From Bacteroidaceae bacterium (GTDB lineage: Bacteria; Bacteroidota; Bacteroidia; Bacteroidales; Bacteroidaceae), in NCBI GenBank assembly GCA_024401055.1, contig JAKSLT010000008.1:1-51534 (forward strand): a DNA stretch of 51,534 nt. The letters are read 5' to 3'. This document shows positions 1 through 51,534 of the stretch, piece after piece. Within the stretch, counting starts at the first letter, position 1, and each line of letters starts with the position of its first letter. The notes beneath the pieces are model-generated. The model was not told where the DNA came from. It ran no database searches and was given only the letters and a program-made list of their open reading frames with translations. Both the position numbers and the translations under genes were made by a program.

Positions 1-67
1 AAATTTAGTACAAAATTTTGTCAAAATATTTTACAGTTTCGGGAAAGGGATATCGTGTGCGGCGGGG

Positions 68-138
68 CATGAATTGGGAATAAATTAGGAAGGAATAAAT
101 GCCTGCGGCGCTACATGAATTGGGAATAAATTAGGAAA
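68..138. repeat. Two direct copies of a dispersed AT-rich repeat
   Basis: The core ATGAATTGGGAATAAATTAG occurs near 69 and again near 115. Related copies lie in opposite orientation at the far end of the window (about 51481-51534), where the complement reads ATGAATTAGGAATAAA. Between the copies there is a GC-rich stretch (cctgcggcgc). No coding signal is seen. The presence of the same family at both window ends suggests that the contig stops in repeats, which is an inference. Confidence 0.7.
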
Positions 139-180
139 AAAATTTTTCGTTTGAAGAAGCCGACTGGGGCTCTCTTTGTT

Positions 181-454
181 GGCTGCGCCAAGAAATAAGG
201 CGGCTGCGCCGGAAATAGTTGTTTTGGAAATAATTTACAATGCTATTTCCCCCGAAGGGGCAGGCTATTTCCCGCCCGCAGGGCGGAGCTATTTCTCGGC
301 GAAGCCGACGGAGGGTATTCTTATTGGCTAGCGCCAAGAAATAAGGCGGCTGCGCCGGAAATAATTTTTGAGGAAATAATATACAAAGCTATTTCCCCCG
401 AAGGGGCAGGTTATTTCCCGCCCGCAGGGCGGAGCTATTTCTCGGCGAAGCCGA
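181..454. repeat. Tandem pair of ~130-bp palindrome-rich repeats (period 146 bp)
   Basis: Two near-identical units start at about 181 and 326. Each contains aagaaataaggcggctgcgc, then ctatttcccccgaaggggca, cgcccgcagggcgg and finally ctatttctcggcgaagccga. Several segments are self-complementary (cccccgaagggg, cgcccgcagggcg), so each unit could fold into a set of small hairpins. Short ORFs here are artefacts of the repeat. The stretch 1-579 holds only these repeats and the terminator of the M60 gene. Confidence 0.8.
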
Positions 455-472
455 CTGAGAAGTCCGGGGGCG

Positions 473-513
473 TAAAAAAGGGCGCTGCCCAGTAATAATA
501 CTGAGCAGCGCCG
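473..513 (-). terminator. Intrinsic terminator after the M60 peptidase gene
   Basis: On the minus strand the sequence ggcgctgctcagta..tactgggcagcgcc forms a long GC-rich hairpin and is followed by a run of T. It lies about 70 bases past the M60 stop codon and would end the transporter-LRR-M60 transcript. Confidence 0.8.
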
Positions 514-579
514 GTGATAGGTCATGGGAACTGCGCCTAAGGATGACGCAGGCGCCTGTGTCCCTATAGGAAATAGCGC

Positions 580-3177
580 TTATTTCACTTCGAAGCACTT
601 GACGCGGGTGCCGTCGTAGCCTACGGCCATGATGTACTTGGAGCCGTTGGGGAAGAGGCAGACGGTCTTGGTGCTCTTCTGCTGCGAGTCGCCCAGGCCG
701 TACATGGAGATGGCTGTCATCTCGCCGTCGGCATTGTAGGTCTCGAAACCTACGACGCCCGGCCACTTGTTGTGAAGGACGGTGACCTTCGTGCCGCTGC
801 GGGTGCAGCCGGTGCCAATCTTGACAGAGGTGTCGAGGCGCACTTCGTCCTTGAAGTTCTTGAGGTTATAGGCGTTAATGTAATTGAGGGCCTCGGGGAT
901 GGGGGCGTAGTTCTTGGCGGCGATTTCAGCCTTGAGGTCGGCTATTTGCTTCTCGGTGATGGTGAGCCATCCGCGGGAGTAGTCCTCGATGTAGGCGTTG
1001 ATGGGGCGCAGCATGCCGGCCTTCTCGAAGAAGGGGAGGAAGTTTATCTTCGTGGAGTCGCAGAAGTTGCGCATGAAGTTGAGCTGCTGCTGTCCGCAGG
1101 AGAGGCTGGTGGAGGTGCCGGCGAGGTTGCGGTAGCCTTGGATGACCTTACCGTAGGCATTGGGGGACTTCTCGCAGTCCTGCGTCCAGAGGTTGAGCTG
1201 GTAGAGGGGCACTACTTTCACGAAGTGGTCGTAGTTGCGCGAGCCGTTCTGTCCGTCGGCAGCGGCACCGTGGTAGTCGGGGCCGTCCTGCAACTGCCAG
1301 CACACGCCCTTGCGCACGCCTTCCTCGAGATAGGTCTCGAAGCGGCCGCCGCGGGTACCGCGGTAGTCATCGATGCCGGTAACTTCGTCCTCAAGGCGGT
1401 GGTAGCCCTTGCCGACCTTGTGCTCTACCCACGAGGCGTAGATATTGTTGGTGGTCTCACCGCAGCCGCTCCACTTGAAGCCGTTGTTGATCTGGTTGTT
1501 GTGGCCGAGTTCGTGGGCGATGCCCCAGTAGCCGAAGTTGTCGGGGTTGCACCATTCGCCGAGTGCGCCGAAGGCAGCATAGGCACCCTCGGTAGAGGCG
1601 AACATACCGCTGGCAGCGGGACGGGCGAACTGGCGGTTCTTGGGTTCTTCGGTGAAGCCGGGGAGGCCCTGCACGAGACCCATCACCTCACGCTCGCGAT
1701 AGACGACGTTGTCGTAGATGGTGGCGAGTTCCACGCCCTTCTTGGGGCATGCGCTCTTGAGCGTGGCAAGGGGCATGGCCACCTGGAGACGCTGGGAGCG
1801 GATGTCGATGACGTCGCTGACGGCGTTGGCGAGGAGGTTCTGCCAGTCGGTGTTGGTGTCGCCGCGCTGGAGGTCGAAGTAGCCGTTGACGGTGCCCATG
1901 GCGAAGTGTACGCGGACGTTGGGGAGCGTCTTCCACTGCTCGCTGTAGTAGGAGATGTAGCTGTTGCCGCGCGACTGTGCGGTGATGATGTTGAGGCCGT
2001 TCTTCAGGGGGTAGTTGGAAGAGGTCTGGAAGTCATCGCCCTCGCCGAAGCAGTAAATCTTGAGGGAGGGAGCCACGGTGGTGATGCCCTCTACGAAGAC
2101 GGCCACGGTCTGGCCCTTCTCGAAGTAGATGCCGGTGGGGTTCTCATAGGCGCAGTAGGGGTTGGACACCTTCAGGCGCTCACGGAGACGGTTGATGTCG
2201 TCGTAGGGCTCGTAGGTGCCGACGCGGTACTTGGTGTCGTACTGGCCGGAGAGCATGTAATAGACAAGCTGCTTGACGAAGGGGTGCTGTATCTTCGCAG
2301 CATCGTCAGCGGTGATGCCGGGGCGGAGCTTGGTGCAGAGCTGGTCGGCAAAGTACTCGTTGATGAGGCTCTGGAGCGTGCCGTCCTTGCGGTAGAAGCC
2401 CATCTCGGCGCAGGAGGCGAAGTTGTTCTGGCCGCTCTTGACGGTGATGGTGACGGTGGTGACGTCGTCCACGCCGGTCTCGCCGAAATCAACCTGCGAA
2501 CTGGAGCCGCTGCCCTCGAAGGAGAAATTGCCGAGGGTGGTGGTGCCGGAGGAGGTGGTGTAGGCGACAGTGATGTCGCGGAAGTTACCGTTGTTGTTGC
2601 CGTCCTGACGGGGCGTATAGACCATATAGTCGAGGTGCTCCGGCTCGCTGAACTTGTAGGTCAGCGTGATGGGGAACTTCGTGGAAGAAGAGCTCCAGGG
2701 AGAGTGCCAGAGGGTGTTAATCTTACCGTCGATGGTGTTGGAGAGGGGCTCGCCGTTCTCGTACTGCGAGGCAGTGGCGGTCTTGACGACAATCTTGTGG
2801 TCGCCCTCAAGGGTGGCTGCGGCGGAGTTGGCCTTCTGGTTGATGACGAACTTGCGGACGCAGGTGCCGTCCTCGCTGGTGAGCTTCATGAAGCCCTGGC
2901 GGTCTGTGGGGAGGAAGTGGTAGTCGCCACGAAGGAGGAGACCGTATTTGTCCTGCTCAGCATGGAGCCAGTCGGCAGCGGTGGAGGTGGTGAAAGTGCA
3001 GTTGGCCATCACGCCGAGGCGGGCGGGGTTGCCGTCACCGTCGATGTTGAGCGTGTCGTGGGTGATGAGGATTTGCTGGCCCTTGAGGGGGTCGGTGGTC
3101 ATAGGAATCTGAGCCCGCAGGATGGAGGGGGCGAAGAGCGCAACGGTGAGCGCGAATAAGATACTTCTGAGTTTCAT
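580..3177 (-). CDS. Secreted M60-family (enhancin/mucinase-type) zinc metallopeptidase with BACON and F5/8C domains
   Basis: An 865-residue protein with an N-terminal signal peptide (about residues 1-22). Residues ~40-115 look like a BACON domain. Residues ~125-265 look like an F5/8 type C (discoidin-like) carbohydrate-binding domain, with the typical 'IDGKINTLWHSPW' segment. The C-terminal half carries the M60 gluzincin motif HELGH (His555, Glu556, His559) with a third likely ligand, Glu574, matching HExxHx(8,28)E. Characterised M60 enzymes of gut bacteria cut mucin-type glycoproteins; that role here is inferred. It is the last gene of a three-gene operon: the upstream LRR gene ends 9 bases before its start, and a terminator follows. 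Unlike its neighbours it lacks the short surface-sorting tail. Confidence 0.88.
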   Translation of the reverse strand: MKLRSILFALTVALFAPSILRAQIPMTTDPLKGQQILITHDTLNIDGDGNPARLGVMANCTFTTSTAADWLHAEQDKYGLLLRGDYHFLPTDRQGFMKLTSEDGTCVRKFVINQKANSAAATLEGDHKIVVKTATASQYENGEPLSNTIDGKINTLWHSPWSSSSTKFPITLTYKFSEPEHLDYMVYTPRQDGNNNGNFRDITVAYTTSSGTTTLGNFSFEGSGSSSQVDFGETGVDDVTTVTITVKSGQNNFASCAEMGFYRKDGTLQSLINEYFADQLCTKLRPGITADDAAKIQHPFVKQLVYYMLSGQYDTKYRVGTYEPYDDINRLRERLKVSNPYCAYENPTGIYFEKGQTVAVFVEGITTVAPSLKIYCFGEGDDFQTSSNYPLKNGLNIITAQSRGNSYISYYSEQWKTLPNVRVHFAMGTVNGYFDLQRGDTNTDWQNLLANAVSDVIDIRSQRLQVAMPLATLKSACPKKGVELATIYDNVVYREREVMGLVQGLPGFTEEPKNRQFARPAASGMFASTEGAYAAFGALGEWCNPDNFGYWGIAHELGHNNQINNGFKWSGCGETTNNIYASWVEHKVGKGYHRLEDEVTGIDDYRGTRGGRFETYLEEGVRKGVCWQLQDGPDYHGAAADGQNGSRNYDHFVKVVPLYQLNLWTQDCEKSPNAYGKVIQGYRNLAGTSTSLSCGQQQLNFMRNFCDSTKINFLPFFEKAGMLRPINAYIEDYSRGWLTITEKQIADLKAEIAAKNYAPIPEALNYINAYNLKNFKDEVRLDTSVKIGTGCTRSGTKVTVLHNKWPGVVGFETYNADGEMTAISMYGLGDSQQKSTKTVCLFPNGSKYIMAVGYDGTRVKCFEVK

Positions 3178-3186
3178 GGTGCGGGA

Positions 3187-4308
3187 TTATTTGAGGATTT
3201 TACGACCGTTGTGGATGTAAAGACCCGAGGACTTCGGGCTGACGCCCGAAGCACTGGGACTGAGGGACGAAGGCAGGATGCGACGACCTTGGAGGTCGTA
3301 GGTAGGAGCCTGTCTGTCGTCAGTTGTCTGTTGTCCTATAATGCCGGTGGCGTCGGCCACGAAACTCATCGGAGCCGTGCGGAGCGTCACGTCGGGATAG
3401 TAGCGGCTGGTGCCCTGGGCTACCACCTCGCGGTTCTCCTTGAGGAAGGTGTAGGTGTAGCTGGACTTGGTGAAGTCCTCACCGCTGACGAGTTCATGGC
3501 CGTCGGGGGCGATGAAGATGATTTCCTCGGTGAGGGCGGCGTTCCAGGCGTTGTAGCGGAAGAGGTCACTGGCGTCGTAAGGTTCGTTCAGGAGTTTGTA
3601 GTCGAAAGCGTGGAAGGGACGCTGGGGAACTACCACGGCGGCTACGGAGTACTTCTCTGTGGAGGTGTTGTAGATGGTGGGGAAGGAGTTGAACCAAAGT
3701 GCGTTGTTGTGGGCGTAGAAGTCGGTGAGGGTCTTCTTGCTGGCACTGGAAGCGTTCAACTTGATAAGCGAGTAGTCGTTGTTGTCCGCAGCGAGGGTAA
3801 TGAGGCCCTTGGCCGTGGAGAGGTCGAGGGTGCCGGAGAGTTGGTTGTCGTTTACCCAAACGTGGCGCAACTCATCGCTAGCCAGCGTGAGGCTCTCAAG
3901 GGCGTTGCCGCTGACAACGAGGTTGTTGAGCTGGCGCTGCTTGGAGAGGTCGAGCTCGGTGAGGGCGTTGTCGGGGAGCCAGAGCACCTGGAGCTTGGTG
4001 AGGGAGGCGAGGCCCGTGATGGCGGTGATGCCGCTGGCGGGACAGACGATGGCAGTGACGTCGCCATCGGCCACCTTAACGGTGAGCTTTGAGCCGGGGG
4101 CCGTAGCGGTATAGACGGTGCCGGGGGCGAGAGTGGCGGTGGTGCCGTCGTCCCAGGAGAGGTCGGCCGTAATGCCGTCGTTCAGCCAGAGCGTGAAGGA
4201 GGAGCCCTTCGTCGTGGAGAGCGAGAACGACGTGGCGGCCACGGCGCTCATCACCACGCAGAGAAGCATGGCGATGAGAGCGGAGAGGCGTTTGTTCTGT
4301 TGAGTCAT
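3187..4308 (-). CDS. Secreted leucine-rich-repeat protein with C-terminal sorting tail
   Basis: A 373-residue protein with a signal peptide (~1-25). Residues ~90-185 contain irregular leucine-rich repeats of the type 'LQVLWLPDNALTELDLS' and 'LNNLVVSGNALESLTL'. The C-terminus has the 'YDLQGRRI...GLYIHNGRKILK' tail shared with other secreted proteins in the window, suggesting export to the surface. Between RRI and GLYI it is about ten or more residues longer than its relatives, and the extra DNA contains a perfect 8-bp-stem palindrome (3232-3251). Just upstream the codons derive from a (GACAACA)n repeat (residues QQTTDDRQ). It sits between the POT transporter (5-base gap) and the M60 protease (9-base gap), so it is probably co-transcribed and may serve protein binding. 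The specific function is unknown. Confidence 0.8.
   Translation of the reverse strand: MTQQNKRLSALIAMLLCVVMSAVAATSFSLSTTKGSSFTLWLNDGITADLSWDDGTTATLAPGTVYTATAPGSKLTVKVADGDVTAIVCPASGITAITGLASLTKLQVLWLPDNALTELDLSKQRQLNNLVVSGNALESLTLASDELRHVWVNDNQLSGTLDLSTAKGLITLAADNNDYSLIKLNASSASKKTLTDFYAHNNALWFNSFPTIYNTSTEKYSVAAVVVPQRPFHAFDYKLLNEPYDASDLFRYNAWNAALTEEIIFIAPDGHELVSGEDFTKSSYTYTFLKENREVVAQGTSRYYPDVTLRTAPMSFVADATGIIGQQTTDDRQAPTYDLQGRRILPSSLSPSASGVSPKSSGLYIHNGRKILK
3311..3336 (-). repeat. In-frame (GACAACA)n heptamer repeat in the LRR gene
   Basis: The minus strand reads GACAACA, GACAACT, GACGACA, GACAG. It encodes QQTTDDRQ immediately before the sorting tail. This is one of four loci in the window with the same heptamer in the same sense orientation. 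Confidence 0.8.
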
Positions 4309-4313
4309 GATAG

Positions 4314-5843
4314 TTATTTACTTACCTTGTTTAGTTTTTTGATAATGCTGAAGATGAAGAGGGCGGAGAGGAGGCAGATGCCAGCGAGCACGGCCCAGAT
4401 GTAGGGGAGTTTCCAGTTGGCGTCCCAGAGATAGCCGGGGATGGCAACGAGTTTGTTGCCGATGGCGGTGGCAGCAAACCAGAGGCCCATCATGAGGCCG
4501 GCGTACTTGGGAGGAGCCACCTTGCTGACGAAGGAGATGCCGATGGGAGAGAGAAGGAGCTCGGCGAAGGTAAGCACGAGGTAGGTGCTTACGAGCCAGT
4601 TGGCGTTGACGCGGGCTGCGTCGGCACCGGCGGCTACCTGCTGTTCGGGAGCGAGGAGACCGGCGGAAGCCACCATCATGAGGCAGTAGGCGGCGGCAGC
4701 CACGAGCATGCCGAGACCTATCTTGCAGGGGCTGGTGGGTTCCTTGCCTTTCTTGCCAAGCCATCCGAAGAGTGCCACGCTGACGGGAGTGAGCATCACG
4801 ACGAAGCAGGGGTTGAACTGCTGGAAGATAGGAGCCTCGATGCCGAGGGCGGCGGCGTTGGAATACTGCCAGATGAGATAGGCAGCGGCAACGGCGGTGA
4901 TGCCGAAGCTGATGCCGCGGCCCTTCATTGTCTTGCTCTGGAATATGCCGAAGAGAGCATATACGATAAAGATGGCGGCCACGAGGTTGGTGACGTCGAA
5001 CATCATAGACTGGAGGCCGTCAGCGGAGGTCTGCACATAGTCGCGGGCAAAGAAGGTGAGGGTGAGGCCGTTCTGATGGAAAGCCATCCAGAAGAAGATA
5101 ACCACGGCAAAGACGAGGCAGAGGCAAACGATGCGCTCCTTCGTTTCGGCAGGGGAGAGTTCGTCGGTCTTCTGTTGGCCGTTGTCTGTTGTCTGCTGTC
5201 CATCTTTCTTATCGGCGAGGACATGGCTGAAGGTGCTGCGGAAGGCATAGTAGATGGCAATGCTGACGATAAGCGAGAGGCAGGCTACGGCAAAGGCGAA
5301 GTGATAACTGTCGGCCTTGCTCACGCCAAGGCTATTCTGTGCCCAGGCCATGATGGCGATGGCGGCGGTGGGGGCAAACATGGCACCAATGTTGATGGCC
5401 ATGTAGAAAAGGGAGAAGCCGGCGTCGCGCTTGTCGGCATATTCGGGAGCATCGTAAAGGCGGCCTACCATAACCTGGAGGTTGCCCTTGAACAGGCCGG
5501 TGCCGAGGCTGACGAGGATAAGGGCGGCACCCATAGCGGCGATAGCCACCCAGTTACCTCCGAGAGGCACGGCGAGGAGCAGATAGCCAAGGAACATGAT
5601 GATGATGCCCGTGGTGACCATCTTGCCGAAGCCGAAGCGGTCGGCAGCGATACCGCCGATGACGGGGAGGAAATAGACGAGCATCAGGAAATCGGAATAG
5701 ATTTCGGAGGATACGCCCGGAGTGAAACCGAAGTTTTCACCGAGGAAGAGAGCGAAGACGGCGAGCATGGTGTAATAACCAAAGCGTTCGCCCGTGTTGG
5801 CCAGGGCAAGAGACCATAGGCCTTTCGGTTGTCCTTCAAACAT
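4314..5843 (-). CDS. POT/PTR family proton-coupled oligopeptide transporter
   Basis: A 509-residue, highly hydrophobic inner-membrane protein with roughly 12-14 membrane segments. The N-terminus 'LANTGERFGYYTMLAVFALF' matches the first helix of POT (MFS) peptide transporters. The family ExxER motif reads NTGER here, so the first acidic residue is absent. The short FYMAINIGA stretch, as FYxxINxG, is a second POT signature. These proteins import di- and tripeptides with protons. It is the first gene of the minus-strand operon with the LRR and M60 genes, so peptide release outside and uptake inside may be coupled (inference). The hydrophilic loop between the two halves contains an insert made of a heptamer repeat (QQTTDNGQQK). 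Confidence 0.88.
   Translation of the reverse strand: MFEGQPKGLWSLALANTGERFGYYTMLAVFALFLGENFGFTPGVSSEIYSDFLMLVYFLPVIGGIAADRFGFGKMVTTGIIIMFLGYLLLAVPLGGNWVAIAAMGAALILVSLGTGLFKGNLQVMVGRLYDAPEYADKRDAGFSLFYMAINIGAMFAPTAAIAIMAWAQNSLGVSKADSYHFAFAVACLSLIVSIAIYYAFRSTFSHVLADKKDGQQTTDNGQQKTDELSPAETKERIVCLCLVFAVVIFFWMAFHQNGLTLTFFARDYVQTSADGLQSMMFDVTNLVAAIFIVYALFGIFQSKTMKGRGISFGITAVAAAYLIWQYSNAAALGIEAPIFQQFNPCFVVMLTPVSVALFGWLGKKGKEPTSPCKIGLGMLVAAAAYCLMMVASAGLLAPEQQVAAGADAARVNANWLVSTYLVLTFAELLLSPIGISFVSKVAPPKYAGLMMGLWFAATAIGNKLVAIPGYLWDANWKLPYIWAVLAGICLLSALFIFSIIKKLNKVSK
5171..5201 (-). repeat. In-frame (GACAACA)n heptamer repeat in the POT transporter
   Basis: The sense strand reads GACAGCA, GACAACA, GACAACG, GCCAACA and encodes a hydrophilic stretch in the central loop. 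Same unit and same orientation as the copies in the LRR, GH20 and rsmH genes. Confidence 0.8.
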
Positions 5844-5955
5844 TGTTTTAGAGGTGCCTCACCCCGTCAAAGCGTCTTCAGAGCTATGCCAGGATTAAGG
5901 ACTTTGTTAAGGGTTAGTAATATAGTGATTTGAGTTGTTGCAGAGATTATGGCTT

Positions 5956-6009
5956 TTCTATATCTTCTAGACGTTCTAGATATTCTAGATTTTCTGGTTA
6001 TTCCAGCAC
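5956..6009. repeat. Period-9 tandem array (ttctagaNN) overlapping the 3' end of uvrA
   Basis: Six 9-base units start at 5956, 5965, 5974, 5983, 5992 and 6001: ttctatatc, ttctagacg, ttctagata, ttctagatt, ttctggtta, ttccagcac. The last two include the uvrA stop codon and final codons, so the array extends in register with the coding frame past the stop. The rest of the 154-base gap between uvrA and the transporter shows no clear promoter. Confidence 0.75.
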
Positions 6010-8826
6010 TTCCTTGAGGAACTTGGCGGTGTAGCCCTTGCCCTTCTTGACGATTTGCTCGGGCGTGCCGGTGGCAATGATTTGTCCGCCGCCGCGGCCG
6101 CCCTCGGGACCCATGTCTATGATGTGGTCGGCCATCTTGATGACGTCGAGGTTGTGCTCTATGACGATGACGGTGTTGCCTTTCGCCACGAGGCGGTCGA
6201 GCACGCCCATCAGCACGCGGATGTCCTCGAAGTGGAGGCCGGTGGTGGGCTCGTCTAATATATATAAGGTGCGGCCGGTGTCGCGCTTGGAGAGTTCGGT
6301 GGCAAGTTTCACGCGCTGGCTCTCGCCGCCGCTGAGGGTGGTGGAGGACTGTCCGAGCTTGATATAGCCGAGGCCCACGTCCTGCAGCACTTTTATCTTC
6401 TGAAGGATATGGGGCACGGCCTCAAAGAACTCGCAGGCCTGGTTGATGGTCATGTCCAGCACGTCGCTGATGCTCTTGCCCTTGAAGCGCACCTCCAGCG
6501 TCTCGTGGCTGTAGCGGCGACCGTGGCAGGCCTCGCAGGGCACGTAAACGTCGGGGAGGAAGTTCATCTCAATGGTCTTGTAACCGTTGCCCTTGCATAC
6601 TTCGCAGCGGCCTCCCTTCACGTTGAAGGAGAAGCGCCCGGCCTTGTAGCCGCGGACCTTGGCCTCGGGCAGACCGACGAAGAGGGTGCGGATGTCGGCG
6701 AAGACGCCGGTGTAGGTGGCGGGGTTGCTGCGCGGCGTGCGACCTATGGGGCTCTGGTCCACGGCCACCACCTTGTCAAGGTATTCAAGGCCCTCTATCT
6801 TCTTGTAGGGCAAGGGCTCGCGGAGGCTGCGGTAGAAGTGCTGCGAGAGGATGGGCAGAAGCGTGTCGTTGATGAGCGTGCTCTTGCCGCTGCCGCTGAC
6901 ACCGGTCACGCAGATGAGCGTGCCGAGGGGCAGGGAGACATTCACGCCCTGCAGATTGTTGCCGGTAGCGCCGCGGAGGGTAAGTACCTGGCCGTTGCCT
7001 GTGCGCCGCTGGGCAGGGACTTCTATGGTGCGGCGACCGGTGAGGTAGTCGGCCGTGAGGGTCTCGCTCTGGAGCATCTCGGCAGGCGTGCCCTGAAAGA
7101 CGACTTCCCCACCCTTGCGACCGGCACGCGGGCCGATGTCCACCACATAGTCGGCGGAAAGCATCATGTCGCGGTCGTGCTCAACGACGATGACGGTGTT
7201 GCCCGTGTCGCGCAGGCTCTTAAGGGAGTTTATGAGACGCACGTTGTCGCGCTGGTGCAGACCGATGCTGGGCTCGTCAAGGATGTAGAGCACATTGACG
7301 AGTTGTGAGCCTATCTGCGTGGCGAGGCGTATGCGCTGACTCTCGCCACCGCTGAGGGTGGTCATACTGCGGGAGAGCGACATATAATCGAGGCCCACGT
7401 CCAAGAGGAAACGGAGGCGCGTGCGGATTTCCTTGAGTATCTCGGCGGCGATGGCGGCTTGCTTGCCGGAGCAGCGGGCTGGAGCCTCCTCCACCCAATC
7501 ATAGAGTTCCTGGAGGTCCATGCACGAGAGTTCGTAAATGTTTTTGTCGAGGAAGCGGTAGCTGAGGGCCTCGCGGTTGAGGCGGGCGCCGTGGCAGCAG
7601 GGACACTCCTGCACGGTATTGAACTGGTCGGCCCACTTCTTTGCGGCGGCCGTCTGCTCCACGTCGGCCAACTGCTGGATATATACGGCGAGGCCCTGGT
7701 AGCCGATATAGTCGTCGGCCGAACCGTTGATGAGTTCATCTACGGCCTCGTCGGGGAGTTCGGCTACGGGCGTGTCGAGGGTGCAGTCGTATTGCTTCAG
7801 CACGTCCTTGATGCGGGCGAAGATGTTGAGGTCGCGGTACTTGCCCAAGGGCAGGAAGGCTCCCTCGGCTATGCTCTTGCTGGGGTCGGGGCACACCTTC
7901 TCGCGGTCGATTTCCACCACGTAGCCAAGGCCCTTGCACTTGGGGCAGGCGCCCTGCATGGAGTTGAAAGAGAAGTTGTGGGGCGCCGGCTCGCGGTAGG
8001 ATATGCCGCTGACGGGGTCCATCAGGCTGCGGCTGAAATAGCGCACGCTCTTGTCGTCAGCGTTGTAAACGAGCAGGAGGCCTTCGCCGAGTTCCAGCGT
8101 CTTGCCCACACTCTTGCGGAGACGCTCCTCGTCCTTTTGCTGCACGCAGAGACGGTCAACGACGACCTCAATGTCGTGGTTCTTATAGCGGTCCACGCGC
8201 ATCCCGGGGATTATCTCGCGAATGTCGCCATCGACACGCACGTGGAGATAGCCTTTCTTGCGGGTGTTTTCAAAGAGTTCGCGGTAGTGGCCCTTGCGGG
8301 AACGCACGAGGGGCGCGAGGAGATAGATGCGCTGGCCGGCATACTGGGAGAGTATCATCTCCACGATTTGCGTCTCGGTGAACTTCACCATCCGCTCGCC
8401 CGTCTCGTAACTGTAGGCATCGGCGGCGCGGGCAAAGAGGAGGCGCAGAAAGTCGTAGATTTCCGTGACGGTGCCCACGGTGGAGCGCGGGTTCTTGTTG
8501 GTAGTCTTCTGTTCAATGGAGATGACGGGCGAGAGACCCGTTATCTTGTCCACGTCGGGACGCTCCAAATGGTCGAGGAAGTTGCGGGCGTAGGCGGAGA
8601 ATGTCTCAATGTAACGGCGCTGTCCTTCGGCATATATCGTATCAAAGGCCAGCGACGACTTGCCCGAGCCGCTCAATCCCGTAATGACGTTTAGGGCATA
8701 GCGCGGCAACATCACGTCCACATTCTTCAGGTTGTGAACGCGAGCACCATAGACAAGGAGACCCTCCCCCTGCCTGCAAGGGAGGGGAGTAGATACTTCT
8801 GTATGTTCGCTTGCCTTCTTGGCCAT
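5998..8826 (-). CDS. uvrA: Excinuclease ABC subunit A
   Basis: A 942-residue DNA-damage recognition ATPase of nucleotide excision repair. Two ABC modules are present: Walker A at ~50-58 (GLSGSGKSS) and a second ([13 protein letters not shown]), with signature motifs [12 protein letters not shown] and [12 protein letters not shown]. Cysteine pairs of the zinc modules are visible (CPKCKG, CPCCHG, CEVCKG..CEACHG). The position of the first zinc finger near residue ~140 reads '[14 protein letters not shown]' without cysteines; from memory this is usual in Bacteroidota UvrA. The N-terminus carries about 20 extra residues before '[11 protein letters not shown]', and much of this extension ([10 protein letters not shown]) is encoded by a palindromic repeat element. 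Promoter elements were not clear in the 91-base gap upstream. Confidence 0.97.
8757..8795 (-). repeat. Palindromic mini-element inside the uvrA N-terminal codons
   Basis: The perfect inverted repeat CCCTCCCC (8762-8769) and GGGAGGGG (8780-8787) lies in frame near the uvrA start and encodes [11 protein letters not shown] relative lies just upstream in the intergenic gap (8879-8915) and another at 48838-48870. Confidence 0.75.
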
Positions 8827-8878
8827 TATTCTATATTTTTCTCACTATGCTATTCCTGTAATCGCTCAATTCTATATA

Positions 8879-8915
8879 CTCCCCGCCCTTTAAGGGAGGG
8901 GTTGGGGGGAGGGTC
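8879..8915. repeat. Intergenic GC-rich palindromic mini-element
   Basis: ctccccgccctttaagggag followed by gggttggggggagggtc. It resembles the element at 48838-48870 (cctccctgtagggaggggct then aggggtgggtc) and the one inside uvrA. It lies between uvrA and the CHU_C-domain gene. Confidence 0.7.
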
Positions 8916-8917
8916 TT

Positions 8918-9673
8918 TTATTCCACATCCTCTCTATACCCTGTCAGCACAGAAATAGTCTTGCGGATATTGTACTTCCTGCCGTCGGCACCGCGGGCCT
9001 TGACGACGAGGTAGTAGGCGCCGTCGGGGCATTTCCGGCCGTGGTCGGTGCCGTCCCAGCCGGCCTCCTTGGTCTTCCAGTCCGTCCACGAGTAAATCTT
9101 GCGGCCCGAACGCGTAAACACGGCAGCCTCGAACTCCACGATGCTCTTGCTGTTGGCAGCCTTGGCATTGAGGTAGTCGTTCGTGCCGTCGCCGTTGGGC
9201 GAGAAGGCGTTGGGAAATTCCAGGTTACTGTCGGAGATGCTCACGGAGAAGGGGTTGTCCATCAAGGGACCCATGCGCACGATATGTTCCGTGTCGGAGT
9301 CCTTGGCGTCCTCGCGGTCATAAACGATGGTGTCGCCGTTCAGCACGAAAGTGACGTAGAGGTCTATTTCCCAGGTGCCACGTTTAAGGAAGGTATATTC
9401 CAGGTCGGCATCGTTGCGCACGAGGATGGGTTCCGTCTCATTCTGCGGGCATATGCGCCATTCATAAAGCGCCGTCCAGCCCTTGGTATCGACATTCGAC
9501 TCAAAGCGCACGCTCAACGGCGCTTCGTATTCTTCACCACCCAGTTCGCCGGCATGATCCTCTGGAGCCGTAATCGTGGCGGTAGGGGTTGCCGTGGGGT
9601 AGTCGTCATCGGCCTGTGCCGGGATGAAACCCAACAGGAGGCAAGGCAATATTAATAATTTCTTCATATACAT
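8918..9673 (-). CDS. Secreted protein with C-terminal CHU_C (gliding-motility-type) domain
   Basis: A 251-residue protein with a signal peptide (MKKLLILPCLLLGFIPAQA). The middle (residues ~25-150) has a beta-rich, PKD-like look ('APLSVRFESNV..GWTALYEWRI'). The C-terminal ~95 residues start with 'FPNAFSPNGDGTNDYLN' and continue with a WDGTDHGRKCPDGAYYLVV segment, typical of the CHU_C domain that serves as a type 9 secretion signal of the second kind. The first ATG is preferred because AAGGA lies about ten bases before it; the internal Met at residue 3 is an alternative. Ligand and role are unknown. The gene starts about 16 bases from the repeat of the downstream transposase element. Confidence 0.8.
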   Translation of the reverse strand: MYMKKLLILPCLLLGFIPAQADDDYPTATPTATITAPEDHAGELGGEEYEAPLSVRFESNVDTKGWTALYEWRICPQNETEPILVRNDADLEYTFLKRGTWEIDLYVTFVLNGDTIVYDREDAKDSDTEHIVRMGPLMDNPFSVSISDSNLEFPNAFSPNGDGTNDYLNAKAANSKSIVEFEAAVFTRSGRKIYSWTDWKTKEAGWDGTDHGRKCPDGAYYLVVKARGADGRKYNIRKTISVLTGYREDVE

Positions 9674-9689
9674 TATTGTTTTATCCTTT

Positions 9690-10437
9690 GGGCTGAAAGC
9701 CCTTAATTGTATAGCCTAGGGCAAAGTGACCGAAGGGAACGACGCCCTAGGGTCGCATGATTGCCGCACTTGCGGCCGCCGCAACGCGGCATCATTGTTG
9801 CGGGGCAACGCCCCAACTCTCTAGCCTAACTTTCCGCTCTAATCACTAAGAACATACTTCTCGTCATATTCCACGCCGTAGGCTTGCAGCCATTTTAGGT
9901 ATTCTTCTCGGAAGGATATCTTCTTATGATGTTCTTCTTGATTGTCTATATAGGCTTCTGTTTCTTCCAAACGCGACTGACTAACGGAGAATGCTGCATA
10001 ACCTCTCTGCCAGGCAAAGGCGCGGTAGAAATTATCTTTTGTCTTTATCCACTTGCTGCTACTACGCTTTATCTCTTCAGCAAAATCCGACAAGGATAGT
10101 TGGCGCGGCAAGGTGCACAGCATGTGAACATGGTCTGGTTCGCCGCCAACTCTCACCACAAGACTATTCTGCGCACGCGCTATACCGGCGATGTAATGCC
10201 ACAACTCTCCGAGATGATTACGTTTTATTGTTGTTTCCTTGACGTGGAAAATGAAATGGATATATATTTGGGAAAGGGATTGAGCCATATTTTTTAATAG
10301 TTTTTCCAGTGAGTTGCCGCGTTGCGGCGATTGTATTATGCGGCGTTGCCGCGTACTTGCTTGTCTCACATACGACCTAGGGCGGCGTTCCCTTCGGTCA
10401 CTCTGCCCTAGGCTATACAATTACGGGCTTTCAGCCC
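9690..10437. mobile_element. RAYT-type element with ~66-bp inverted terminal repeats
   Basis: The left end (9690-9755) and right end (10373-10437) are inverted copies with only a handful of mismatches. Each end can fold by itself: GGGCTgaaAGCCC, then GCCTAGGGC pairing with GCCCTAGG. Further REP-like palindromes (gccgcaacgcggc on the left, gccgcgttgcggcg on the right) lie just inside. The only gene between them is a Y1 transposase. The structure is that of a REP-associated tyrosine transposase locus. Confidence 0.82.
9839..10288 (-). CDS. REP-associated / IS200-like tyrosine (Y1) transposase
   Basis: The start is placed at the Met beginning MAQSLSQIYIHFIFH, giving 149 residues; an upstream reading frame extension runs into the repeat and is unlikely to be translated. 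The HUH metal-binding motif is seen as PDHVHML, and the likely catalytic tyrosine lies in 'EAYIDNQEEHH', the usual Y1_Tnp context. It would nick and join single-stranded DNA at hairpin-marked ends. It appears intact. The flanking inverted repeats are its probable substrates. Confidence 0.9.
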   Translation of the reverse strand: MAQSLSQIYIHFIFHVKETTIKRNHLGELWHYIAGIARAQNSLVVRVGGEPDHVHMLCTLPRQLSLSDFAEEIKRSSSKWIKTKDNFYRAFAWQRGYAAFSVSQSRLEETEAYIDNQEEHHKKISFREEYLKWLQAYGVEYDEKYVLSD

Positions 10438-10553
10438 TTTGCCTAGAGTGGCAGCATCGCACTTATCGTTCCCCGTTTCCCAATTTGAGGGCTTTCGCAT
10501 CCGATGTGGCTTTGGACAAACGCATTTGGTCTTTCTTCCCGTCCGATACACGC

Positions 10554-13466
10554 CTATTTCTTCAGCACCTTCTTGCCGCCTTGCAGGTAGAGACCGGCGG
10601 CACTGGGGGCAGCGAGTTTCACGGGGCGGCCCTGAAGGTCATAGACCGCCGGCTGTTGTCCGTTGTCCGTTGTCTGTACGGCAGAAATTCCCGTGGGGTC
10701 TATGTATAGGTCGGACTTGATTCGCGTGATGTTCCACACGGAGGCACCCCAGTCCCTGGGCTGCAGCACGAGGCTGGAGGCGCTGTTGGGATTAGTGTAC
10801 CACGAGTACTTGCCCGTCTTGTCAAGGATGGCAATGGCGGTGTTGCCCTGGTCGGTGGTGACTTCCTGCAGCGTCCAGCCGTACTTGCCGTTGGCCGTGT
10901 TGAAGAGCGTGGTGTTCTTCAGGGCTGTACCGCCGGCACTCGCCGTCACATACACGCTGCGTTCCTTCTCCTTGTTGCGGATATACATCGTGCCGTCGGC
11001 CTGTTTGATGAAGTGCCAGCGGGCGGCATCGCTGGCGTAGGAGGAGGCCACGGTCATGTTATTGCCGCTGACGGCGGCGTAGTTTCCATTGAAGTAGCCG
11101 TTCTCAATGTAGTAGTAATGGTCCTCGTCAATGCTTTCCAGCAAGCCGATGCGGGGATATTCCATATATTTCTCCAGCATGTCGGCATACTTCCGGTATT
11201 CTCCCTCGCTTACCACGCCGCCTTGTTCCACGCGCTCTTCCACGGCGCTGATTACCTCGTCGAGACAGGCGATGCCGTCGGCCGTGGCGTAGCCGTAGGT
11301 ATCTTCCTGCCAGTTGGCGCGCTCCTGACGGGCCATGCGCAGCAGGCCTTGCAATTGCACGGTGAAGTCAGTCACCTCCGTCAGGCGCCAGGTGCCGGGG
11401 TACATCAGGCGGACGTCGGTGTCGTCCTCGGCGCGGCCCGTACTCTTGGCGTAGAGCACCTTGCCGCCGCCCTCGATGAGCAATGCGCCGGGTATGTAGT
11501 CGTATTTCGTAGCCTCCGTGCTGCGGCGTAGCGTCAGTGTCTCACTGCCGCCCACCACGAGGGGCTTGCCGTCCAGCAGACTGACGAAGCGGTAGCCACC
11601 GTCCGCGCCCTTCTCGCAGCGCCACAGTTCGCGCGGTTCCTGCTGCGGGGTGTAGTGGAAGCAGAGGTGGTCAATGTCGCGATAGAGGGTGCTGCCCTCG
11701 TAGCGCGCTTTATAATAAGTGGAGGCGCTCTTTATCTGATAGGTCTTGCCCTCCTGCGGCATCACGAGGGCTTCGGCCTTAAACTGCACCACGGCAGCCT
11801 TCAATGCCTCGGCATCTTCTGCCGTCCCTACGGCATCCAGGGCTCCCTGCAGGGCGGCATAGGCCTCCTTACTGGCATAGCCCACGCGCCCGGCCTCGCC
11901 TTGGCTTTCCAGCAGGCGACGGGCCTCGGTCTGCTGCTGTTCGAGCGGACTGAGTGCGGGCTGGTCGATATAGTGCTTGCCATAGGCCACACCGAACTCA
12001 TCGAGTATCGCGGCGTGGCTCTGCAGCCTCTTGCGGAAGTCCTCCCAGTGGCGGCGGTCATACTCCATCCACCCCACCTCGGCCAAGGCCAGCATACGCG
12101 GGAAGTACTGGTACTGCATCTGTTCGTCGCTCCCCAGGCTCTCGGCCCAGAGGTTGGCCTGCGGACCCCAGCACATTTCTTCCTTGCCTTGCAAGGTGGC
12201 CACGGGATTGACGGCATACACCTTGTCGATGCTGTTCACCTCCTTGTCGCCGTAGCCGCCCTGGTACACTTCGTCCACCTCGGCCTGCTCCACGGTGCAC
12301 TGCATCAGGTCGAAGTAGCACGGCCGGCTCGGCACATAGATACATTTCAAACCCTTCGCAGCAGCGTTGGCGGCATACTGCGTGCCGCGCCACACCATCA
12401 TGATGGGCTTCACCGTATATTCCGGTTTCCAGCGGTCTATGAGTTCGTCCCACGCGATGACTTCCTTGCCGTAATTGTCCCGCAGCCACGAGCCGAGGGT
12501 TTCCAGGAGCCACGGCTGCAGGTCATTCACGTCCTTCAGCCCTTTCTCCTTTATGCGGCGCTGACAGTCGGCGTTGTTCACCCACGCGGTCGTGGGGCAC
12601 TCGTCGCCGCCCAGATGCATATACTTCGACGGGAACGTCTCGGCCAGATGGCCCAGCACGCATTTCAGAAAGTCGATGACCTTGTCGCTGCCCACGTTGA
12701 GCACGTCGGAACTTATGCCTTCCATGATGCGCACCTCGTAGGTGCGGGTCGTATCGCAACTCAACTCGGGATAGGCGGCGATGGCGGCCACGTTATGTCC
12801 GGGCAGGTCATACTCGGGTATTACCTCTATCTGCCGCTCGGCGGCGTAGTCCACCACCTCCTTCAGTTCGGCCAGCGTGTAGTAGCAGCCGCGACCGTAC
12901 TCCGTGTCGTCATAGAAGTAGGTGGCACCACCCTTGTTGGTGAGCGAGCCCTTGCGGATGCTGCCCACTTCCGTCAGGCGGGGATATTCGGGAATCTCCA
13001 CGCGCCAGCCCTGGTCGTCGCACAGATGCCAGTGGAACTTGTTTATCTTGTAGAACGCCATCACGTCGAGCACCTTCTTGATGGCCTCCTTCGTGAAGAA
13101 GTGGCGCGAGATGTCCAGATGGAATCCGCGGTACTTAAACGTCGGCTCATCCTCTATCTCCACGCAGGGCAGTTCCCCTCCGGGGTTGAGCATCTGCAGT
13201 TGCAGGAGGGTCTGCTCGCCATAGTAGCGACCGGTGTCGGCACTGCTCGTCAGCACCACGCCGTCGGCACTGATCTTCAAGCGGTAGGCTTCGGGCGCCA
13301 GTTTAGCATCCGTCTGGTAGGTGGGCGTCACGGCGCCCTCTACCTTAAACGTCCCGCCCTTCTTCGTGAGGAACTGCGGATACGGTATGAGGTCGTAGTT
13401 TTGAGCCACTACGCCCAACACGCTGACCGTGGCCAGCGTAAGAACCAAGAGTGCTTTTTTCATCAT
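10554..13466 (-). CDS. Secreted GH20 beta-N-acetylhexosaminidase
   Basis: A 970-residue protein with a signal peptide (~1-21). Residues ~22-110 resemble the GH20b N-terminal domain, followed by the GH20 catalytic barrel starting near 'YRGFHLDISRHFF'. The catalytic Asp-Glu pair is in HLGGDECP (Asp288-Glu289), and 'HWHLCDDQGWRVEI' is also typical. The enzyme removes terminal GlcNAc or GalNAc from glycans. The C-terminal third has helical segments and beta-trefoil-like stretches of unknown ligand, then the sorting tail 'YDLQGRPV..GLYLQGGKKVLKK'. Residues before that tail (QTTDNGQQP) derive from the heptamer repeat. A good promoter lies 65-96 bases upstream. It would act at the cell surface on mucin or N-glycans (inference). 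Confidence 0.93.
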   Translation of the reverse strand: MMKKALLVLTLATVSVLGVVAQNYDLIPYPQFLTKKGGTFKVEGAVTPTYQTDAKLAPEAYRLKISADGVVLTSSADTGRYYGEQTLLQLQMLNPGGELPCVEIEDEPTFKYRGFHLDISRHFFTKEAIKKVLDVMAFYKINKFHWHLCDDQGWRVEIPEYPRLTEVGSIRKGSLTNKGGATYFYDDTEYGRGCYYTLAELKEVVDYAAERQIEVIPEYDLPGHNVAAIAAYPELSCDTTRTYEVRIMEGISSDVLNVGSDKVIDFLKCVLGHLAETFPSKYMHLGGDECPTTAWVNNADCQRRIKEKGLKDVNDLQPWLLETLGSWLRDNYGKEVIAWDELIDRWKPEYTVKPIMMVWRGTQYAANAAAKGLKCIYVPSRPCYFDLMQCTVEQAEVDEVYQGGYGDKEVNSIDKVYAVNPVATLQGKEEMCWGPQANLWAESLGSDEQMQYQYFPRMLALAEVGWMEYDRRHWEDFRKRLQSHAAILDEFGVAYGKHYIDQPALSPLEQQQTEARRLLESQGEAGRVGYASKEAYAALQGALDAVGTAEDAEALKAAVVQFKAEALVMPQEGKTYQIKSASTYYKARYEGSTLYRDIDHLCFHYTPQQEPRELWRCEKGADGGYRFVSLLDGKPLVVGGSETLTLRRSTEATKYDYIPGALLIEGGGKVLYAKSTGRAEDDTDVRLMYPGTWRLTEVTDFTVQLQGLLRMARQERANWQEDTYGYATADGIACLDEVISAVEERVEQGGVVSEGEYRKYADMLEKYMEYPRIGLLESIDEDHYYYIENGYFNGNYAAVSGNNMTVASSYASDAARWHFIKQADGTMYIRNKEKERSVYVTASAGGTALKNTTLFNTANGKYGWTLQEVTTDQGNTAIAILDKTGKYSWYTNPNSASSLVLQPRDWGASVWNITRIKSDLYIDPTGISAVQTTDNGQQPAVYDLQGRPVKLAAPSAAGLYLQGGKKVLKK
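10652..10677 (-). repeat. In-frame (GACAACG)n heptamer repeat in the GH20 gene
   Basis: Sense-strand units GACAACG, GACAACG, GACAACA encode QTTDNGQQ just before the C-terminal sorting tail, the same position as in the LRR gene. Confidence 0.8.
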
Positions 13467-13530
13467 ACTCCTTATTTATAATAAACGCCCGCGCACGCAC
13501 GCCTGCGCATGCACGCCCACTTTTCGCGTA

Positions 13531-13562
13531 CAAAGTTACGAATAAGCGAGAGAAATACCAAA
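13531..13562 (-). promoter_or_regulatory. Bacteroidota-type promoter for the GH20 gene
   Basis: On the minus strand TTTG (13559-13562), 20 bases, then TAACTTTG (13531-13538), matching the TTTG/TAnnTTTG consensus. It is about 65 bases before the start codon. Confidence 0.75.
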
Positions 13563-13742
13563 TAAGCGCAGCGAAATTTGAGTATTTCCGAGCGAAAGTA
13601 ACTTAAAACGAAGTTTAAAGTACGAATAAGCGAGAGAAAAACAAAGGAAAGCCACGCTTTTCTTTGGTTTTCCGAGCGAAAATAACTAAAAACGGAGTTC
13701 AAAGTACGAACAAGCGGGCGAAAGACGAAGGAAAGCAAAGCC
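13531..13742. repeat. Three ~85-bp direct repeats, the first containing the GH20 promoter
   Basis: Copies begin at about 13531, 13616 and 13700 (spacing 85 and 84), each starting aaagt(t)acgaayaagcg. The first two also share tttccgagcgaaa and a following aacta/aactt-aaacg segment. The first copy contains the full -7 element TAACTTTG; the other two read TACTTTA and TACTTTG and have lost one base. Confidence 0.75.
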
Positions 13743-13751
13743 TTGCACAAA

Positions 13752-13789
13752 ATCATAAAAATCATAATTCATCATACATATCATCATAG
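13752..13789. repeat. Degenerate period-9 'atcataa' repeat
   Basis: Units at 13752, 13761, 13770 and 13779 (atcataaaa, atcataatt, catcataca, tatcatcat). A close relative lies at 37553-37588. The remaining sequence to 14003 shows no gene. Confidence 0.55.
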
Positions 13790-14003
13790 CCGCGCAGCGA
13801 CCTAAGCCTGCGACGCGATAAAGATTTATATGACCAATTATGATTATTATGATTTTTTCAATCGGCTAAAAAGGATTTATTATTGCCCGACAATGTCAAA
13901 TACCGGCAACGCCCCACTCCCCCCGCCCCCTCCTATTCCCTTTTCCCACATTCTGCATTCCGCCAAATACCCAACCGTTTTTTCTAAACCCAGTCCTAAT
14001 TTC

Positions 14004-14089
14004 ATTTCAACAGTTGTTAAAACGCATTTCAACAGCTGTTAAAATATATTTCAACAGCTGTTAAAAACAATTTCAACAGCTGTTAAAAA
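14004..14089. repeat. Four 22-bp repeats with a CAGCTG palindrome
   Basis: Copies start at 14004, 14026, 14048 and 14070, exactly 22 bases apart, each ATTTCAACAGCTGTTAAAA (the first has CAGTTG). The centre AACAGCTGTT is a perfect 10-bp palindrome. The array lies between the terminator of the 1215-residue protein gene and the GH20 promoter. A 23-bp-period array with the same core is at 37655-37742. Confidence 0.9.
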
Positions 14090-14147
14090 CACACGGTGTC
14101 GGCTTTCCTTGTAAACACAGGGGGATGCGGCAGGCTGCAGCCGACCA

Positions 14148-14184
14148 TAAAAAAGAGCCGCACCCACGCGGGATGCGGCTCTTT
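14148..14184 (-). terminator. Intrinsic terminator of the first giant paralogue
   Basis: On the minus strand AGAGCCGCATCCCGCG then TGGGTGCGGCTCT and a T-run. It is about 60 bases past the stop codon and is identical to the terminator at 18199-18234. Confidence 0.88.
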
Positions 14185-14336
14185 GGTTATGTGTCGGGAG
14201 CAAGGCCTTTGAGGTCTTGCGCCGTAGTGTCGGAAGTATGCTTACTTCACAACAACCTTCTGGCCATTGATGATATACAGACCCTTCTCGGTGTTCTGTA
14301 CGCGACGGCCCTGGAGGTCGAAGCTGGCCTTGCCGG
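14150..14336. repeat. 187-bp block identical to 18200-18386
   Basis: The block covers the terminator, the 3' untranslated region, the stop codon and the last ~31 codons of copy A1. It matches the same part of copy A2 without a difference up to 14337 (c) versus 18387 (t). Confidence 0.85.
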
Positions 14337-17300
14337 CGCTGCGGATGATAATGCTCTCGATGCCGGTGATGAAGGCTGCGGGTACACCGTCGGGGCAAGC
14401 TATGGTGAGGTCGCCCGTCTCGGTGGTGCTCTTCATGTCCTTAGTGAAGAAGCCACGGCCGGCGGCAACGCGCTGACCTTTGTCGGCGAGCACGGCGTTT
14501 TCACCGCTCAGCACGAGGAAGCCATCCTGGTTGAGCTCGGTGCTCACGAGGACGCCCTGCAGGCCGTTGGCATTTTGGCTTTCGGCTACGGCACCGAACT
14601 GCACGCCTTCGAAGGCAGCTTCTGCGAAGCCGTCGGGATCGAAGATGAAGGGCTTGCCGGCTGCAACGGCGCCGGTGAGTTTCTTCAACTCGATGGTGTA
14701 GGTCTCACCGGCCTGCTTCAGACCGAGAACCTCATAGGCTACGGTGCCCTTGGCGGGGATGGTGACGGCAACGGGGAGCGTCATGACGCGCAGGCCGTGG
14801 TCGGAGTCAAGGTCAATGATATAGTCTCCGCCTGCGGTGATGGCTTCAGCCTCCTCGAAGGAGAGGGCGCTGTTGTCGAGTTCGCTGGCGCTGTTCCACG
14901 TTACTACGTTGTTGGTGCCGGGCTGGGCGTTGAGGTAGATGCCTTCGGCGAACACGATGTTCACGACGCCGGCAACCTTGGCGCTCTGATAGGTGAACTT
15001 ACCCTTCTGGTCAGCGGGAACGAGCTGAACGTCTTCGTTGTTCTCCTCGTAGCCACCCATGTAGTAGCCGGTGAGGACGTGCTTCAGGCTGAAGGTGCCG
15101 TCGGCGTTGGTCTCGCTCTGCCATACATAGCCGAGGTAATCCTCGATGTCGTCGGCGAGGGCTTCAGCACCCCAAGCCACGTTGAAGGGGTTACCGGCGC
15201 GTGTACCGATGAAGTCGTTGTCAGCATAGTAGGCGACCTTGTTGTTCTCGTTCTCCTCGGTCTGGTTTTCTTCGGCAAGGCCGTTGAACCACTTCTCGCC
15301 AGCGCTGGTAGCGCTCTTTACATAGTAGTACTTACCGTTGACGGGCTTGTTGAGCTTGGCGTTGAAGGCGGCGATGGCAGCCTTAATCTTATCCATGGCG
15401 GCGTTGCACTCCTCAATGGAGCTGCTGCCGTTCACGTTGATGCTGTTAGCTACAGCCAGAAGTTCAGCACCTGCGCCTACTGCGAAGTAACCTACGCCGT
15501 CGCCTTCTTCAGCGGCATTGGCCTGAGCCTTAGCCTCGTTGACGAGAGCCTGAACAGCCTCGGCGTCGGGACGCTGAGCCTTGTAGGCCTCGAAGGCAGC
15601 CTTGAGGGCATCGATGGTTTCCTGAGTAGCGAGTTCGTCTTCAAGTTCAGTCTTGGCGACTTCGATGAGGTCGTTGATCTGCTTGCGTACTTCTTCGCTG
15701 ACAGCATAGTACTTGGAGTTCTCCTTGTTCTCGGCGATTTCGTACTTGAGGTCGCCGTCGTAAACGCGGATTTCGGAGAGGTTGAAGTAGGGAGTCTCGG
15801 TATTGTTAACCTGGTCGTAGTAGTCACCGGTAACCTGGTTGTTGTTACTACCGGAGTGGATAACGTCGAAGCGGAGGTGACTGTAGCCGAGAGGCGTGGT
15901 GAAGAAGCCCACGCGGGTGTTGTGTTCAACGCCTTCAAGGTCGGTGCCGCGGTTGCTGCCGTCCCACTGAACGGTGATGCCGCCCTTCTCTTCCATGATA
16001 GGTTCGCCGCTTTCTTCGTCATATTCGCCGGTCTCGACTTCCTCAACCACGTTGATGGGAGTCCACTCCTCACCGTCGTTGGAGCCGTAGATGCTCAGTA
16101 CGCGGGGAGCGCCAGCAGTGTTGAAGCCACCGCCGTTCACGCGGGTGCTCATCTTCACGGTAACGGCCTCGCATACCTTGCCGAGGTCGATTTCAAGGTC
16201 GTGGCGGATGGCTACGCCTTCATCGTCGCGTACGACGTCGGCAGCGTGCCAGTTGGAGTGCCAGAAGGTGTCGTAGTCGCTGTCGAGGAGGCTGCCGAGC
16301 ATTTCAATGGTGCCTTCTGCTGCGTCGGGAGTAGCGGAGTTCAGCTGGCTGGGATCAGTCAGGATGCCGTCAACCTTAGCCACCTGATAGATAGCGGGGT
16401 CAAATACGCCGTTGGCAGCGATAGCGTGGTTGATATCGCTGGCGATAGCGTTCTCCACTTCGTCCACGAGTTTCTTCAGCGTCTGGTTGAGCAGGGGCTG
16501 CTTCTCAAGTTCGGTGATGCGTGCGAGTTCTTCCTCGGTCACGGTGCGGATGGACCAGCAGGAACCTTCGGTGCTCTTGGGCCATGCCACTGTGTTGGCA
16601 TAGTCGCCGGAAGCGTGGATACCGCTGACTTCATTGTTCTTCACCCAGTTGTTATCGTTGAAGAAGCACCAAAGTCCGGGATATGCAGGGTTGGGCTCCA
16701 TGGTGTAGAGGTCAATCTGGGTGGGTTCCTTCACTACGGGCACCTGTTTGTTGTTGGTGTCAATCACGTGGATGTAGTTACCCGTGCGCCAGTTGCGGAA
16801 GTAGTAGCGGTTCTTGGTGGGAGTGTCGATAACCTGCCAAACCATATAGGCAAGACCAACCTGGCTGCACCATTCGTCGCCTTCCAGTTCACCGTTGTAG
16901 ATGAAGGTGTGGTTGGCGTTGTCGCCAGGATGGCTGGAGGAGTAGCACCACTTCAGACCGTTGACGGTACGGCCGGCGTAAGAGCTGTCGGTGTCGCCGT
17001 CGATGTTGTCAGTGTTGTCATAGAGAGCACCGCCGATGACGTCACGGGCGGAGGTGAATACATAGTAACCGGCCTGGAAGGGCACGAAGCTGTCCTGCAG
17101 AGCCTTGAGGGCCTTGATGAGGTCTTCGGCCAGCTGGATGCACTCAGCGTCGTCGCCGCTGCCGGCGTTGGCATTCTCATAAGCCTCAACGAGGGTGTTG
17201 AGGGCGTCTTCGCTGTAGTCACCGGGGTTGATGCCTACGCTGTAGCCGTCGGGATCGAAGCCGTCGGGGAAGAGTTCGTTGATGACGGCATCAAGATAGT

Positions 17301-17889
17301 TGGTGCCGGGCATCTCCTGGGCGGGAATCAGGCGCCAGGTGTTGGCATTGTTGGGACCGCCGTTGTAACCGCAGGTCGTGCCGTTGCTGGCGAGGTAGGA
17401 AGTGCCGTTGGCATCAACGATCAGCACCTGCGTGCCGTCGAGGTTTTCGAGAGAGGTCCAGTAGGTAAGTTCCATCTCCTCTGCCTCTTCAGCATTGGCA
17501 GCATAGGAAGCCTCTACGATGGTGAACTCGTTGATACGGCTGGGAACGGTGGTGGTGAAGCCCTGATTGTCATTAAAGCTGGAAGCCTTGGACAGATAGG
17601 TTTTCACGCCGTTCTCCATGTGATAGATCTTCCACTTACCATCTGTGGCAGCTTCAAAATACCACACGTCCTTGTCGCCGCTGGCGTTAGTTTTCGTCAC
17701 GCCAGCCTCGCTGTTGAGGTAGTTGGCGGCATACATGTCAGAAGCAGAGCCGACACCGAGGAAATAGGCTACGCCTTCCTGCGGTTCGAGCACGGGGTCG
17801 TCACCGGTCTGCTCCCAATAGATTGCCTGAGCACTGCCTGCGATGGTGAAAAGCATCACCAGCGCCAAAAGATTGTAAATCTTTCTCAT
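14242..17889 (-). CDS. Giant secreted multidomain surface protein, family copy A1
   Basis: A 1215-residue protein with a signal peptide (~1-22). The order seen is: a beta-rich N-terminal part (~23-180); a conserved block 'FDPDGYSVGINPGDYSEDAL' with following helices (~220-270); beta-trefoil-like segments (e.g. 'YYFRNWRTGNYIHV'); an F5/8 type C-like domain (~520-690, 'LLDSDYDTFWHSNWH'); helical FIVAR-like repeats (~700-830, 'VQALVNEAKAQANAAEEG'); a beta-rich C-terminal part; and the tail 'FDLQGRRVQNTEKGLYIINGQKVVVK'. It probably sits on the cell surface and binds glycans or matrix; no catalytic motif is recognised. The neighbour 18292-21918 is a paralogue with nearly identical ends and a diverged middle; 29877-33416 and 33903-37424 are more distant members. 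Confidence 0.85.
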   Translation of the reverse strand: MRKIYNLLALVMLFTIAGSAQAIYWEQTGDDPVLEPQEGVAYFLGVGSASDMYAANYLNSEAGVTKTNASGDKDVWYFEAATDGKWKIYHMENGVKTYLSKASSFNDNQGFTTTVPSRINEFTIVEASYAANAEEAEEMELTYWTSLENLDGTQVLIVDANGTSYLASNGTTCGYNGGPNNANTWRLIPAQEMPGTNYLDAVINELFPDGFDPDGYSVGINPGDYSEDALNTLVEAYENANAGSGDDAECIQLAEDLIKALKALQDSFVPFQAGYYVFTSARDVIGGALYDNTDNIDGDTDSSYAGRTVNGLKWCYSSSHPGDNANHTFIYNGELEGDEWCSQVGLAYMVWQVIDTPTKNRYYFRNWRTGNYIHVIDTNNKQVPVVKEPTQIDLYTMEPNPAYPGLWCFFNDNNWVKNNEVSGIHASGDYANTVAWPKSTEGSCWSIRTVTEEELARITELEKQPLLNQTLKKLVDEVENAIASDINHAIAANGVFDPAIYQVAKVDGILTDPSQLNSATPDAAEGTIEMLGSLLDSDYDTFWHSNWHAADVVRDDEGVAIRHDLEIDLGKVCEAVTVKMSTRVNGGGFNTAGAPRVLSIYGSNDGEEWTPINVVEEVETGEYDEESGEPIMEEKGGITVQWDGSNRGTDLEGVEHNTRVGFFTTPLGYSHLRFDVIHSGSNNNQVTGDYYDQVNNTETPYFNLSEIRVYDGDLKYEIAENKENSKYYAVSEEVRKQINDLIEVAKTELEDELATQETIDALKAAFEAYKAQRPDAEAVQALVNEAKAQANAAEEGDGVGYFAVGAGAELLAVANSINVNGSSSIEECNAAMDKIKAAIAAFNAKLNKPVNGKYYYVKSATSAGEKWFNGLAEENQTEENENNKVAYYADNDFIGTRAGNPFNVAWGAEALADDIEDYLGYVWQSETNADGTFSLKHVLTGYYMGGYEENNEDVQLVPADQKGKFTYQSAKVAGVVNIVFAEGIYLNAQPGTNNVVTWNSASELDNSALSFEEAEAITAGGDYIIDLDSDHGLRVMTLPVAVTIPAKGTVAYEVLGLKQAGETYTIELKKLTGAVAAGKPFIFDPDGFAEAAFEGVQFGAVAESQNANGLQGVLVSTELNQDGFLVLSGENAVLADKGQRVAAGRGFFTKDMKSTTETGDLTIACPDGVPAAFITGIESIIIRSAGKASFDLQGRRVQNTEKGLYIINGQKVVVK

Positions 17890-18197
17890 TGTGTTTGGGA
17901 TTAATAGTAAAACAAGTTAATTAGAAATTAAACGAATTATTTGAAAAGTTAATTGAATAACTCGGTGGAAATATCGCAGTCGGTTTTGTGTTTGGTTGAG
18001 TCCTTTGCAAAATAAATGCTTACAAATTGCGTGACAAAATTAAATCTTTTTATTCACAATAGAAGCCTTTGCGGCATTATTTTCGTTTTTTCTCATTTAC
18101 CCCCCCCCGAAAATTGCTCACTCCATCTTACAATTCGCATATCTCAAGCAACAATAGACTCGGACGCATGAGCAAGTGCAGGAGGTGCCCAGTAATC
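17890..18197. other. Upstream region of copy A1 with weak promoter and a poly-C tract
   Basis: A -7 like element TAATTTTG is on the minus strand at 18035-18042, about 145 bases before the start codon; no good TTTG is found at the expected distance. A run of nine C lies at 18100-18108, some 60 bases further upstream. No gene is seen in this stretch. Confidence 0.45.
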
Positions 18198-18198
18198 A

Positions 18199-18234
18199 TA
18201 AAAAGAGCCGCACCCACGCGGGATGCGGCTCTTT
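18199..18234 (-). terminator. Intrinsic terminator of the second giant paralogue
   Basis: Same hairpin as at 14148-14184 (AGAGCCGCATCCCGCG.. ..GCGGCTCT and T-run), about 60 bases beyond the stop codon. Confidence 0.88.
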
Positions 18235-18291
18235 GGTTATGTGTCGGGAGCAAGGCCTTTGAGGTCTTGCGCCGTAGTGTCGGAAGTATGC

Positions 18292-21200
18292 TTACTTCAC
18301 AACAACCTTCTGGCCATTGATGATATACAGACCCTTCTCGGTGTTCTGTACGCGACGGCCCTGGAGGTCGAAGCTGGCCTTGCCGGTGCTGCGGGTGATG
18401 ATGCTCTCGATGCCAGTGGCGGAAGCGTTAGGAGCACCGTCGGGGCAAGCGATGGAAATCTCGCCAGTCTCGGTGGTAGCCTTCAGCTCGGAGGTGAAGA
18501 AGCCACGGCCGGCGGCAACGCTCTGGCCCTTGTCGGCTGCAACAGCCTGACCCTTGCTCAGTACGAGGAAGCCTTCCTGGTTGAGCTCGGTGCTTACGAG
18601 AACACCCTGCAGGCCGTTGGCGTTCTTGCCTTCAGCTACGGCGCCGAACTTAACGCCTTCGAAGGCAGCTTCTGCGAAGCCGTCGGGATCGAAGATGAAG
18701 GGCTGGCCGGCCTCAATGGCGCCGGTGAGAGCCTTAATCTCGATGGTGGCGTTTTCGCCTTCACCCTTCACACCGATTACCTCGTAGGCTACGGTTCCCT
18801 TGGTGGGGATGGTGACGGCAACGGGGAGCGTCATGACGCGCAGACCTTCGGCGGAGCTGAGGTCGATAATGTAGTCAGAGCCGTCCTTGATGGCTTCAGC
18901 CTCCTCGAAGGAGAGGGCGCTGTTGTCAAGACCGCTGGCGCTGTTCCACGTTACGACGTTGTTGGTACCGGGCTGGGCGTTCATGTAAACGCCTTCGGCG
19001 AACACGAGGTTCACAACGCCGGCAACCTTGGCGCTCTGGTAGGTGAACTTACCCTTCTTGTCGGCGGGAACGAGTTCAACGTTAGCGTTGTTCTCATAGT
19101 CGCCACCCATGTAGTAGCCGGTGAGGACGTGCTTCAGGCTGAAGGTGCCGTCGGCATTGGTCTCGCTCTGCCATACATAGCCGAGGTAGTCTTCAATGTC
19201 GTCGGTGAGTTCCTCAGCGCCCCAGGCTACGTTGAAGCCTTCAGCATTGCGGATACCGATGAAGTCGTTGTCGGCATAGTAGGTCACCTTGCGGTTCTCG
19301 TTTTCTTCGGTCTGATTCTCTTCGGCAAGGCCGTTGAACCAAGTCTCGCCGGCGCTGGTAGCGCTCTTGATATAGTAGTACTTGCCGTTGACGGGCTTGT
19401 TGAGCTTGCCGTTGAATTCAGCGATGGCAGCCTTAATCTTGTTGAGGGCGGCCAGGATTTCCTCTACGGAGCTGGTGCCGGTCACGTTGATGCTGTTAGC
19501 CACTGCACGGAGTGCGTCGGCAGCGCCTACTGCGAAGTAACCTACGCCGTCACCTTCCTCAGCAGCGTCAGCCTGAGCGAGAGCTTCCTTGACGAGGTTC
19601 TGCACGGTGGTGGGATCGGGGAGGTTGTTCATGAAGTTGTCATAGGCAGCCTGGAGGGCGTCGATGGTGGGCTGAGTGGCGAGCTCGTCTTCGAGTTCGG
19701 TCTTGGCCATCTCCAACTTCTCGTTAAGGGTGTTCTTAATCTCAGCGGGTACGCCTTCGTAAGGAGAGTTCTCTACGTCGTACTTGTATTCGTACTTCAT
19801 ACCGCCGTAAACGCGAACTTCGGCGGCGTTGGTGAACTTACCGTAGTTACCACTGTTGCCACCGGTGGTGACGAAGTCGATACGTACATAGCGATACTTG
19901 GCACCGAGGTTAGCGGACATGATGCCTACATAGTTGTTGACCTGAGAACCGCCGAGGACAACCTTATTGTTGAGGTCGTAGTGGAATTCGTTCTCGCCGA
20001 TTTCAGTCCATTCCTTATAGATACCGTCAACTTCGCTTTCTTCGGTCTCGTCGTTGGAGGCGTAAACCATCAGGCCAACGGGACGGTCAGCAGGCTTGCC
20101 GGCACGGGTGTACCATACAACGGTAACGGCATCCTGGGGCTGTTCGAGCAGGTCGAAGGAGAGATAGTGGGGAGGATAAACCTCAACTTCTTCTTCGGTT
20201 TCGGGATCAACAACGATAATGGTGTTGGGAGCACCATCGGAATTCCAAGCAGTATGGAAGAAGGTGTCGAGGTTACCGTCGATGAGATTCTCGATGGGGC
20301 CTTCGGACTGTTCCTGAGCGTTGGTGTAGAGCTGAGCGACGTCATAAACGAGACCGTCGGCAATACCTTCCTCAGTGAGGAGGCTTTCAACGTGGTTGAG
20401 GTTTTCAGCGGGCTTGCCGGTGGCAGTGTCGAAGATGGCGTAGATCTTGGCGTTCTCGATAGCGGCCTCAACTTCGTCAACGAGAGAGCTCAGGTTGAAG
20501 TTGAGCGTAGCCTGCTTGTTGAGTTCGGTAATCTGGTCGAGCATCTCGGTGGTGATGGTGCGGGGATACCAGCAGGAACCTTCCTTGGTGGAGTCCCAGG
20601 TTACCATGTTCAGCACGTCGCCGGGGGCGTGCAGACCGCCCATGTCCCAGCCACCGCCCCAGGCGCTCTTCTTGGTGAGCTCCTCGGAGTAGAAGGTCCA
20701 GCAGGTTTCGCCGGCGTCGTTCTTATAAGCAGCGGGGGCCATGTTGAAGGCTGCGTTGGGCTCTTCAACGGTGGGGATAGGAGTGCTGGAGGGCTTGCTG
20801 GCACCGGGGGTACCGATGTAGCGGCCAGTCTTCCAGTTCTGGATGTAGTACATACCCTCCTTGTCGCTCTTGATGACCTTCCAGATGAAGTAAGGAGCAG
20901 CAGCGTGGCTCATCCAAGCCTCGTCGTTCTCGGGATCGTAAACGTCCCATGCGCCGATGGAGAATTCGGAACCGCCCGTCGTGGTGTGGGTGATGGCGAT
21001 GGCGGGATCGGTGGTGGTGTACATGTTGTTCTTAGCACCGGAGACATTGCCCGTGTTGTCGAACATGGCACCGATGGAGGTACGGTAGGTGGTGAAGATG
21101 TAGTAGCCTTCGCCGAAGTTGACGAAGCTGGCTACCATAGCGTCATAAGCGGCACGCAGGTCGTTGGCAAGCTGGATGCACTCGGCATCGTCGCCACTGC

Positions 21201-21918
21201 CGGCGTTGGCGTTCTCATAAGCCTCAACGAGGGCGTTGAGGGCATCCTCGCTGTAGTCACCGGGGTTGATACCTACGCTGTAAGCATCGGGATCAAAGCC
21301 ATCGGGGAACATTTCGTTGATGACGGCGTCAAGGTAGTTGGTGCCGCTCATTTCCTGTGCGGGGAGCAGATACCAGGTGTTCAGGTTGGAGACAGAGGCC
21401 CAGCCGCCCTTACCGCCGCTGGCGGTGAGGTACCAGTCCTCTACGTCGATGATGGACACTTCGTAGTTTGCGTCCACATCTTCCTTCTTGGTGTAGTAGG
21501 AAAGGCCCATTTCTTCGGCTTCTTCGTCACTGGCGGCATAGATAGGCTCTATCACCTGCACCTCGTTGATACGGCTGTTGGTGGTGGTCACAAAGCCCTG
21601 GCCGGTGTTGGCTGCCTTGGCCAGATAGTTTTTCACGTTGTCGATGAGGCAGTAGATTTTCCACTTGCCTTCACCGGCAGCTTCGAAGTACCACACGTTG
21701 TGTTCCGATGTGGCAATGGTAGTGGTGAGTTCACCTGTGCTGGAGAGATAGGCATACTCGGACGTGTAGTCCACGCTGCCGGGCACGAGGAAGTAGGGCT
21801 GGCCTGCTTTGGGTGCGATGGTGGGCTCGTCGCCTGTCTGCTCCCAGTAGATAGCCTGAGCACTACCTGCGATGGTGAAAAGCATCACCAGCGCCAAAAG
21901 ATTGTAAATCTTCTTCAT
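18292..21918 (-). CDS. Giant secreted multidomain surface protein, family copy A2
   Basis: A 1208-residue paralogue of the 14242-17889 product with the same order: signal peptide (~1-22), beta-rich N-terminus, 'FDPDAYSVGINPGDYSEDAL' block, beta-trefoil-like 'YYIQNWKTGRYIGT', an F5/8 type C-like domain (~510-680, 'LIDGNLDTFFHTAWNS'), helical FIVAR-like stretch ('VQNLVKEALAQADAAEEG'), beta-rich C-terminus and sorting tail. The signal peptide, the C-terminal ~430 residues and the PGDYSEDAL block are close to copy A1, while the N-terminal and F5/8C regions differ strongly and contain copy-specific insertions. The ligand is unknown. It is a separate transcription unit: it has its own leader and terminator. 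Confidence 0.85.
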   Translation of the reverse strand: MKKIYNLLALVMLFTIAGSAQAIYWEQTGDEPTIAPKAGQPYFLVPGSVDYTSEYAYLSSTGELTTTIATSEHNVWYFEAAGEGKWKIYCLIDNVKNYLAKAANTGQGFVTTTNSRINEVQVIEPIYAASDEEAEEMGLSYYTKKEDVDANYEVSIIDVEDWYLTASGGKGGWASVSNLNTWYLLPAQEMSGTNYLDAVINEMFPDGFDPDAYSVGINPGDYSEDALNALVEAYENANAGSGDDAECIQLANDLRAAYDAMVASFVNFGEGYYIFTTYRTSIGAMFDNTGNVSGAKNNMYTTTDPAIAITHTTTGGSEFSIGAWDVYDPENDEAWMSHAAAPYFIWKVIKSDKEGMYYIQNWKTGRYIGTPGASKPSSTPIPTVEEPNAAFNMAPAAYKNDAGETCWTFYSEELTKKSAWGGGWDMGGLHAPGDVLNMVTWDSTKEGSCWYPRTITTEMLDQITELNKQATLNFNLSSLVDEVEAAIENAKIYAIFDTATGKPAENLNHVESLLTEEGIADGLVYDVAQLYTNAQEQSEGPIENLIDGNLDTFFHTAWNSDGAPNTIIVVDPETEEEVEVYPPHYLSFDLLEQPQDAVTVVWYTRAGKPADRPVGLMVYASNDETEESEVDGIYKEWTEIGENEFHYDLNNKVVLGGSQVNNYVGIMSANLGAKYRYVRIDFVTTGGNSGNYGKFTNAAEVRVYGGMKYEYKYDVENSPYEGVPAEIKNTLNEKLEMAKTELEDELATQPTIDALQAAYDNFMNNLPDPTTVQNLVKEALAQADAAEEGDGVGYFAVGAADALRAVANSINVTGTSSVEEILAALNKIKAAIAEFNGKLNKPVNGKYYYIKSATSAGETWFNGLAEENQTEENENRKVTYYADNDFIGIRNAEGFNVAWGAEELTDDIEDYLGYVWQSETNADGTFSLKHVLTGYYMGGDYENNANVELVPADKKGKFTYQSAKVAGVVNLVFAEGVYMNAQPGTNNVVTWNSASGLDNSALSFEEAEAIKDGSDYIIDLSSAEGLRVMTLPVAVTIPTKGTVAYEVIGVKGEGENATIEIKALTGAIEAGQPFIFDPDGFAEAAFEGVKFGAVAEGKNANGLQGVLVSTELNQEGFLVLSKGQAVAADKGQSVAAGRGFFTSELKATTETGEISIACPDGAPNASATGIESIITRSTGKASFDLQGRRVQNTEKGLYIINGQKVVVK

Positions 21919-22435
21919 TGTGTTTGGGAATTAAAAGTTAAACAAGTTAGTTGTTAAAAAAATGTTGTTTCGTTATCTGGATGCTTAGGAAAGTCTCTTT
22001 GGTATGCTAAGGAAAACCTCTTCTATTTGAAAAAGTATCTTCCAAATGAGCAGAAGGCCTTATTTCCGCTACAAAATTACAGAAAAAAGCAAATACAGAC
22101 AACTCTAAATGGCATTTTTCCTCTTTTTTCCTTCATTTTTAACAAATGCCTGCCGTTTGCGCCCCATTCTGTTCACCTCGCCTTACATTTTGCCATACAC
22201 ATTATATTATATACGCGCAAATAATACGCGCAAATGCACGTGCATAGTAGCCGGCAACCCTACCCGCATTCGGTACATGTCTCCCGTCGGCTTGGTAAAT
22301 GGCTGTCATTTTATCAAAACGTTCAAAAAAGCCTCAAAATACGCCCAAACACCCATTAAAGCGCGCACAACCGCACGCGGAGATTGCAAAAACGGCGTTT
22401 GCGACAGCCTTAATATGCAGAAAACCACGATTAAG
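21919..22435. other. Divergent intergenic region between copy A2 and rlpA-type gene
   Basis: About 600 bases lie between the two divergent start codons. A likely promoter for copy A2 is on the minus strand: GTTG (22100-22103), 20 bases, TAATTTTG (22072-22079), which would leave a leader of about 150 bases. I see no RNA gene or repeat in the remainder; small ORFs here have no recognisable features. Confidence 0.5.
22072..22103 (-). promoter_or_regulatory. Probable promoter of giant paralogue A2
   Basis: Minus-strand TAATTTTG with GTTG 20 bases upstream, one mismatch from TTTG. The leader to the start codon would be about 150 bases. Confidence 0.5.
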
Positions 22436-22467
22436 CTTGGTCATCACCCATGTTATGCTTAATTTTG
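22436..22467 (+). promoter_or_regulatory. Probable promoter of the rlpA-type gene
   Basis: CTTG (22436-22439), 20 bases, TAATTTTG (22460-22467), about 72 bases before the start codon. A small hairpin GGCGG..CCGCC followed by a T-rich stretch (22499-22523) lies between promoter and gene; its role is unclear. Confidence 0.6.
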
Positions 22468-22538
22468 CAGGCTGGGTCTTGAAATAATCGCCTCTTCTGG
22501 CGGATGACCCGCCTTAGTTTTTACTTAATACGTATCTA

Positions 22539-23120
22539 ATGAAAAAACTCACACTTTTTATCATTACACTTCTCACCCTGGCCCTCGCCCCAACCTGCGC
22601 CGATGCGCAAGCGCTCCGTGGCGACGCCACCTACTACGGCAACCGCTGGCACGGCCGCCGCACGAGTAGCGGTGAGCTCTACAACAAAGACAGTCTGACC
22701 TGCGCCCACCGCACCCTGCCCTTCGGCACCGTGCTGCGCGTCCGCAACACCCGCAACAACAAGGAAGTACTCGTGCGCGTCATCGACCGCGGCCCCTTCC
22801 GCAAGGGGGCCATCGTGGATCTCTCCATGGCAGCAGCAAAGGAAATCGACATGGTGAGTGCCGGCGTGGTGCCCGTGGTGGCTGAGGTCGTGGAAGACGG
22901 CAGCGGGATGCGCGTGAAAGAATTCAAGGCCTACCCCGACCTGCAACTCATCGACGTCAAAAGCGGTGCGCTCTACAATGCCGCCGACTACGCTCAGGCC
23001 CAGCACGAGGAACGCGCCAGCCAGCTCCGCACAGCAGCCATAAAGACCAAGGCCATCGCCCCCTATCACGTCCTGCTGCAGCAACAGCGCATGGCACGCG
23101 CACAATACAAACGCCGCTAA
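22539..23120 (+). CDS. Secreted RlpA-like double-psi beta-barrel protein
   Basis: A 193-residue protein with a signal peptide (MKKLTLFIITLLTLALAPTCADA). Residues ~27-115 form the RlpA-type double-psi beta barrel: 'GDATYYGNRWHGRRTSSGE', 'AHRTLPFGTVLRVRNTRN' and 'VRVIDRGPF', followed by 'VDLSMAAAKEI'. Proteins of this family bind or cut peptidoglycan (lytic transglycosylase in some species). There is no lipobox and no SPOR domain; the ~75 residue C-terminal tail is unrecognised. It precedes gpmI by 160 bases, a GC-rich gap with a CCGCC..GGCGG hairpin but no obvious promoter. Confidence 0.88.
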   Translation: MKKLTLFIITLLTLALAPTCADAQALRGDATYYGNRWHGRRTSSGELYNKDSLTCAHRTLPFGTVLRVRNTRNNKEVLVRVIDRGPFRKGAIVDLSMAAAKEIDMVSAGVVPVVAEVVEDGSGMRVKEFKAYPDLQLIDVKSGALYNAADYAQAQHEERASQLRTAAIKTKAIAPYHVLLQQQRMARAQYKRR

Positions 23121-23280
23121 CCCTCCCGCGCCCTCTCGCACGATTTCCCCGGCAAGCCCCCCTTGCCACCACCCCGACCGCGGTTTCCACGACGAACAAC
23201 CCGCCGGGGCCAGAGTGCCCCGCCGTTTTGCGGCGGCGGCTCCCCGTCCCCACGCATAACATACCCCCTAATCTCATTTC

Positions 23281-24816
23281 ATGGCACACAAAGCTCTCCT
23301 TATGATTCTCGACGGCTGGGGCATCGGCTCCCAGACCAAGGGCGACGTCATCTTCCAGACTCCCACGCCCTACATGGATTACCTCAATCAGAACTACCCC
23401 CACTCCCAACTTCAGGCCAGCGGCGAAAACGTAGGCTTGCCCGACGGACAGATGGGCAACTCCGAAGTGGGACACCTCAATATCGGCGCCGGACGCATCG
23501 TCTATCAAGACCTTGTAAAGATTAACCGCGCCTGCGCCGACGGCAGCATCCTCAATAATCCTGAAATCGTCAGCGCATATTCCTACGCCCGCGACAACGG
23601 TAAGAACGTCCACATCATGGGCCTCACCTCCAACGGCGGCGTGCACTCCTCCCTCGACCACCTCTTCAAGCTCGTGGAAATCGCCGGCACCTACGGCGTG
23701 GCAGAGCGCACCTACGTGCACTGCTTCATGGACGGCCGCGACACCGACCCCAAGAGCGGCAAGGGCTTCATTGAGCAGCTGCAGGGCCAGTGCGACAAGC
23801 ACGGCGCCCACATCGCCAGCATCATCGGCCGCTTCTACGCCATGGACCGCGACAAGCGCTGGGACCGCATCAAGGTGGCCTACGACCAACTCGTAGCCGG
23901 CAAGGGCCGCGAAGTAGCCGACATGGTGGAAGGTGTGCAGACCTGCTACGACTCCCACACCGAGGAGCATAAGAACACCGACGAGTTCATGGAGCCCCTC
24001 GTGAACTGCAACGTGGACGGCCGCATCAAGGAAGGCGACGTGGTCATCTTCTTCAACTACCGCAACGACCGCGCCAAAGAAATCACCCAGGTTCTCACCC
24101 AGCAGGACATGCCCGAGCAGGACATGCACACCATCCCCGGCCTGCACTACTGCTGCATGACGCCCTACGACGCTTCCTTCCAGGGCGTGCACATCCTTTT
24201 CCCCAAGGAGAACGTCACCAACACCCTCGGCGAGTACATCAGCCAGAAGGGTCTGCGCCAGCTCCACACCGCCGAGACGGAGAAGTACGCCCACGTGACC
24301 TTCTTCTTCAACGGCGGCCGCGAACAGCCCTACGAAGGCGAGGAGCGCATCCTCGTAGCCTCCCCCAAGGTTCCCACCTACGACCTCAAGCCCGAAATGT
24401 CGGCCTACGAGGTGAAGGACAAACTGGTGGCAGCCATCAAGGAGGACAAGTACGATTGGATTGTAGTGAACTTCGCCAACGGCGACATGGTGGGCCACAC
24501 CGGCGTTTATAGCGCCATCGAGAAGGCCGTCACCGCCGTAGATGAGTGCGTCAAGGAAGTCGTGGAGGCCGCCAAGGCCGCCGGCTACGAGACCATCATC
24601 ATCGCCGACCACGGCAACGCCGACAACGCCATCAACCCCGACGGCTCCGCCAACACGGCCCACTCCCTCAACCCCGTGCCCTTCATCTACGTCACGGAGA
24701 ACAAGCAGGCCCGCGTCAGCAACGGCATTCTGGCCGACGTGGCTCCCTCCATCCTCCACATCATGGGTCTGGAGCAGCCCGCCGAGATGACCGGCCACTG
24801 CCTCATCGAAGAATAA
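23281..24816 (+). CDS. gpmI: 2,3-bisphosphoglycerate-independent phosphoglycerate mutase
   Basis: A 511-residue cytosolic glycolytic enzyme that interconverts 3- and 2-phosphoglycerate with two Mn ions. The N-terminus '[10 protein letters not shown]' carries the first metal-binding Asp; the phosphoserine is Ser61 in '[10 protein letters not shown]'. Other family signatures are '[13 protein letters not shown]', '[11 protein letters not shown]', '[12 protein letters not shown]' and '[10 protein letters not shown]' near the C-terminus. Length is normal. It is followed by its own terminator at 24893-24924. Confidence 0.97.
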
Positions 24817-24892
24817 CGGCTCATCACGGAAAGGTACCGCACGCCGCAAGAAAACGCGCCCGGCCACCCGTTCCGGCACGACAACGCAACAG

Positions 24893-24924
24893 CGCGCAAA
24901 CCCCACAAGGTTTGCGCGTTTTTT
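24893..24924 (+). terminator. Intrinsic terminator after gpmI
   Basis: CGCGCAAACC..GGTTTGCGCG hairpin followed by six T, 77 bases past the stop codon. Confidence 0.9.
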
Positions 24925-24996
24925 CTTCAATCATAGTCAAAAACGCTCCTCTCATCGGCAAAAAAGGTTGAAAAAATCACACTTCTCAAAGAAATA

Positions 24997-25028
24997 TTTG
25001 GTCATTTCCTCAGGTTTTATTAAATTTG
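24997..25028 (+). promoter_or_regulatory. Bacteroidota-type promoter for the GH125 gene
   Basis: TTTG (24997-25000), 20 bases, TAAATTTG (25021-25028). Transcription would start near 25035, which excludes the upstream ATG at 25026 and supports the start at 25095. Confidence 0.8.
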
Positions 25029-25094
25029 CCACGCAAAAGTATGCAGGCGCGCCCAAGTACCTGTTTTACCCATCCGAATAACAGCTCCAACTAT

Positions 25095-26552
25095 ATGAGA
25101 AAACATATCCTCGCATTCCTCGCCGCAGCACTCCTCTGCCCCGCAGGTTTCGCCCAAAAGGCACAAGGCGGACAGCAGGCCTACGTCAGCCAGCGTCCCG
25201 CCCCTGAGAACCGCCTCTTCACCTCTTCTGCCGTTGAGGCCAAGATTAAGGAAGTGACGGCCCTGCTCACCAACCCCAAGCTGGCCTGGATGTTCAGCAA
25301 CTGCTTCCCCAACACGCTCGACACCACCGTGCACTTCGATGGCGACGAGGACACCTTCGTCTATACCGGCGACATCCACGCCATGTGGCTGCGCGACAGC
25401 GGCGCACAGGTCTATCCCTACGTGGCCCTTTGCAACAAGGACCCCAAGCTGGCCCGCCTCATCCGCGGCGTCGTGCTGCGCCAACTGAAGTGCATCAACA
25501 TCGACCCCTTCGCCAACGCCTTCAACTTCGGCCCCACCGGCAGCAAATGGAAGACCGACGGCACCGCCATGAAGCCCGAGCTGCATGAGCGCAAGTGGGA
25601 GATAGACTCCCCGTGCTACGTCGTGCGTCTGGCCTACGCTTACTGGAAGGCCACGGGCGACGACAGCCTCTTCAAGACCACCGAGTGGCAAAACGCCGTG
25701 AAGAATATCCTCGACACCTTCCATGACCAGCAACTCAAGGAAGGCCGCGGCAGCTACTCCTTCCTGCGCGTCACCGACCGCCAGCTCGACACCCGCTGCA
25801 ACCGCGGTTGGGGTGCTCCCGCCCGTCCCGTGGGCCTCATCGCCAGTGCCTTCCGCCCCAGCGACGACGCCACGACCTTCTCCTTCCTCGTGCCCTCCAA
25901 CTTCTTCGCCGTAAACATCCTCCGCAAGGCCGCCGAGATTATGCAGAAGGTTCCCTTCAGCGGTTCCGCACGCCTCGTGACGGACTGCCACCAGCTGGCC
26001 GACGAGGTGGAGTCAGCCCTCAAGAAGTACGCCATCTATCAGCACCCCGACTACGGCCCCATCTACGCCTACGAGGTGGACGGCTACGGCAACCAGCTCA
26101 TCATGGACGACGCCAACGTGCCCAGCCTCCTCTCCATGACCTATCTCGGACTGGTGCCGAAGGACGACCCTGTATATAAAAACACGCGCTGGTTCGTATG
26201 GAGCTACAACAACCCCTACCACTTCCACGGCACGGCCGGCGAAGGCATCGGCGGCCCCCACGTGGGCTTCGACATGGCCTGGCCTATGAGCATCATGATG
26301 TTCGCCTTCACGGCCGAGGACAGCCCCGTAGGCGATGCCGAGACGGCATGGGCCATCCGCACCCTCCTCGCCACCGACGCCGACACGGGCTTCATGCACG
26401 AGAGTTTCAACGTGAACAACCCGAAGGACTACACGCGCAGTTGGTTCGCATGGGCCAACACGCTCTTCGGCGAGCTCATCATCAAGATTATCGACGAGGG
26501 CAAGCTGGACATCCTCAACAACAGGCTCGAAGTGCCCGGCAAAATGCAGTAG
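25095..26552 (+). CDS. Secreted GH125 exo-alpha-1,6-mannosidase
   Basis: A 485-residue protein; the start at MRKHILAFLAAALLCPAGFAQ gives a clear signal peptide and lies after the promoter. The body matches GH125 (formerly DUF1237): 'TFVYTGDIHAMWLRDSGAQV', 'IDPFANAFNFGPTGSKW', 'KWEIDSPCYVVRLAYAYW', 'GWGAPARPVGLIASAFRPSD' and 'GEGIGGPHVGFDMAWPMSI'. Known members remove non-reducing alpha-1,6-linked mannose with inversion, as found in N-glycans. It likely acts in the periplasm. It stands alone between its promoter and that of the FAS1 gene; no SusC/D pair is in the window. Confidence 0.93.
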   Translation: MRKHILAFLAAALLCPAGFAQKAQGGQQAYVSQRPAPENRLFTSSAVEAKIKEVTALLTNPKLAWMFSNCFPNTLDTTVHFDGDEDTFVYTGDIHAMWLRDSGAQVYPYVALCNKDPKLARLIRGVVLRQLKCINIDPFANAFNFGPTGSKWKTDGTAMKPELHERKWEIDSPCYVVRLAYAYWKATGDDSLFKTTEWQNAVKNILDTFHDQQLKEGRGSYSFLRVTDRQLDTRCNRGWGAPARPVGLIASAFRPSDDATTFSFLVPSNFFAVNILRKAAEIMQKVPFSGSARLVTDCHQLADEVESALKKYAIYQHPDYGPIYAYEVDGYGNQLIMDDANVPSLLSMTYLGLVPKDDPVYKNTRWFVWSYNNPYHFHGTAGEGIGGPHVGFDMAWPMSIMMFAFTAEDSPVGDAETAWAIRTLLATDADTGFMHESFNVNNPKDYTRSWFAWANTLFGELIIKIIDEGKLDILNNRLEVPGKMQ

Positions 26553-26617
26553 GAACCGGTACGAAAACCGATAAAAAGGAAATAGCACAAGTCAAAAAAT
26601 TTTTTAACTGTTTTTCC

Positions 26618-26648
26618 TTTGTTATAAAAAATTAATATTGTATCTTTG
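26618..26648 (+). promoter_or_regulatory. Bacteroidota-type promoter for the FAS1 lipoprotein gene
   Basis: TTTG (26618-26621), 19 bases, TATCTTTG (26641-26648), a full match to the consensus. It supports the start codon at 26704 rather than the upstream ATG at 26638. Confidence 0.85.
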
Positions 26649-26703
26649 CGGCACGAAACATATCGCCCGACCTCATCTCCCCGAAAAAAAGAAACACTGT
26701 AAT

Positions 26704-28734
26704 ATGAAAAAGTACCTCTTCTCCGCCCTTGCCTGCCTGCTTATCCTCTCGGGCTGTAAGGAAGACATCGACGACAGCGACTTCGCCATCGCCACAGGCG
26801 TCACCATCGCAGAATACGTGAACCAGACGCCGGAGCTCTCCGACATGGCCGTGCTCCTCAAGCGCGTCAACCTCGGACAGAAGGCCGAAGCCTCCTCCGT
26901 CTTCAACGTGCTGTCGGCACGCGGCAACTACACCTGCTTCTTCCCCACCAATGAGAGCCTGCGCGCCTACTGCCTTGAGAAAACCGGCAGCGAGGACGTC
27001 AACAGCCTCGACGACGAGACGGCACAGCTGCTCGTCTATAACTGCATCATCGACAACGGCTCCGAAACCGCCTACGAGAGCCCCGACTTCCCCGAGAGCG
27101 GCACCTTCGGCCAGGCCTGCCTCAGCGACCGCCTGCTGACCTGCAAATACAGCCTCACCGACGGCGTTTATGTCCTCAACACCACCTCCACAGTCATCAA
27201 GACGGACATTGAGGCCACCAACGGCTACGTGAACCTTGTTGACGCACCCATCGCACCCTCCATGCTCATGGTGCCCGACATCATCCTGCAGGCCGACAAC
27301 CTCAAAATCATGGGCTCGCTCATCGCCGAGACCCACTGGGCCGACTCCATGCAAATTTATCAGGACGCCGAGTTCAACACCTCCGAGCACCCCGAGACCC
27401 GCCTCTTCAAGGGCGTAGGCACCTTCAAAATCGAGCAGAACCGCTATCTCGGCTACACCGCATTCGTCGAGACTGACGACGTATTCCAGAATGAGTGGGG
27501 CATCCCCGCTGCCGAGCTCGACGAAGACGGCAACGTGACCAACTTCCCCGCCATCCTGGCCGCCATCAAGCCCCACTGCGAAGCCGTCTATGGCACCGAG
27601 GACGCCGACGACATCACATCCGTGGACAATGCCGTCAACCGCTTTGTCGCCTACCACCTCATGAAGGGCAAGTACGGCTACAACAAACTCGTGCACCACT
27701 TCAGCGAATACGGTTACCAGTACGGCTCCTACGTCACCAACCCCCAAGACCAGGTCTATACCATCGACGTGTGGGACTACTACCCCATGCTGGGAGAGAA
27801 ACACCCCTCCCTGATTAAAGTTCTGCAGGTACCCGACGGCGAGCACGAAATCTACATCAACCGCGTAGCCAAGTACAACGACAACAACTATCTGGAGGCC
27901 AGCGTAGAATTCCCCGGCATCCTTATCAACTCCGACAACGGAGAAAACGACAACAACGCCCTCAACGGTTTCTACCACACCCTCAACGGCATCCTCCTCT
28001 ACGACCAGAACGTCCGTACCAAGCTGGGCAGCGAGCGCATCCGCTTCGACCTCTGCGACATGCTCCACGAACTCACCTCCAACTCCGACCGCACGATGGG
28101 CTACAAGGGCTTCGAGCGAGGATATTTCGAAAACATCTTCAACGAGACCGAAAGCACCAACATCCATTACCTCACCGCGCCGAAAGGTGCCAACTGGCGC
28201 GACTACCAAGGCGACGAATTCCTCTTCAGCGGCACCTACGACTTCTGCATCAAGCTGATGCCCGTACCCGTTGACGGAGCCTACGAAATCCGCATGGGCG
28301 TAGCCATGAACCCCTACCGTTCCATGGCACAGATATACTTTGGCGACGACCCCAACAACCTCCAACCCGCAGGTCTCCCCTATGACATGCGACAGAGTGC
28401 CACCAATAATCCCGCCATGCCGTGGGTGGCCGACACCGGCGAACCCAACGTGGACCGCGAGAACGACCAGGCTCTCCGCATTCAGGGATTCATGAAGGCC
28501 CCCAAGTATTTCTGCTCCAACGACGGCACTGGCAAGAGTCCCGCACGCACCTTCGGCGGAGACTGGCCCTGCATGCGCCGCATCATCACCGTCGCAAACA
28601 TGGAATGCGGCAAGACCTACTACCTCCGTTTCAAGACCGCACTGGAAAACACCGACTCCCAGTTCTTCCTCGACTACTTCGAGCTCGTGCCCTCCATCGT
28701 CTATAACGGTCCCGTGGCCGAGGACATCTGGTAA
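26704..28734 (+). CDS. Fasciclin (FAS1) domain lipoprotein
   Basis: A 676-residue protein with a lipoprotein signal peptide (MKKYLFSALACLLILSGC, cysteine 18). The N-terminal part has FAS1 features: 'SVFNVLSARGNYTCFFPTNE' and 'LLVYNCIID..', with a second, more diverged FAS1-like part around residues ~230-480. The C-terminal ~200 residues are a beta-rich region of unknown type. FAS1 lipoproteins of Bacteroidota are often encoded with Sus-type nutrient uptake genes and are thought to bind matrix or glycans at the surface; no such partner is seen here. It has its own promoter and terminator. Confidence 0.8.
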   Translation: MKKYLFSALACLLILSGCKEDIDDSDFAIATGVTIAEYVNQTPELSDMAVLLKRVNLGQKAEASSVFNVLSARGNYTCFFPTNESLRAYCLEKTGSEDVNSLDDETAQLLVYNCIIDNGSETAYESPDFPESGTFGQACLSDRLLTCKYSLTDGVYVLNTTSTVIKTDIEATNGYVNLVDAPIAPSMLMVPDIILQADNLKIMGSLIAETHWADSMQIYQDAEFNTSEHPETRLFKGVGTFKIEQNRYLGYTAFVETDDVFQNEWGIPAAELDEDGNVTNFPAILAAIKPHCEAVYGTEDADDITSVDNAVNRFVAYHLMKGKYGYNKLVHHFSEYGYQYGSYVTNPQDQVYTIDVWDYYPMLGEKHPSLIKVLQVPDGEHEIYINRVAKYNDNNYLEASVEFPGILINSDNGENDNNALNGFYHTLNGILLYDQNVRTKLGSERIRFDLCDMLHELTSNSDRTMGYKGFERGYFENIFNETESTNIHYLTAPKGANWRDYQGDEFLFSGTYDFCIKLMPVPVDGAYEIRMGVAMNPYRSMAQIYFGDDPNNLQPAGLPYDMRQSATNNPAMPWVADTGEPNVDRENDQALRIQGFMKAPKYFCSNDGTGKSPARTFGGDWPCMRRIITVANMECGKTYYLRFKTALENTDSQFFLDYFELVPSIVYNGPVAEDIW

Positions 28735-28800
28735 GCCTCCCCACACCGCTACTTCCCTTTCACGAACCGCAGCGCCACGGCGCACGACGGCATACTCCGA

Positions 28801-28840
28801 CACCAAGGCAGGAACCACCTCCTGCCTTGGTGCTTTTTTT
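28801..28840 (+). terminator. Intrinsic terminator after the FAS1 gene
   Basis: CACCAAGGCAGG..CCTGCCTTGGTG, a 12-bp stem, followed by a long T-run. Confidence 0.93.
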
Positions 28841-28858
28841 TGCCTTTTAGGGCAGCAT

Positions 28859-29040
28859 TTCTTCCCATTTAATTTTCCGTAGTTCCCTTTTAATTTTGAC
28901 TACTTCCCTTTTAGGAAAAATTAAATGGGAACTAGTTCAAATTAAATGGGAAGAAGTTCAAAATAAATGGGGACTAGTTCAAATTAAATGGGAAGAAGTT
29001 GGAATTAAATGGGGAGTAGTTGGAATTAAATGGGGAGTCA
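28859..29040. repeat. 21-bp repeat array with an inversion point
   Basis: Three inverted copies (ttccc at 28862, 28883, 28904) are followed by six direct copies of TTCAAATTAAATGGGAAGA-type units (aaatgg at 28923, 28944, 28965, 28986, 29007, 29028). The spacing is exactly 21 bases throughout each arm. The switch in orientation is near 28914-28922. Unlike a CRISPR array there are no spacers. Confidence 0.92.
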
Positions 29041-29086
29041 GGGAAAACTTTTAGCACATTATCTATTCCACATGAGGAGGCTGGAA

Positions 29087-29283
29087 GCCTCTACTTTGAG
29101 TAAACCGGGACGAAGTCTCGGGTCTTAACCTCGCTTCTCCTTGTCTGGCTGGAGGCCAGTACCTAAAAGAAATTCCAAGGTACTGGCCTCCAGCCAGCCC
29201 CCTTGAAAGCAGATGACAGCCCGAGACTACGTCCCAGGTTACTCACCGCTCACTTCGTTCGCTGTACTGGCCTCCAGCCAGTA
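29087..29283. repeat. Composite palindromic (REP-like) insertion within the 21-bp array
   Basis: A perfect 20-bp inverted repeat, ctggctggaggccagtacct (29145-29164) with its complement at 29178-29197, lies inside an outer one (about 29098-29125 with 29216-29244, containing gggacgaagtctcggg). Two more hairpin parts flank it: gaggctggaagcctc at 29087 and tactggcctccagccagta at 29265. It has no ORF and separates the two array blocks. Confidence 0.85.
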
Positions 29284-29330
29284 GGCGCTATTGCATACCC
29301 TGGGATTTGGTACGTTTTCCCTGAATGAGG

Positions 29331-29460
29331 AATAGTTCAAACCAAATGGGAAGAAGTTCAAATTAAATGGGGATTAGTTCAAACCAAATGGGAAGAATTT
29401 GGAATTAAAAGGGGACGACTTGGAATTAAATGGGAGGTAGTTCAAATTAAATGGGAAGAA
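29331..29460. repeat. Second block of the 21-bp repeat array
   Basis: Six direct copies with aaatgg (or variant) at 29344, 29365, 29386, 29407, 29428 and 29449, exactly 21 bases apart. The offset from the first block is 316 bases, one more than 15 units. The sequence from 29461 to 29690 shows no further structure that I can name. Confidence 0.9.
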
Positions 29461-29695
29461 AGAAAAATCACTAAGAACGCCATTTGAACGGAAAGGGAAG
29501 AAATGCTGTCAAAATGTTTCCCTTTTGCTTTTTGTCGGTTTCAAGTCGGAGGGGGTTCTGCAAGGAACTTAAGAGCACCTTGAAAAGAATACTTTTTGCA
29601 ATATGCACTTTACAACGGTTGGCATTTTGCGCTGATTTTATGTTAAATTATTCTATAAGTCTCGTAAAAACATCGACGAGCACGAAGTAAAATTG

Positions 29696-29703
29696 TAACT
29701 TTG
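29696..29703 (+). promoter_or_regulatory. -7 element of giant paralogue B1
   Basis: TAACTTTG fits the Bacteroidota -7 consensus; no good TTTG lies 19-21 bases upstream. The leader to the start codon would be about 165 bases. Confidence 0.5.
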
Positions 29704-29876
29704 GGCGAGAATTCTTTCGCGCGCATATAATATATAATTGTGTACGCGGGATTGAGTAATAAAACTATTTCTCCTTTCCCTGCCCGGTTCCGAAAGGATA
29801 AAAGCGGTATCTTTTCCGGCGAAAGCAGCAAGAAAGACAAACCACAGGATAAAACCAACCCTTAATATCAACATTT

Positions 29877-32800
29877 ATGAAAAAATTCTACACCCTTCTG
29901 GCATTGTGCCTCGTAGGCATAATGTCGATGTCGGCAAAGGACTACTACACGATTGACGGCCTGTCCGCCGAGTGTGATTATCCTTCGTTAGCATCGTTTG
30001 AAACCGGCGTGCAGTATGTGCTGGGCAGCACCCGCACCAACGCCAAGGCGTATCTTACGCCCCAGGGCTCGAAGCTCGCAGTGAGCGAGAGCTCCATCTA
30101 TGAATTTGAGGAGGCCGGCACCGACAAGCAAGGCACCACAACCTACCTCATCAAGAACGTGCAGAGCGGTGAATACCTCACCAGCGACTTCTCCACCTAC
30201 ACCACCAGCCGAGCCCGCGCACAGGCCTTCACGATTATGCAGGCCAAAGTGTTCCACTCCGAGATGAACGACAAAGGCAAGTACTTCGTGGATTGGAGTA
30301 GTGTGAATTACGACCCCCGTTCCGCCACCATGGATATGGACACCAACGGCAATTATCCTCTGGCCGACGATTTCATCCCCTACGATGACGATGGTAATGT
30401 GAAGGCTGTATGCTGGGTCATCGCCCAGGCCGATACACAGACCGAGAAGGCCGAGGACGGTTCGAGCCACTGCACATACCTCTGCACCACCGACGCCTAC
30501 AAGCCCTACCTCGACACCAACAGCTGGGCTATCTACAAGCCGAAGAAGATTTCCGGCGCCGCAGCTATGGAGCCTGCCTTCCAGGACATTTTGGGCGGCC
30601 AGGACTTCAACCCCGATGATTACCCCGTGGGCACCGCTCCCGGACAGTACAGCGAGGAAGCCGTGAACAAGATGGTGGACGCCTGGGAGGTGTTCAGCGA
30701 ACTTCTCAACTTCGGCGGCACCGATGCGGCCTGTGACGAAGCCATCGCCAACCTGCAAGAAGCCTACGAATACCTGATGAGCCACATGAACAAGCTGGAA
30801 GACGGCAACTTCTACCGCTTCTGGAACTACCGCGACAGCGGCGAGTGGATGACCTGTATGTATGAGGAAAGCGGCACGCTGAAATACACGAAGAAGTACG
30901 TAGCTCCCGAAGAGCTCGACGCCAACGCCGCCAAGTACATCTGGAAGCTCGTGCAGATTGACGGCAAGAACTATTTCCAGAACTACTACACCGGCCGCTA
31001 CGTGAACGACCAGAGCTCCAAGTCCACGCCCTGGAACTCTTCCGTCGAGCCCATCGCTGCCTTCAACATCATCGCCTCCGACCTGCCCGGCACCTTCAAC
31101 GTGGTGGGCACCGAACGCGACCAGAACTGGGGTATGAACACCATCAAAAACACCCCGGGCATCTGCTACTGGAACGCCGGTTCCTCCAGCAAGGACAAGG
31201 AATCCCTCTGGAAGGTGGAGACCATCGACCCCAAACTCATCGAAGCCCTCGAGGCTGAGATTGAACAGGCCCGTAAGAACTCCGAGTTGAGCGACCTTCT
31301 CCTCAACGCCACCAATACCTATAACAAGGGCTTCTCCTACCGTCAGTACCTCACCGAGACTTCCCAGATTACCATCAACCGTCAGGAAGAGAAGGAAGGC
31401 CCGCTGGAGAACATCTTCGACGGTGACTACAACACCTACTACCACTCCACTTGGAGCGCCCCCGGCGACCTGGGTCAGCCCCACTGGTTCCAGATTGAAC
31501 TGAACGAGCCTATCTCCGAGTTTACCCTCGACTGCATCCGCCGCGGTATCAACAGCAACACGCAGGGTGCCGTGACACGCTGGGCCGTAGTGGGCACCAA
31601 CGACGCCAACCTCGCCGCCACCGACGACTACGTAGCCGCCGACCCCGAACGCGACCCCGAAGACATCACTCCCGCCCTGGCTCCCACGCTGCAGAAGTAC
31701 CAGCAGACCTGGGACTGCTACCAGCTAGTGGAGTCGGCCTACAACAAGACGGTCATCTACAACGACACACAGTATAAGAAGGCCATGGCCTCCTTCACCG
31801 TGAAGCTCGACAAGCCCTGCAAGTACCTGCGCTTCCTCACCGTGCTGCGTATGAAGGACACCCTCGTCAAGGACACCCTTGAGACGGGCGAAGTAGTGGA
31901 TGCCGGCATCATCTACGACGGCGTAGAGAAGAACCAGGGCAACATCTTTATGTGCCTGGGCGAAATAGCCCTCCACGGCACCGAGTACGACGAGAGCATC
32001 TCCCTCATCAACGGTGTGCCCGCCGACGTCCGCAAGGCCCTTGAGGACGCTATGGCCAAGGCCCAGGAAGAGGTTGACGCCAAGGCTGCCACCGACGAGA
32101 CCATCGCCTTGCTGAAGGAAGCCTACAACAACTTCCTCGACAAGTTCCCCGTGCCCGAGCAGCTTCTGAAGGCCATCGCCGACGCCCAGACTTGGGTAGA
32201 AGAAGCCCCCGTGGGCAACGAAGTGGGCAACTTCCCCGAAGGCTCCACCGCCGACCTTGAGAAGATCATCGAGCAGGTGAACGGCACCGTGAAGGACGTC
32301 ATGACCTCCGACGAAATCGCCGCAGGCAAGGCCGCCCTCAACGAAGCCATCAATGCCCTGCAGAGCAAGCTCATCCTGCCCGCCGAAGGCATCTACTTCC
32401 TCCACAGCGCCACCGACGAAACCAGCGCCGCCTATGACGCTTATGTGGCTGACTTCAACACCGGTCACCACCAGCTCACATGGCGTGTAAACGGTGAAGT
32501 GGAAAATCAGGACAACCCTGCTTACTTCTGGCGTCTCAGCAAGAACGCCGACAACACCTGGAGCCTCTACAACTACGGCACGGGCAACACCCTGCAGAGC
32601 GTAGGCGAAATAAAGACCAAGGCCGATCCCGTCTTTGGCGGCACCGGCGAGGCAGCCAAGTTCACCCTGCGCAGCGCCCGCGTTGCCGGCTGCTTCAACA
32701 TCGTGCTGGCCGACGGCGCATTCCTCAACACCGACCCCAAGGGTACCGTTGTAACCTGGGGCACCGGCAAGGGTAACGACAACAGCGCCTTTGAGTTCGT

Positions 32801-33416
32801 TGACGCCAGCGAAGACTGGAGCGGCGACTACGCCTTCTACTACGAAGCCGGCAAGCCCCAGATCATGACGCTCCCCTACGCCCTCAACAACGACTGCGTA
32901 GAGCCTCTCTACAAGCTCATCGGCACCTACAACAACGCCTTCCAGTTCGAGGAATACAAGGAAGACGAAGTCATCCCCGCCGGCACTCCCGTGCTCTACT
33001 TCTCCGAGGACGACGCCTACACCAGCGACGCCTTCTCCCTGACCACCGACGACATCACCGCCCTCACCTACACCACCGAGGCCAAGACCCAGAACGGCAT
33101 GGTGGGCACCCTCGTGGCCATTGAAGAGCTGCCCATCGGCAGCGGTATCTTCTGGAACGGCACCGTAGTGGGCTCCGAAGCCGGTGAAGGCATCGCCGCC
33201 AACAGCGGCTACCTGCTCATCGACACCGCCACCGACCACGAAGGCACCCTGAGCATCGCCTACGACAAAAGCGTGGGCAAGCTCGACGCCATCAACACCG
33301 CCACCGTCGTGAAGAACGGCGCCCGCCGCGGCAACTACGACCTGCAGGGCCGCCGCGTCAACAAGACCGTCAAGGGCCTCTATATCGTGAACGGCCAGAA
33401 GGTCATCGTGAAGTAA
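29877..33416 (+). CDS. Giant secreted multidomain surface protein, family copy B1
   Basis: A 1179-residue protein with a signal peptide (MKKFYTLLALCLVGIMSMSA). Visible parts: beta-rich N-terminus with 'YLIKNVQSGEYLTS'; the block 'FNPDDYPVGTAPGQYSEEAV' with helices, shared with copies A1/A2; beta-trefoil-like 'YFQNYYTGRYVND'; an F5/8 type C-like domain (~500-720, 'IFDGDYNTYYHSTWSA'); helical FIVAR-like segments ('VRKALEDAMAKAQEEVDAKA'); a C-terminal beta domain with 'IPAGTPVLYFSEDDAY' and 'IAANSGYLLID'; and the tail 'YDLQGRRVNKTVKGLYIVNG'. No catalytic motif. Preceded by the 21-bp array and a ~165-base leader. Codons end almost always in C or G, unlike its partner B2. Confidence 0.85.
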   Translation: MKKFYTLLALCLVGIMSMSAKDYYTIDGLSAECDYPSLASFETGVQYVLGSTRTNAKAYLTPQGSKLAVSESSIYEFEEAGTDKQGTTTYLIKNVQSGEYLTSDFSTYTTSRARAQAFTIMQAKVFHSEMNDKGKYFVDWSSVNYDPRSATMDMDTNGNYPLADDFIPYDDDGNVKAVCWVIAQADTQTEKAEDGSSHCTYLCTTDAYKPYLDTNSWAIYKPKKISGAAAMEPAFQDILGGQDFNPDDYPVGTAPGQYSEEAVNKMVDAWEVFSELLNFGGTDAACDEAIANLQEAYEYLMSHMNKLEDGNFYRFWNYRDSGEWMTCMYEESGTLKYTKKYVAPEELDANAAKYIWKLVQIDGKNYFQNYYTGRYVNDQSSKSTPWNSSVEPIAAFNIIASDLPGTFNVVGTERDQNWGMNTIKNTPGICYWNAGSSSKDKESLWKVETIDPKLIEALEAEIEQARKNSELSDLLLNATNTYNKGFSYRQYLTETSQITINRQEEKEGPLENIFDGDYNTYYHSTWSAPGDLGQPHWFQIELNEPISEFTLDCIRRGINSNTQGAVTRWAVVGTNDANLAATDDYVAADPERDPEDITPALAPTLQKYQQTWDCYQLVESAYNKTVIYNDTQYKKAMASFTVKLDKPCKYLRFLTVLRMKDTLVKDTLETGEVVDAGIIYDGVEKNQGNIFMCLGEIALHGTEYDESISLINGVPADVRKALEDAMAKAQEEVDAKAATDETIALLKEAYNNFLDKFPVPEQLLKAIADAQTWVEEAPVGNEVGNFPEGSTADLEKIIEQVNGTVKDVMTSDEIAAGKAALNEAINALQSKLILPAEGIYFLHSATDETSAAYDAYVADFNTGHHQLTWRVNGEVENQDNPAYFWRLSKNADNTWSLYNYGTGNTLQSVGEIKTKADPVFGGTGEAAKFTLRSARVAGCFNIVLADGAFLNTDPKGTVVTWGTGKGNDNSAFEFVDASEDWSGDYAFYYEAGKPQIMTLPYALNNDCVEPLYKLIGTYNNAFQFEEYKEDEVIPAGTPVLYFSEDDAYTSDAFSLTTDDITALTYTTEAKTQNGMVGTLVAIEELPIGSGIFWNGTVVGSEAGEGIAANSGYLLIDTATDHEGTLSIAYDKSVGKLDAINTATVVKNGARRGNYDLQGRRVNKTVKGLYIVNGQKVIVK

Positions 33417-33436
33417 GAATAGCGTTTTATGGTATT

Positions 33437-33496
33437 AAGGTCATGAGGTTATGAGGTTCAATCCCCTCAAAACCATAAAACCTTAAAACCTCAAAA
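33437..33496. repeat. Inverted pair of period-8 repeats after copy B1
   Basis: aggtcatg, aggttatg, aggttcaa (33438, 33446, 33454) and ccataaaa, ccttaaaa, cctcaaaa (33473, 33481, 33489). The second arm is roughly the complement of the first, so the two could pair. It begins about 20 bases after the stop codon and directly precedes the terminator. Confidence 0.65.
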
Positions 33497-33500
33497 TAAG

Positions 33501-33530
33501 AAGCCGCATCCTCCGGGGTGCGGCTTTTTT
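33501..33530 (+). terminator. Intrinsic terminator of giant paralogue B1
   Basis: AAGCCGCATCC..GGGTGCGGCTT followed by T. The stem resembles those of the other three paralogues. Confidence 0.9.
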
Positions 33531-33902
33531 GTGCGCAACAGAAAACGGGCTGAAAGCCCTGAAGTGCAAAGCGGAGGATAAAGAGGCCGGAGGAAACGCC
33601 GCTCCTGTGTTTATTAAGCCAACGTAGGGGAAGTTTTCCTCCCCGCGGAGAGTGGTCTCGCCCCCAACGGAATAAAACAAAACAGCACCGAAAAGCGGTT
33701 TTTTGCCATTTCGCAACTTGCAACTCGGGAGCAGATTGATAAAAAAGAAAAGAAAAAGTGTTAAAACATTATGACAATTCAAAATTAAGTGTTATTTTCG
33801 CACCGCAAATGCAAAATGCAACCAACACCGTTTGCTTTTGCACGCTAAAGCAGCACACTCTTTTAATTCACCCTTTTATTAACTAAATCCTAAACAAAAA
33901 AA
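33531..33902. other. Intergenic region between copies B1 and B2
   Basis: Contains one REP-like hairpin gggctgaaagccc (33547-33559), the same core as the ends of the RAYT element at 9.7-10.4 kb. A weak -7 like TATTTTCG (33793-33800) may belong to copy B2. Otherwise nothing is recognised. Confidence 0.5.
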
Positions 33903-36900
33903 ATGAAGAAGTTTTACACTCTTCTGGCACTCTGCCTGTTTGGCTTAGTGTCAATGTCAGCCAAGGATTACTACACGCTCGAAGGTATAAGCACGAGCGA
34001 GTATCCCTCCGTTGACAAGTTTGAGGTTGGCGTCAGCTATTTCATTGGCAACGCCCGTATGAACGCCAGGACTTACCTGTGCCCCACCGGCGCAACCGAG
34101 GCCCTGAGCAGCGCATGCCTCTATCAGTTTGAAGAAGCTGGTACTGTAAAGCACACTGAAGTGAATGAGAAAGGAGAAACTGTAGATATCTTCTACACCT
34201 CCTACATCATCAAGAACGTGGAGACCGGTCAGTATCTGAGCGACCCCACCACCTACACGGCCAGCCGTAGCCGCGCCCAGGAGTTCACCATTCTGCCCGG
34301 TGAGGTTTTCAACGCTGAAGCCACTGGTGAAGGTGGCGGCGCTCCTTATCATGTAGATTGGACCAGTGTGAAGTACAACCCCCTTACCGCCACCTCCGAC
34401 TACGACACCAACGGTAACTTCATCCTCGCCGACCCGTTCATCGACGGCAGCAAGACTTGCTGGGTTATCAGCCTTGCCAACAGTGAGGAGACTGATGAAG
34501 ACGGCAATGCCGGTGCAAGATACCTCAGCACCTACGGCGGCGCCTCCTTCATGGGCTATCGCGACACCAACTGCTGGGCTATCTACGTCCCCGCCAAGAT
34601 TACCGGCGAAGCTGCCATGGACGCAGCCTTCCAGGACATCCTCGGCGGCGTTGAGTTCGACCCCGAAAACTTCCGCATCGGTTCCGGCCCCGGTGAGTAT
34701 TCCGAGGAAACCGTTAACGGCATGATTGCTGCATGGGAAGTATTCTCCGAGCTGCTCAACTACGGCGGCACCGACGACGAGTGCAACGCTGCCATCGCTC
34801 AGCTGCAGGAAGCCTATGAGGCCATGATGGCCAGCATGGGTACTCTGAACGACGGTCAGTTCTATCGTTTCTGGAACTGGCGTGACAACGGCAATTGGAG
34901 CGCTTGTATGTACGAGGGCGCCAACCAGGTTAAGTGGACTGCCAACTACACCGCTCCCGAAGTGCTTGACGTTGACGGCTCGCACTACGTATGGAAGCTC
35001 TGCAAGATTGACGGCAAGAACTACTTCCAGAACTACTACACTGGCCGCTACATGAGCGACAAGGACGGTTTCTCCACGGCATTCCCCTCCACCGTAGACC
35101 CCGTGACTTCCTTCACCATCGAGCCCTCCGACGAGGCTGGCTCCTTCAACATCCACGGCGACGAGCGCAGCTCCAGCTGGGGTATGCACACTCAGGTGAA
35201 CGGCTACGTTGTCGTTTACTGGAACGCCGGTACCTCCACCAACAACCAGGGTTCCCTCTGGAAGGTAGAGACCATTGACCCCGAACAGATTGCAGCCCTC
35301 GAGGCTGAACTGGAGCAGGCTCACAAGAACCAGCAGCTCTCCAACCTCCTCGGCGACGCCACCATGACCTACAACAAGGGCTTCGCTTATGACCAGTACC
35401 TCACCGACCTCAGCCAGATGACCTTCAACCGCACCGAGACCGGCGAAGGTTCCGAAGCTAACATTCTCGACGGTGACTACAACACCTACTACCACTCCTT
35501 CTGGAGCCAGCAAGGTGACCTCGGCCAGCCCCACTGGTTCCAGGTAGCCGTTGAAGAGCCCCTTCAGGAGTTCGCCCTCGACGTTGTACGTCGCGGTATC
35601 AACAGCAACAAGAACGGTGCCGTCGTACAGTGGTTCGTAGCCGGTACCAACGACGCTGCTCAGGCAGACGCCGACGACTATGTTGAAGGCGACATGGCTG
35701 CCACCGTTGAGCAGTACAAGAGCACATGGGAAGGCTGTCAGGTAGTAGATGGCGAATACAACCAGAGCGTTGTATATAAAGGCTCCAACTACGACAATGC
35801 CATGGCTACCTTCAATGTAAACCTCGGCAAGCCCTGCAAGTACATCCGCTTCATGGCTCAGCTCCGTATGCCCGACACCATCGTCAACGACACCATCTCC
35901 ACCGATCCCCTCGAGATTGAGACGACCATCAACTACTACGACAAACCCGCCGATAACATCTACATGTGCGTAGGCGAAGTTGCCATGCGCGGCATGGAAA
36001 TCAACCCGGAGATCTCCCTCATCAACGCCGTTCCCGCCGACGTCCGCAAGGCTCTTGAGGACGCTATGGCCAAGGCTCAGGAAGAACTCGCTGCCGAAGC
36101 TGCCACCGACGAGACCTATGCTGAACTTGAAAAAGCCTACGAGGACTTCCTCAACAACTTCCCCGAACCTCAGGTACTGAAAGACCTCCTCGAAGACGCT
36201 CAGGGCTGGCTTGACGAAGCTCCCATCGGCGACGAGGTAGGTTACTTCCCCGAAGGCGCTACCGCAGACCTTGAAGCTGCCATCGAGCAGGTAAGCGGCA
36301 CCGTTAAGGACGTTATGAGCATGGAAGAAATCAACGCTGGCAAGAAGGCTCTGAACGACGCCATCGACGCCCTGCAGGCCAAGCTCATCTATCCTGAAGA
36401 AGGTATCTACATGATCCAGAGCACCACCGACCCCGAGGCAGCAGCCTTCGAGCAGTATGTAGGTAACCTCTGGAGCGGTGAGACCCAGCTCATCTGGGGC
36501 GGCAACGGCGACGAACTCGAAGCCAGCAACCATCCCGGCTACTTCTGGAAACTCACCAAGAACGAAGACGGCACCTACAGCCTCTACAACTACGGCACCG
36601 GCAACTACCTGCAGGCTCAGCCCGAGGAGACCTCTCCCGTAGGCGCAGCCGCTGAGAAGAGCAGCTTCACGCTCCGCAGCGCACGTCAGGGCGGCAGCTT
36701 CAACATCGTCTTCGGCGAGAACAACTTCATGAACGCTGATCCCAACGGCGTCATCGTTACTTGGGGCAGCGCTAAGGGCGCCGACAACAGCTCCTTCGCC
36801 TTCGTTGAGGCCAGCGAAGAATGGAGCGGCGACTACGGCTTCTACTACGAAGCTGGCAAGCCCCAGATCATCACCCTGCCCTTCGACGTTGTGAACGACT

Positions 36901-37424
36901 CCAGCGAACCTCTCTACAAGCTCGTAGGCACCTATCAGGGTGGCTTCCAGTTCGACTACTATGAAGGCGACGCCGTTATCCCCGCAGGCACTCCCGTGCT
37001 CTACTACAGCGAGGACGATGGCTACAGCGTTGACATGTTCGGCACCGCTGCCGGCGAACTCGACAAGCTGACCTACACCACCGAAGCCAAGAGTCAGGAA
37101 GGCATGTTCGGTACCCTCGTGGGCATCGAAAAGGCTCCTCTCGGCGTTGGTATCTTCTGGGGTAAGAAGGTCGTACCCGCTGAAGACGGCGACCAGATTG
37201 CTCCTAACACCGGTTACCTCCTCCGTGGCACTGACTGCGGCCGCGAAGGCGAAATCGCCATCTACTATGACTCCAACGTAGGCACCGTTGAAGGTATCGA
37301 CAGCGCCGTCGTAGTGAAGAAGAGCAACAACCGCGGCACCTTCAACCTCCAGGGTCAGAAGGTAAGCGGCAAGCTGCCCGCCGGCCTCTACATCGTAAAC
37401 GGCCACAAGGTAGTTGTGAAGTAA
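33903..37424 (+). CDS. Giant secreted multidomain surface protein, family copy B2
   Basis: A 1173-residue paralogue of the 29877-33416 product: signal peptide (MKKFYTLLALCLFGLVSMSA), 'YIIKNVETGQYLSD', the block 'FDPENFRIGSGPGEYSEETV', 'YFQNYYTGRYMSD', an F5/8 type C-like domain ('ILDGDYNTYYHSFWSQ'), helical segments ('VRKALEDAMAKAQEELAAEA'), the C-terminal beta domain ('IPAGTPVLYYSEDDGY', 'IAPNTGYLL') and the tail 'FNLQGQKV..GLYIVNGHKVVVK'. It uses GCT, GTT and GGT codons far more often than B1 and most neighbours, which may reflect high expression or a different history. It is followed by a terminator related to those of the other copies. Function is inferred only as a surface adhesin or binding protein. 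Confidence 0.85.
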   Translation: MKKFYTLLALCLFGLVSMSAKDYYTLEGISTSEYPSVDKFEVGVSYFIGNARMNARTYLCPTGATEALSSACLYQFEEAGTVKHTEVNEKGETVDIFYTSYIIKNVETGQYLSDPTTYTASRSRAQEFTILPGEVFNAEATGEGGGAPYHVDWTSVKYNPLTATSDYDTNGNFILADPFIDGSKTCWVISLANSEETDEDGNAGARYLSTYGGASFMGYRDTNCWAIYVPAKITGEAAMDAAFQDILGGVEFDPENFRIGSGPGEYSEETVNGMIAAWEVFSELLNYGGTDDECNAAIAQLQEAYEAMMASMGTLNDGQFYRFWNWRDNGNWSACMYEGANQVKWTANYTAPEVLDVDGSHYVWKLCKIDGKNYFQNYYTGRYMSDKDGFSTAFPSTVDPVTSFTIEPSDEAGSFNIHGDERSSSWGMHTQVNGYVVVYWNAGTSTNNQGSLWKVETIDPEQIAALEAELEQAHKNQQLSNLLGDATMTYNKGFAYDQYLTDLSQMTFNRTETGEGSEANILDGDYNTYYHSFWSQQGDLGQPHWFQVAVEEPLQEFALDVVRRGINSNKNGAVVQWFVAGTNDAAQADADDYVEGDMAATVEQYKSTWEGCQVVDGEYNQSVVYKGSNYDNAMATFNVNLGKPCKYIRFMAQLRMPDTIVNDTISTDPLEIETTINYYDKPADNIYMCVGEVAMRGMEINPEISLINAVPADVRKALEDAMAKAQEELAAEAATDETYAELEKAYEDFLNNFPEPQVLKDLLEDAQGWLDEAPIGDEVGYFPEGATADLEAAIEQVSGTVKDVMSMEEINAGKKALNDAIDALQAKLIYPEEGIYMIQSTTDPEAAAFEQYVGNLWSGETQLIWGGNGDELEASNHPGYFWKLTKNEDGTYSLYNYGTGNYLQAQPEETSPVGAAAEKSSFTLRSARQGGSFNIVFGENNFMNADPNGVIVTWGSAKGADNSSFAFVEASEEWSGDYGFYYEAGKPQIITLPFDVVNDSSEPLYKLVGTYQGGFQFDYYEGDAVIPAGTPVLYYSEDDGYSVDMFGTAAGELDKLTYTTEAKSQEGMFGTLVGIEKAPLGVGIFWGKKVVPAEDGDQIAPNTGYLLRGTDCGREGEIAIYYDSNVGTVEGIDSAVVVKKSNNRGTFNLQGQKVSGKLPAGLYIVNGHKVVVK

Positions 37425-37479
37425 GCACTTCCAAGAGTGCAGAGCCCTCAGGGCCCTGCCCGGAACACATAATGATAAG

Positions 37480-37513
37480 GACCGCATCCCACGTGGGGTG
37501 CGGTTCTTTTTTT
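37480..37513 (+). terminator. Intrinsic terminator of giant paralogue B2
   Basis: GACCGCATCCCACG then TGGGGTGCGGTTC and a T-run, about 55 bases after the stop codon. Confidence 0.9.
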
Positions 37514-37552
37514 GTTTGAAGTTCTGAAAGGACGACAGGTTTTGCCGACTCT

Positions 37553-37588
37553 AATCATATAAATCATAATTCATCATATAAATCTTCA
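37553..37588. repeat. Degenerate period-9 'aatcata' repeat
   Basis: Units aatcatata, aatcataat, tcatcatat, aaatcttca at 37553, 37562, 37571 and 37580. Close to the repeat at 13752-13789. Confidence 0.55.
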
Positions 37589-37654
37589 TAACGCCGCAGG
37601 CCGCTGCGCTGGCTATAATGATTAAGTTGTTCTTAGTCGGCATTTAGTCATCAT

Positions 37655-37742
37655 GGCCACAGCTGTGACGCATACTTGGCCACAGTTGTGACCGATACTT
37701 GGCCACAGCTGTGACGCATACTTGGCCACAGCTGTGGCCATG
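37655..37742. repeat. Four 23-bp repeats with a CAGCTG palindrome
   Basis: Copies start at 37655, 37678, 37701 and 37724, exactly 23 bases apart; each begins GGCCACAGCTGTGAC followed by gcatactt (the second has CAGTTG). The last copy ends ggccatg, so the whole array is bracketed by catggcc and ggccatg. The remaining sequence to the rsmH promoter is unremarkable. Confidence 0.92.
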
Positions 37743-37954
37743 ACGACGATGTCGGCGAAAGCGTGTGCCGGAAGACCGGAATCGCTTGCCGCTTGCCTAT
37801 GCGGGAATTTGCAAACCTTGAATGAGAAGACTTATCCCGAACTGAGGTAAAGGAGAGAGGGACAAGAGGAAGGCGGGGAGGAGGCGATGCGGTGCTGCAA
37901 GGTTAAGAATGAGAAAAAGTTAAGATTGGATGCTGCTATGTGATATTATTTTAG

Positions 37955-37962
37955 TAATTTTG
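37955..37962 (+). promoter_or_regulatory. -7 element before rsmH
   Basis: TAATTTTG 21 bases before the ATG at 37984, without a clear TTTG upstream. A leader this short supports the ATG at 37984 rather than one at 37930, which lies upstream of the element. Confidence 0.5.
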
Positions 37963-37983
37963 CAGCGTGGAAAAAGTTCTTTG

Positions 37984-39033
37984 ATGGAAAAGTGCCCTAC
38001 ATACCATGTTCCCGTGCTACTGCGCCCCTGTATTGAGGCGTTGGTAACACGCCCCGACGGCGTGTATGCCGACATGACTTTCGGCGGTGGCGGCCATAGC
38101 CGCGGCATATTGGAAGCGCTCGGGCCACACGGGCAACTCTACAGTTTCGACCAGGATGCCGACGCGGAGCGCAACGCTACGCAGACGGGACCAGAGGGCA
38201 GGGTGTTTCAGGATAAGGAGCGCTTCACATTCGTGCGTTCCAATTTTAGGTATTTGAAGAACTGGATGAGGTACTACAGCCCCCTCACCCGCTCCCCCAA
38301 GGGGGAGTGCCTCGCTTCGCTCGAGTCCGCCTGCGGCGGAGATACTTATGAGCGATTGGAAAAGGGATTGCAAGGGACAACAGACAACAGACAACAGACA
38401 GAGCCAGCTGCGTTTTGCTGTCTGGACGGGGTCCTGGCCGATTTGGGCGTAAGCTCGCACCACTTCGACACCGAGGAGCGCGGCTTCAGTTTCCGCTTCG
38501 ACGCGCCGCTGGACATGCGCATGAACGGGCGTGGGGGGCAGACGGCGGCTGACGTGCTGAACACCTACGACGAGGAACGGCTGACGAAGATTTTCCAGCT
38601 CTACGGTGAGATACGCCAAGGTCGCGCGCTCGCACGTAATATTATTAAGAGGCGTCAGCAACAGCCGCTGACAACCACCGGGCAGCTGCGCGAAATGGTG
38701 AACGGCAACCTCCTGCCGCAGGCCTTCCAAGCCCTACGCATAGAAGTGAACCATGAGATGGAGGCGCTGGAGGAGATGCTCGGCGCGGCCATAGAATGCC
38801 TGAAGCCCGGCGGACGGCTGGTGGTGCTGACGTACCACTCGCTGGAGGACCGCATGGTGAAGAACTTCATCAAGGCGGGCAACGTGGAGGGGCGCGTGGC
38901 GCAGGACTTCTACGGTAACCGCCTGACGCCGCTGAGGGCGGTGAACAACAAGGTCATCGTACCCTCGGCCGAGGAACAGGAGGCCAACCCGCGGTCGCGC
39001 TCCGCCAAACTGCGCATTGCCGAAAAAATATAA
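37984..39033 (+). CDS. rsmH: 16S rRNA (cytosine(1402)-N(4))-methyltransferase with an internal repeat-derived insert
   Basis: A 349-residue SAM-dependent methyltransferase (MraW) that modifies 16S rRNA C1402; the start is 'MEKCPTYHVPVLL'. Family signatures: 'DMTFGGGGHSRGIL' (SAM site), 'GVLADLGVSSHHFD', 'RGFSFRFDAPLDMRMN' and the C-terminal 'PLRAVNNKVIVPS'. Between 'FRYLKNWMRYY' and 'CLDGVLADLG' there is an extra stretch of about 47 residues that other family members, as I know them, lack; its DNA is made of a palindromic element and a heptamer repeat (see 38278-38419). It is the first gene of the cell-wall cluster; no mraZ is found upstream. Downstream ftsL starts after 48 bases. Confidence 0.95.
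   Translation: MEKCPTYHVPVLLRPCIEALVTRPDGVYADMTFGGGGHSRGILEALGPHGQLYSFDQDADAERNATQTGPEGRVFQDKERFTFVRSNFRYLKNWMRYYSPLTRSPKGECLASLESACGGDTYERLEKGLQGTTDNRQQTEPAAFCCLDGVLADLGVSSHHFDTEERGFSFRFDAPLDMRMNGRGGQTAADVLNTYDEERLTKIFQLYGEIRQGRALARNIIKRRQQQPLTTTGQLREMVNGNLLPQAFQALRIEVNHEMEALEEMLGAAIECLKPGGRLVVLTYHSLEDRMVKNFIKAGNVEGRVAQDFYGNRLTPLRAVNNKVIVPSAEEQEANPRSRSAKLRIAEKI
38278..38419 (+). repeat. In-frame composite repeat insert in rsmH (palindrome plus heptamers)
   Basis: It begins with agccccctcacccg and the perfect palindrome CTCCCCCAAGGGGGAG (38292-38307), followed by a second hairpin CCGCC..GGCGG (38327-38339). It ends with the heptamer run GACAACA x3 (38376-38401). The reading frame stays open and encodes SPLTRSPKGEC.. 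and ..TTDNRQQTE. The sense-strand palindrome is identical to that in the BspA-like gene (49211-49226 complement). Confidence 0.85.
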
Positions 39034-39081
39034 GAAAAAAAACGAAAGTGAAGAGCCCTCGGACCGGGCCTGCCTAGAACC

Positions 39082-39420
39082 ATGAGCAAAAAGAACAAAA
39101 AAGAAAAACACCGCTCTCCGCTAGCCTACTGGCGCGAGGTGATGGGCGGCAAATACCTGACGGGCGAGACAATGCGCCGCAACATAAAGTATCTGCTGCT
39201 GATAATCCTGCTTGCCATTATCTACGTGAGCAACCGCTACCAGTGCCAGCAGGCCATGATTCAGGGCAAGCAACTGACGGACACGCTGATGGACCGGCGC
39301 TACAAGGCGCTGACGGCGCAGAGCCAGCTGAAGAAGGCCACGCTGCGCAGCCACGTGGAGAAAAACCTCCCCGACAGTACCATCAAGACGCCGAACGACC
39401 CCATGTTCGTAGTGAAGTAA
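39082..39420 (+). CDS. ftsL: FtsL-like cell division protein
   Basis: A 112-residue single-pass membrane protein: a basic cytoplasmic N-terminus (~1-35), one transmembrane helix (~36-50, 'YLLLIILLAIIYVSN') and a periplasmic part with coiled-coil-like pattern. This architecture and the place between rsmH and ftsI match the FtsL-like proteins of Bacteroidota. It would join the FtsQLB-type divisome complex. Confidence 0.8.
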   Translation: MSKKNKKEKHRSPLAYWREVMGGKYLTGETMRRNIKYLLLIILLAIIYVSNRYQCQQAMIQGKQLTDTLMDRRYKALTAQSQLKKATLRSHVEKNLPDSTIKTPNDPMFVVK

Positions 39421-39466
39421 CCCTCCCATAACCGACTCAGTCACACTGGGCAGAGCAGCAAGAAAG

Positions 39467-41896
39467 ATGCAAGACAATAAAAAGAAGGCCAAGACCAAGG
39501 CAAGCCGCACCAAAGTGATGAACCGCTATTTCGTGGTCATCGCCTTAGCCTTCGCGTGCGGTATTCTCGTGATAGGACGCATGTGCCAGCTCACGTTCCT
39601 TCAAGGCGAATATTGGGAGAAGGTGAGCCAACGTTTCGTGCGCGAGGATGTGCAGATAGCCCCCCAACGCGGCAACATCCTGGCCGCCGACGGGCAGATG
39701 CTGGCCACCTCGCTGCCGCAGTACCGCTTGTATATGGACTTCATGGCCTATGACAAGGACAGCGTGATGCAGGCGAAGGCCCAGGCCCTGCGCGACTCCA
39801 TCATCTGCGCCGACACGCTGCGCGTCATTCCCGGACTGCTCAACCGCAGGAAAGAGGTCATACCCGAGAGCACACAGCAGAAGCACATCGACAGCTGCCG
39901 CAATGTTCTGACAGCCCTCTGCGAAGGCATGCACAAGCTCTTCCCCGAAGACATCGACGCGGAACAATTCCGCAAGCACCTCATTGAGGGACGCGCCAAG
40001 AAGAGCAAGCACTGGGCGCTCTACAAGAAGAAAATCACCTACATACAGTACTGCCAGGTGAAGAAACTGCCCTTCTTCAACCTCGGTGCCAACCGCAGCG
40101 GCTTCCACACGCAAGACTACCCCACCCGCCAGAACCCCTACGGCAAGCTGGCCGCCCGCACCGTGGGCGACCTCTACGGCGAGAAGGACTCGGCACGTTG
40201 CGGTCTGGAACTGGCTTTCGACTCCCTGCTGCGCGGCAAGCCCGGCTACTGCCACCGTCAGAAGGTGCTCAATAACTTCGTAAGCATCTACGACAAGATG
40301 CCCGAAGACGGCTTTGACATCCGCACGACGCTCGACATCAACATGCAGGACATCGTGGAAAAGACGCTGGGCGAACATCTTAAGAGCATCGACGCCGACT
40401 TCGGCGTGTGCGCCGTGATGGAAGTGGCCACTGGCGACGTGAAGGCCATCAGTTCCCTCGACCGTTTGGGCGACGGCTCGTACCTTGAAATCAGCAATCG
40501 CGCCGTGAGCCTGCTCATGGAGCCGGGCTCGGTGTTCAAGGGAGTGAGTTTCATGGTGGGACTGGACGAAGGCGCCTTCAACCTAAATACGATGGTGGAG
40601 ACCTTCAATGGCCAGTATAACTTCTATGGTGCAAGAATGAGAGACTCCAACTGGAGTAAGGGCGGCAACGGCTACATCTCGGCGGCCGAGGTGTTTGAGA
40701 AATCCAGCAACATCGGCACGGGACGCCTCATTGACGAATACTATCACGATAAGCCCGAAAAATACGTTGAAGCCGTGTATCGCACCGGCATTCACGACGA
40801 CCTGCAGCTCCCGCTGCCCGGCTACGCCAGGCCCAACATCCGCCAGCCCAAGAAAGACGCCACCAACCACTATTGGGCCAACTGGAGCAAGACGGCTCTG
40901 GCCTGGATGAGCATGGGATACGAGACGCAGGTGCCGCCCATTTCCACCCTGACGTTCTACAACGGCATAGCCAACGGCGGCAAGATGATGTACCCGCGCT
41001 TTGTGCAGAGCGTGGAGAAAGACGGCGAGGTAATTCACGAATACCCCGTGAGGGTGTTGAGAGAACACATGTGTAAGCCCTCCACCGTGAGAGACCTCCA
41101 CAAGATACTGCGCGGCGTAGTGGTGAAAGGAACCGGCAAGCAATGCGGCTCCAAGAATTTCAGCGTCAGCGGAAAGACCGGCACGGCACAGGTATGGACG
41201 AAGAACGGCCGCAGCAGCAAATACTTCGTCACGTTTGTGGGCTTCTTCCCTTCGGAACGCCCCAAATACACCATGATAGTGTGCGTCCAGAAGGACTATC
41301 CGGCATACGGCGGCAGCACCTGCGGCCCCGTGTTTAAGAAAGTGGCCGAAAGCATCATGGCACAGAACATGGAGACCAACCTGGCCCTGCATACCGACAG
41401 CGTGAACACCCTCCGGCCTATTGTTCACCCCGGAAACCTAAGATCCACGCAGCAGAGCCTCAACGCCTTAGGCATAGACTGCAGCCCTACGGCCCACAAC
41501 GGCGAGGCATGGGGGGACGCCACCCTCTCCGGAAAGACCTACAGGCTCAACGCTGAGAGAACACAGGGCAACGTCATGCCCAACCTCAAAGGCTACGGCC
41601 TGCGCGACGCTGTGTACCGTCTTGAGAAGATGGGGCTTACCGTGAGCGTGCGGGGCAGTGGCCGCGTGGTGCAGCAGAGCGTAGCGCCGGGCACGGCCGT
41701 GAAGAAAGGCCATAAAGTAACCCTCCTGCTCTCCAGCAACGGGAAGGCACCGCAGAAAGCACCTGCGCAGCAGTCCACTGCGCCACAGCAACAACCCGCA
41801 GCGCCACAGCAGCCCACCGGACAGACGGCACAGCAGTCTGCCACTCAGGCCAAGTCTGGCACCACACATTCCAAGCCTGCCACGACACAGCCCTGA
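39467..41896 (+). CDS. ftsI: Division-type penicillin-binding protein (transpeptidase) with PASTA domain
   Basis: An 809-residue class B PBP that cross-links septal peptidoglycan. One N-terminal transmembrane helix (~20-40), a dimerisation domain with 'IAPQRGNILAADGQMLA', and the transpeptidase domain: active-site Ser355 in SVFK, SSN at 413-415 and KTG at 570-572. A PASTA domain follows (~680-745, 'MPNLKGYGLRDAVYRLEKMG'). The last ~60 residues are Q/P/A/T-rich and of low complexity. It lies 46 bases after ftsL and 45 before murE. Confidence 0.95.
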   Translation: MQDNKKKAKTKASRTKVMNRYFVVIALAFACGILVIGRMCQLTFLQGEYWEKVSQRFVREDVQIAPQRGNILAADGQMLATSLPQYRLYMDFMAYDKDSVMQAKAQALRDSIICADTLRVIPGLLNRRKEVIPESTQQKHIDSCRNVLTALCEGMHKLFPEDIDAEQFRKHLIEGRAKKSKHWALYKKKITYIQYCQVKKLPFFNLGANRSGFHTQDYPTRQNPYGKLAARTVGDLYGEKDSARCGLELAFDSLLRGKPGYCHRQKVLNNFVSIYDKMPEDGFDIRTTLDINMQDIVEKTLGEHLKSIDADFGVCAVMEVATGDVKAISSLDRLGDGSYLEISNRAVSLLMEPGSVFKGVSFMVGLDEGAFNLNTMVETFNGQYNFYGARMRDSNWSKGGNGYISAAEVFEKSSNIGTGRLIDEYYHDKPEKYVEAVYRTGIHDDLQLPLPGYARPNIRQPKKDATNHYWANWSKTALAWMSMGYETQVPPISTLTFYNGIANGGKMMYPRFVQSVEKDGEVIHEYPVRVLREHMCKPSTVRDLHKILRGVVVKGTGKQCGSKNFSVSGKTGTAQVWTKNGRSSKYFVTFVGFFPSERPKYTMIVCVQKDYPAYGGSTCGPVFKKVAESIMAQNMETNLALHTDSVNTLRPIVHPGNLRSTQQSLNALGIDCSPTAHNGEAWGDATLSGKTYRLNAERTQGNVMPNLKGYGLRDAVYRLEKMGLTVSVRGSGRVVQQSVAPGTAVKKGHKVTLLLSSNGKAPQKAPAQQSTAPQQQPAAPQQPTGQTAQQSATQAKSGTTHSKPATTQP

Positions 41897-41941
41897 CCCA
41901 TCAAGCCTAAAAAAACATAACAACATAAAAAAGAGAAGGAC

Positions 41942-43414
41942 ATGCTACTATCAGCCCTCCTTAAACAATCACACATAACCATACTCGCCACCAACGGCTC
42001 GTTGGAGAGAGAGGTGAGCGGCGTCAGTCTGGACTCCCGCCAAGTGAAGCCCGGCCACCTCTTCTTCGCCGTGAAAGGCACGCAGGCCGACGGCCACGCC
42101 TACATCCCCAAAGCCTTGGAGCTGGGCGCCATCGCCGTGATAGGCACCGAGCCCGTGGAGAACATTGCCCTCAGCACCGCAACGGCGGAGAGCGTCAGCT
42201 ACATACAAGTGGCCGACAGCCAGAGCGCAGTGGGTGCCATCGCCACAGTGTTCTATGGCAACCCCTCACAGAAGCTGCACCTCGTAGGCGTCACCGGCAC
42301 CAACGGCAAGACCACCACCGCCACGCTGCTCTATCAGCTCGTGCGGCTCTTGGGTCACAAGGCCGGCCTGCTCAGCACCGTATGCAACTACGTAGACGAC
42401 CGCGTCGTGCCCGCCGCCCAGACCACGCCCGACCCCGTCACCCTAAACGCCCTCCTGGCCGAGATGGTAGCTGAAGGTTGCGAGTACGCCTTCATGGAAT
42501 GCTCCAGCCACGCCATTCATCAGCGCCGCATCGCCGGCCTCACTTTCGCCGGCGGCGTGTTTACCAACCTCACGCGCGACCATCTGGACTATCACGGCAC
42601 CTTCGAAGCCTACCGCGACGCCAAGAAACTCTTCTTCGACGAGCTCCCTCGCGAGGCCTTCGCCATCACCAACGCCGACGACCGCAACGGCCTCTTCATG
42701 ACGCAAAACTGCCGCGCCGCCGTCCAGACCTACTCCACGCGCACCGCCGCCGACCTCAAGGCCCGCATCATCGAGGAGAGTCTCGAGGGCATGCTGCTCC
42801 GCCTGGACGACGAGGAAGTGAGCGTGCGCTTCGTGGGCCGCTTCAACGTGAGCAACCTTCTCGGCGTTTACGGTGCCGCCCGCGCCCTGGGATTCCCGAA
42901 GGAAGACGTGCTCCGTGCCCTCTCGCTGCTGAAGCCCGTCAACGGCCGCTTCGAGGCCATCCGCTCACCGAAAGGTGTCAGCGCCATAGTAGATTATGCC
43001 CACACCCCCGATGCGCTGGAGAACGTCTTGAACGCCATCCACGACGTACTGCGGGGCCGCGGCCACGTCATCACCGTGTGCGGCGCCGGCGGCAACCGCG
43101 ACAAGGGCAAGCGTCCCCTCATGGCACAGGAAGCCGTGCGACAGTCCGACCGCGTCATCATCACCTCCGACAATCCCCGCTTCGAAGAGCCAGAAGCCAT
43201 CATTCAGGACATGCTCGCCGGCCTCAACGACGAGCAACGCCAGAAAGTGCTGACCATCACCGACCGCCGGGAGGCCATACGCGCCGCCGTCATGATGGCA
43301 CAGAGCGGCGACGTCATACTCGTGGCCGGCAAGGGGCACGAGCCCTATCAGGAAATCAAAGGCGTGAAGCATCACTTCGATGACCACGAAGAGATAAGAG
43401 CAGCCTTTCAATAA
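41942..43414 (+). CDS. murE: UDP-MurNAc-L-Ala-D-Glu:meso-diaminopimelate ligase
   Basis: A 490-residue cytosolic Mur ligase that adds the third amino acid to the peptidoglycan stem. The ATP-binding loop is '[12 protein letters not shown]' (~116-127). The DNPR motif (Asp410-Arg413), which marks meso-diaminopimelate specificity, is present in '[10 protein letters not shown]'. '[13 protein letters not shown]' and '[13 protein letters not shown]' are further signatures. Length is normal. Confidence 0.96.
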
Positions 43415-43425
43415 ATAATTCAAAA

Positions 43426-43463
43426 TCGAATAATCGAGAAATCGAGTCCTCGAATAATCCAAT
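43426..43463. repeat. Period-8 tandem repeat between murE and mraY
   Basis: Units tcgaataa, tcgagaaa, tcgagtcc, tcgaataa, tccaatat start at 43426, 43434, 43442, 43450 and 43458. The last unit runs into the mraY start codon. It fills the gap between the two genes. Confidence 0.7.
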
Positions 43464-44735
43464 ATGCTATACTACATCTTCCGTTTCCTAGAAGGATACG
43501 GCATCGCCGGTTCCCGTCTGTGGAGCTACGTTTCCTTCCGTGCCCTGTTGGCACTCATCGTTGCACTCATCATCAGCCTATGGTTCGGCGAGCACTACAT
43601 CCGTTGGATGAAGCGCCACAACCTCAGCGAGGAGCAACGCGACTTCAGCATCGACCCCTACGGCGTGGCCAAAAAGGGCGTGCCCTCGATGGGCGGTATC
43701 GTCATCCTCGTCGCCGTGTTCGTGCCCTGCCTGCTCTTCGGCCGCCTGCGCAATATCTACATTCTGCTGATGCTGGCCGCCACCGTATGGTTCGCCGGCA
43801 TAGGCTTCCTCGACGACTACATCAAGAACTTCCGCCACAACAAGGACGGCCTCGCCGGCCGATGGAAACTCGTGGGGCAGTTCATTGCCGGCCTCGCCGT
43901 GGGCCTTACGCTCTATTTCTCCCCCGACGCCGTGATACGTGAGAATGTATCCACGATGCAACGCGACGGCGTGGTGGAAGTCGTCCATAAGAGCGAGCCC
44001 GTGAAGAGTACAAAGACCACTATCCCCTTCTTCAAGAACAACAACCTCGACTATGCTGAAGTCGTCGGTTTCCTCGGCGACCACAAGCAGGCTGGCGGCT
44101 GGATTCTCTTCGTACTGATGACGGCCTTCGTTATCGCCGCCGTGAGCAACGGCGCCAACCTCAACGACGGTATGGACGGCATGTGCGCCGGCAACTCCGC
44201 TATCATCTACGTGGCGCTGGGCGTATTGGCCTACGTCAGTTCCCACATCGGTTTGGCCGGCTACCTCAACATCATGTTCGTGCCAGAGTCCGAGGAACTC
44301 GTAGTGTATTGCTGCGCCATGCTGGGAGCCCTTATCGGTTTCCTGTGGTACAACACCTACCCTGCCCGCGTCTTCATGGGCGACACGGGCTCGCTGATGA
44401 TAGGCGGCACCATCGGCGTGCTGGCCGTCATCATCCACAAGGAGCTCCTCATCCCCATCCTCTGCGGCATTTTCCTCATGGAGAGCATCAGCGTCATCCT
44501 CCAGACAGAATACGCCAAGGCCGGCAACCGCCGCGGCAAGAAGTGGCGCGTCTTCAAGCGTGCCCCACTCCACGACACCTTCCGCGTGAAGCCTGAAGAA
44601 ATGCTGCCCGACGCTAAGTACCTCTTCCGCAAGTGGCCCAAGACGCCGGCCTTGGAGTCGATGGTCACCGTACGCTTCTGGATTATCAGCATCCTGCTGG
44701 CCGTCCTCACTATCATAACACTAAAGATAAGGTAA
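43464..44735 (+). CDS. mraY: Phospho-N-acetylmuramoyl-pentapeptide-transferase
   Basis: A 423-residue polytopic membrane enzyme that makes lipid I from UDP-MurNAc-pentapeptide and undecaprenyl phosphate. Signatures are 'KKGVPSMGGIVI', 'GFLDDYIK', 'GANLNDGMDGMCAG', 'VFMGDTGSL' and the late 'RVFKRAPLHDTF'. It is longer than the ~360 residues of proteobacterial MraY because of a central insert (about residues 155-200), from memory usual in Bacteroidota. Confidence 0.96.
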   Translation: MLYYIFRFLEGYGIAGSRLWSYVSFRALLALIVALIISLWFGEHYIRWMKRHNLSEEQRDFSIDPYGVAKKGVPSMGGIVILVAVFVPCLLFGRLRNIYILLMLAATVWFAGIGFLDDYIKNFRHNKDGLAGRWKLVGQFIAGLAVGLTLYFSPDAVIRENVSTMQRDGVVEVVHKSEPVKSTKTTIPFFKNNNLDYAEVVGFLGDHKQAGGWILFVLMTAFVIAAVSNGANLNDGMDGMCAGNSAIIYVALGVLAYVSSHIGLAGYLNIMFVPESEELVVYCCAMLGALIGFLWYNTYPARVFMGDTGSLMIGGTIGVLAVIIHKELLIPILCGIFLMESISVILQTEYAKAGNRRGKKWRVFKRAPLHDTFRVKPEEMLPDAKYLFRKWPKTPALESMVTVRFWIISILLAVLTIITLKIR

Positions 44736-44753
44736 GACTATCGTCTAAAAAAA

Positions 44754-46076
44754 ATGAAACTCGTTGTATTAGGCGCAGGGGAGAGTGGTGTAGGCACCGC
44801 CATCCTGGCCAACAAGAAAGGATATGAAGTGTTTGTCTCCGACATGGGGCAGATACAGGATAAATACGTGCAGGCCCTCGAGGCCCACCAAATCGACTGG
44901 GAAGAGTGCGGCCACACCGCCGGGCGCATCCTCGACGCCGACGAGGTGGTGAAGAGCCCCGGCATCCCCGACACCGCCCCCATGGTGCAGACCCTTCTGG
45001 AGCACGGCATACCCGTGCTCAGCGAAATAGAGTTCGCCGCCCGTTACACCAAGGGCCACTGCGTGTGCATTACCGGCTCCAACGGCAAGACCACCACCAC
45101 CCGCCTCATACATTATATATTTACACGCGCGGGCCTCAACGCGGGTCTCGCCGGCAACATCGGCCGTTCCTTCGCTTGGCAGGTGGCCGATGACGACAAG
45201 GAGTGGTACATTCTCGAGCTCTCTTCCTTCCAACTCGACAACATGTTTGGTTTCCGCGCCGCCATCGCCGTGCTGATGAACATCACGCCCGACCACCTCG
45301 ACCGCTACGACTACGACTTCCAGCACTACGCCGACTCCAAGATGCGCATCATCCAGAATCAGGACAAGCGCCACTGCCTCATCTATTGGGCCGGCGACCC
45401 TGTCATACAGCGCGAGCTCAAAAAGCGCGAGGGCGACTACCGTGCTCCCGCCCCCACGCCCACAAGCCACAGTGCCGTGCCCGGGCATCCCAACCTCATA
45501 GGTTTCACCGACGACGTCTTCTCGCAGCTCCGCCTCACCTTCTCGCAGATGGGTCGCCACAACCAGCGCAACGCCACCGCCGCCTATCTGGCCTGCCGCG
45601 CCTCCGGTATCAGCGACGATATCATCCGCGAGTGCCTTGAGGACTTTCCCGGCGTGGAGCACCGTCTGGAGCGCGTGGGCGAATGGGACGACATCCTCTG
45701 GATTAACGACTCCAAGGCCACCAACGTGGACGCTTGCCTCGTGGCCCTGCAAGCCATGGATCGCCCCACCGTGCTCATCGTGGGCGGCAAGGACAAGGGC
45801 AACGACTACAGCGTGCTCTTCGACATCATTCAGGAGAAGTGCCGCGGCCTCGTCTTCCTCGGCGCCGACAACCGTAAGCTCCACGACAGCTTCGACGCCC
45901 TCGGCCTGCCCATTGCCGACACCCACAACATGGCGGACTGCGTCAGCGCCTGCCGCGGCTTTGCCGAAGAGGGCGACGCCGTGCTCCTCTCGCCCTGCTG
46001 CGCATCCTTCGACCTCTTCAAGAACATGGAGGACCGCGGCGAGCAGTTCCGCGCCCTGGTCAAGGCCGGCCAGTAG
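44754..46076 (+). CDS. murD: UDP-N-acetylmuramoyl-L-alanine:D-glutamate ligase
   Basis: A 440-residue Mur ligase that adds D-glutamate in peptidoglycan precursor synthesis. The ATP loop is 'CITGSNGKTTTTRLIH'; 'ELSSFQLDNM', 'NITPDHLDRY' and 'WINDSKATNVDA' are typical. It starts 18 bases after mraY and is co-transcribed with the cluster. Confidence 0.96.
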   Translation: MKLVVLGAGESGVGTAILANKKGYEVFVSDMGQIQDKYVQALEAHQIDWEECGHTAGRILDADEVVKSPGIPDTAPMVQTLLEHGIPVLSEIEFAARYTKGHCVCITGSNGKTTTTRLIHYIFTRAGLNAGLAGNIGRSFAWQVADDDKEWYILELSSFQLDNMFGFRAAIAVLMNITPDHLDRYDYDFQHYADSKMRIIQNQDKRHCLIYWAGDPVIQRELKKREGDYRAPAPTPTSHSAVPGHPNLIGFTDDVFSQLRLTFSQMGRHNQRNATAAYLACRASGISDDIIRECLEDFPGVEHRLERVGEWDDILWINDSKATNVDACLVALQAMDRPTVLIVGGKDKGNDYSVLFDIIQEKCRGLVFLGADNRKLHDSFDALGLPIADTHNMADCVSACRGFAEEGDAVLLSPCCASFDLFKNMEDRGEQFRALVKAGQ

Positions 46077-46169
46077 CGTCTGACGTCAGGCCGCCCAGAG
46101 TCCTGAACTGCCGGCATTTCATGCAAGCGCCCCGCCTGTCTCCAAAAACATATCACCCTCCCCTTCCGT

Positions 46170-47465
46170 ATGCCCAACTCCTTCATCCGTCTGAAAGGCG
46201 ACCCCGTCATCTGGGTCATTATCTTTGCCCTCTGCGCCATCTCCCTCGTTGAGGTGTTCAGCGCCACCAGCATGCTCTCCTATGGCCACGGCAGCTACTG
46301 GCAGCCCTTCATCCGCCAGGCCGCCCTACTCGCCGTAGGCATCGGCATCTGCATCGGCATGCACTACGTGCCCTGCAACCTCTATCGCTATATCACTGCG
46401 GGATGGCCCATCATCATCATCATACTCGCCTTCATGGCCTTCAGCGGCGGCGATGTCAACGGTGCCGCGCGATGGTTCAAGGTGGGCGAGCTCACCTTCC
46501 AGCCCTCCGAACTGGCCAAAGGCATACTCGTGGCCACCGTCGCCCTCGTCCTCTCGCGAAACCGCGAGGGCAACGGTGTCAACAAGACAGCATGGAAATA
46601 CGTGGCAATCGCCTCCGCCCCCATCATCCTTCTCATCTTCAAGGAAAACATCAGCACCGCCGTATTCCTCTGCGGCGTCGTCTTCGTCATGATGTTCGTC
46701 GCCGGTGTCCCCACGCGCCAGATGCTTATCATCTCAGCCGTCGGTGTCGCCACCGTCATCATCGGCGTAGCCTCCCTCAAGGCCTTCCCCGACAGAGTGG
46801 ACGACCCCTTCTACAAGACCACCGTCGGCAGCGTCTTCAAGCGTATGCCCACCGCCAAGGAACGCATCTTCGGTCATAGCCTCGTCATCACCGCCGACCC
46901 CGACAGCCTCGTCCTCTCCGACAAAAACATGCAGGTCGTCCATGCCCGCATCGCCGTGGCCAACAACAACCACGGCATCGGCCTTATGCCCGGCAACAGC
47001 GTGGAGCGCGACTACCTCCCCCAGGCCTACAGCGACTTCATCTACGCCATCATCGCCGAAGAGACCGGCATCTGGGGCGCCAGCATCGTCCTCCTGCTCT
47101 ACCTCGTCCTACTCTATCGCATAGGCATCATCGCCAACAACTGCGGTCAAGACTTCGCCGCCTTCCTCGTCATGGGCCTCGGCGTACTCCTCGTTGGCCA
47201 GGCCCTGCTCAACATGTTGGTAGCCGTAGGCATCGGCCCCGTCACGGGACAGACGCTGCCCCTCATCTCCCGCGGCGGCACCTCCACCTTCATCACCAGC
47301 GCCTACTTCGGCATTCTCCAGAGCGTAGCCTGGAGCGGCGTGAAGAAGAAAACTAAAGCTCCCTCCACACCGGCGTCCGCCCCCCAGCCCGCAAAAGAAG
47401 CCGAAGCTCCCGCACCCGACAACGCACCCGATGACCTCCCCGACACTGATCCTGCACTCGCATAA
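46170..47465 (+). CDS. ftsW: Peptidoglycan polymerase of the divisome, SEDS family
   Basis: A 431-residue membrane protein with about ten helices. 'ARWFKVGELTFQPSELAKG' is the SEDS signature; 'GPVTGQTLPLISRGGTS' near the C-terminus is also typical. It works with the division PBP to polymerise septal glycan. The C-terminal tail is Pro/Ala-rich. Its 3' end overlaps recO by 35 bases. In this order murG and murC would usually follow; they do not here. Confidence 0.95.
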   Translation: MPNSFIRLKGDPVIWVIIFALCAISLVEVFSATSMLSYGHGSYWQPFIRQAALLAVGIGICIGMHYVPCNLYRYITAGWPIIIIILAFMAFSGGDVNGAARWFKVGELTFQPSELAKGILVATVALVLSRNREGNGVNKTAWKYVAIASAPIILLIFKENISTAVFLCGVVFVMMFVAGVPTRQMLIISAVGVATVIIGVASLKAFPDRVDDPFYKTTVGSVFKRMPTAKERIFGHSLVITADPDSLVLSDKNMQVVHARIAVANNNHGIGLMPGNSVERDYLPQAYSDFIYAIIAEETGIWGASIVLLLYLVLLYRIGIIANNCGQDFAAFLVMGLGVLLVGQALLNMLVAVGIGPVTGQTLPLISRGGTSTFITSAYFGILQSVAWSGVKKKTKAPSTPASAPQPAKEAEAPAPDNAPDDLPDTDPALA

Positions 47466-48096
47466 ATACGCCGACGACCGCCTCATCGTAGAGACCTACA
47501 CCGAGGCCGCAGGCCCCGTCAGTTTCATCGTGCGCATCAACCACGGCGGACGGCAAGCGGCCGTGCCCCACACCATCTTCCAGCCCCTCGCACTCCTCGA
47601 AATCAGCTGGGAAGAGCACGCCCGCACCACACTCGTCAAACCCACCGCCGCACGCCCGCTCCACATCCCCCACTCCATCACCACCCATCCCGTCAAGAGC
47701 GCCCTCGCCCTCTTCCTCGCAGAGTTCCTCCGCGCCGCCCTGCATCAGGAGCCGCCCTCCCCACTGGTCTTCAACTATATCGACCAAGCCCTCCGCTGGC
47801 TCGAAACCGTAGAAGACAGACCCATCGCCAATGTCCACATAGCCTTCCTTATACGCCTTGCCACACTCCTCGGCTTCAGCCCCACCCCCGAAGAGCTGCT
47901 CCCCATCTGCCCCCACCAGCATACAGACGCCATACCCACACTCCTGCGCATGAACCTCGCCAACCAGCACCTCTATCAGTTCACACGGCAGCAACGCACC
48001 GAACTCCTGCGCATCATCCTCCTCTACTACCGGCAGCATCTGCCCGCCTTCCCGCAGATGAAAAGCGTAGAAGTGCTCAGTCTGATTTTCGATTAA
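47431..48096 (+). CDS. recO: DNA repair protein RecO
   Basis: A 221-residue protein with the N-terminal OB-fold start 'LILHSHKYADDRLIVETYTE' and a helical C-terminal part ending in 'KSVEVLSLIFD'. RecO helps load RecA with RecR. It lacks the zinc-finger cysteines, except a partial 'ICPHQH'. The start lies inside ftsW (35-base overlap), implying translational coupling. It is followed by the tRNA-Glu promoter. Confidence 0.88.
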   Translation: MTSPTLILHSHKYADDRLIVETYTEAAGPVSFIVRINHGGRQAAVPHTIFQPLALLEISWEEHARTTLVKPTAARPLHIPHSITTHPVKSALALFLAEFLRAALHQEPPSPLVFNYIDQALRWLETVEDRPIANVHIAFLIRLATLLGFSPTPEELLPICPHQHTDAIPTLLRMNLANQHLYQFTRQQRTELLRIILLYYRQHLPAFPQMKSVEVLSLIFD

Positions 48097-48138
48097 GAGC
48101 ATCTTTTTGATAAAAAATGTAAAAAAACTCTCCAAAAC

Positions 48139-48169
48139 CTTTGTCAGTTCAAAAAAAAGCCGTACTTTT
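48139..48169 (+). promoter_or_regulatory. Bacteroidota-type promoter for tRNA-Glu and rpsT
   Basis: TTTG (48139-48142), 19 bases, TACTTTTG (48162-48169). It lies about 50 bases before the tRNA. Confidence 0.85.
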
Positions 48170-48221
48170 GCATCCGCAATTGAGCGAAACGCCCCCTCGC
48201 GAGGCCAAAAACCAATAGCAA

Positions 48222-48293
48222 GGTCCCTTCGTCTATCGGTTAGGACGAGAGATTTTCATTCTCTAAAGAGGAGTTCGACTCTCCTAGGGACTA
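48222..48293 (+). tRNA. tRNA-Glu (anticodon TTC)
   Basis: Acceptor stem GGTCCCT pairs with AGGGACT (one G-T pair); the anticodon stem AGAGA/TCTCT holds the loop TTTTCAT with anticodon TTC; the T arm is GGAGT-TCGACTC-TCC. The CCA end is not encoded. It precedes rpsT by 42 bases without a terminator, so both are probably made from one transcript. Confidence 0.97.
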
Positions 48294-48335
48294 CAACGAC
48301 AAAAAACGCGAAATTTATAAAAACAAAAAACAATA

Positions 48336-48590
48336 ATGGCAAATCACAAGTCATCCCTTAAAAGAATTCGCCAGACCTCTACCCATCGCCTGCACAACCG
48401 CTATTACGCCAAGACCATGCGTAACGCCGTGCGCAAGCTCCGTGGCACCACCGACAAGGCTGAGGCCACCGCACTCCTCCCCAAGGTGCAGAAGATGCTG
48501 GACAAGCTGGCCAAGAACAACACCATCCACCCCAACAAAGCCGCAAATCTCAAGAGCGGCCTGATGGTGTACGTCAACAAGCTCTCCTAA
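48336..48590 (+). CDS. rpsT: 30S ribosomal protein S20
   Basis: An 84-residue basic protein, '[19 protein letters not shown]' and '[20 protein letters not shown]', of the normal S20 length. It binds 16S rRNA at the bottom of the small subunit. Downstream is its own terminator. Confidence 0.97.
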
Positions 48591-48623
48591 TAACAGGGAC
48601 AGCCCAACGAAAGAAACCTAAAG

Positions 48624-48656
48624 CTGGACAACTCGCGAGAGTTGCCCAGTTTTTTT
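48624..48656 (+). terminator. Intrinsic terminator after rpsT
   Basis: CTGGACAACTC..GAGTTGCCCAG with a T-run. Confidence 0.93.
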
Positions 48657-48730
48657 GTTAGTATTTCTCGCAGCATTTACCGGACACCTCTTTATATATA
48701 CACGCGCATACACACGCGAAGTACATTTTC

Positions 48731-48760
48731 TCATACACCTCCTACACATCTTACACCTTC
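48731..48760. repeat. Short period-9 repeat (tacacNNNN)
   Basis: tacac at 48734, 48743 and 48752. A run of eight C follows (48762-48769), and then a hairpin caccccgc..gcggggtg (48783-48812) lies between rpsT and the 63-residue gene. No gene is seen. Confidence 0.45.
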
Positions 48761-48819
48761 TCCCCCCCCATAAATAACGCACACCCCGCCAAGGTTATTC
48801 CTCAGCGGGGTGCTATCTT

Positions 48820-49011
48820 TTACTCTCCCAATTCATTCCCCTCCCTGTAGGGAGGGGCTAGGGGTGGGTCTTCTTCTTCCCACATATATTGTGCGCGGGT
48901 GTCGAACGATCCTGTCTCGCCGCCAAACGGTATCTCGCTGGCGCCGCCAAGGAAAGCTCGCTCGGATGTCATGGAGGCCAGCTCGGCCTCGGGGATAATA
49001 TACTTCTTCAT
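48820..49011 (-). CDS. Small 63-residue protein, unknown function
   Basis: MKKYIIPEAELASMTSERAF then LGGASEIPFGG..ETGSF. Its N-terminus resembles a family of short proteins of Prevotella-like genomes that begin MKKYI.P...., from memory; no known function. The C-terminal ~15 residues (DPPLAPPYREG..) are encoded by a palindromic repeat element, which extended the frame. It follows the BspA-like gene on the same strand and is separated by an AT-rich period-8 array. It may be a real small peptide or a leftover of a larger gene. Confidence 0.5.
   Translation of the reverse strand: MKKYIIPEAELASMTSERAFLGGASEIPFGGETGSFDTRAQYMWEEEDPPLAPPYREGNELGE
48838..48870. repeat. GC-rich palindromic mini-element at the 3' end of the 63-residue gene
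   Basis: CCCTCCCT..AGGGAGGG palindrome followed by gctaggggtgggtc. It is related to the elements at 8757-8795 and 8879-8915. Confidence 0.7.
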
Positions 49012-49012
49012 A

Positions 49013-49131
49013 ATTAGAAAATTAGAAAATTAGCAAATTTGCAAATTAGCAAATGTGAGAATTAGCAAATTATATTGTCTGTCCGCAGGGCATTTCCGAA
49101 TTTGCTAATTTCCAAATTTGCTAATTAATAA
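49013..49131. repeat. Two inverted period-8 AT-rich arrays
   Basis: First arm: eight units beginning attagaaa, attagaaa, attagcaa, every 8 bases from 49013 to 49076. Second arm: atttccga, atttgcta, atttccaa, atttgcta, attaataa from 49092 to 49131, the inverse complement type. The second arm includes the stop codon of the BspA-like gene, and the first begins at the start of the 63-residue gene. Confidence 0.8.
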
Positions 49132-50968
49132 TCTTTTTACCGTTTACGATGCTGATGCCCTTCACGGCTCCCTTCACGCCACGGCCCATGAGGTCGTAAG
49201 CTACAGGGCTCTCCCCCTTGGGGGAGCTGGAGGGGGCTTCAATTGCCTCCGTCTCATCTTCGCCGTCCACCACAATCTTGATGTTCTGGGCCTTCGTGGC
49301 AGCATAGCCTCCGCTACGAGCCGTGAGACTCATGTACCAGCGCTGGGCACCGAGCACTACGCTGGCGCTGTTGGCTCTCTGCAAAGAACCGCCACTCAGG
49401 GCGTAGTAGCCGTTGGCATACATATTTGTCACCGGGGTGTAAGAGCCCGTGAACGTGTAAGTATAGTCGGCGCTGCTGCAATCCATGCTGTTACTCTGAG
49501 CAGCTTCCAGCGTCTTGTCGGTGAGGACGAGCGTCTGTGTGCCCGTGGCTTTCGCGCGAATAAGATAGGGGTAGTTGGGCCTGGTGCTGCCGGACGTTAG
49601 CTTCTTCACCACGAGGTACGTTCGGTCAAACTCGCCGTCGTCGTTATCGTCGTAGTCGATGAAGTTATACACGCGGGCGATGTCATAATCCTCGCACCAC
49701 TCCTCGTAGTCCATGGAGAAGGGCACGTAGAGAGCCTGCCAATTCGTATTTTTGAAGTTGCGGGTATAGGCCAGCGTGTCGCAGGTTTCCGCAGTGTCGG
49801 CCGTGTATTTCGTTCCATCTAAATAAGAAATTTTAGGGGTATTTATGTCATCTACAATTGTCCAGCACTCCTCCCAATAACTTGATTCGTAAATGGTCTT
49901 ATAGCCTTTGTGCACATGAAGCGTACCATCTTTAGTTCTTCCGCTAAAAGTGGTAAAGTCATCATCCAAATCAGGAGGTGTGGTAGCTAGGCAATAGACA
50001 TTGTCTAAGTTACAATTTGCGAAAGCATAGTAGTCAATGTACTTTACTTTGTTTCCAATAGTAAGGGTTTTAAGATTACGACATTGATTGAAAGCAGACT
50101 TGCCGATTCTTTCAACATTATTAGGTATTGTAAAGGATGTCATCTTTGTGCAGAAACTGAAAGTAGATTCCTCTATGCGTGTGATTTGGCTAGGGATAGT
50201 CACAGAAGACAGACTACTACAGCCAGAAAAGGCAGCAATTCCTATGCTCGTCACGCTGCTGGGGATGGTGACGGAGGTCAGGCCGCTGCAATCCCGGAAG
50301 GCCTCGTCTCCTATGCTCGTCACGCTGTTAGGAATGGTAATGGAGGTCAGACCGTTGCAATCCCGGAAGGCCTGGTCCCCTATGCTCGTCACGCTGTTAG
50401 GAATAATAGTGTTTTTACTGCCTAATATAAGAGTGTTACTTTGGGTTTCTATAATAGCATTGCAATTATTTCTACTATCATAACATTGATTATCTGAATC
50501 TACGATTATTGAAGAGAGAGAACGACAGTTAAAGAATGCATAGTTCTGGATTTCTTCTAAATTTTTCCCGATAACGACCGAATTTAGTCCAACACAATTA
50601 TAAAAAGCACATTCTCCTATGCATACGACACTATTGGGGATTGTTATGGACGTTAGACCTGTGCAGTTCTGAAAAGCGTATTTCCCTATCGCTCTCATAC
50701 TAGAGGAAATTGACACGGACGTAAGATTGCTGCAATCGTTAAACGTTTTGTTAAATATTTGAGTAACACTATAGGACTTCCCACCATAATAAACAGAGTT
50801 TGGAATGACTATAGAGCCAGCATACTTTGTGGGGCCAGTAGTCACTCCCACTTGATTAGAAAGATAAAAATCATAATAAATACCGCCTGCCTCAAAGTCA
50901 TAGGCGAAGGCCGCCTGTGGCAGCAGAAGGCCGAGGGCGGCGAGGAAAAGAAATAATTTGTGTTTCAT
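49121..50968 (-). CDS. BspA-like leucine-rich-repeat surface protein
   Basis: A 615-residue protein; the start MKHKLFLFLAALGLLLPQAAFA is chosen because it gives a signal peptide. Residues ~60-350 contain about ten LRR_5 repeats of ~23 residues ('SVTSIGDQAFRDCNGLTSITIP'), typical of BspA proteins that bind host matrix or other cells. Some repeats are near identical at DNA level (around 50240-50400). The C-terminal part is beta-rich, ending in 'AYDLMGRGVKGAVKGISIVN', the sorting tail. Within that tail, residues SSSPKGESP are encoded by a palindromic element. The LRR part is much lower in GC than the flanking DNA. Confidence 0.9.
   Translation of the reverse strand: MKHKLFLFLAALGLLLPQAAFAYDFEAGGIYYDFYLSNQVGVTTGPTKYAGSIVIPNSVYYGGKSYSVTQIFNKTFNDCSNLTSVSISSSMRAIGKYAFQNCTGLTSITIPNSVVCIGECAFYNCVGLNSVVIGKNLEEIQNYAFFNCRSLSSIIVDSDNQCYDSRNNCNAIIETQSNTLILGSKNTIIPNSVTSIGDQAFRDCNGLTSITIPNSVTSIGDEAFRDCSGLTSVTIPSSVTSIGIAAFSGCSSLSSVTIPSQITRIEESTFSFCTKMTSFTIPNNVERIGKSAFNQCRNLKTLTIGNKVKYIDYYAFANCNLDNVYCLATTPPDLDDDFTTFSGRTKDGTLHVHKGYKTIYESSYWEECWTIVDDINTPKISYLDGTKYTADTAETCDTLAYTRNFKNTNWQALYVPFSMDYEEWCEDYDIARVYNFIDYDDNDDGEFDRTYLVVKKLTSGSTRPNYPYLIRAKATGTQTLVLTDKTLEAAQSNSMDCSSADYTYTFTGSYTPVTNMYANGYYALSGGSLQRANSASVVLGAQRWYMSLTARSGGYAATKAQNIKIVVDGEDETEAIEAPSSSPKGESPVAYDLMGRGVKGAVKGISIVNGKKIIN
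49203..49239 (-). repeat. In-frame palindromic element in the BspA-like gene
   Basis: On the sense strand agccccctccag precedes the perfect palindrome CTCCCCCAAGGGGGAG (49211-49226), which is the same 16 bases as in rsmH. It encodes SSSPKGES just before the sorting tail. Confidence 0.88.
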
Positions 50969-51266
50969 AAGCGTTGAAAGCTGTCGCCTCCCCGTCCCAA
51001 GGTCGGCGCTAAAGGTTTGTTGTTTAATTATAGGCATATAAAAAGGCGCAGGGACACTCCGTCTGTCCTAACAAGGCATCGCCAAACGCCCTAGAGAAAC
51101 AAACAGTCCACCCCACGCCGTACCCATATAATGGCCACCCGCCTATAAGGGTGGACGTATAGGCACACGTGAGCGTATTTCTGCTTGTCCTTCTCTTGAA
51201 ATTAGGCGATTTTTTGTTAGAGAACAAAGCTTACGCTTTCATCTATGTCTGCACTCCTTGCGGAAT
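50969..51266 (-). ncRNA. Candidate structured 5' leader of the BspA-like gene
   Basis: About 300 bases separate a clear promoter from the start codon. The first hairpin is TGCATTCC-GCAA-GGAGTGCA (51250-51269). GTCCACCC (51149-51156) can pair either with the near GGGTGG (51135-51140) or with the distal GGGTGGAC (51106-51113), which are mutually exclusive. Near the gene a GGACA..TGTCC hairpin (51052-51068) is followed by a T-run (51040-51044), as in an attenuator. A 67-codon ORF covers part of this region. A regulatory RNA is an inference. Confidence 0.45.
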
Positions 51267-51272
51267 GCACTG

Positions 51273-51304
51273 CAAAATTACAAAGTATTTATGAGATAAC
51301 CAAA
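51273..51304 (-). promoter_or_regulatory. Bacteroidota-type promoter for the BspA-like gene
   Basis: Minus strand TTTG (51301-51304), 20 bases, TAATTTTG (51273-51280), a full consensus match. Confidence 0.85.
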
Positions 51305-51534
51305 CAAATAGGACAAAAACTCATACGGCGGCGTCAAAACGCGAAATGCCGTAGGCATGAGATTGAGTAGCCAGCCATAAGCGCAGCGTTATGGCTGGTC
51401 GGGGGCCACGAAGCGCGGGACGCCTGCCGTCAGGTAGGCGATAACGCCCCATGATAGAAACCGCGAAAATTTATGATACATTTATTCCTAATTCATGCCT
51501 AACCGCAGGTATTTATTCCTAATTTTTTCCTAAT
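51305..51534. other. Window end: repeats, no gene seen
   Basis: Contains short palindromes (ccagccataa..ttatggctgg at about 51371-51399; gcctgccgtcaggtaggc at about 51422) and ends in copies of the ATGAATTAGGAATAAA family in inverse orientation. No coding or RNA gene is recognised. Confidence 0.6.

Follow-up and report, generated by a model that had tools for sequence, protein, structure and literature searches.

The Bacteroidaceae genome from which our window was taken (the window being the whole stretch of 51,534 nucleotides that was analysed) carries 59 listed dispersed elements of one super-family of short hairpin repeats, and 34 of them are interior to a reading frame that continues across the element, as judged from codon bias, ORF reading and Pfam. 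We consider it very probable that these are non-autonomous hairpin-forming mini-elements, REP/REPIN-like in kind, which have spread by insertion through Bacteroidales genomes and whose copies inside genes are tolerated. A preliminary description of the window had seen in two of these copies a pattern like that of the Rickettsia palindromic elements (RPE) and had proposed a mobile coding mini-element in Bacteroidota. The many copies and the empty homologous sites support this proposal, and the two findings that would have spoken against it, namely that further copies are lacking or that every homologue has the segments in one and the same position, were not what we obtained. Two exact copies of the core in the window alone are few; across the source genome (G000; 2.31 Mb, 83% complete), however, CTCCCCCNNGGGGGAG cores number 26 against 0 for the reversed control pattern, and chance is therefore not the explanation.

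Both cores lie where they had been reported in the window, at 38292..38307 on the forward strand within the rsmH ORF and at 49211..49226 within the ORF of a BspA-like gene, and the sense strands of both copies encode the residues SPKGE. The core in rsmH, CTCCCCCAAGGGGGAG, is a hairpin of 16 nt with 7-bp arms and a 2-nt loop by sequence reading, and not the perfect palindrome that it was taken for, its reverse complement being mismatched at 2 of 16 positions. The left part, agccccctc, is indeed present in both genes, but it is read there in different frames, as AGC CCC CTC in rsmH and as GCC CCC TCC in the BspA-like gene; only the core has the same reading frame in both. The two window copies represent two different sub-types.

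The rsmH gene (37930..39033, forward strand), which encodes the 16S rRNA C1402 N4-methyltransferase and whose true start is likely the ATG at 37984, stays open across the insertion (Pfam Methyltransf_5 over residues 25–367, 2.9e-86; TIGR00006). Its copy of the long (80-nt) form measures 81 nt, lies at 38278..38358 on the reverse strand and matches covariance model R1 with 99 bits; read on the forward strand, it starts with AGCCCCCTCACCCGCTCCCCC and ends with ATACTTATGAGCGATTG. Homologue comparison showed that codons 118–164 (38281..38421, forward strand) are unmatched in all congeners examined, this segment consisting of the element and some 60 nt of additional inserted sequence, in which there is a short ACAACAGACA tandem. 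Congener matches to rsmH break at the insert in 52 of 57 cases (the other 5 gave no match), and the insert is missing from all 29 fetched congeners, in which the loop has 5–15 residues compared with 49 in G000. Insertion of mini-elements accounts for the rsmH insert, an 80-nt form that here has 81 nt or 27 codons and sits in a naturally variable loop, and likewise for the copy in the BspA tail. The copy fails the codon-bias frame test, one flank scoring low, and its interior status rests on Pfam and the homologues.

The BspA-like leucine-rich-repeat gene (49121..51037, reverse strand; Pfam LRR_5, 2.3e-66) carries in frame a short copy made of the core and a G-rich tail (49208..49238, forward strand, by sequence reading), located in the C-terminal part of the gene, after the LRR region and before the tail. 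A short copy occupies the same place in the tails of the paralogous BspA genes L006 and L014 and, by alignment, also in L116. This copy, too, fails the codon-bias test with one low-scoring flank, and its in-frame status comes from ORF reading.

The basic unit of the repeat consists of a CTCCCCC-loop-GGGGGAG hairpin and a G-rich tail that ends in GGGGGCT. It usually measures 33 nt (11 codons) and is free of stop codons in all six frames. Three arrangements exist: single units, inverted pairs whose tails point outward, and an 80-nt form that has additional hairpins on its left. Copies sit in both orientations, inside genes and between genes. Many are inverted pairs of 82–120 nt, similar to REPINs; 21 doublets have recognisable ends, 7 of them being exact 91-nt pairs. 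The 80-nt form has 15 strong copies in G000, the rsmH copy included, according to model R1, which was derived from an alignment (A1) of 13 copies, again with that of rsmH among them. A contrast in loop length among copies stems in part from this form, whose loop is 2 nt long and which is mostly found outside genes. Inverted A–A pairs fold as a long hairpin, with z values relative to shuffles of −9.2 and −8.1. Little or no advantage over shuffles was seen for the A–B pair (z −2.1), the single unit (z −1.1), the rsmH copy (z −0.46) and the BspA copy (z +0.29). The 80-nt form shows weak covariation: of 14 pairs, 3 have changed on both sides, and the covariation term is +0.12. We therefore claim no conserved structure beyond the hairpins. 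Rfam returned nothing credible at nine loci, the sole match at an element being mir-136 at L088, which scored 30.3 bits where the cut-off is 64. A CRISPR repeat and a plain terminator were dropped as candidates, the copies being dispersed, on both strands and within genes. Doublets, which were selected by their ends, have terminal inverted repeats (AGCCCCC ... GGGGGCT) as a transposon-derived MITE does, but the target-site duplications that the preliminary description had suggested looking for are not seen in them, only 2 of 21 matching by at least 2 nt when 0.99 are expected from shuffling.

One candidate for the copying, which we find possible but rather doubtful, is a classical RAYT/REPIN system, in which a Y1 tyrosine transposase of the same genomes copies the repeats and the copies within genes are a by-product. 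Inverted pairs with outward tails, long single-strand hairpins and dispersed copies are consistent with it, and G000 has four Y1_Tnp genes, one of them in the window. However, each of these four is flanked, by reading, by its own, different repeats, and our repeat is absent within the fetched 1.5 kb of 44 Y1_Tnp places, some of which are partial or below the cut-off and only 16 of which belong to genomes known to carry the repeat. Moreover, 5 of 12 repeat-bearing genomes have no Y1 match (these are incomplete drafts, as is G000), and reading of the sequences found neither GTAG and CGTC words nor their complements in the 33-nt unit A, so the foot typical of such systems is lacking. More tentatively, the repeat might belong to a transposition system distinct from RAYT and native to Bacteroidales, with a mobile unit adapted to life inside genes. 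If this were the case, the unit would spread through the coding bulk of the genome, and short flexible proline/glycine-rich loops would continually be added to essential proteins.

At many sites the element is absent from homologues. The sister genome G009 was compared at 19 sites: 17 of them lack any trace of the element there, one holds a decayed relative and one (C1:45381) a possible remnant; three of the 17 traceless sites (C8:1556, C8:4311 and C32:17154) align on one side only and are not counted as clean. Two other element sites are common to both genomes. The IleRS and RF3 genes carry inserts of 36 and 42 nt relative to G009 homologues of 93% and 91% identity, respectively. Clean single-insertion sites are few because the loop sequence adjoining most inserts differs in G009 as well. 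In a GlcNAc 2-epimerase domain, a 36-nt in-frame insertion is present in L302 and L296 and missing in five relatives, L352, L306, L359, L357 and L044. Related repeats were found in 75 of 301 genomes of the family, G208, G195 and G000 being among the species rich in them, and the covariance-model search gave no match in 54 of 57 other genomes of the genus (E 0.001, strict filters). This distribution bears on the idea that the repeat serves the host, e.g., as a signal for mRNA stability, transcription or chromosome structure, with in-gene copies kept by selection. Hairpins are kept across many copies and some copies in G000 are located at gene starts or ends, as such a role would have it; nevertheless, the repeat lies on both strands and in several frames and is missing from the sister genome at most compared sites, with no model match in those 54 genomes of the genus, and we regard a host function as improbable.

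Codon bias assigned the same coding strand and phase to both sides of 25 of the 59 elements, 22 of these with no stop between, versus 5 elements with the same strand and another phase, which on reading seem to mark gene boundaries, least clearly at C25. Domain evidence exists for 19 of the 34 interior elements. A single Pfam match encloses the element in an RluA-family synthase, an NRPS AMP-binding domain, a DEAD helicase, RF3, serine dehydratase, IleRS, QueE, SBF, a TonB receptor and RsmH, and 9 more elements, including those in Lon and ValRS, separate domains of the same protein. It is conceivable, though very unlikely in our judgement, that the insert never enters the protein, either because the ribosome skips the hairpins or because the mRNA is cut. 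The byps of yeast mitochondria are comparable skipped elements, and GC-rich hairpins within essential genes would suit such a mechanism, but a skipped element has no need to keep the frame or avoid stops. The codon-bias counts of 25 against 5 argue otherwise, as does unit B, which has a stop in some frames and yet none in the frame used by the host gene at the interior pairs read. Since 91 is not a multiple of 3, exact 91-nt pairs could keep the frame only with additional bases. Encoded peptides include SPLPAPPLGES, ALPQRGSGEGA and LSPKGGAGRGL. The 38 interior arms are distributed as 8/18/1 over the sense frames and 8/0/3 over the antisense frames; use of five of the six frames means that DNA has been copied and not a peptide motif. 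A shared low-complexity linker peptide that arose repeatedly by selection at the protein level, and not as mobile DNA, is almost certainly not the answer, since its appeal (translations rich in G, S, P and A, as in typical linkers, and a single frame, sense 1, holding 18 arms) is contradicted by the frames used and by the copies between genes, and nucleotide identity is kept together with paired arms, 13 copies of the 80-nt form being alignable.

In the reading that we prefer, that of inserting mini-elements, new copies would be made when a putative trans-acting enzyme transposes single-stranded hairpin DNA. Most insertions into genes would be lost, and the survivors would be those in loops or between domains with the frame kept, translated as extra residues, 11 per unit and about 30 per pair. 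A length of 33 nt without a stop in six frames probably eases survival inside genes, and the host protein may simply tolerate the insert without gaining a function from it.

RPEs are palindromic mini-elements found in frame in unrelated conserved genes (PMC10969869, PMC3733652). The Bacteroidales repeat is likewise palindromic and in frame in protein genes, but it occurs in another phylum, and its unit of 33 nt or pairs of 82–120 nt contrast with the RPE length of about 150 bp. Each RPE family has one conserved peptide, whereas the commonest frame of our repeat accounts for 18 of 38 arms. We file the repeat as RPE-like and do not place it in the RPE families. The Wolbachia palindromic elements are a further close known system. 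As far as the excerpts of one survey go, intragenic GTAG/CGTC REPs are short hairpin units, single or dimeric, in ORFs such as those of tRNA synthetases, pseudouridine synthases and RNA helicases, where they code for 20–30 residues; REPs are mostly extragenic there, and Bacteroidetes are named only as holding CGTC repeats (PMC3733652). The class of dispersed 20–40 bp hairpins fits our 33-nt unit and its inverted pairs, but the GTAG/CGTC foot is lacking and 34 of 59 elements are interior, unlike the mostly extragenic REPs of that survey. A REPIN consists of two REPs in inverted order that form one long hairpin, and REPs are also described inside tnpAREP genes of subclass 2.4 with the frame intact (PMC6006769). 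The inverted pairs of our repeat form a long hairpin in the same way, although no RAYT was linked to it at the Y1_Tnp places mentioned above. In-frame RPEs and REPs are thus already published, and the Bacteroidales repeat adds a variant in another phylum.

Dozens of copies in proteins of uncultured Bacteroidales, alongside relatives without them, amount to many natural insertion experiments, which bear on the origin of new protein segments, on insertion-tolerant loops and on the enzyme that moves the element. They are also a warning for annotators that such segments would be DNA parasites and not protein domains. Titles of the stretches with exact arms name Bacteroidaceae, Prevotellaceae or Bacteroidales in 100 of 109 cases, and one exact arm pattern searched in viral contigs gave 0 matches. 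At named loci outside G000, codon bias alone places 26 of 84 testable elements in frame, while in 5 the strand agrees but the phase differs, and in 2 the shared frame is interrupted by a stop; these seven could be broken genes. The codon scores were trained on the window and are weak for genomes of other composition, and so Pfam is the preferred evidence in other genera. There, a Pfam match spans the element in OMP decarboxylase, an MMR_HSR1 GTPase, RelA/SpoT, an EF-Tu-type GTPase, CTP synthase and EPSP synthase.

The palindromic segment that the preliminary description placed in frame in two unrelated genes was located in both, in rsmH (core at 38292-38307, + strand) and in the BspA-like gene (49211-49226, - strand), although the core, with 7-bp arms around a 2-nt loop, is not the perfect 16-nt palindrome claimed. 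The rsmH copy is 81 nt long, against 80 in the family form, and therefore adds 27 codons. A short ACAACAGACA tandem (38377-38403) directly adjoins the element within the rsmH insert. An intergenic hairpin with a G-rich tail (CCCCTCCCTGTAGGGAGGGGCTAGGGGTGGGTC, 48838-48870) looks like a more remote sub-family of this element.

Further copies were sought genome-wide, and 26 cores and 59 elements were found in the genome of the window (G000, a 2.31 Mb, 83% complete draft in 103 contigs, several of which end in the element). The CTCCCCCNNGGGGGAG pattern occurs 26 times in G000 (reversed control, 0) and, among 40 other genomes searched, only in the congener G009, at 3 places. Once the copies were set in one orientation, a longer, roughly 80-nt form became visible. 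A covariance model of this form, built from 13 of the 15 strong copies, gave 95 matches in G000 with E ≤ 1 among the 150 of 1876 candidates that were scored: the 15 strong ones lie at 64-106 bits and, after a gap, the next best at 39.9 bits, the 80 weaker matches including some places counted on two strands. Those weaker matches that were inspected have hairpin and tail in common with the strong ones. The tail 20-mer GGGGGAGCGGGGAGGGGGCT occurs at 64 places with ≤3 mismatches and at 62 with ≤2 (reversed control, 14). Merging these 62 with five further places (both window copies, one on contig C63 and two truncated at contig ends) yields the 59 elements, which leave out the two 3-mismatch tail places, the weaker model matches, five cores with another tail (L006, L014, L019, L025, L026) and six L001-type cores that lie in another repeat and have both 20-nt flanks in common.

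The basic unit A is GC(A/T)CTCCCCC-AAA-GGGGGAGCGGGGAGGGGGCT (33 nt), and a variant, unit B, is CCCCCC-AAA-GGGGGG followed by the tail ATTTAGGGGGGCT. Inspection of unit A shows all its frames free of stop codons and both its strands free of GTAG and CGTC. In many elements two units form an inverted pair, tails outward: a partner arm scoring ≥18 accompanies 25 of the 59 elements, and 15 exceed the maximum of 24 reached by random nearby sequence (95% point, 14). Recognisable ends, AGCCCCC...GGGGGCT, delimit 21 pairs, of which 7 are exactly 91 nt and the others 82-120 nt. As single strands, two A-A pairs each fold into a hairpin with roughly 30 base pairs (z -9.2 and -8.1), while an A-B pair (-2.1), a single unit (-1.1) and the rsmH (-0.46) and BspA (+0.29) copies show little or no excess. 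Three A-B doublets (L145, C15:36252; L146, C16:61490; L148, C26:16395) adjoin ~20-nt repeats (AATTAAATCAGGACTAGTGCA); the DNA is AT-rich and the flanks are alike, an arrangement reminiscent of a larger mobile unit.

Codon-bias scores of the 240 nt on either side place 25 of the 59 elements in flanks of the same strand and phase, 22 of them without a stop between; a low score on one flank keeps the two window copies from being counted among the 25. Another five have the same strand in another phase and resemble gene boundaries by reading, the one on C25 least clearly. Combining codon bias, ORF reading and Pfam, we list 34 of 59 as interior, a list compiled by hand with mixed grades of evidence, which includes three near C-termini and three near N-termini. 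Ten are enclosed by one Pfam match (RsmH, RluA-family synthase, NRPS AMP-binding, DEAD helicase, RF3 GTPase, serine dehydratase, IleRS, QueE, SBF transporter and TonB receptor) and nine between domains of one protein (the NRPS again, P-type ATPase, a second site in the DEAD helicase, GH92, metallophosphoesterase, Lon, asparaginase, a lipoamide-dehydrogenase-like enzyme and ValRS). Of 30 element-bearing proteins scanned, 2 had no Pfam match. NCBIfam models span the insert above cut-off in ileS, prfC and lon; the matches to queE, menC, valS and an rluA-subfamily do not reach their cut-offs, in a scan where ValRS and IleRS were truncated by the ends of the stretch. Further copies possibly extend the N-termini of a LMW protein tyrosine phosphatase (Pfam) and a family-2 glycosyltransferase (by eye), but these may be only 5′ leaders.

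What is conserved is the DNA and not the peptide. The 46 arms with an assigned host frame, N-terminal and boundary cases included, are distributed 11/21/2 in sense and 8/1/3 in antisense, and the 38 arms of interior elements 8/18/1 and 8/0/3. Together with the rsmH copy (antisense 0, outside the arm counts), the interior arms show that five of the six frames are used inside genes, the sixth being represented by one doubtful case, C26:11598. The unevenness arises in part because unit B has stops. The 3-nt loop of the 33-nt unit is found in 30 of 34 interior elements versus 10 of 25 others, a contrast that is partly a difference of sub-type, since most copies of the 80-nt form, whose loop is 2 nt, sit outside genes.

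Homologues show that these segments are not shared at the same place by all relatives: the element is absent from rsmH of all 29 fetched homologues and from most G009 sites compared. The G000 RsmH protein matched 52 of 57 congeners (none in 5), each in two pieces leaving residues ~118-164 uncovered, and 5-15 residues separate the YY/YH pair from the DG/DA motif in 29 of 29 fetched homologues versus 49 in G000. This loop is naturally variable. For G009, 30 sites were queried, giving 21 matches and 19 comparable sites; 17 bear no trace of the element (three of these could be aligned on a single side), a decayed relative occupies the second DEAD-helicase site, and C1:45381 may hold a remnant. The two genomes differ in length by 36 nt in IleRS (93% local identity) and 42 nt in RF3 (91%), and have two sites in common, in ValRS and in a C-terminal tail at C31. 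The cleanest case is a GlcNAc 2-epimerase domain, where L302 and L296 are 36 nt longer, in frame, than L352, L306, L359, L357 and L044.

Model R1, for the 80-nt form, matches 4 of 58 genomes of the genus at E 0.001 or better, its own included. A looser pattern, GCCCCCTN{4,7}CCCCCN{2,4}GGGGG, occurs in 75 of 301 genomes of the family, G000 among them, and in 11 of 30 genera, its reversed control once in each of three genomes. In a one-genome-per-species collection the exact 19-mer arm occurs in at least 109 stretches; among those listed, 100 are titled Bacteroidaceae, Prevotellaceae or Bacteroidales, 2 Culturomica and Candidatus Equimonas, and 7 lie outside Bacteroidota, the sources named in titles being mostly ruminants (yak, sheep, goat, roe deer, reindeer, buffalo). 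From 80 of the 109 listed (L287-L366), minus 4 non-Bacteroidota, we obtained 73 loci with 94 elements. Among the 84 elements to which the frame test could be applied, 26 are in frame, 37 have coding sequence on just one flank and 14 on neither flank, 5 change phase and 2 have a stop; by this codon-bias test the in-frame share is lower than in G000. Pfam matches continue through the element in OMP decarboxylase, an MMR_HSR1 GTPase (EngB by eye), RelA/SpoT, an EF-Tu-type GTPase (LepA by eye), CTP synthase and EPSP synthase; in RmlD they flank it on both sides. The in-frame habit is therefore general. Judging from these relatives and from its own genes, G000 is probably itself a member of Bacteroidales. 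In RmlD-like genes of two genomes (L325, ~5707-5816; L342, ~3918-4010), doublets with different spacer sequences occupy the same place, reflecting either a single ancient insertion or a site targeted more than once.

In-frame REPs and RPEs have already been published (PMC3733652, PMC10969869, PMC6006769); the last describes tnpAREP genes of subclass 2.4 that contain REPs with the frame intact, and this subclass as abundant in Cyanobacteria and Bacteroidetes. Among the papers listed by searches of the open full-text literature, we found no earlier report of this element, nor of wholesale in-frame insertion in Bacteroidales. We therefore regard the element as a new form of an already known phenomenon.

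We infer that the element transposes. The surviving insertions would be those in loops or between domains, and the frame would be kept because other insertions are lost. Target-site duplications, which the preliminary description had suggested looking for, were sought at the 21 doublets with recognisable ends, and none beyond chance was found. The prime suspect as mobiliser was a Y1 transposase, four of which are encoded in G000, one in the window (IS200-like, 9842-10420, - strand, within 9690-10437). However, each of the four has, by reading, its own flanking repeats, the element is missing from the surroundings of all 44 Y1_Tnp places, including 16 in genomes where it is known to occur, and a Y1 match is absent in 5 of 12 repeat-bearing drafts.

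The window Y1 gene is bounded by the inverted repeats GGGCTGAAAGCCC...CCTAGGGCAGAGTGACCGAAGGGAACGCCGCCCTAGG. A gene-less repeat with similar ends has six copies in G000 (L001, L005, L009, L012, L013, L015), with 20 nt identical on each side of a CTCCCCCTGGGGGGAG hairpin, and is perhaps a non-autonomous derivative of the window Y1 element. Finally, contig C26 of G000 holds two matches to the Acido-Lenti-1 RNA (L066, 2527-2572 on the - strand and 2680-2725 on the + strand), one of them above the gathering score (43.8 vs 37 bits), and similar sequence occurs in L077, L098 and L105.
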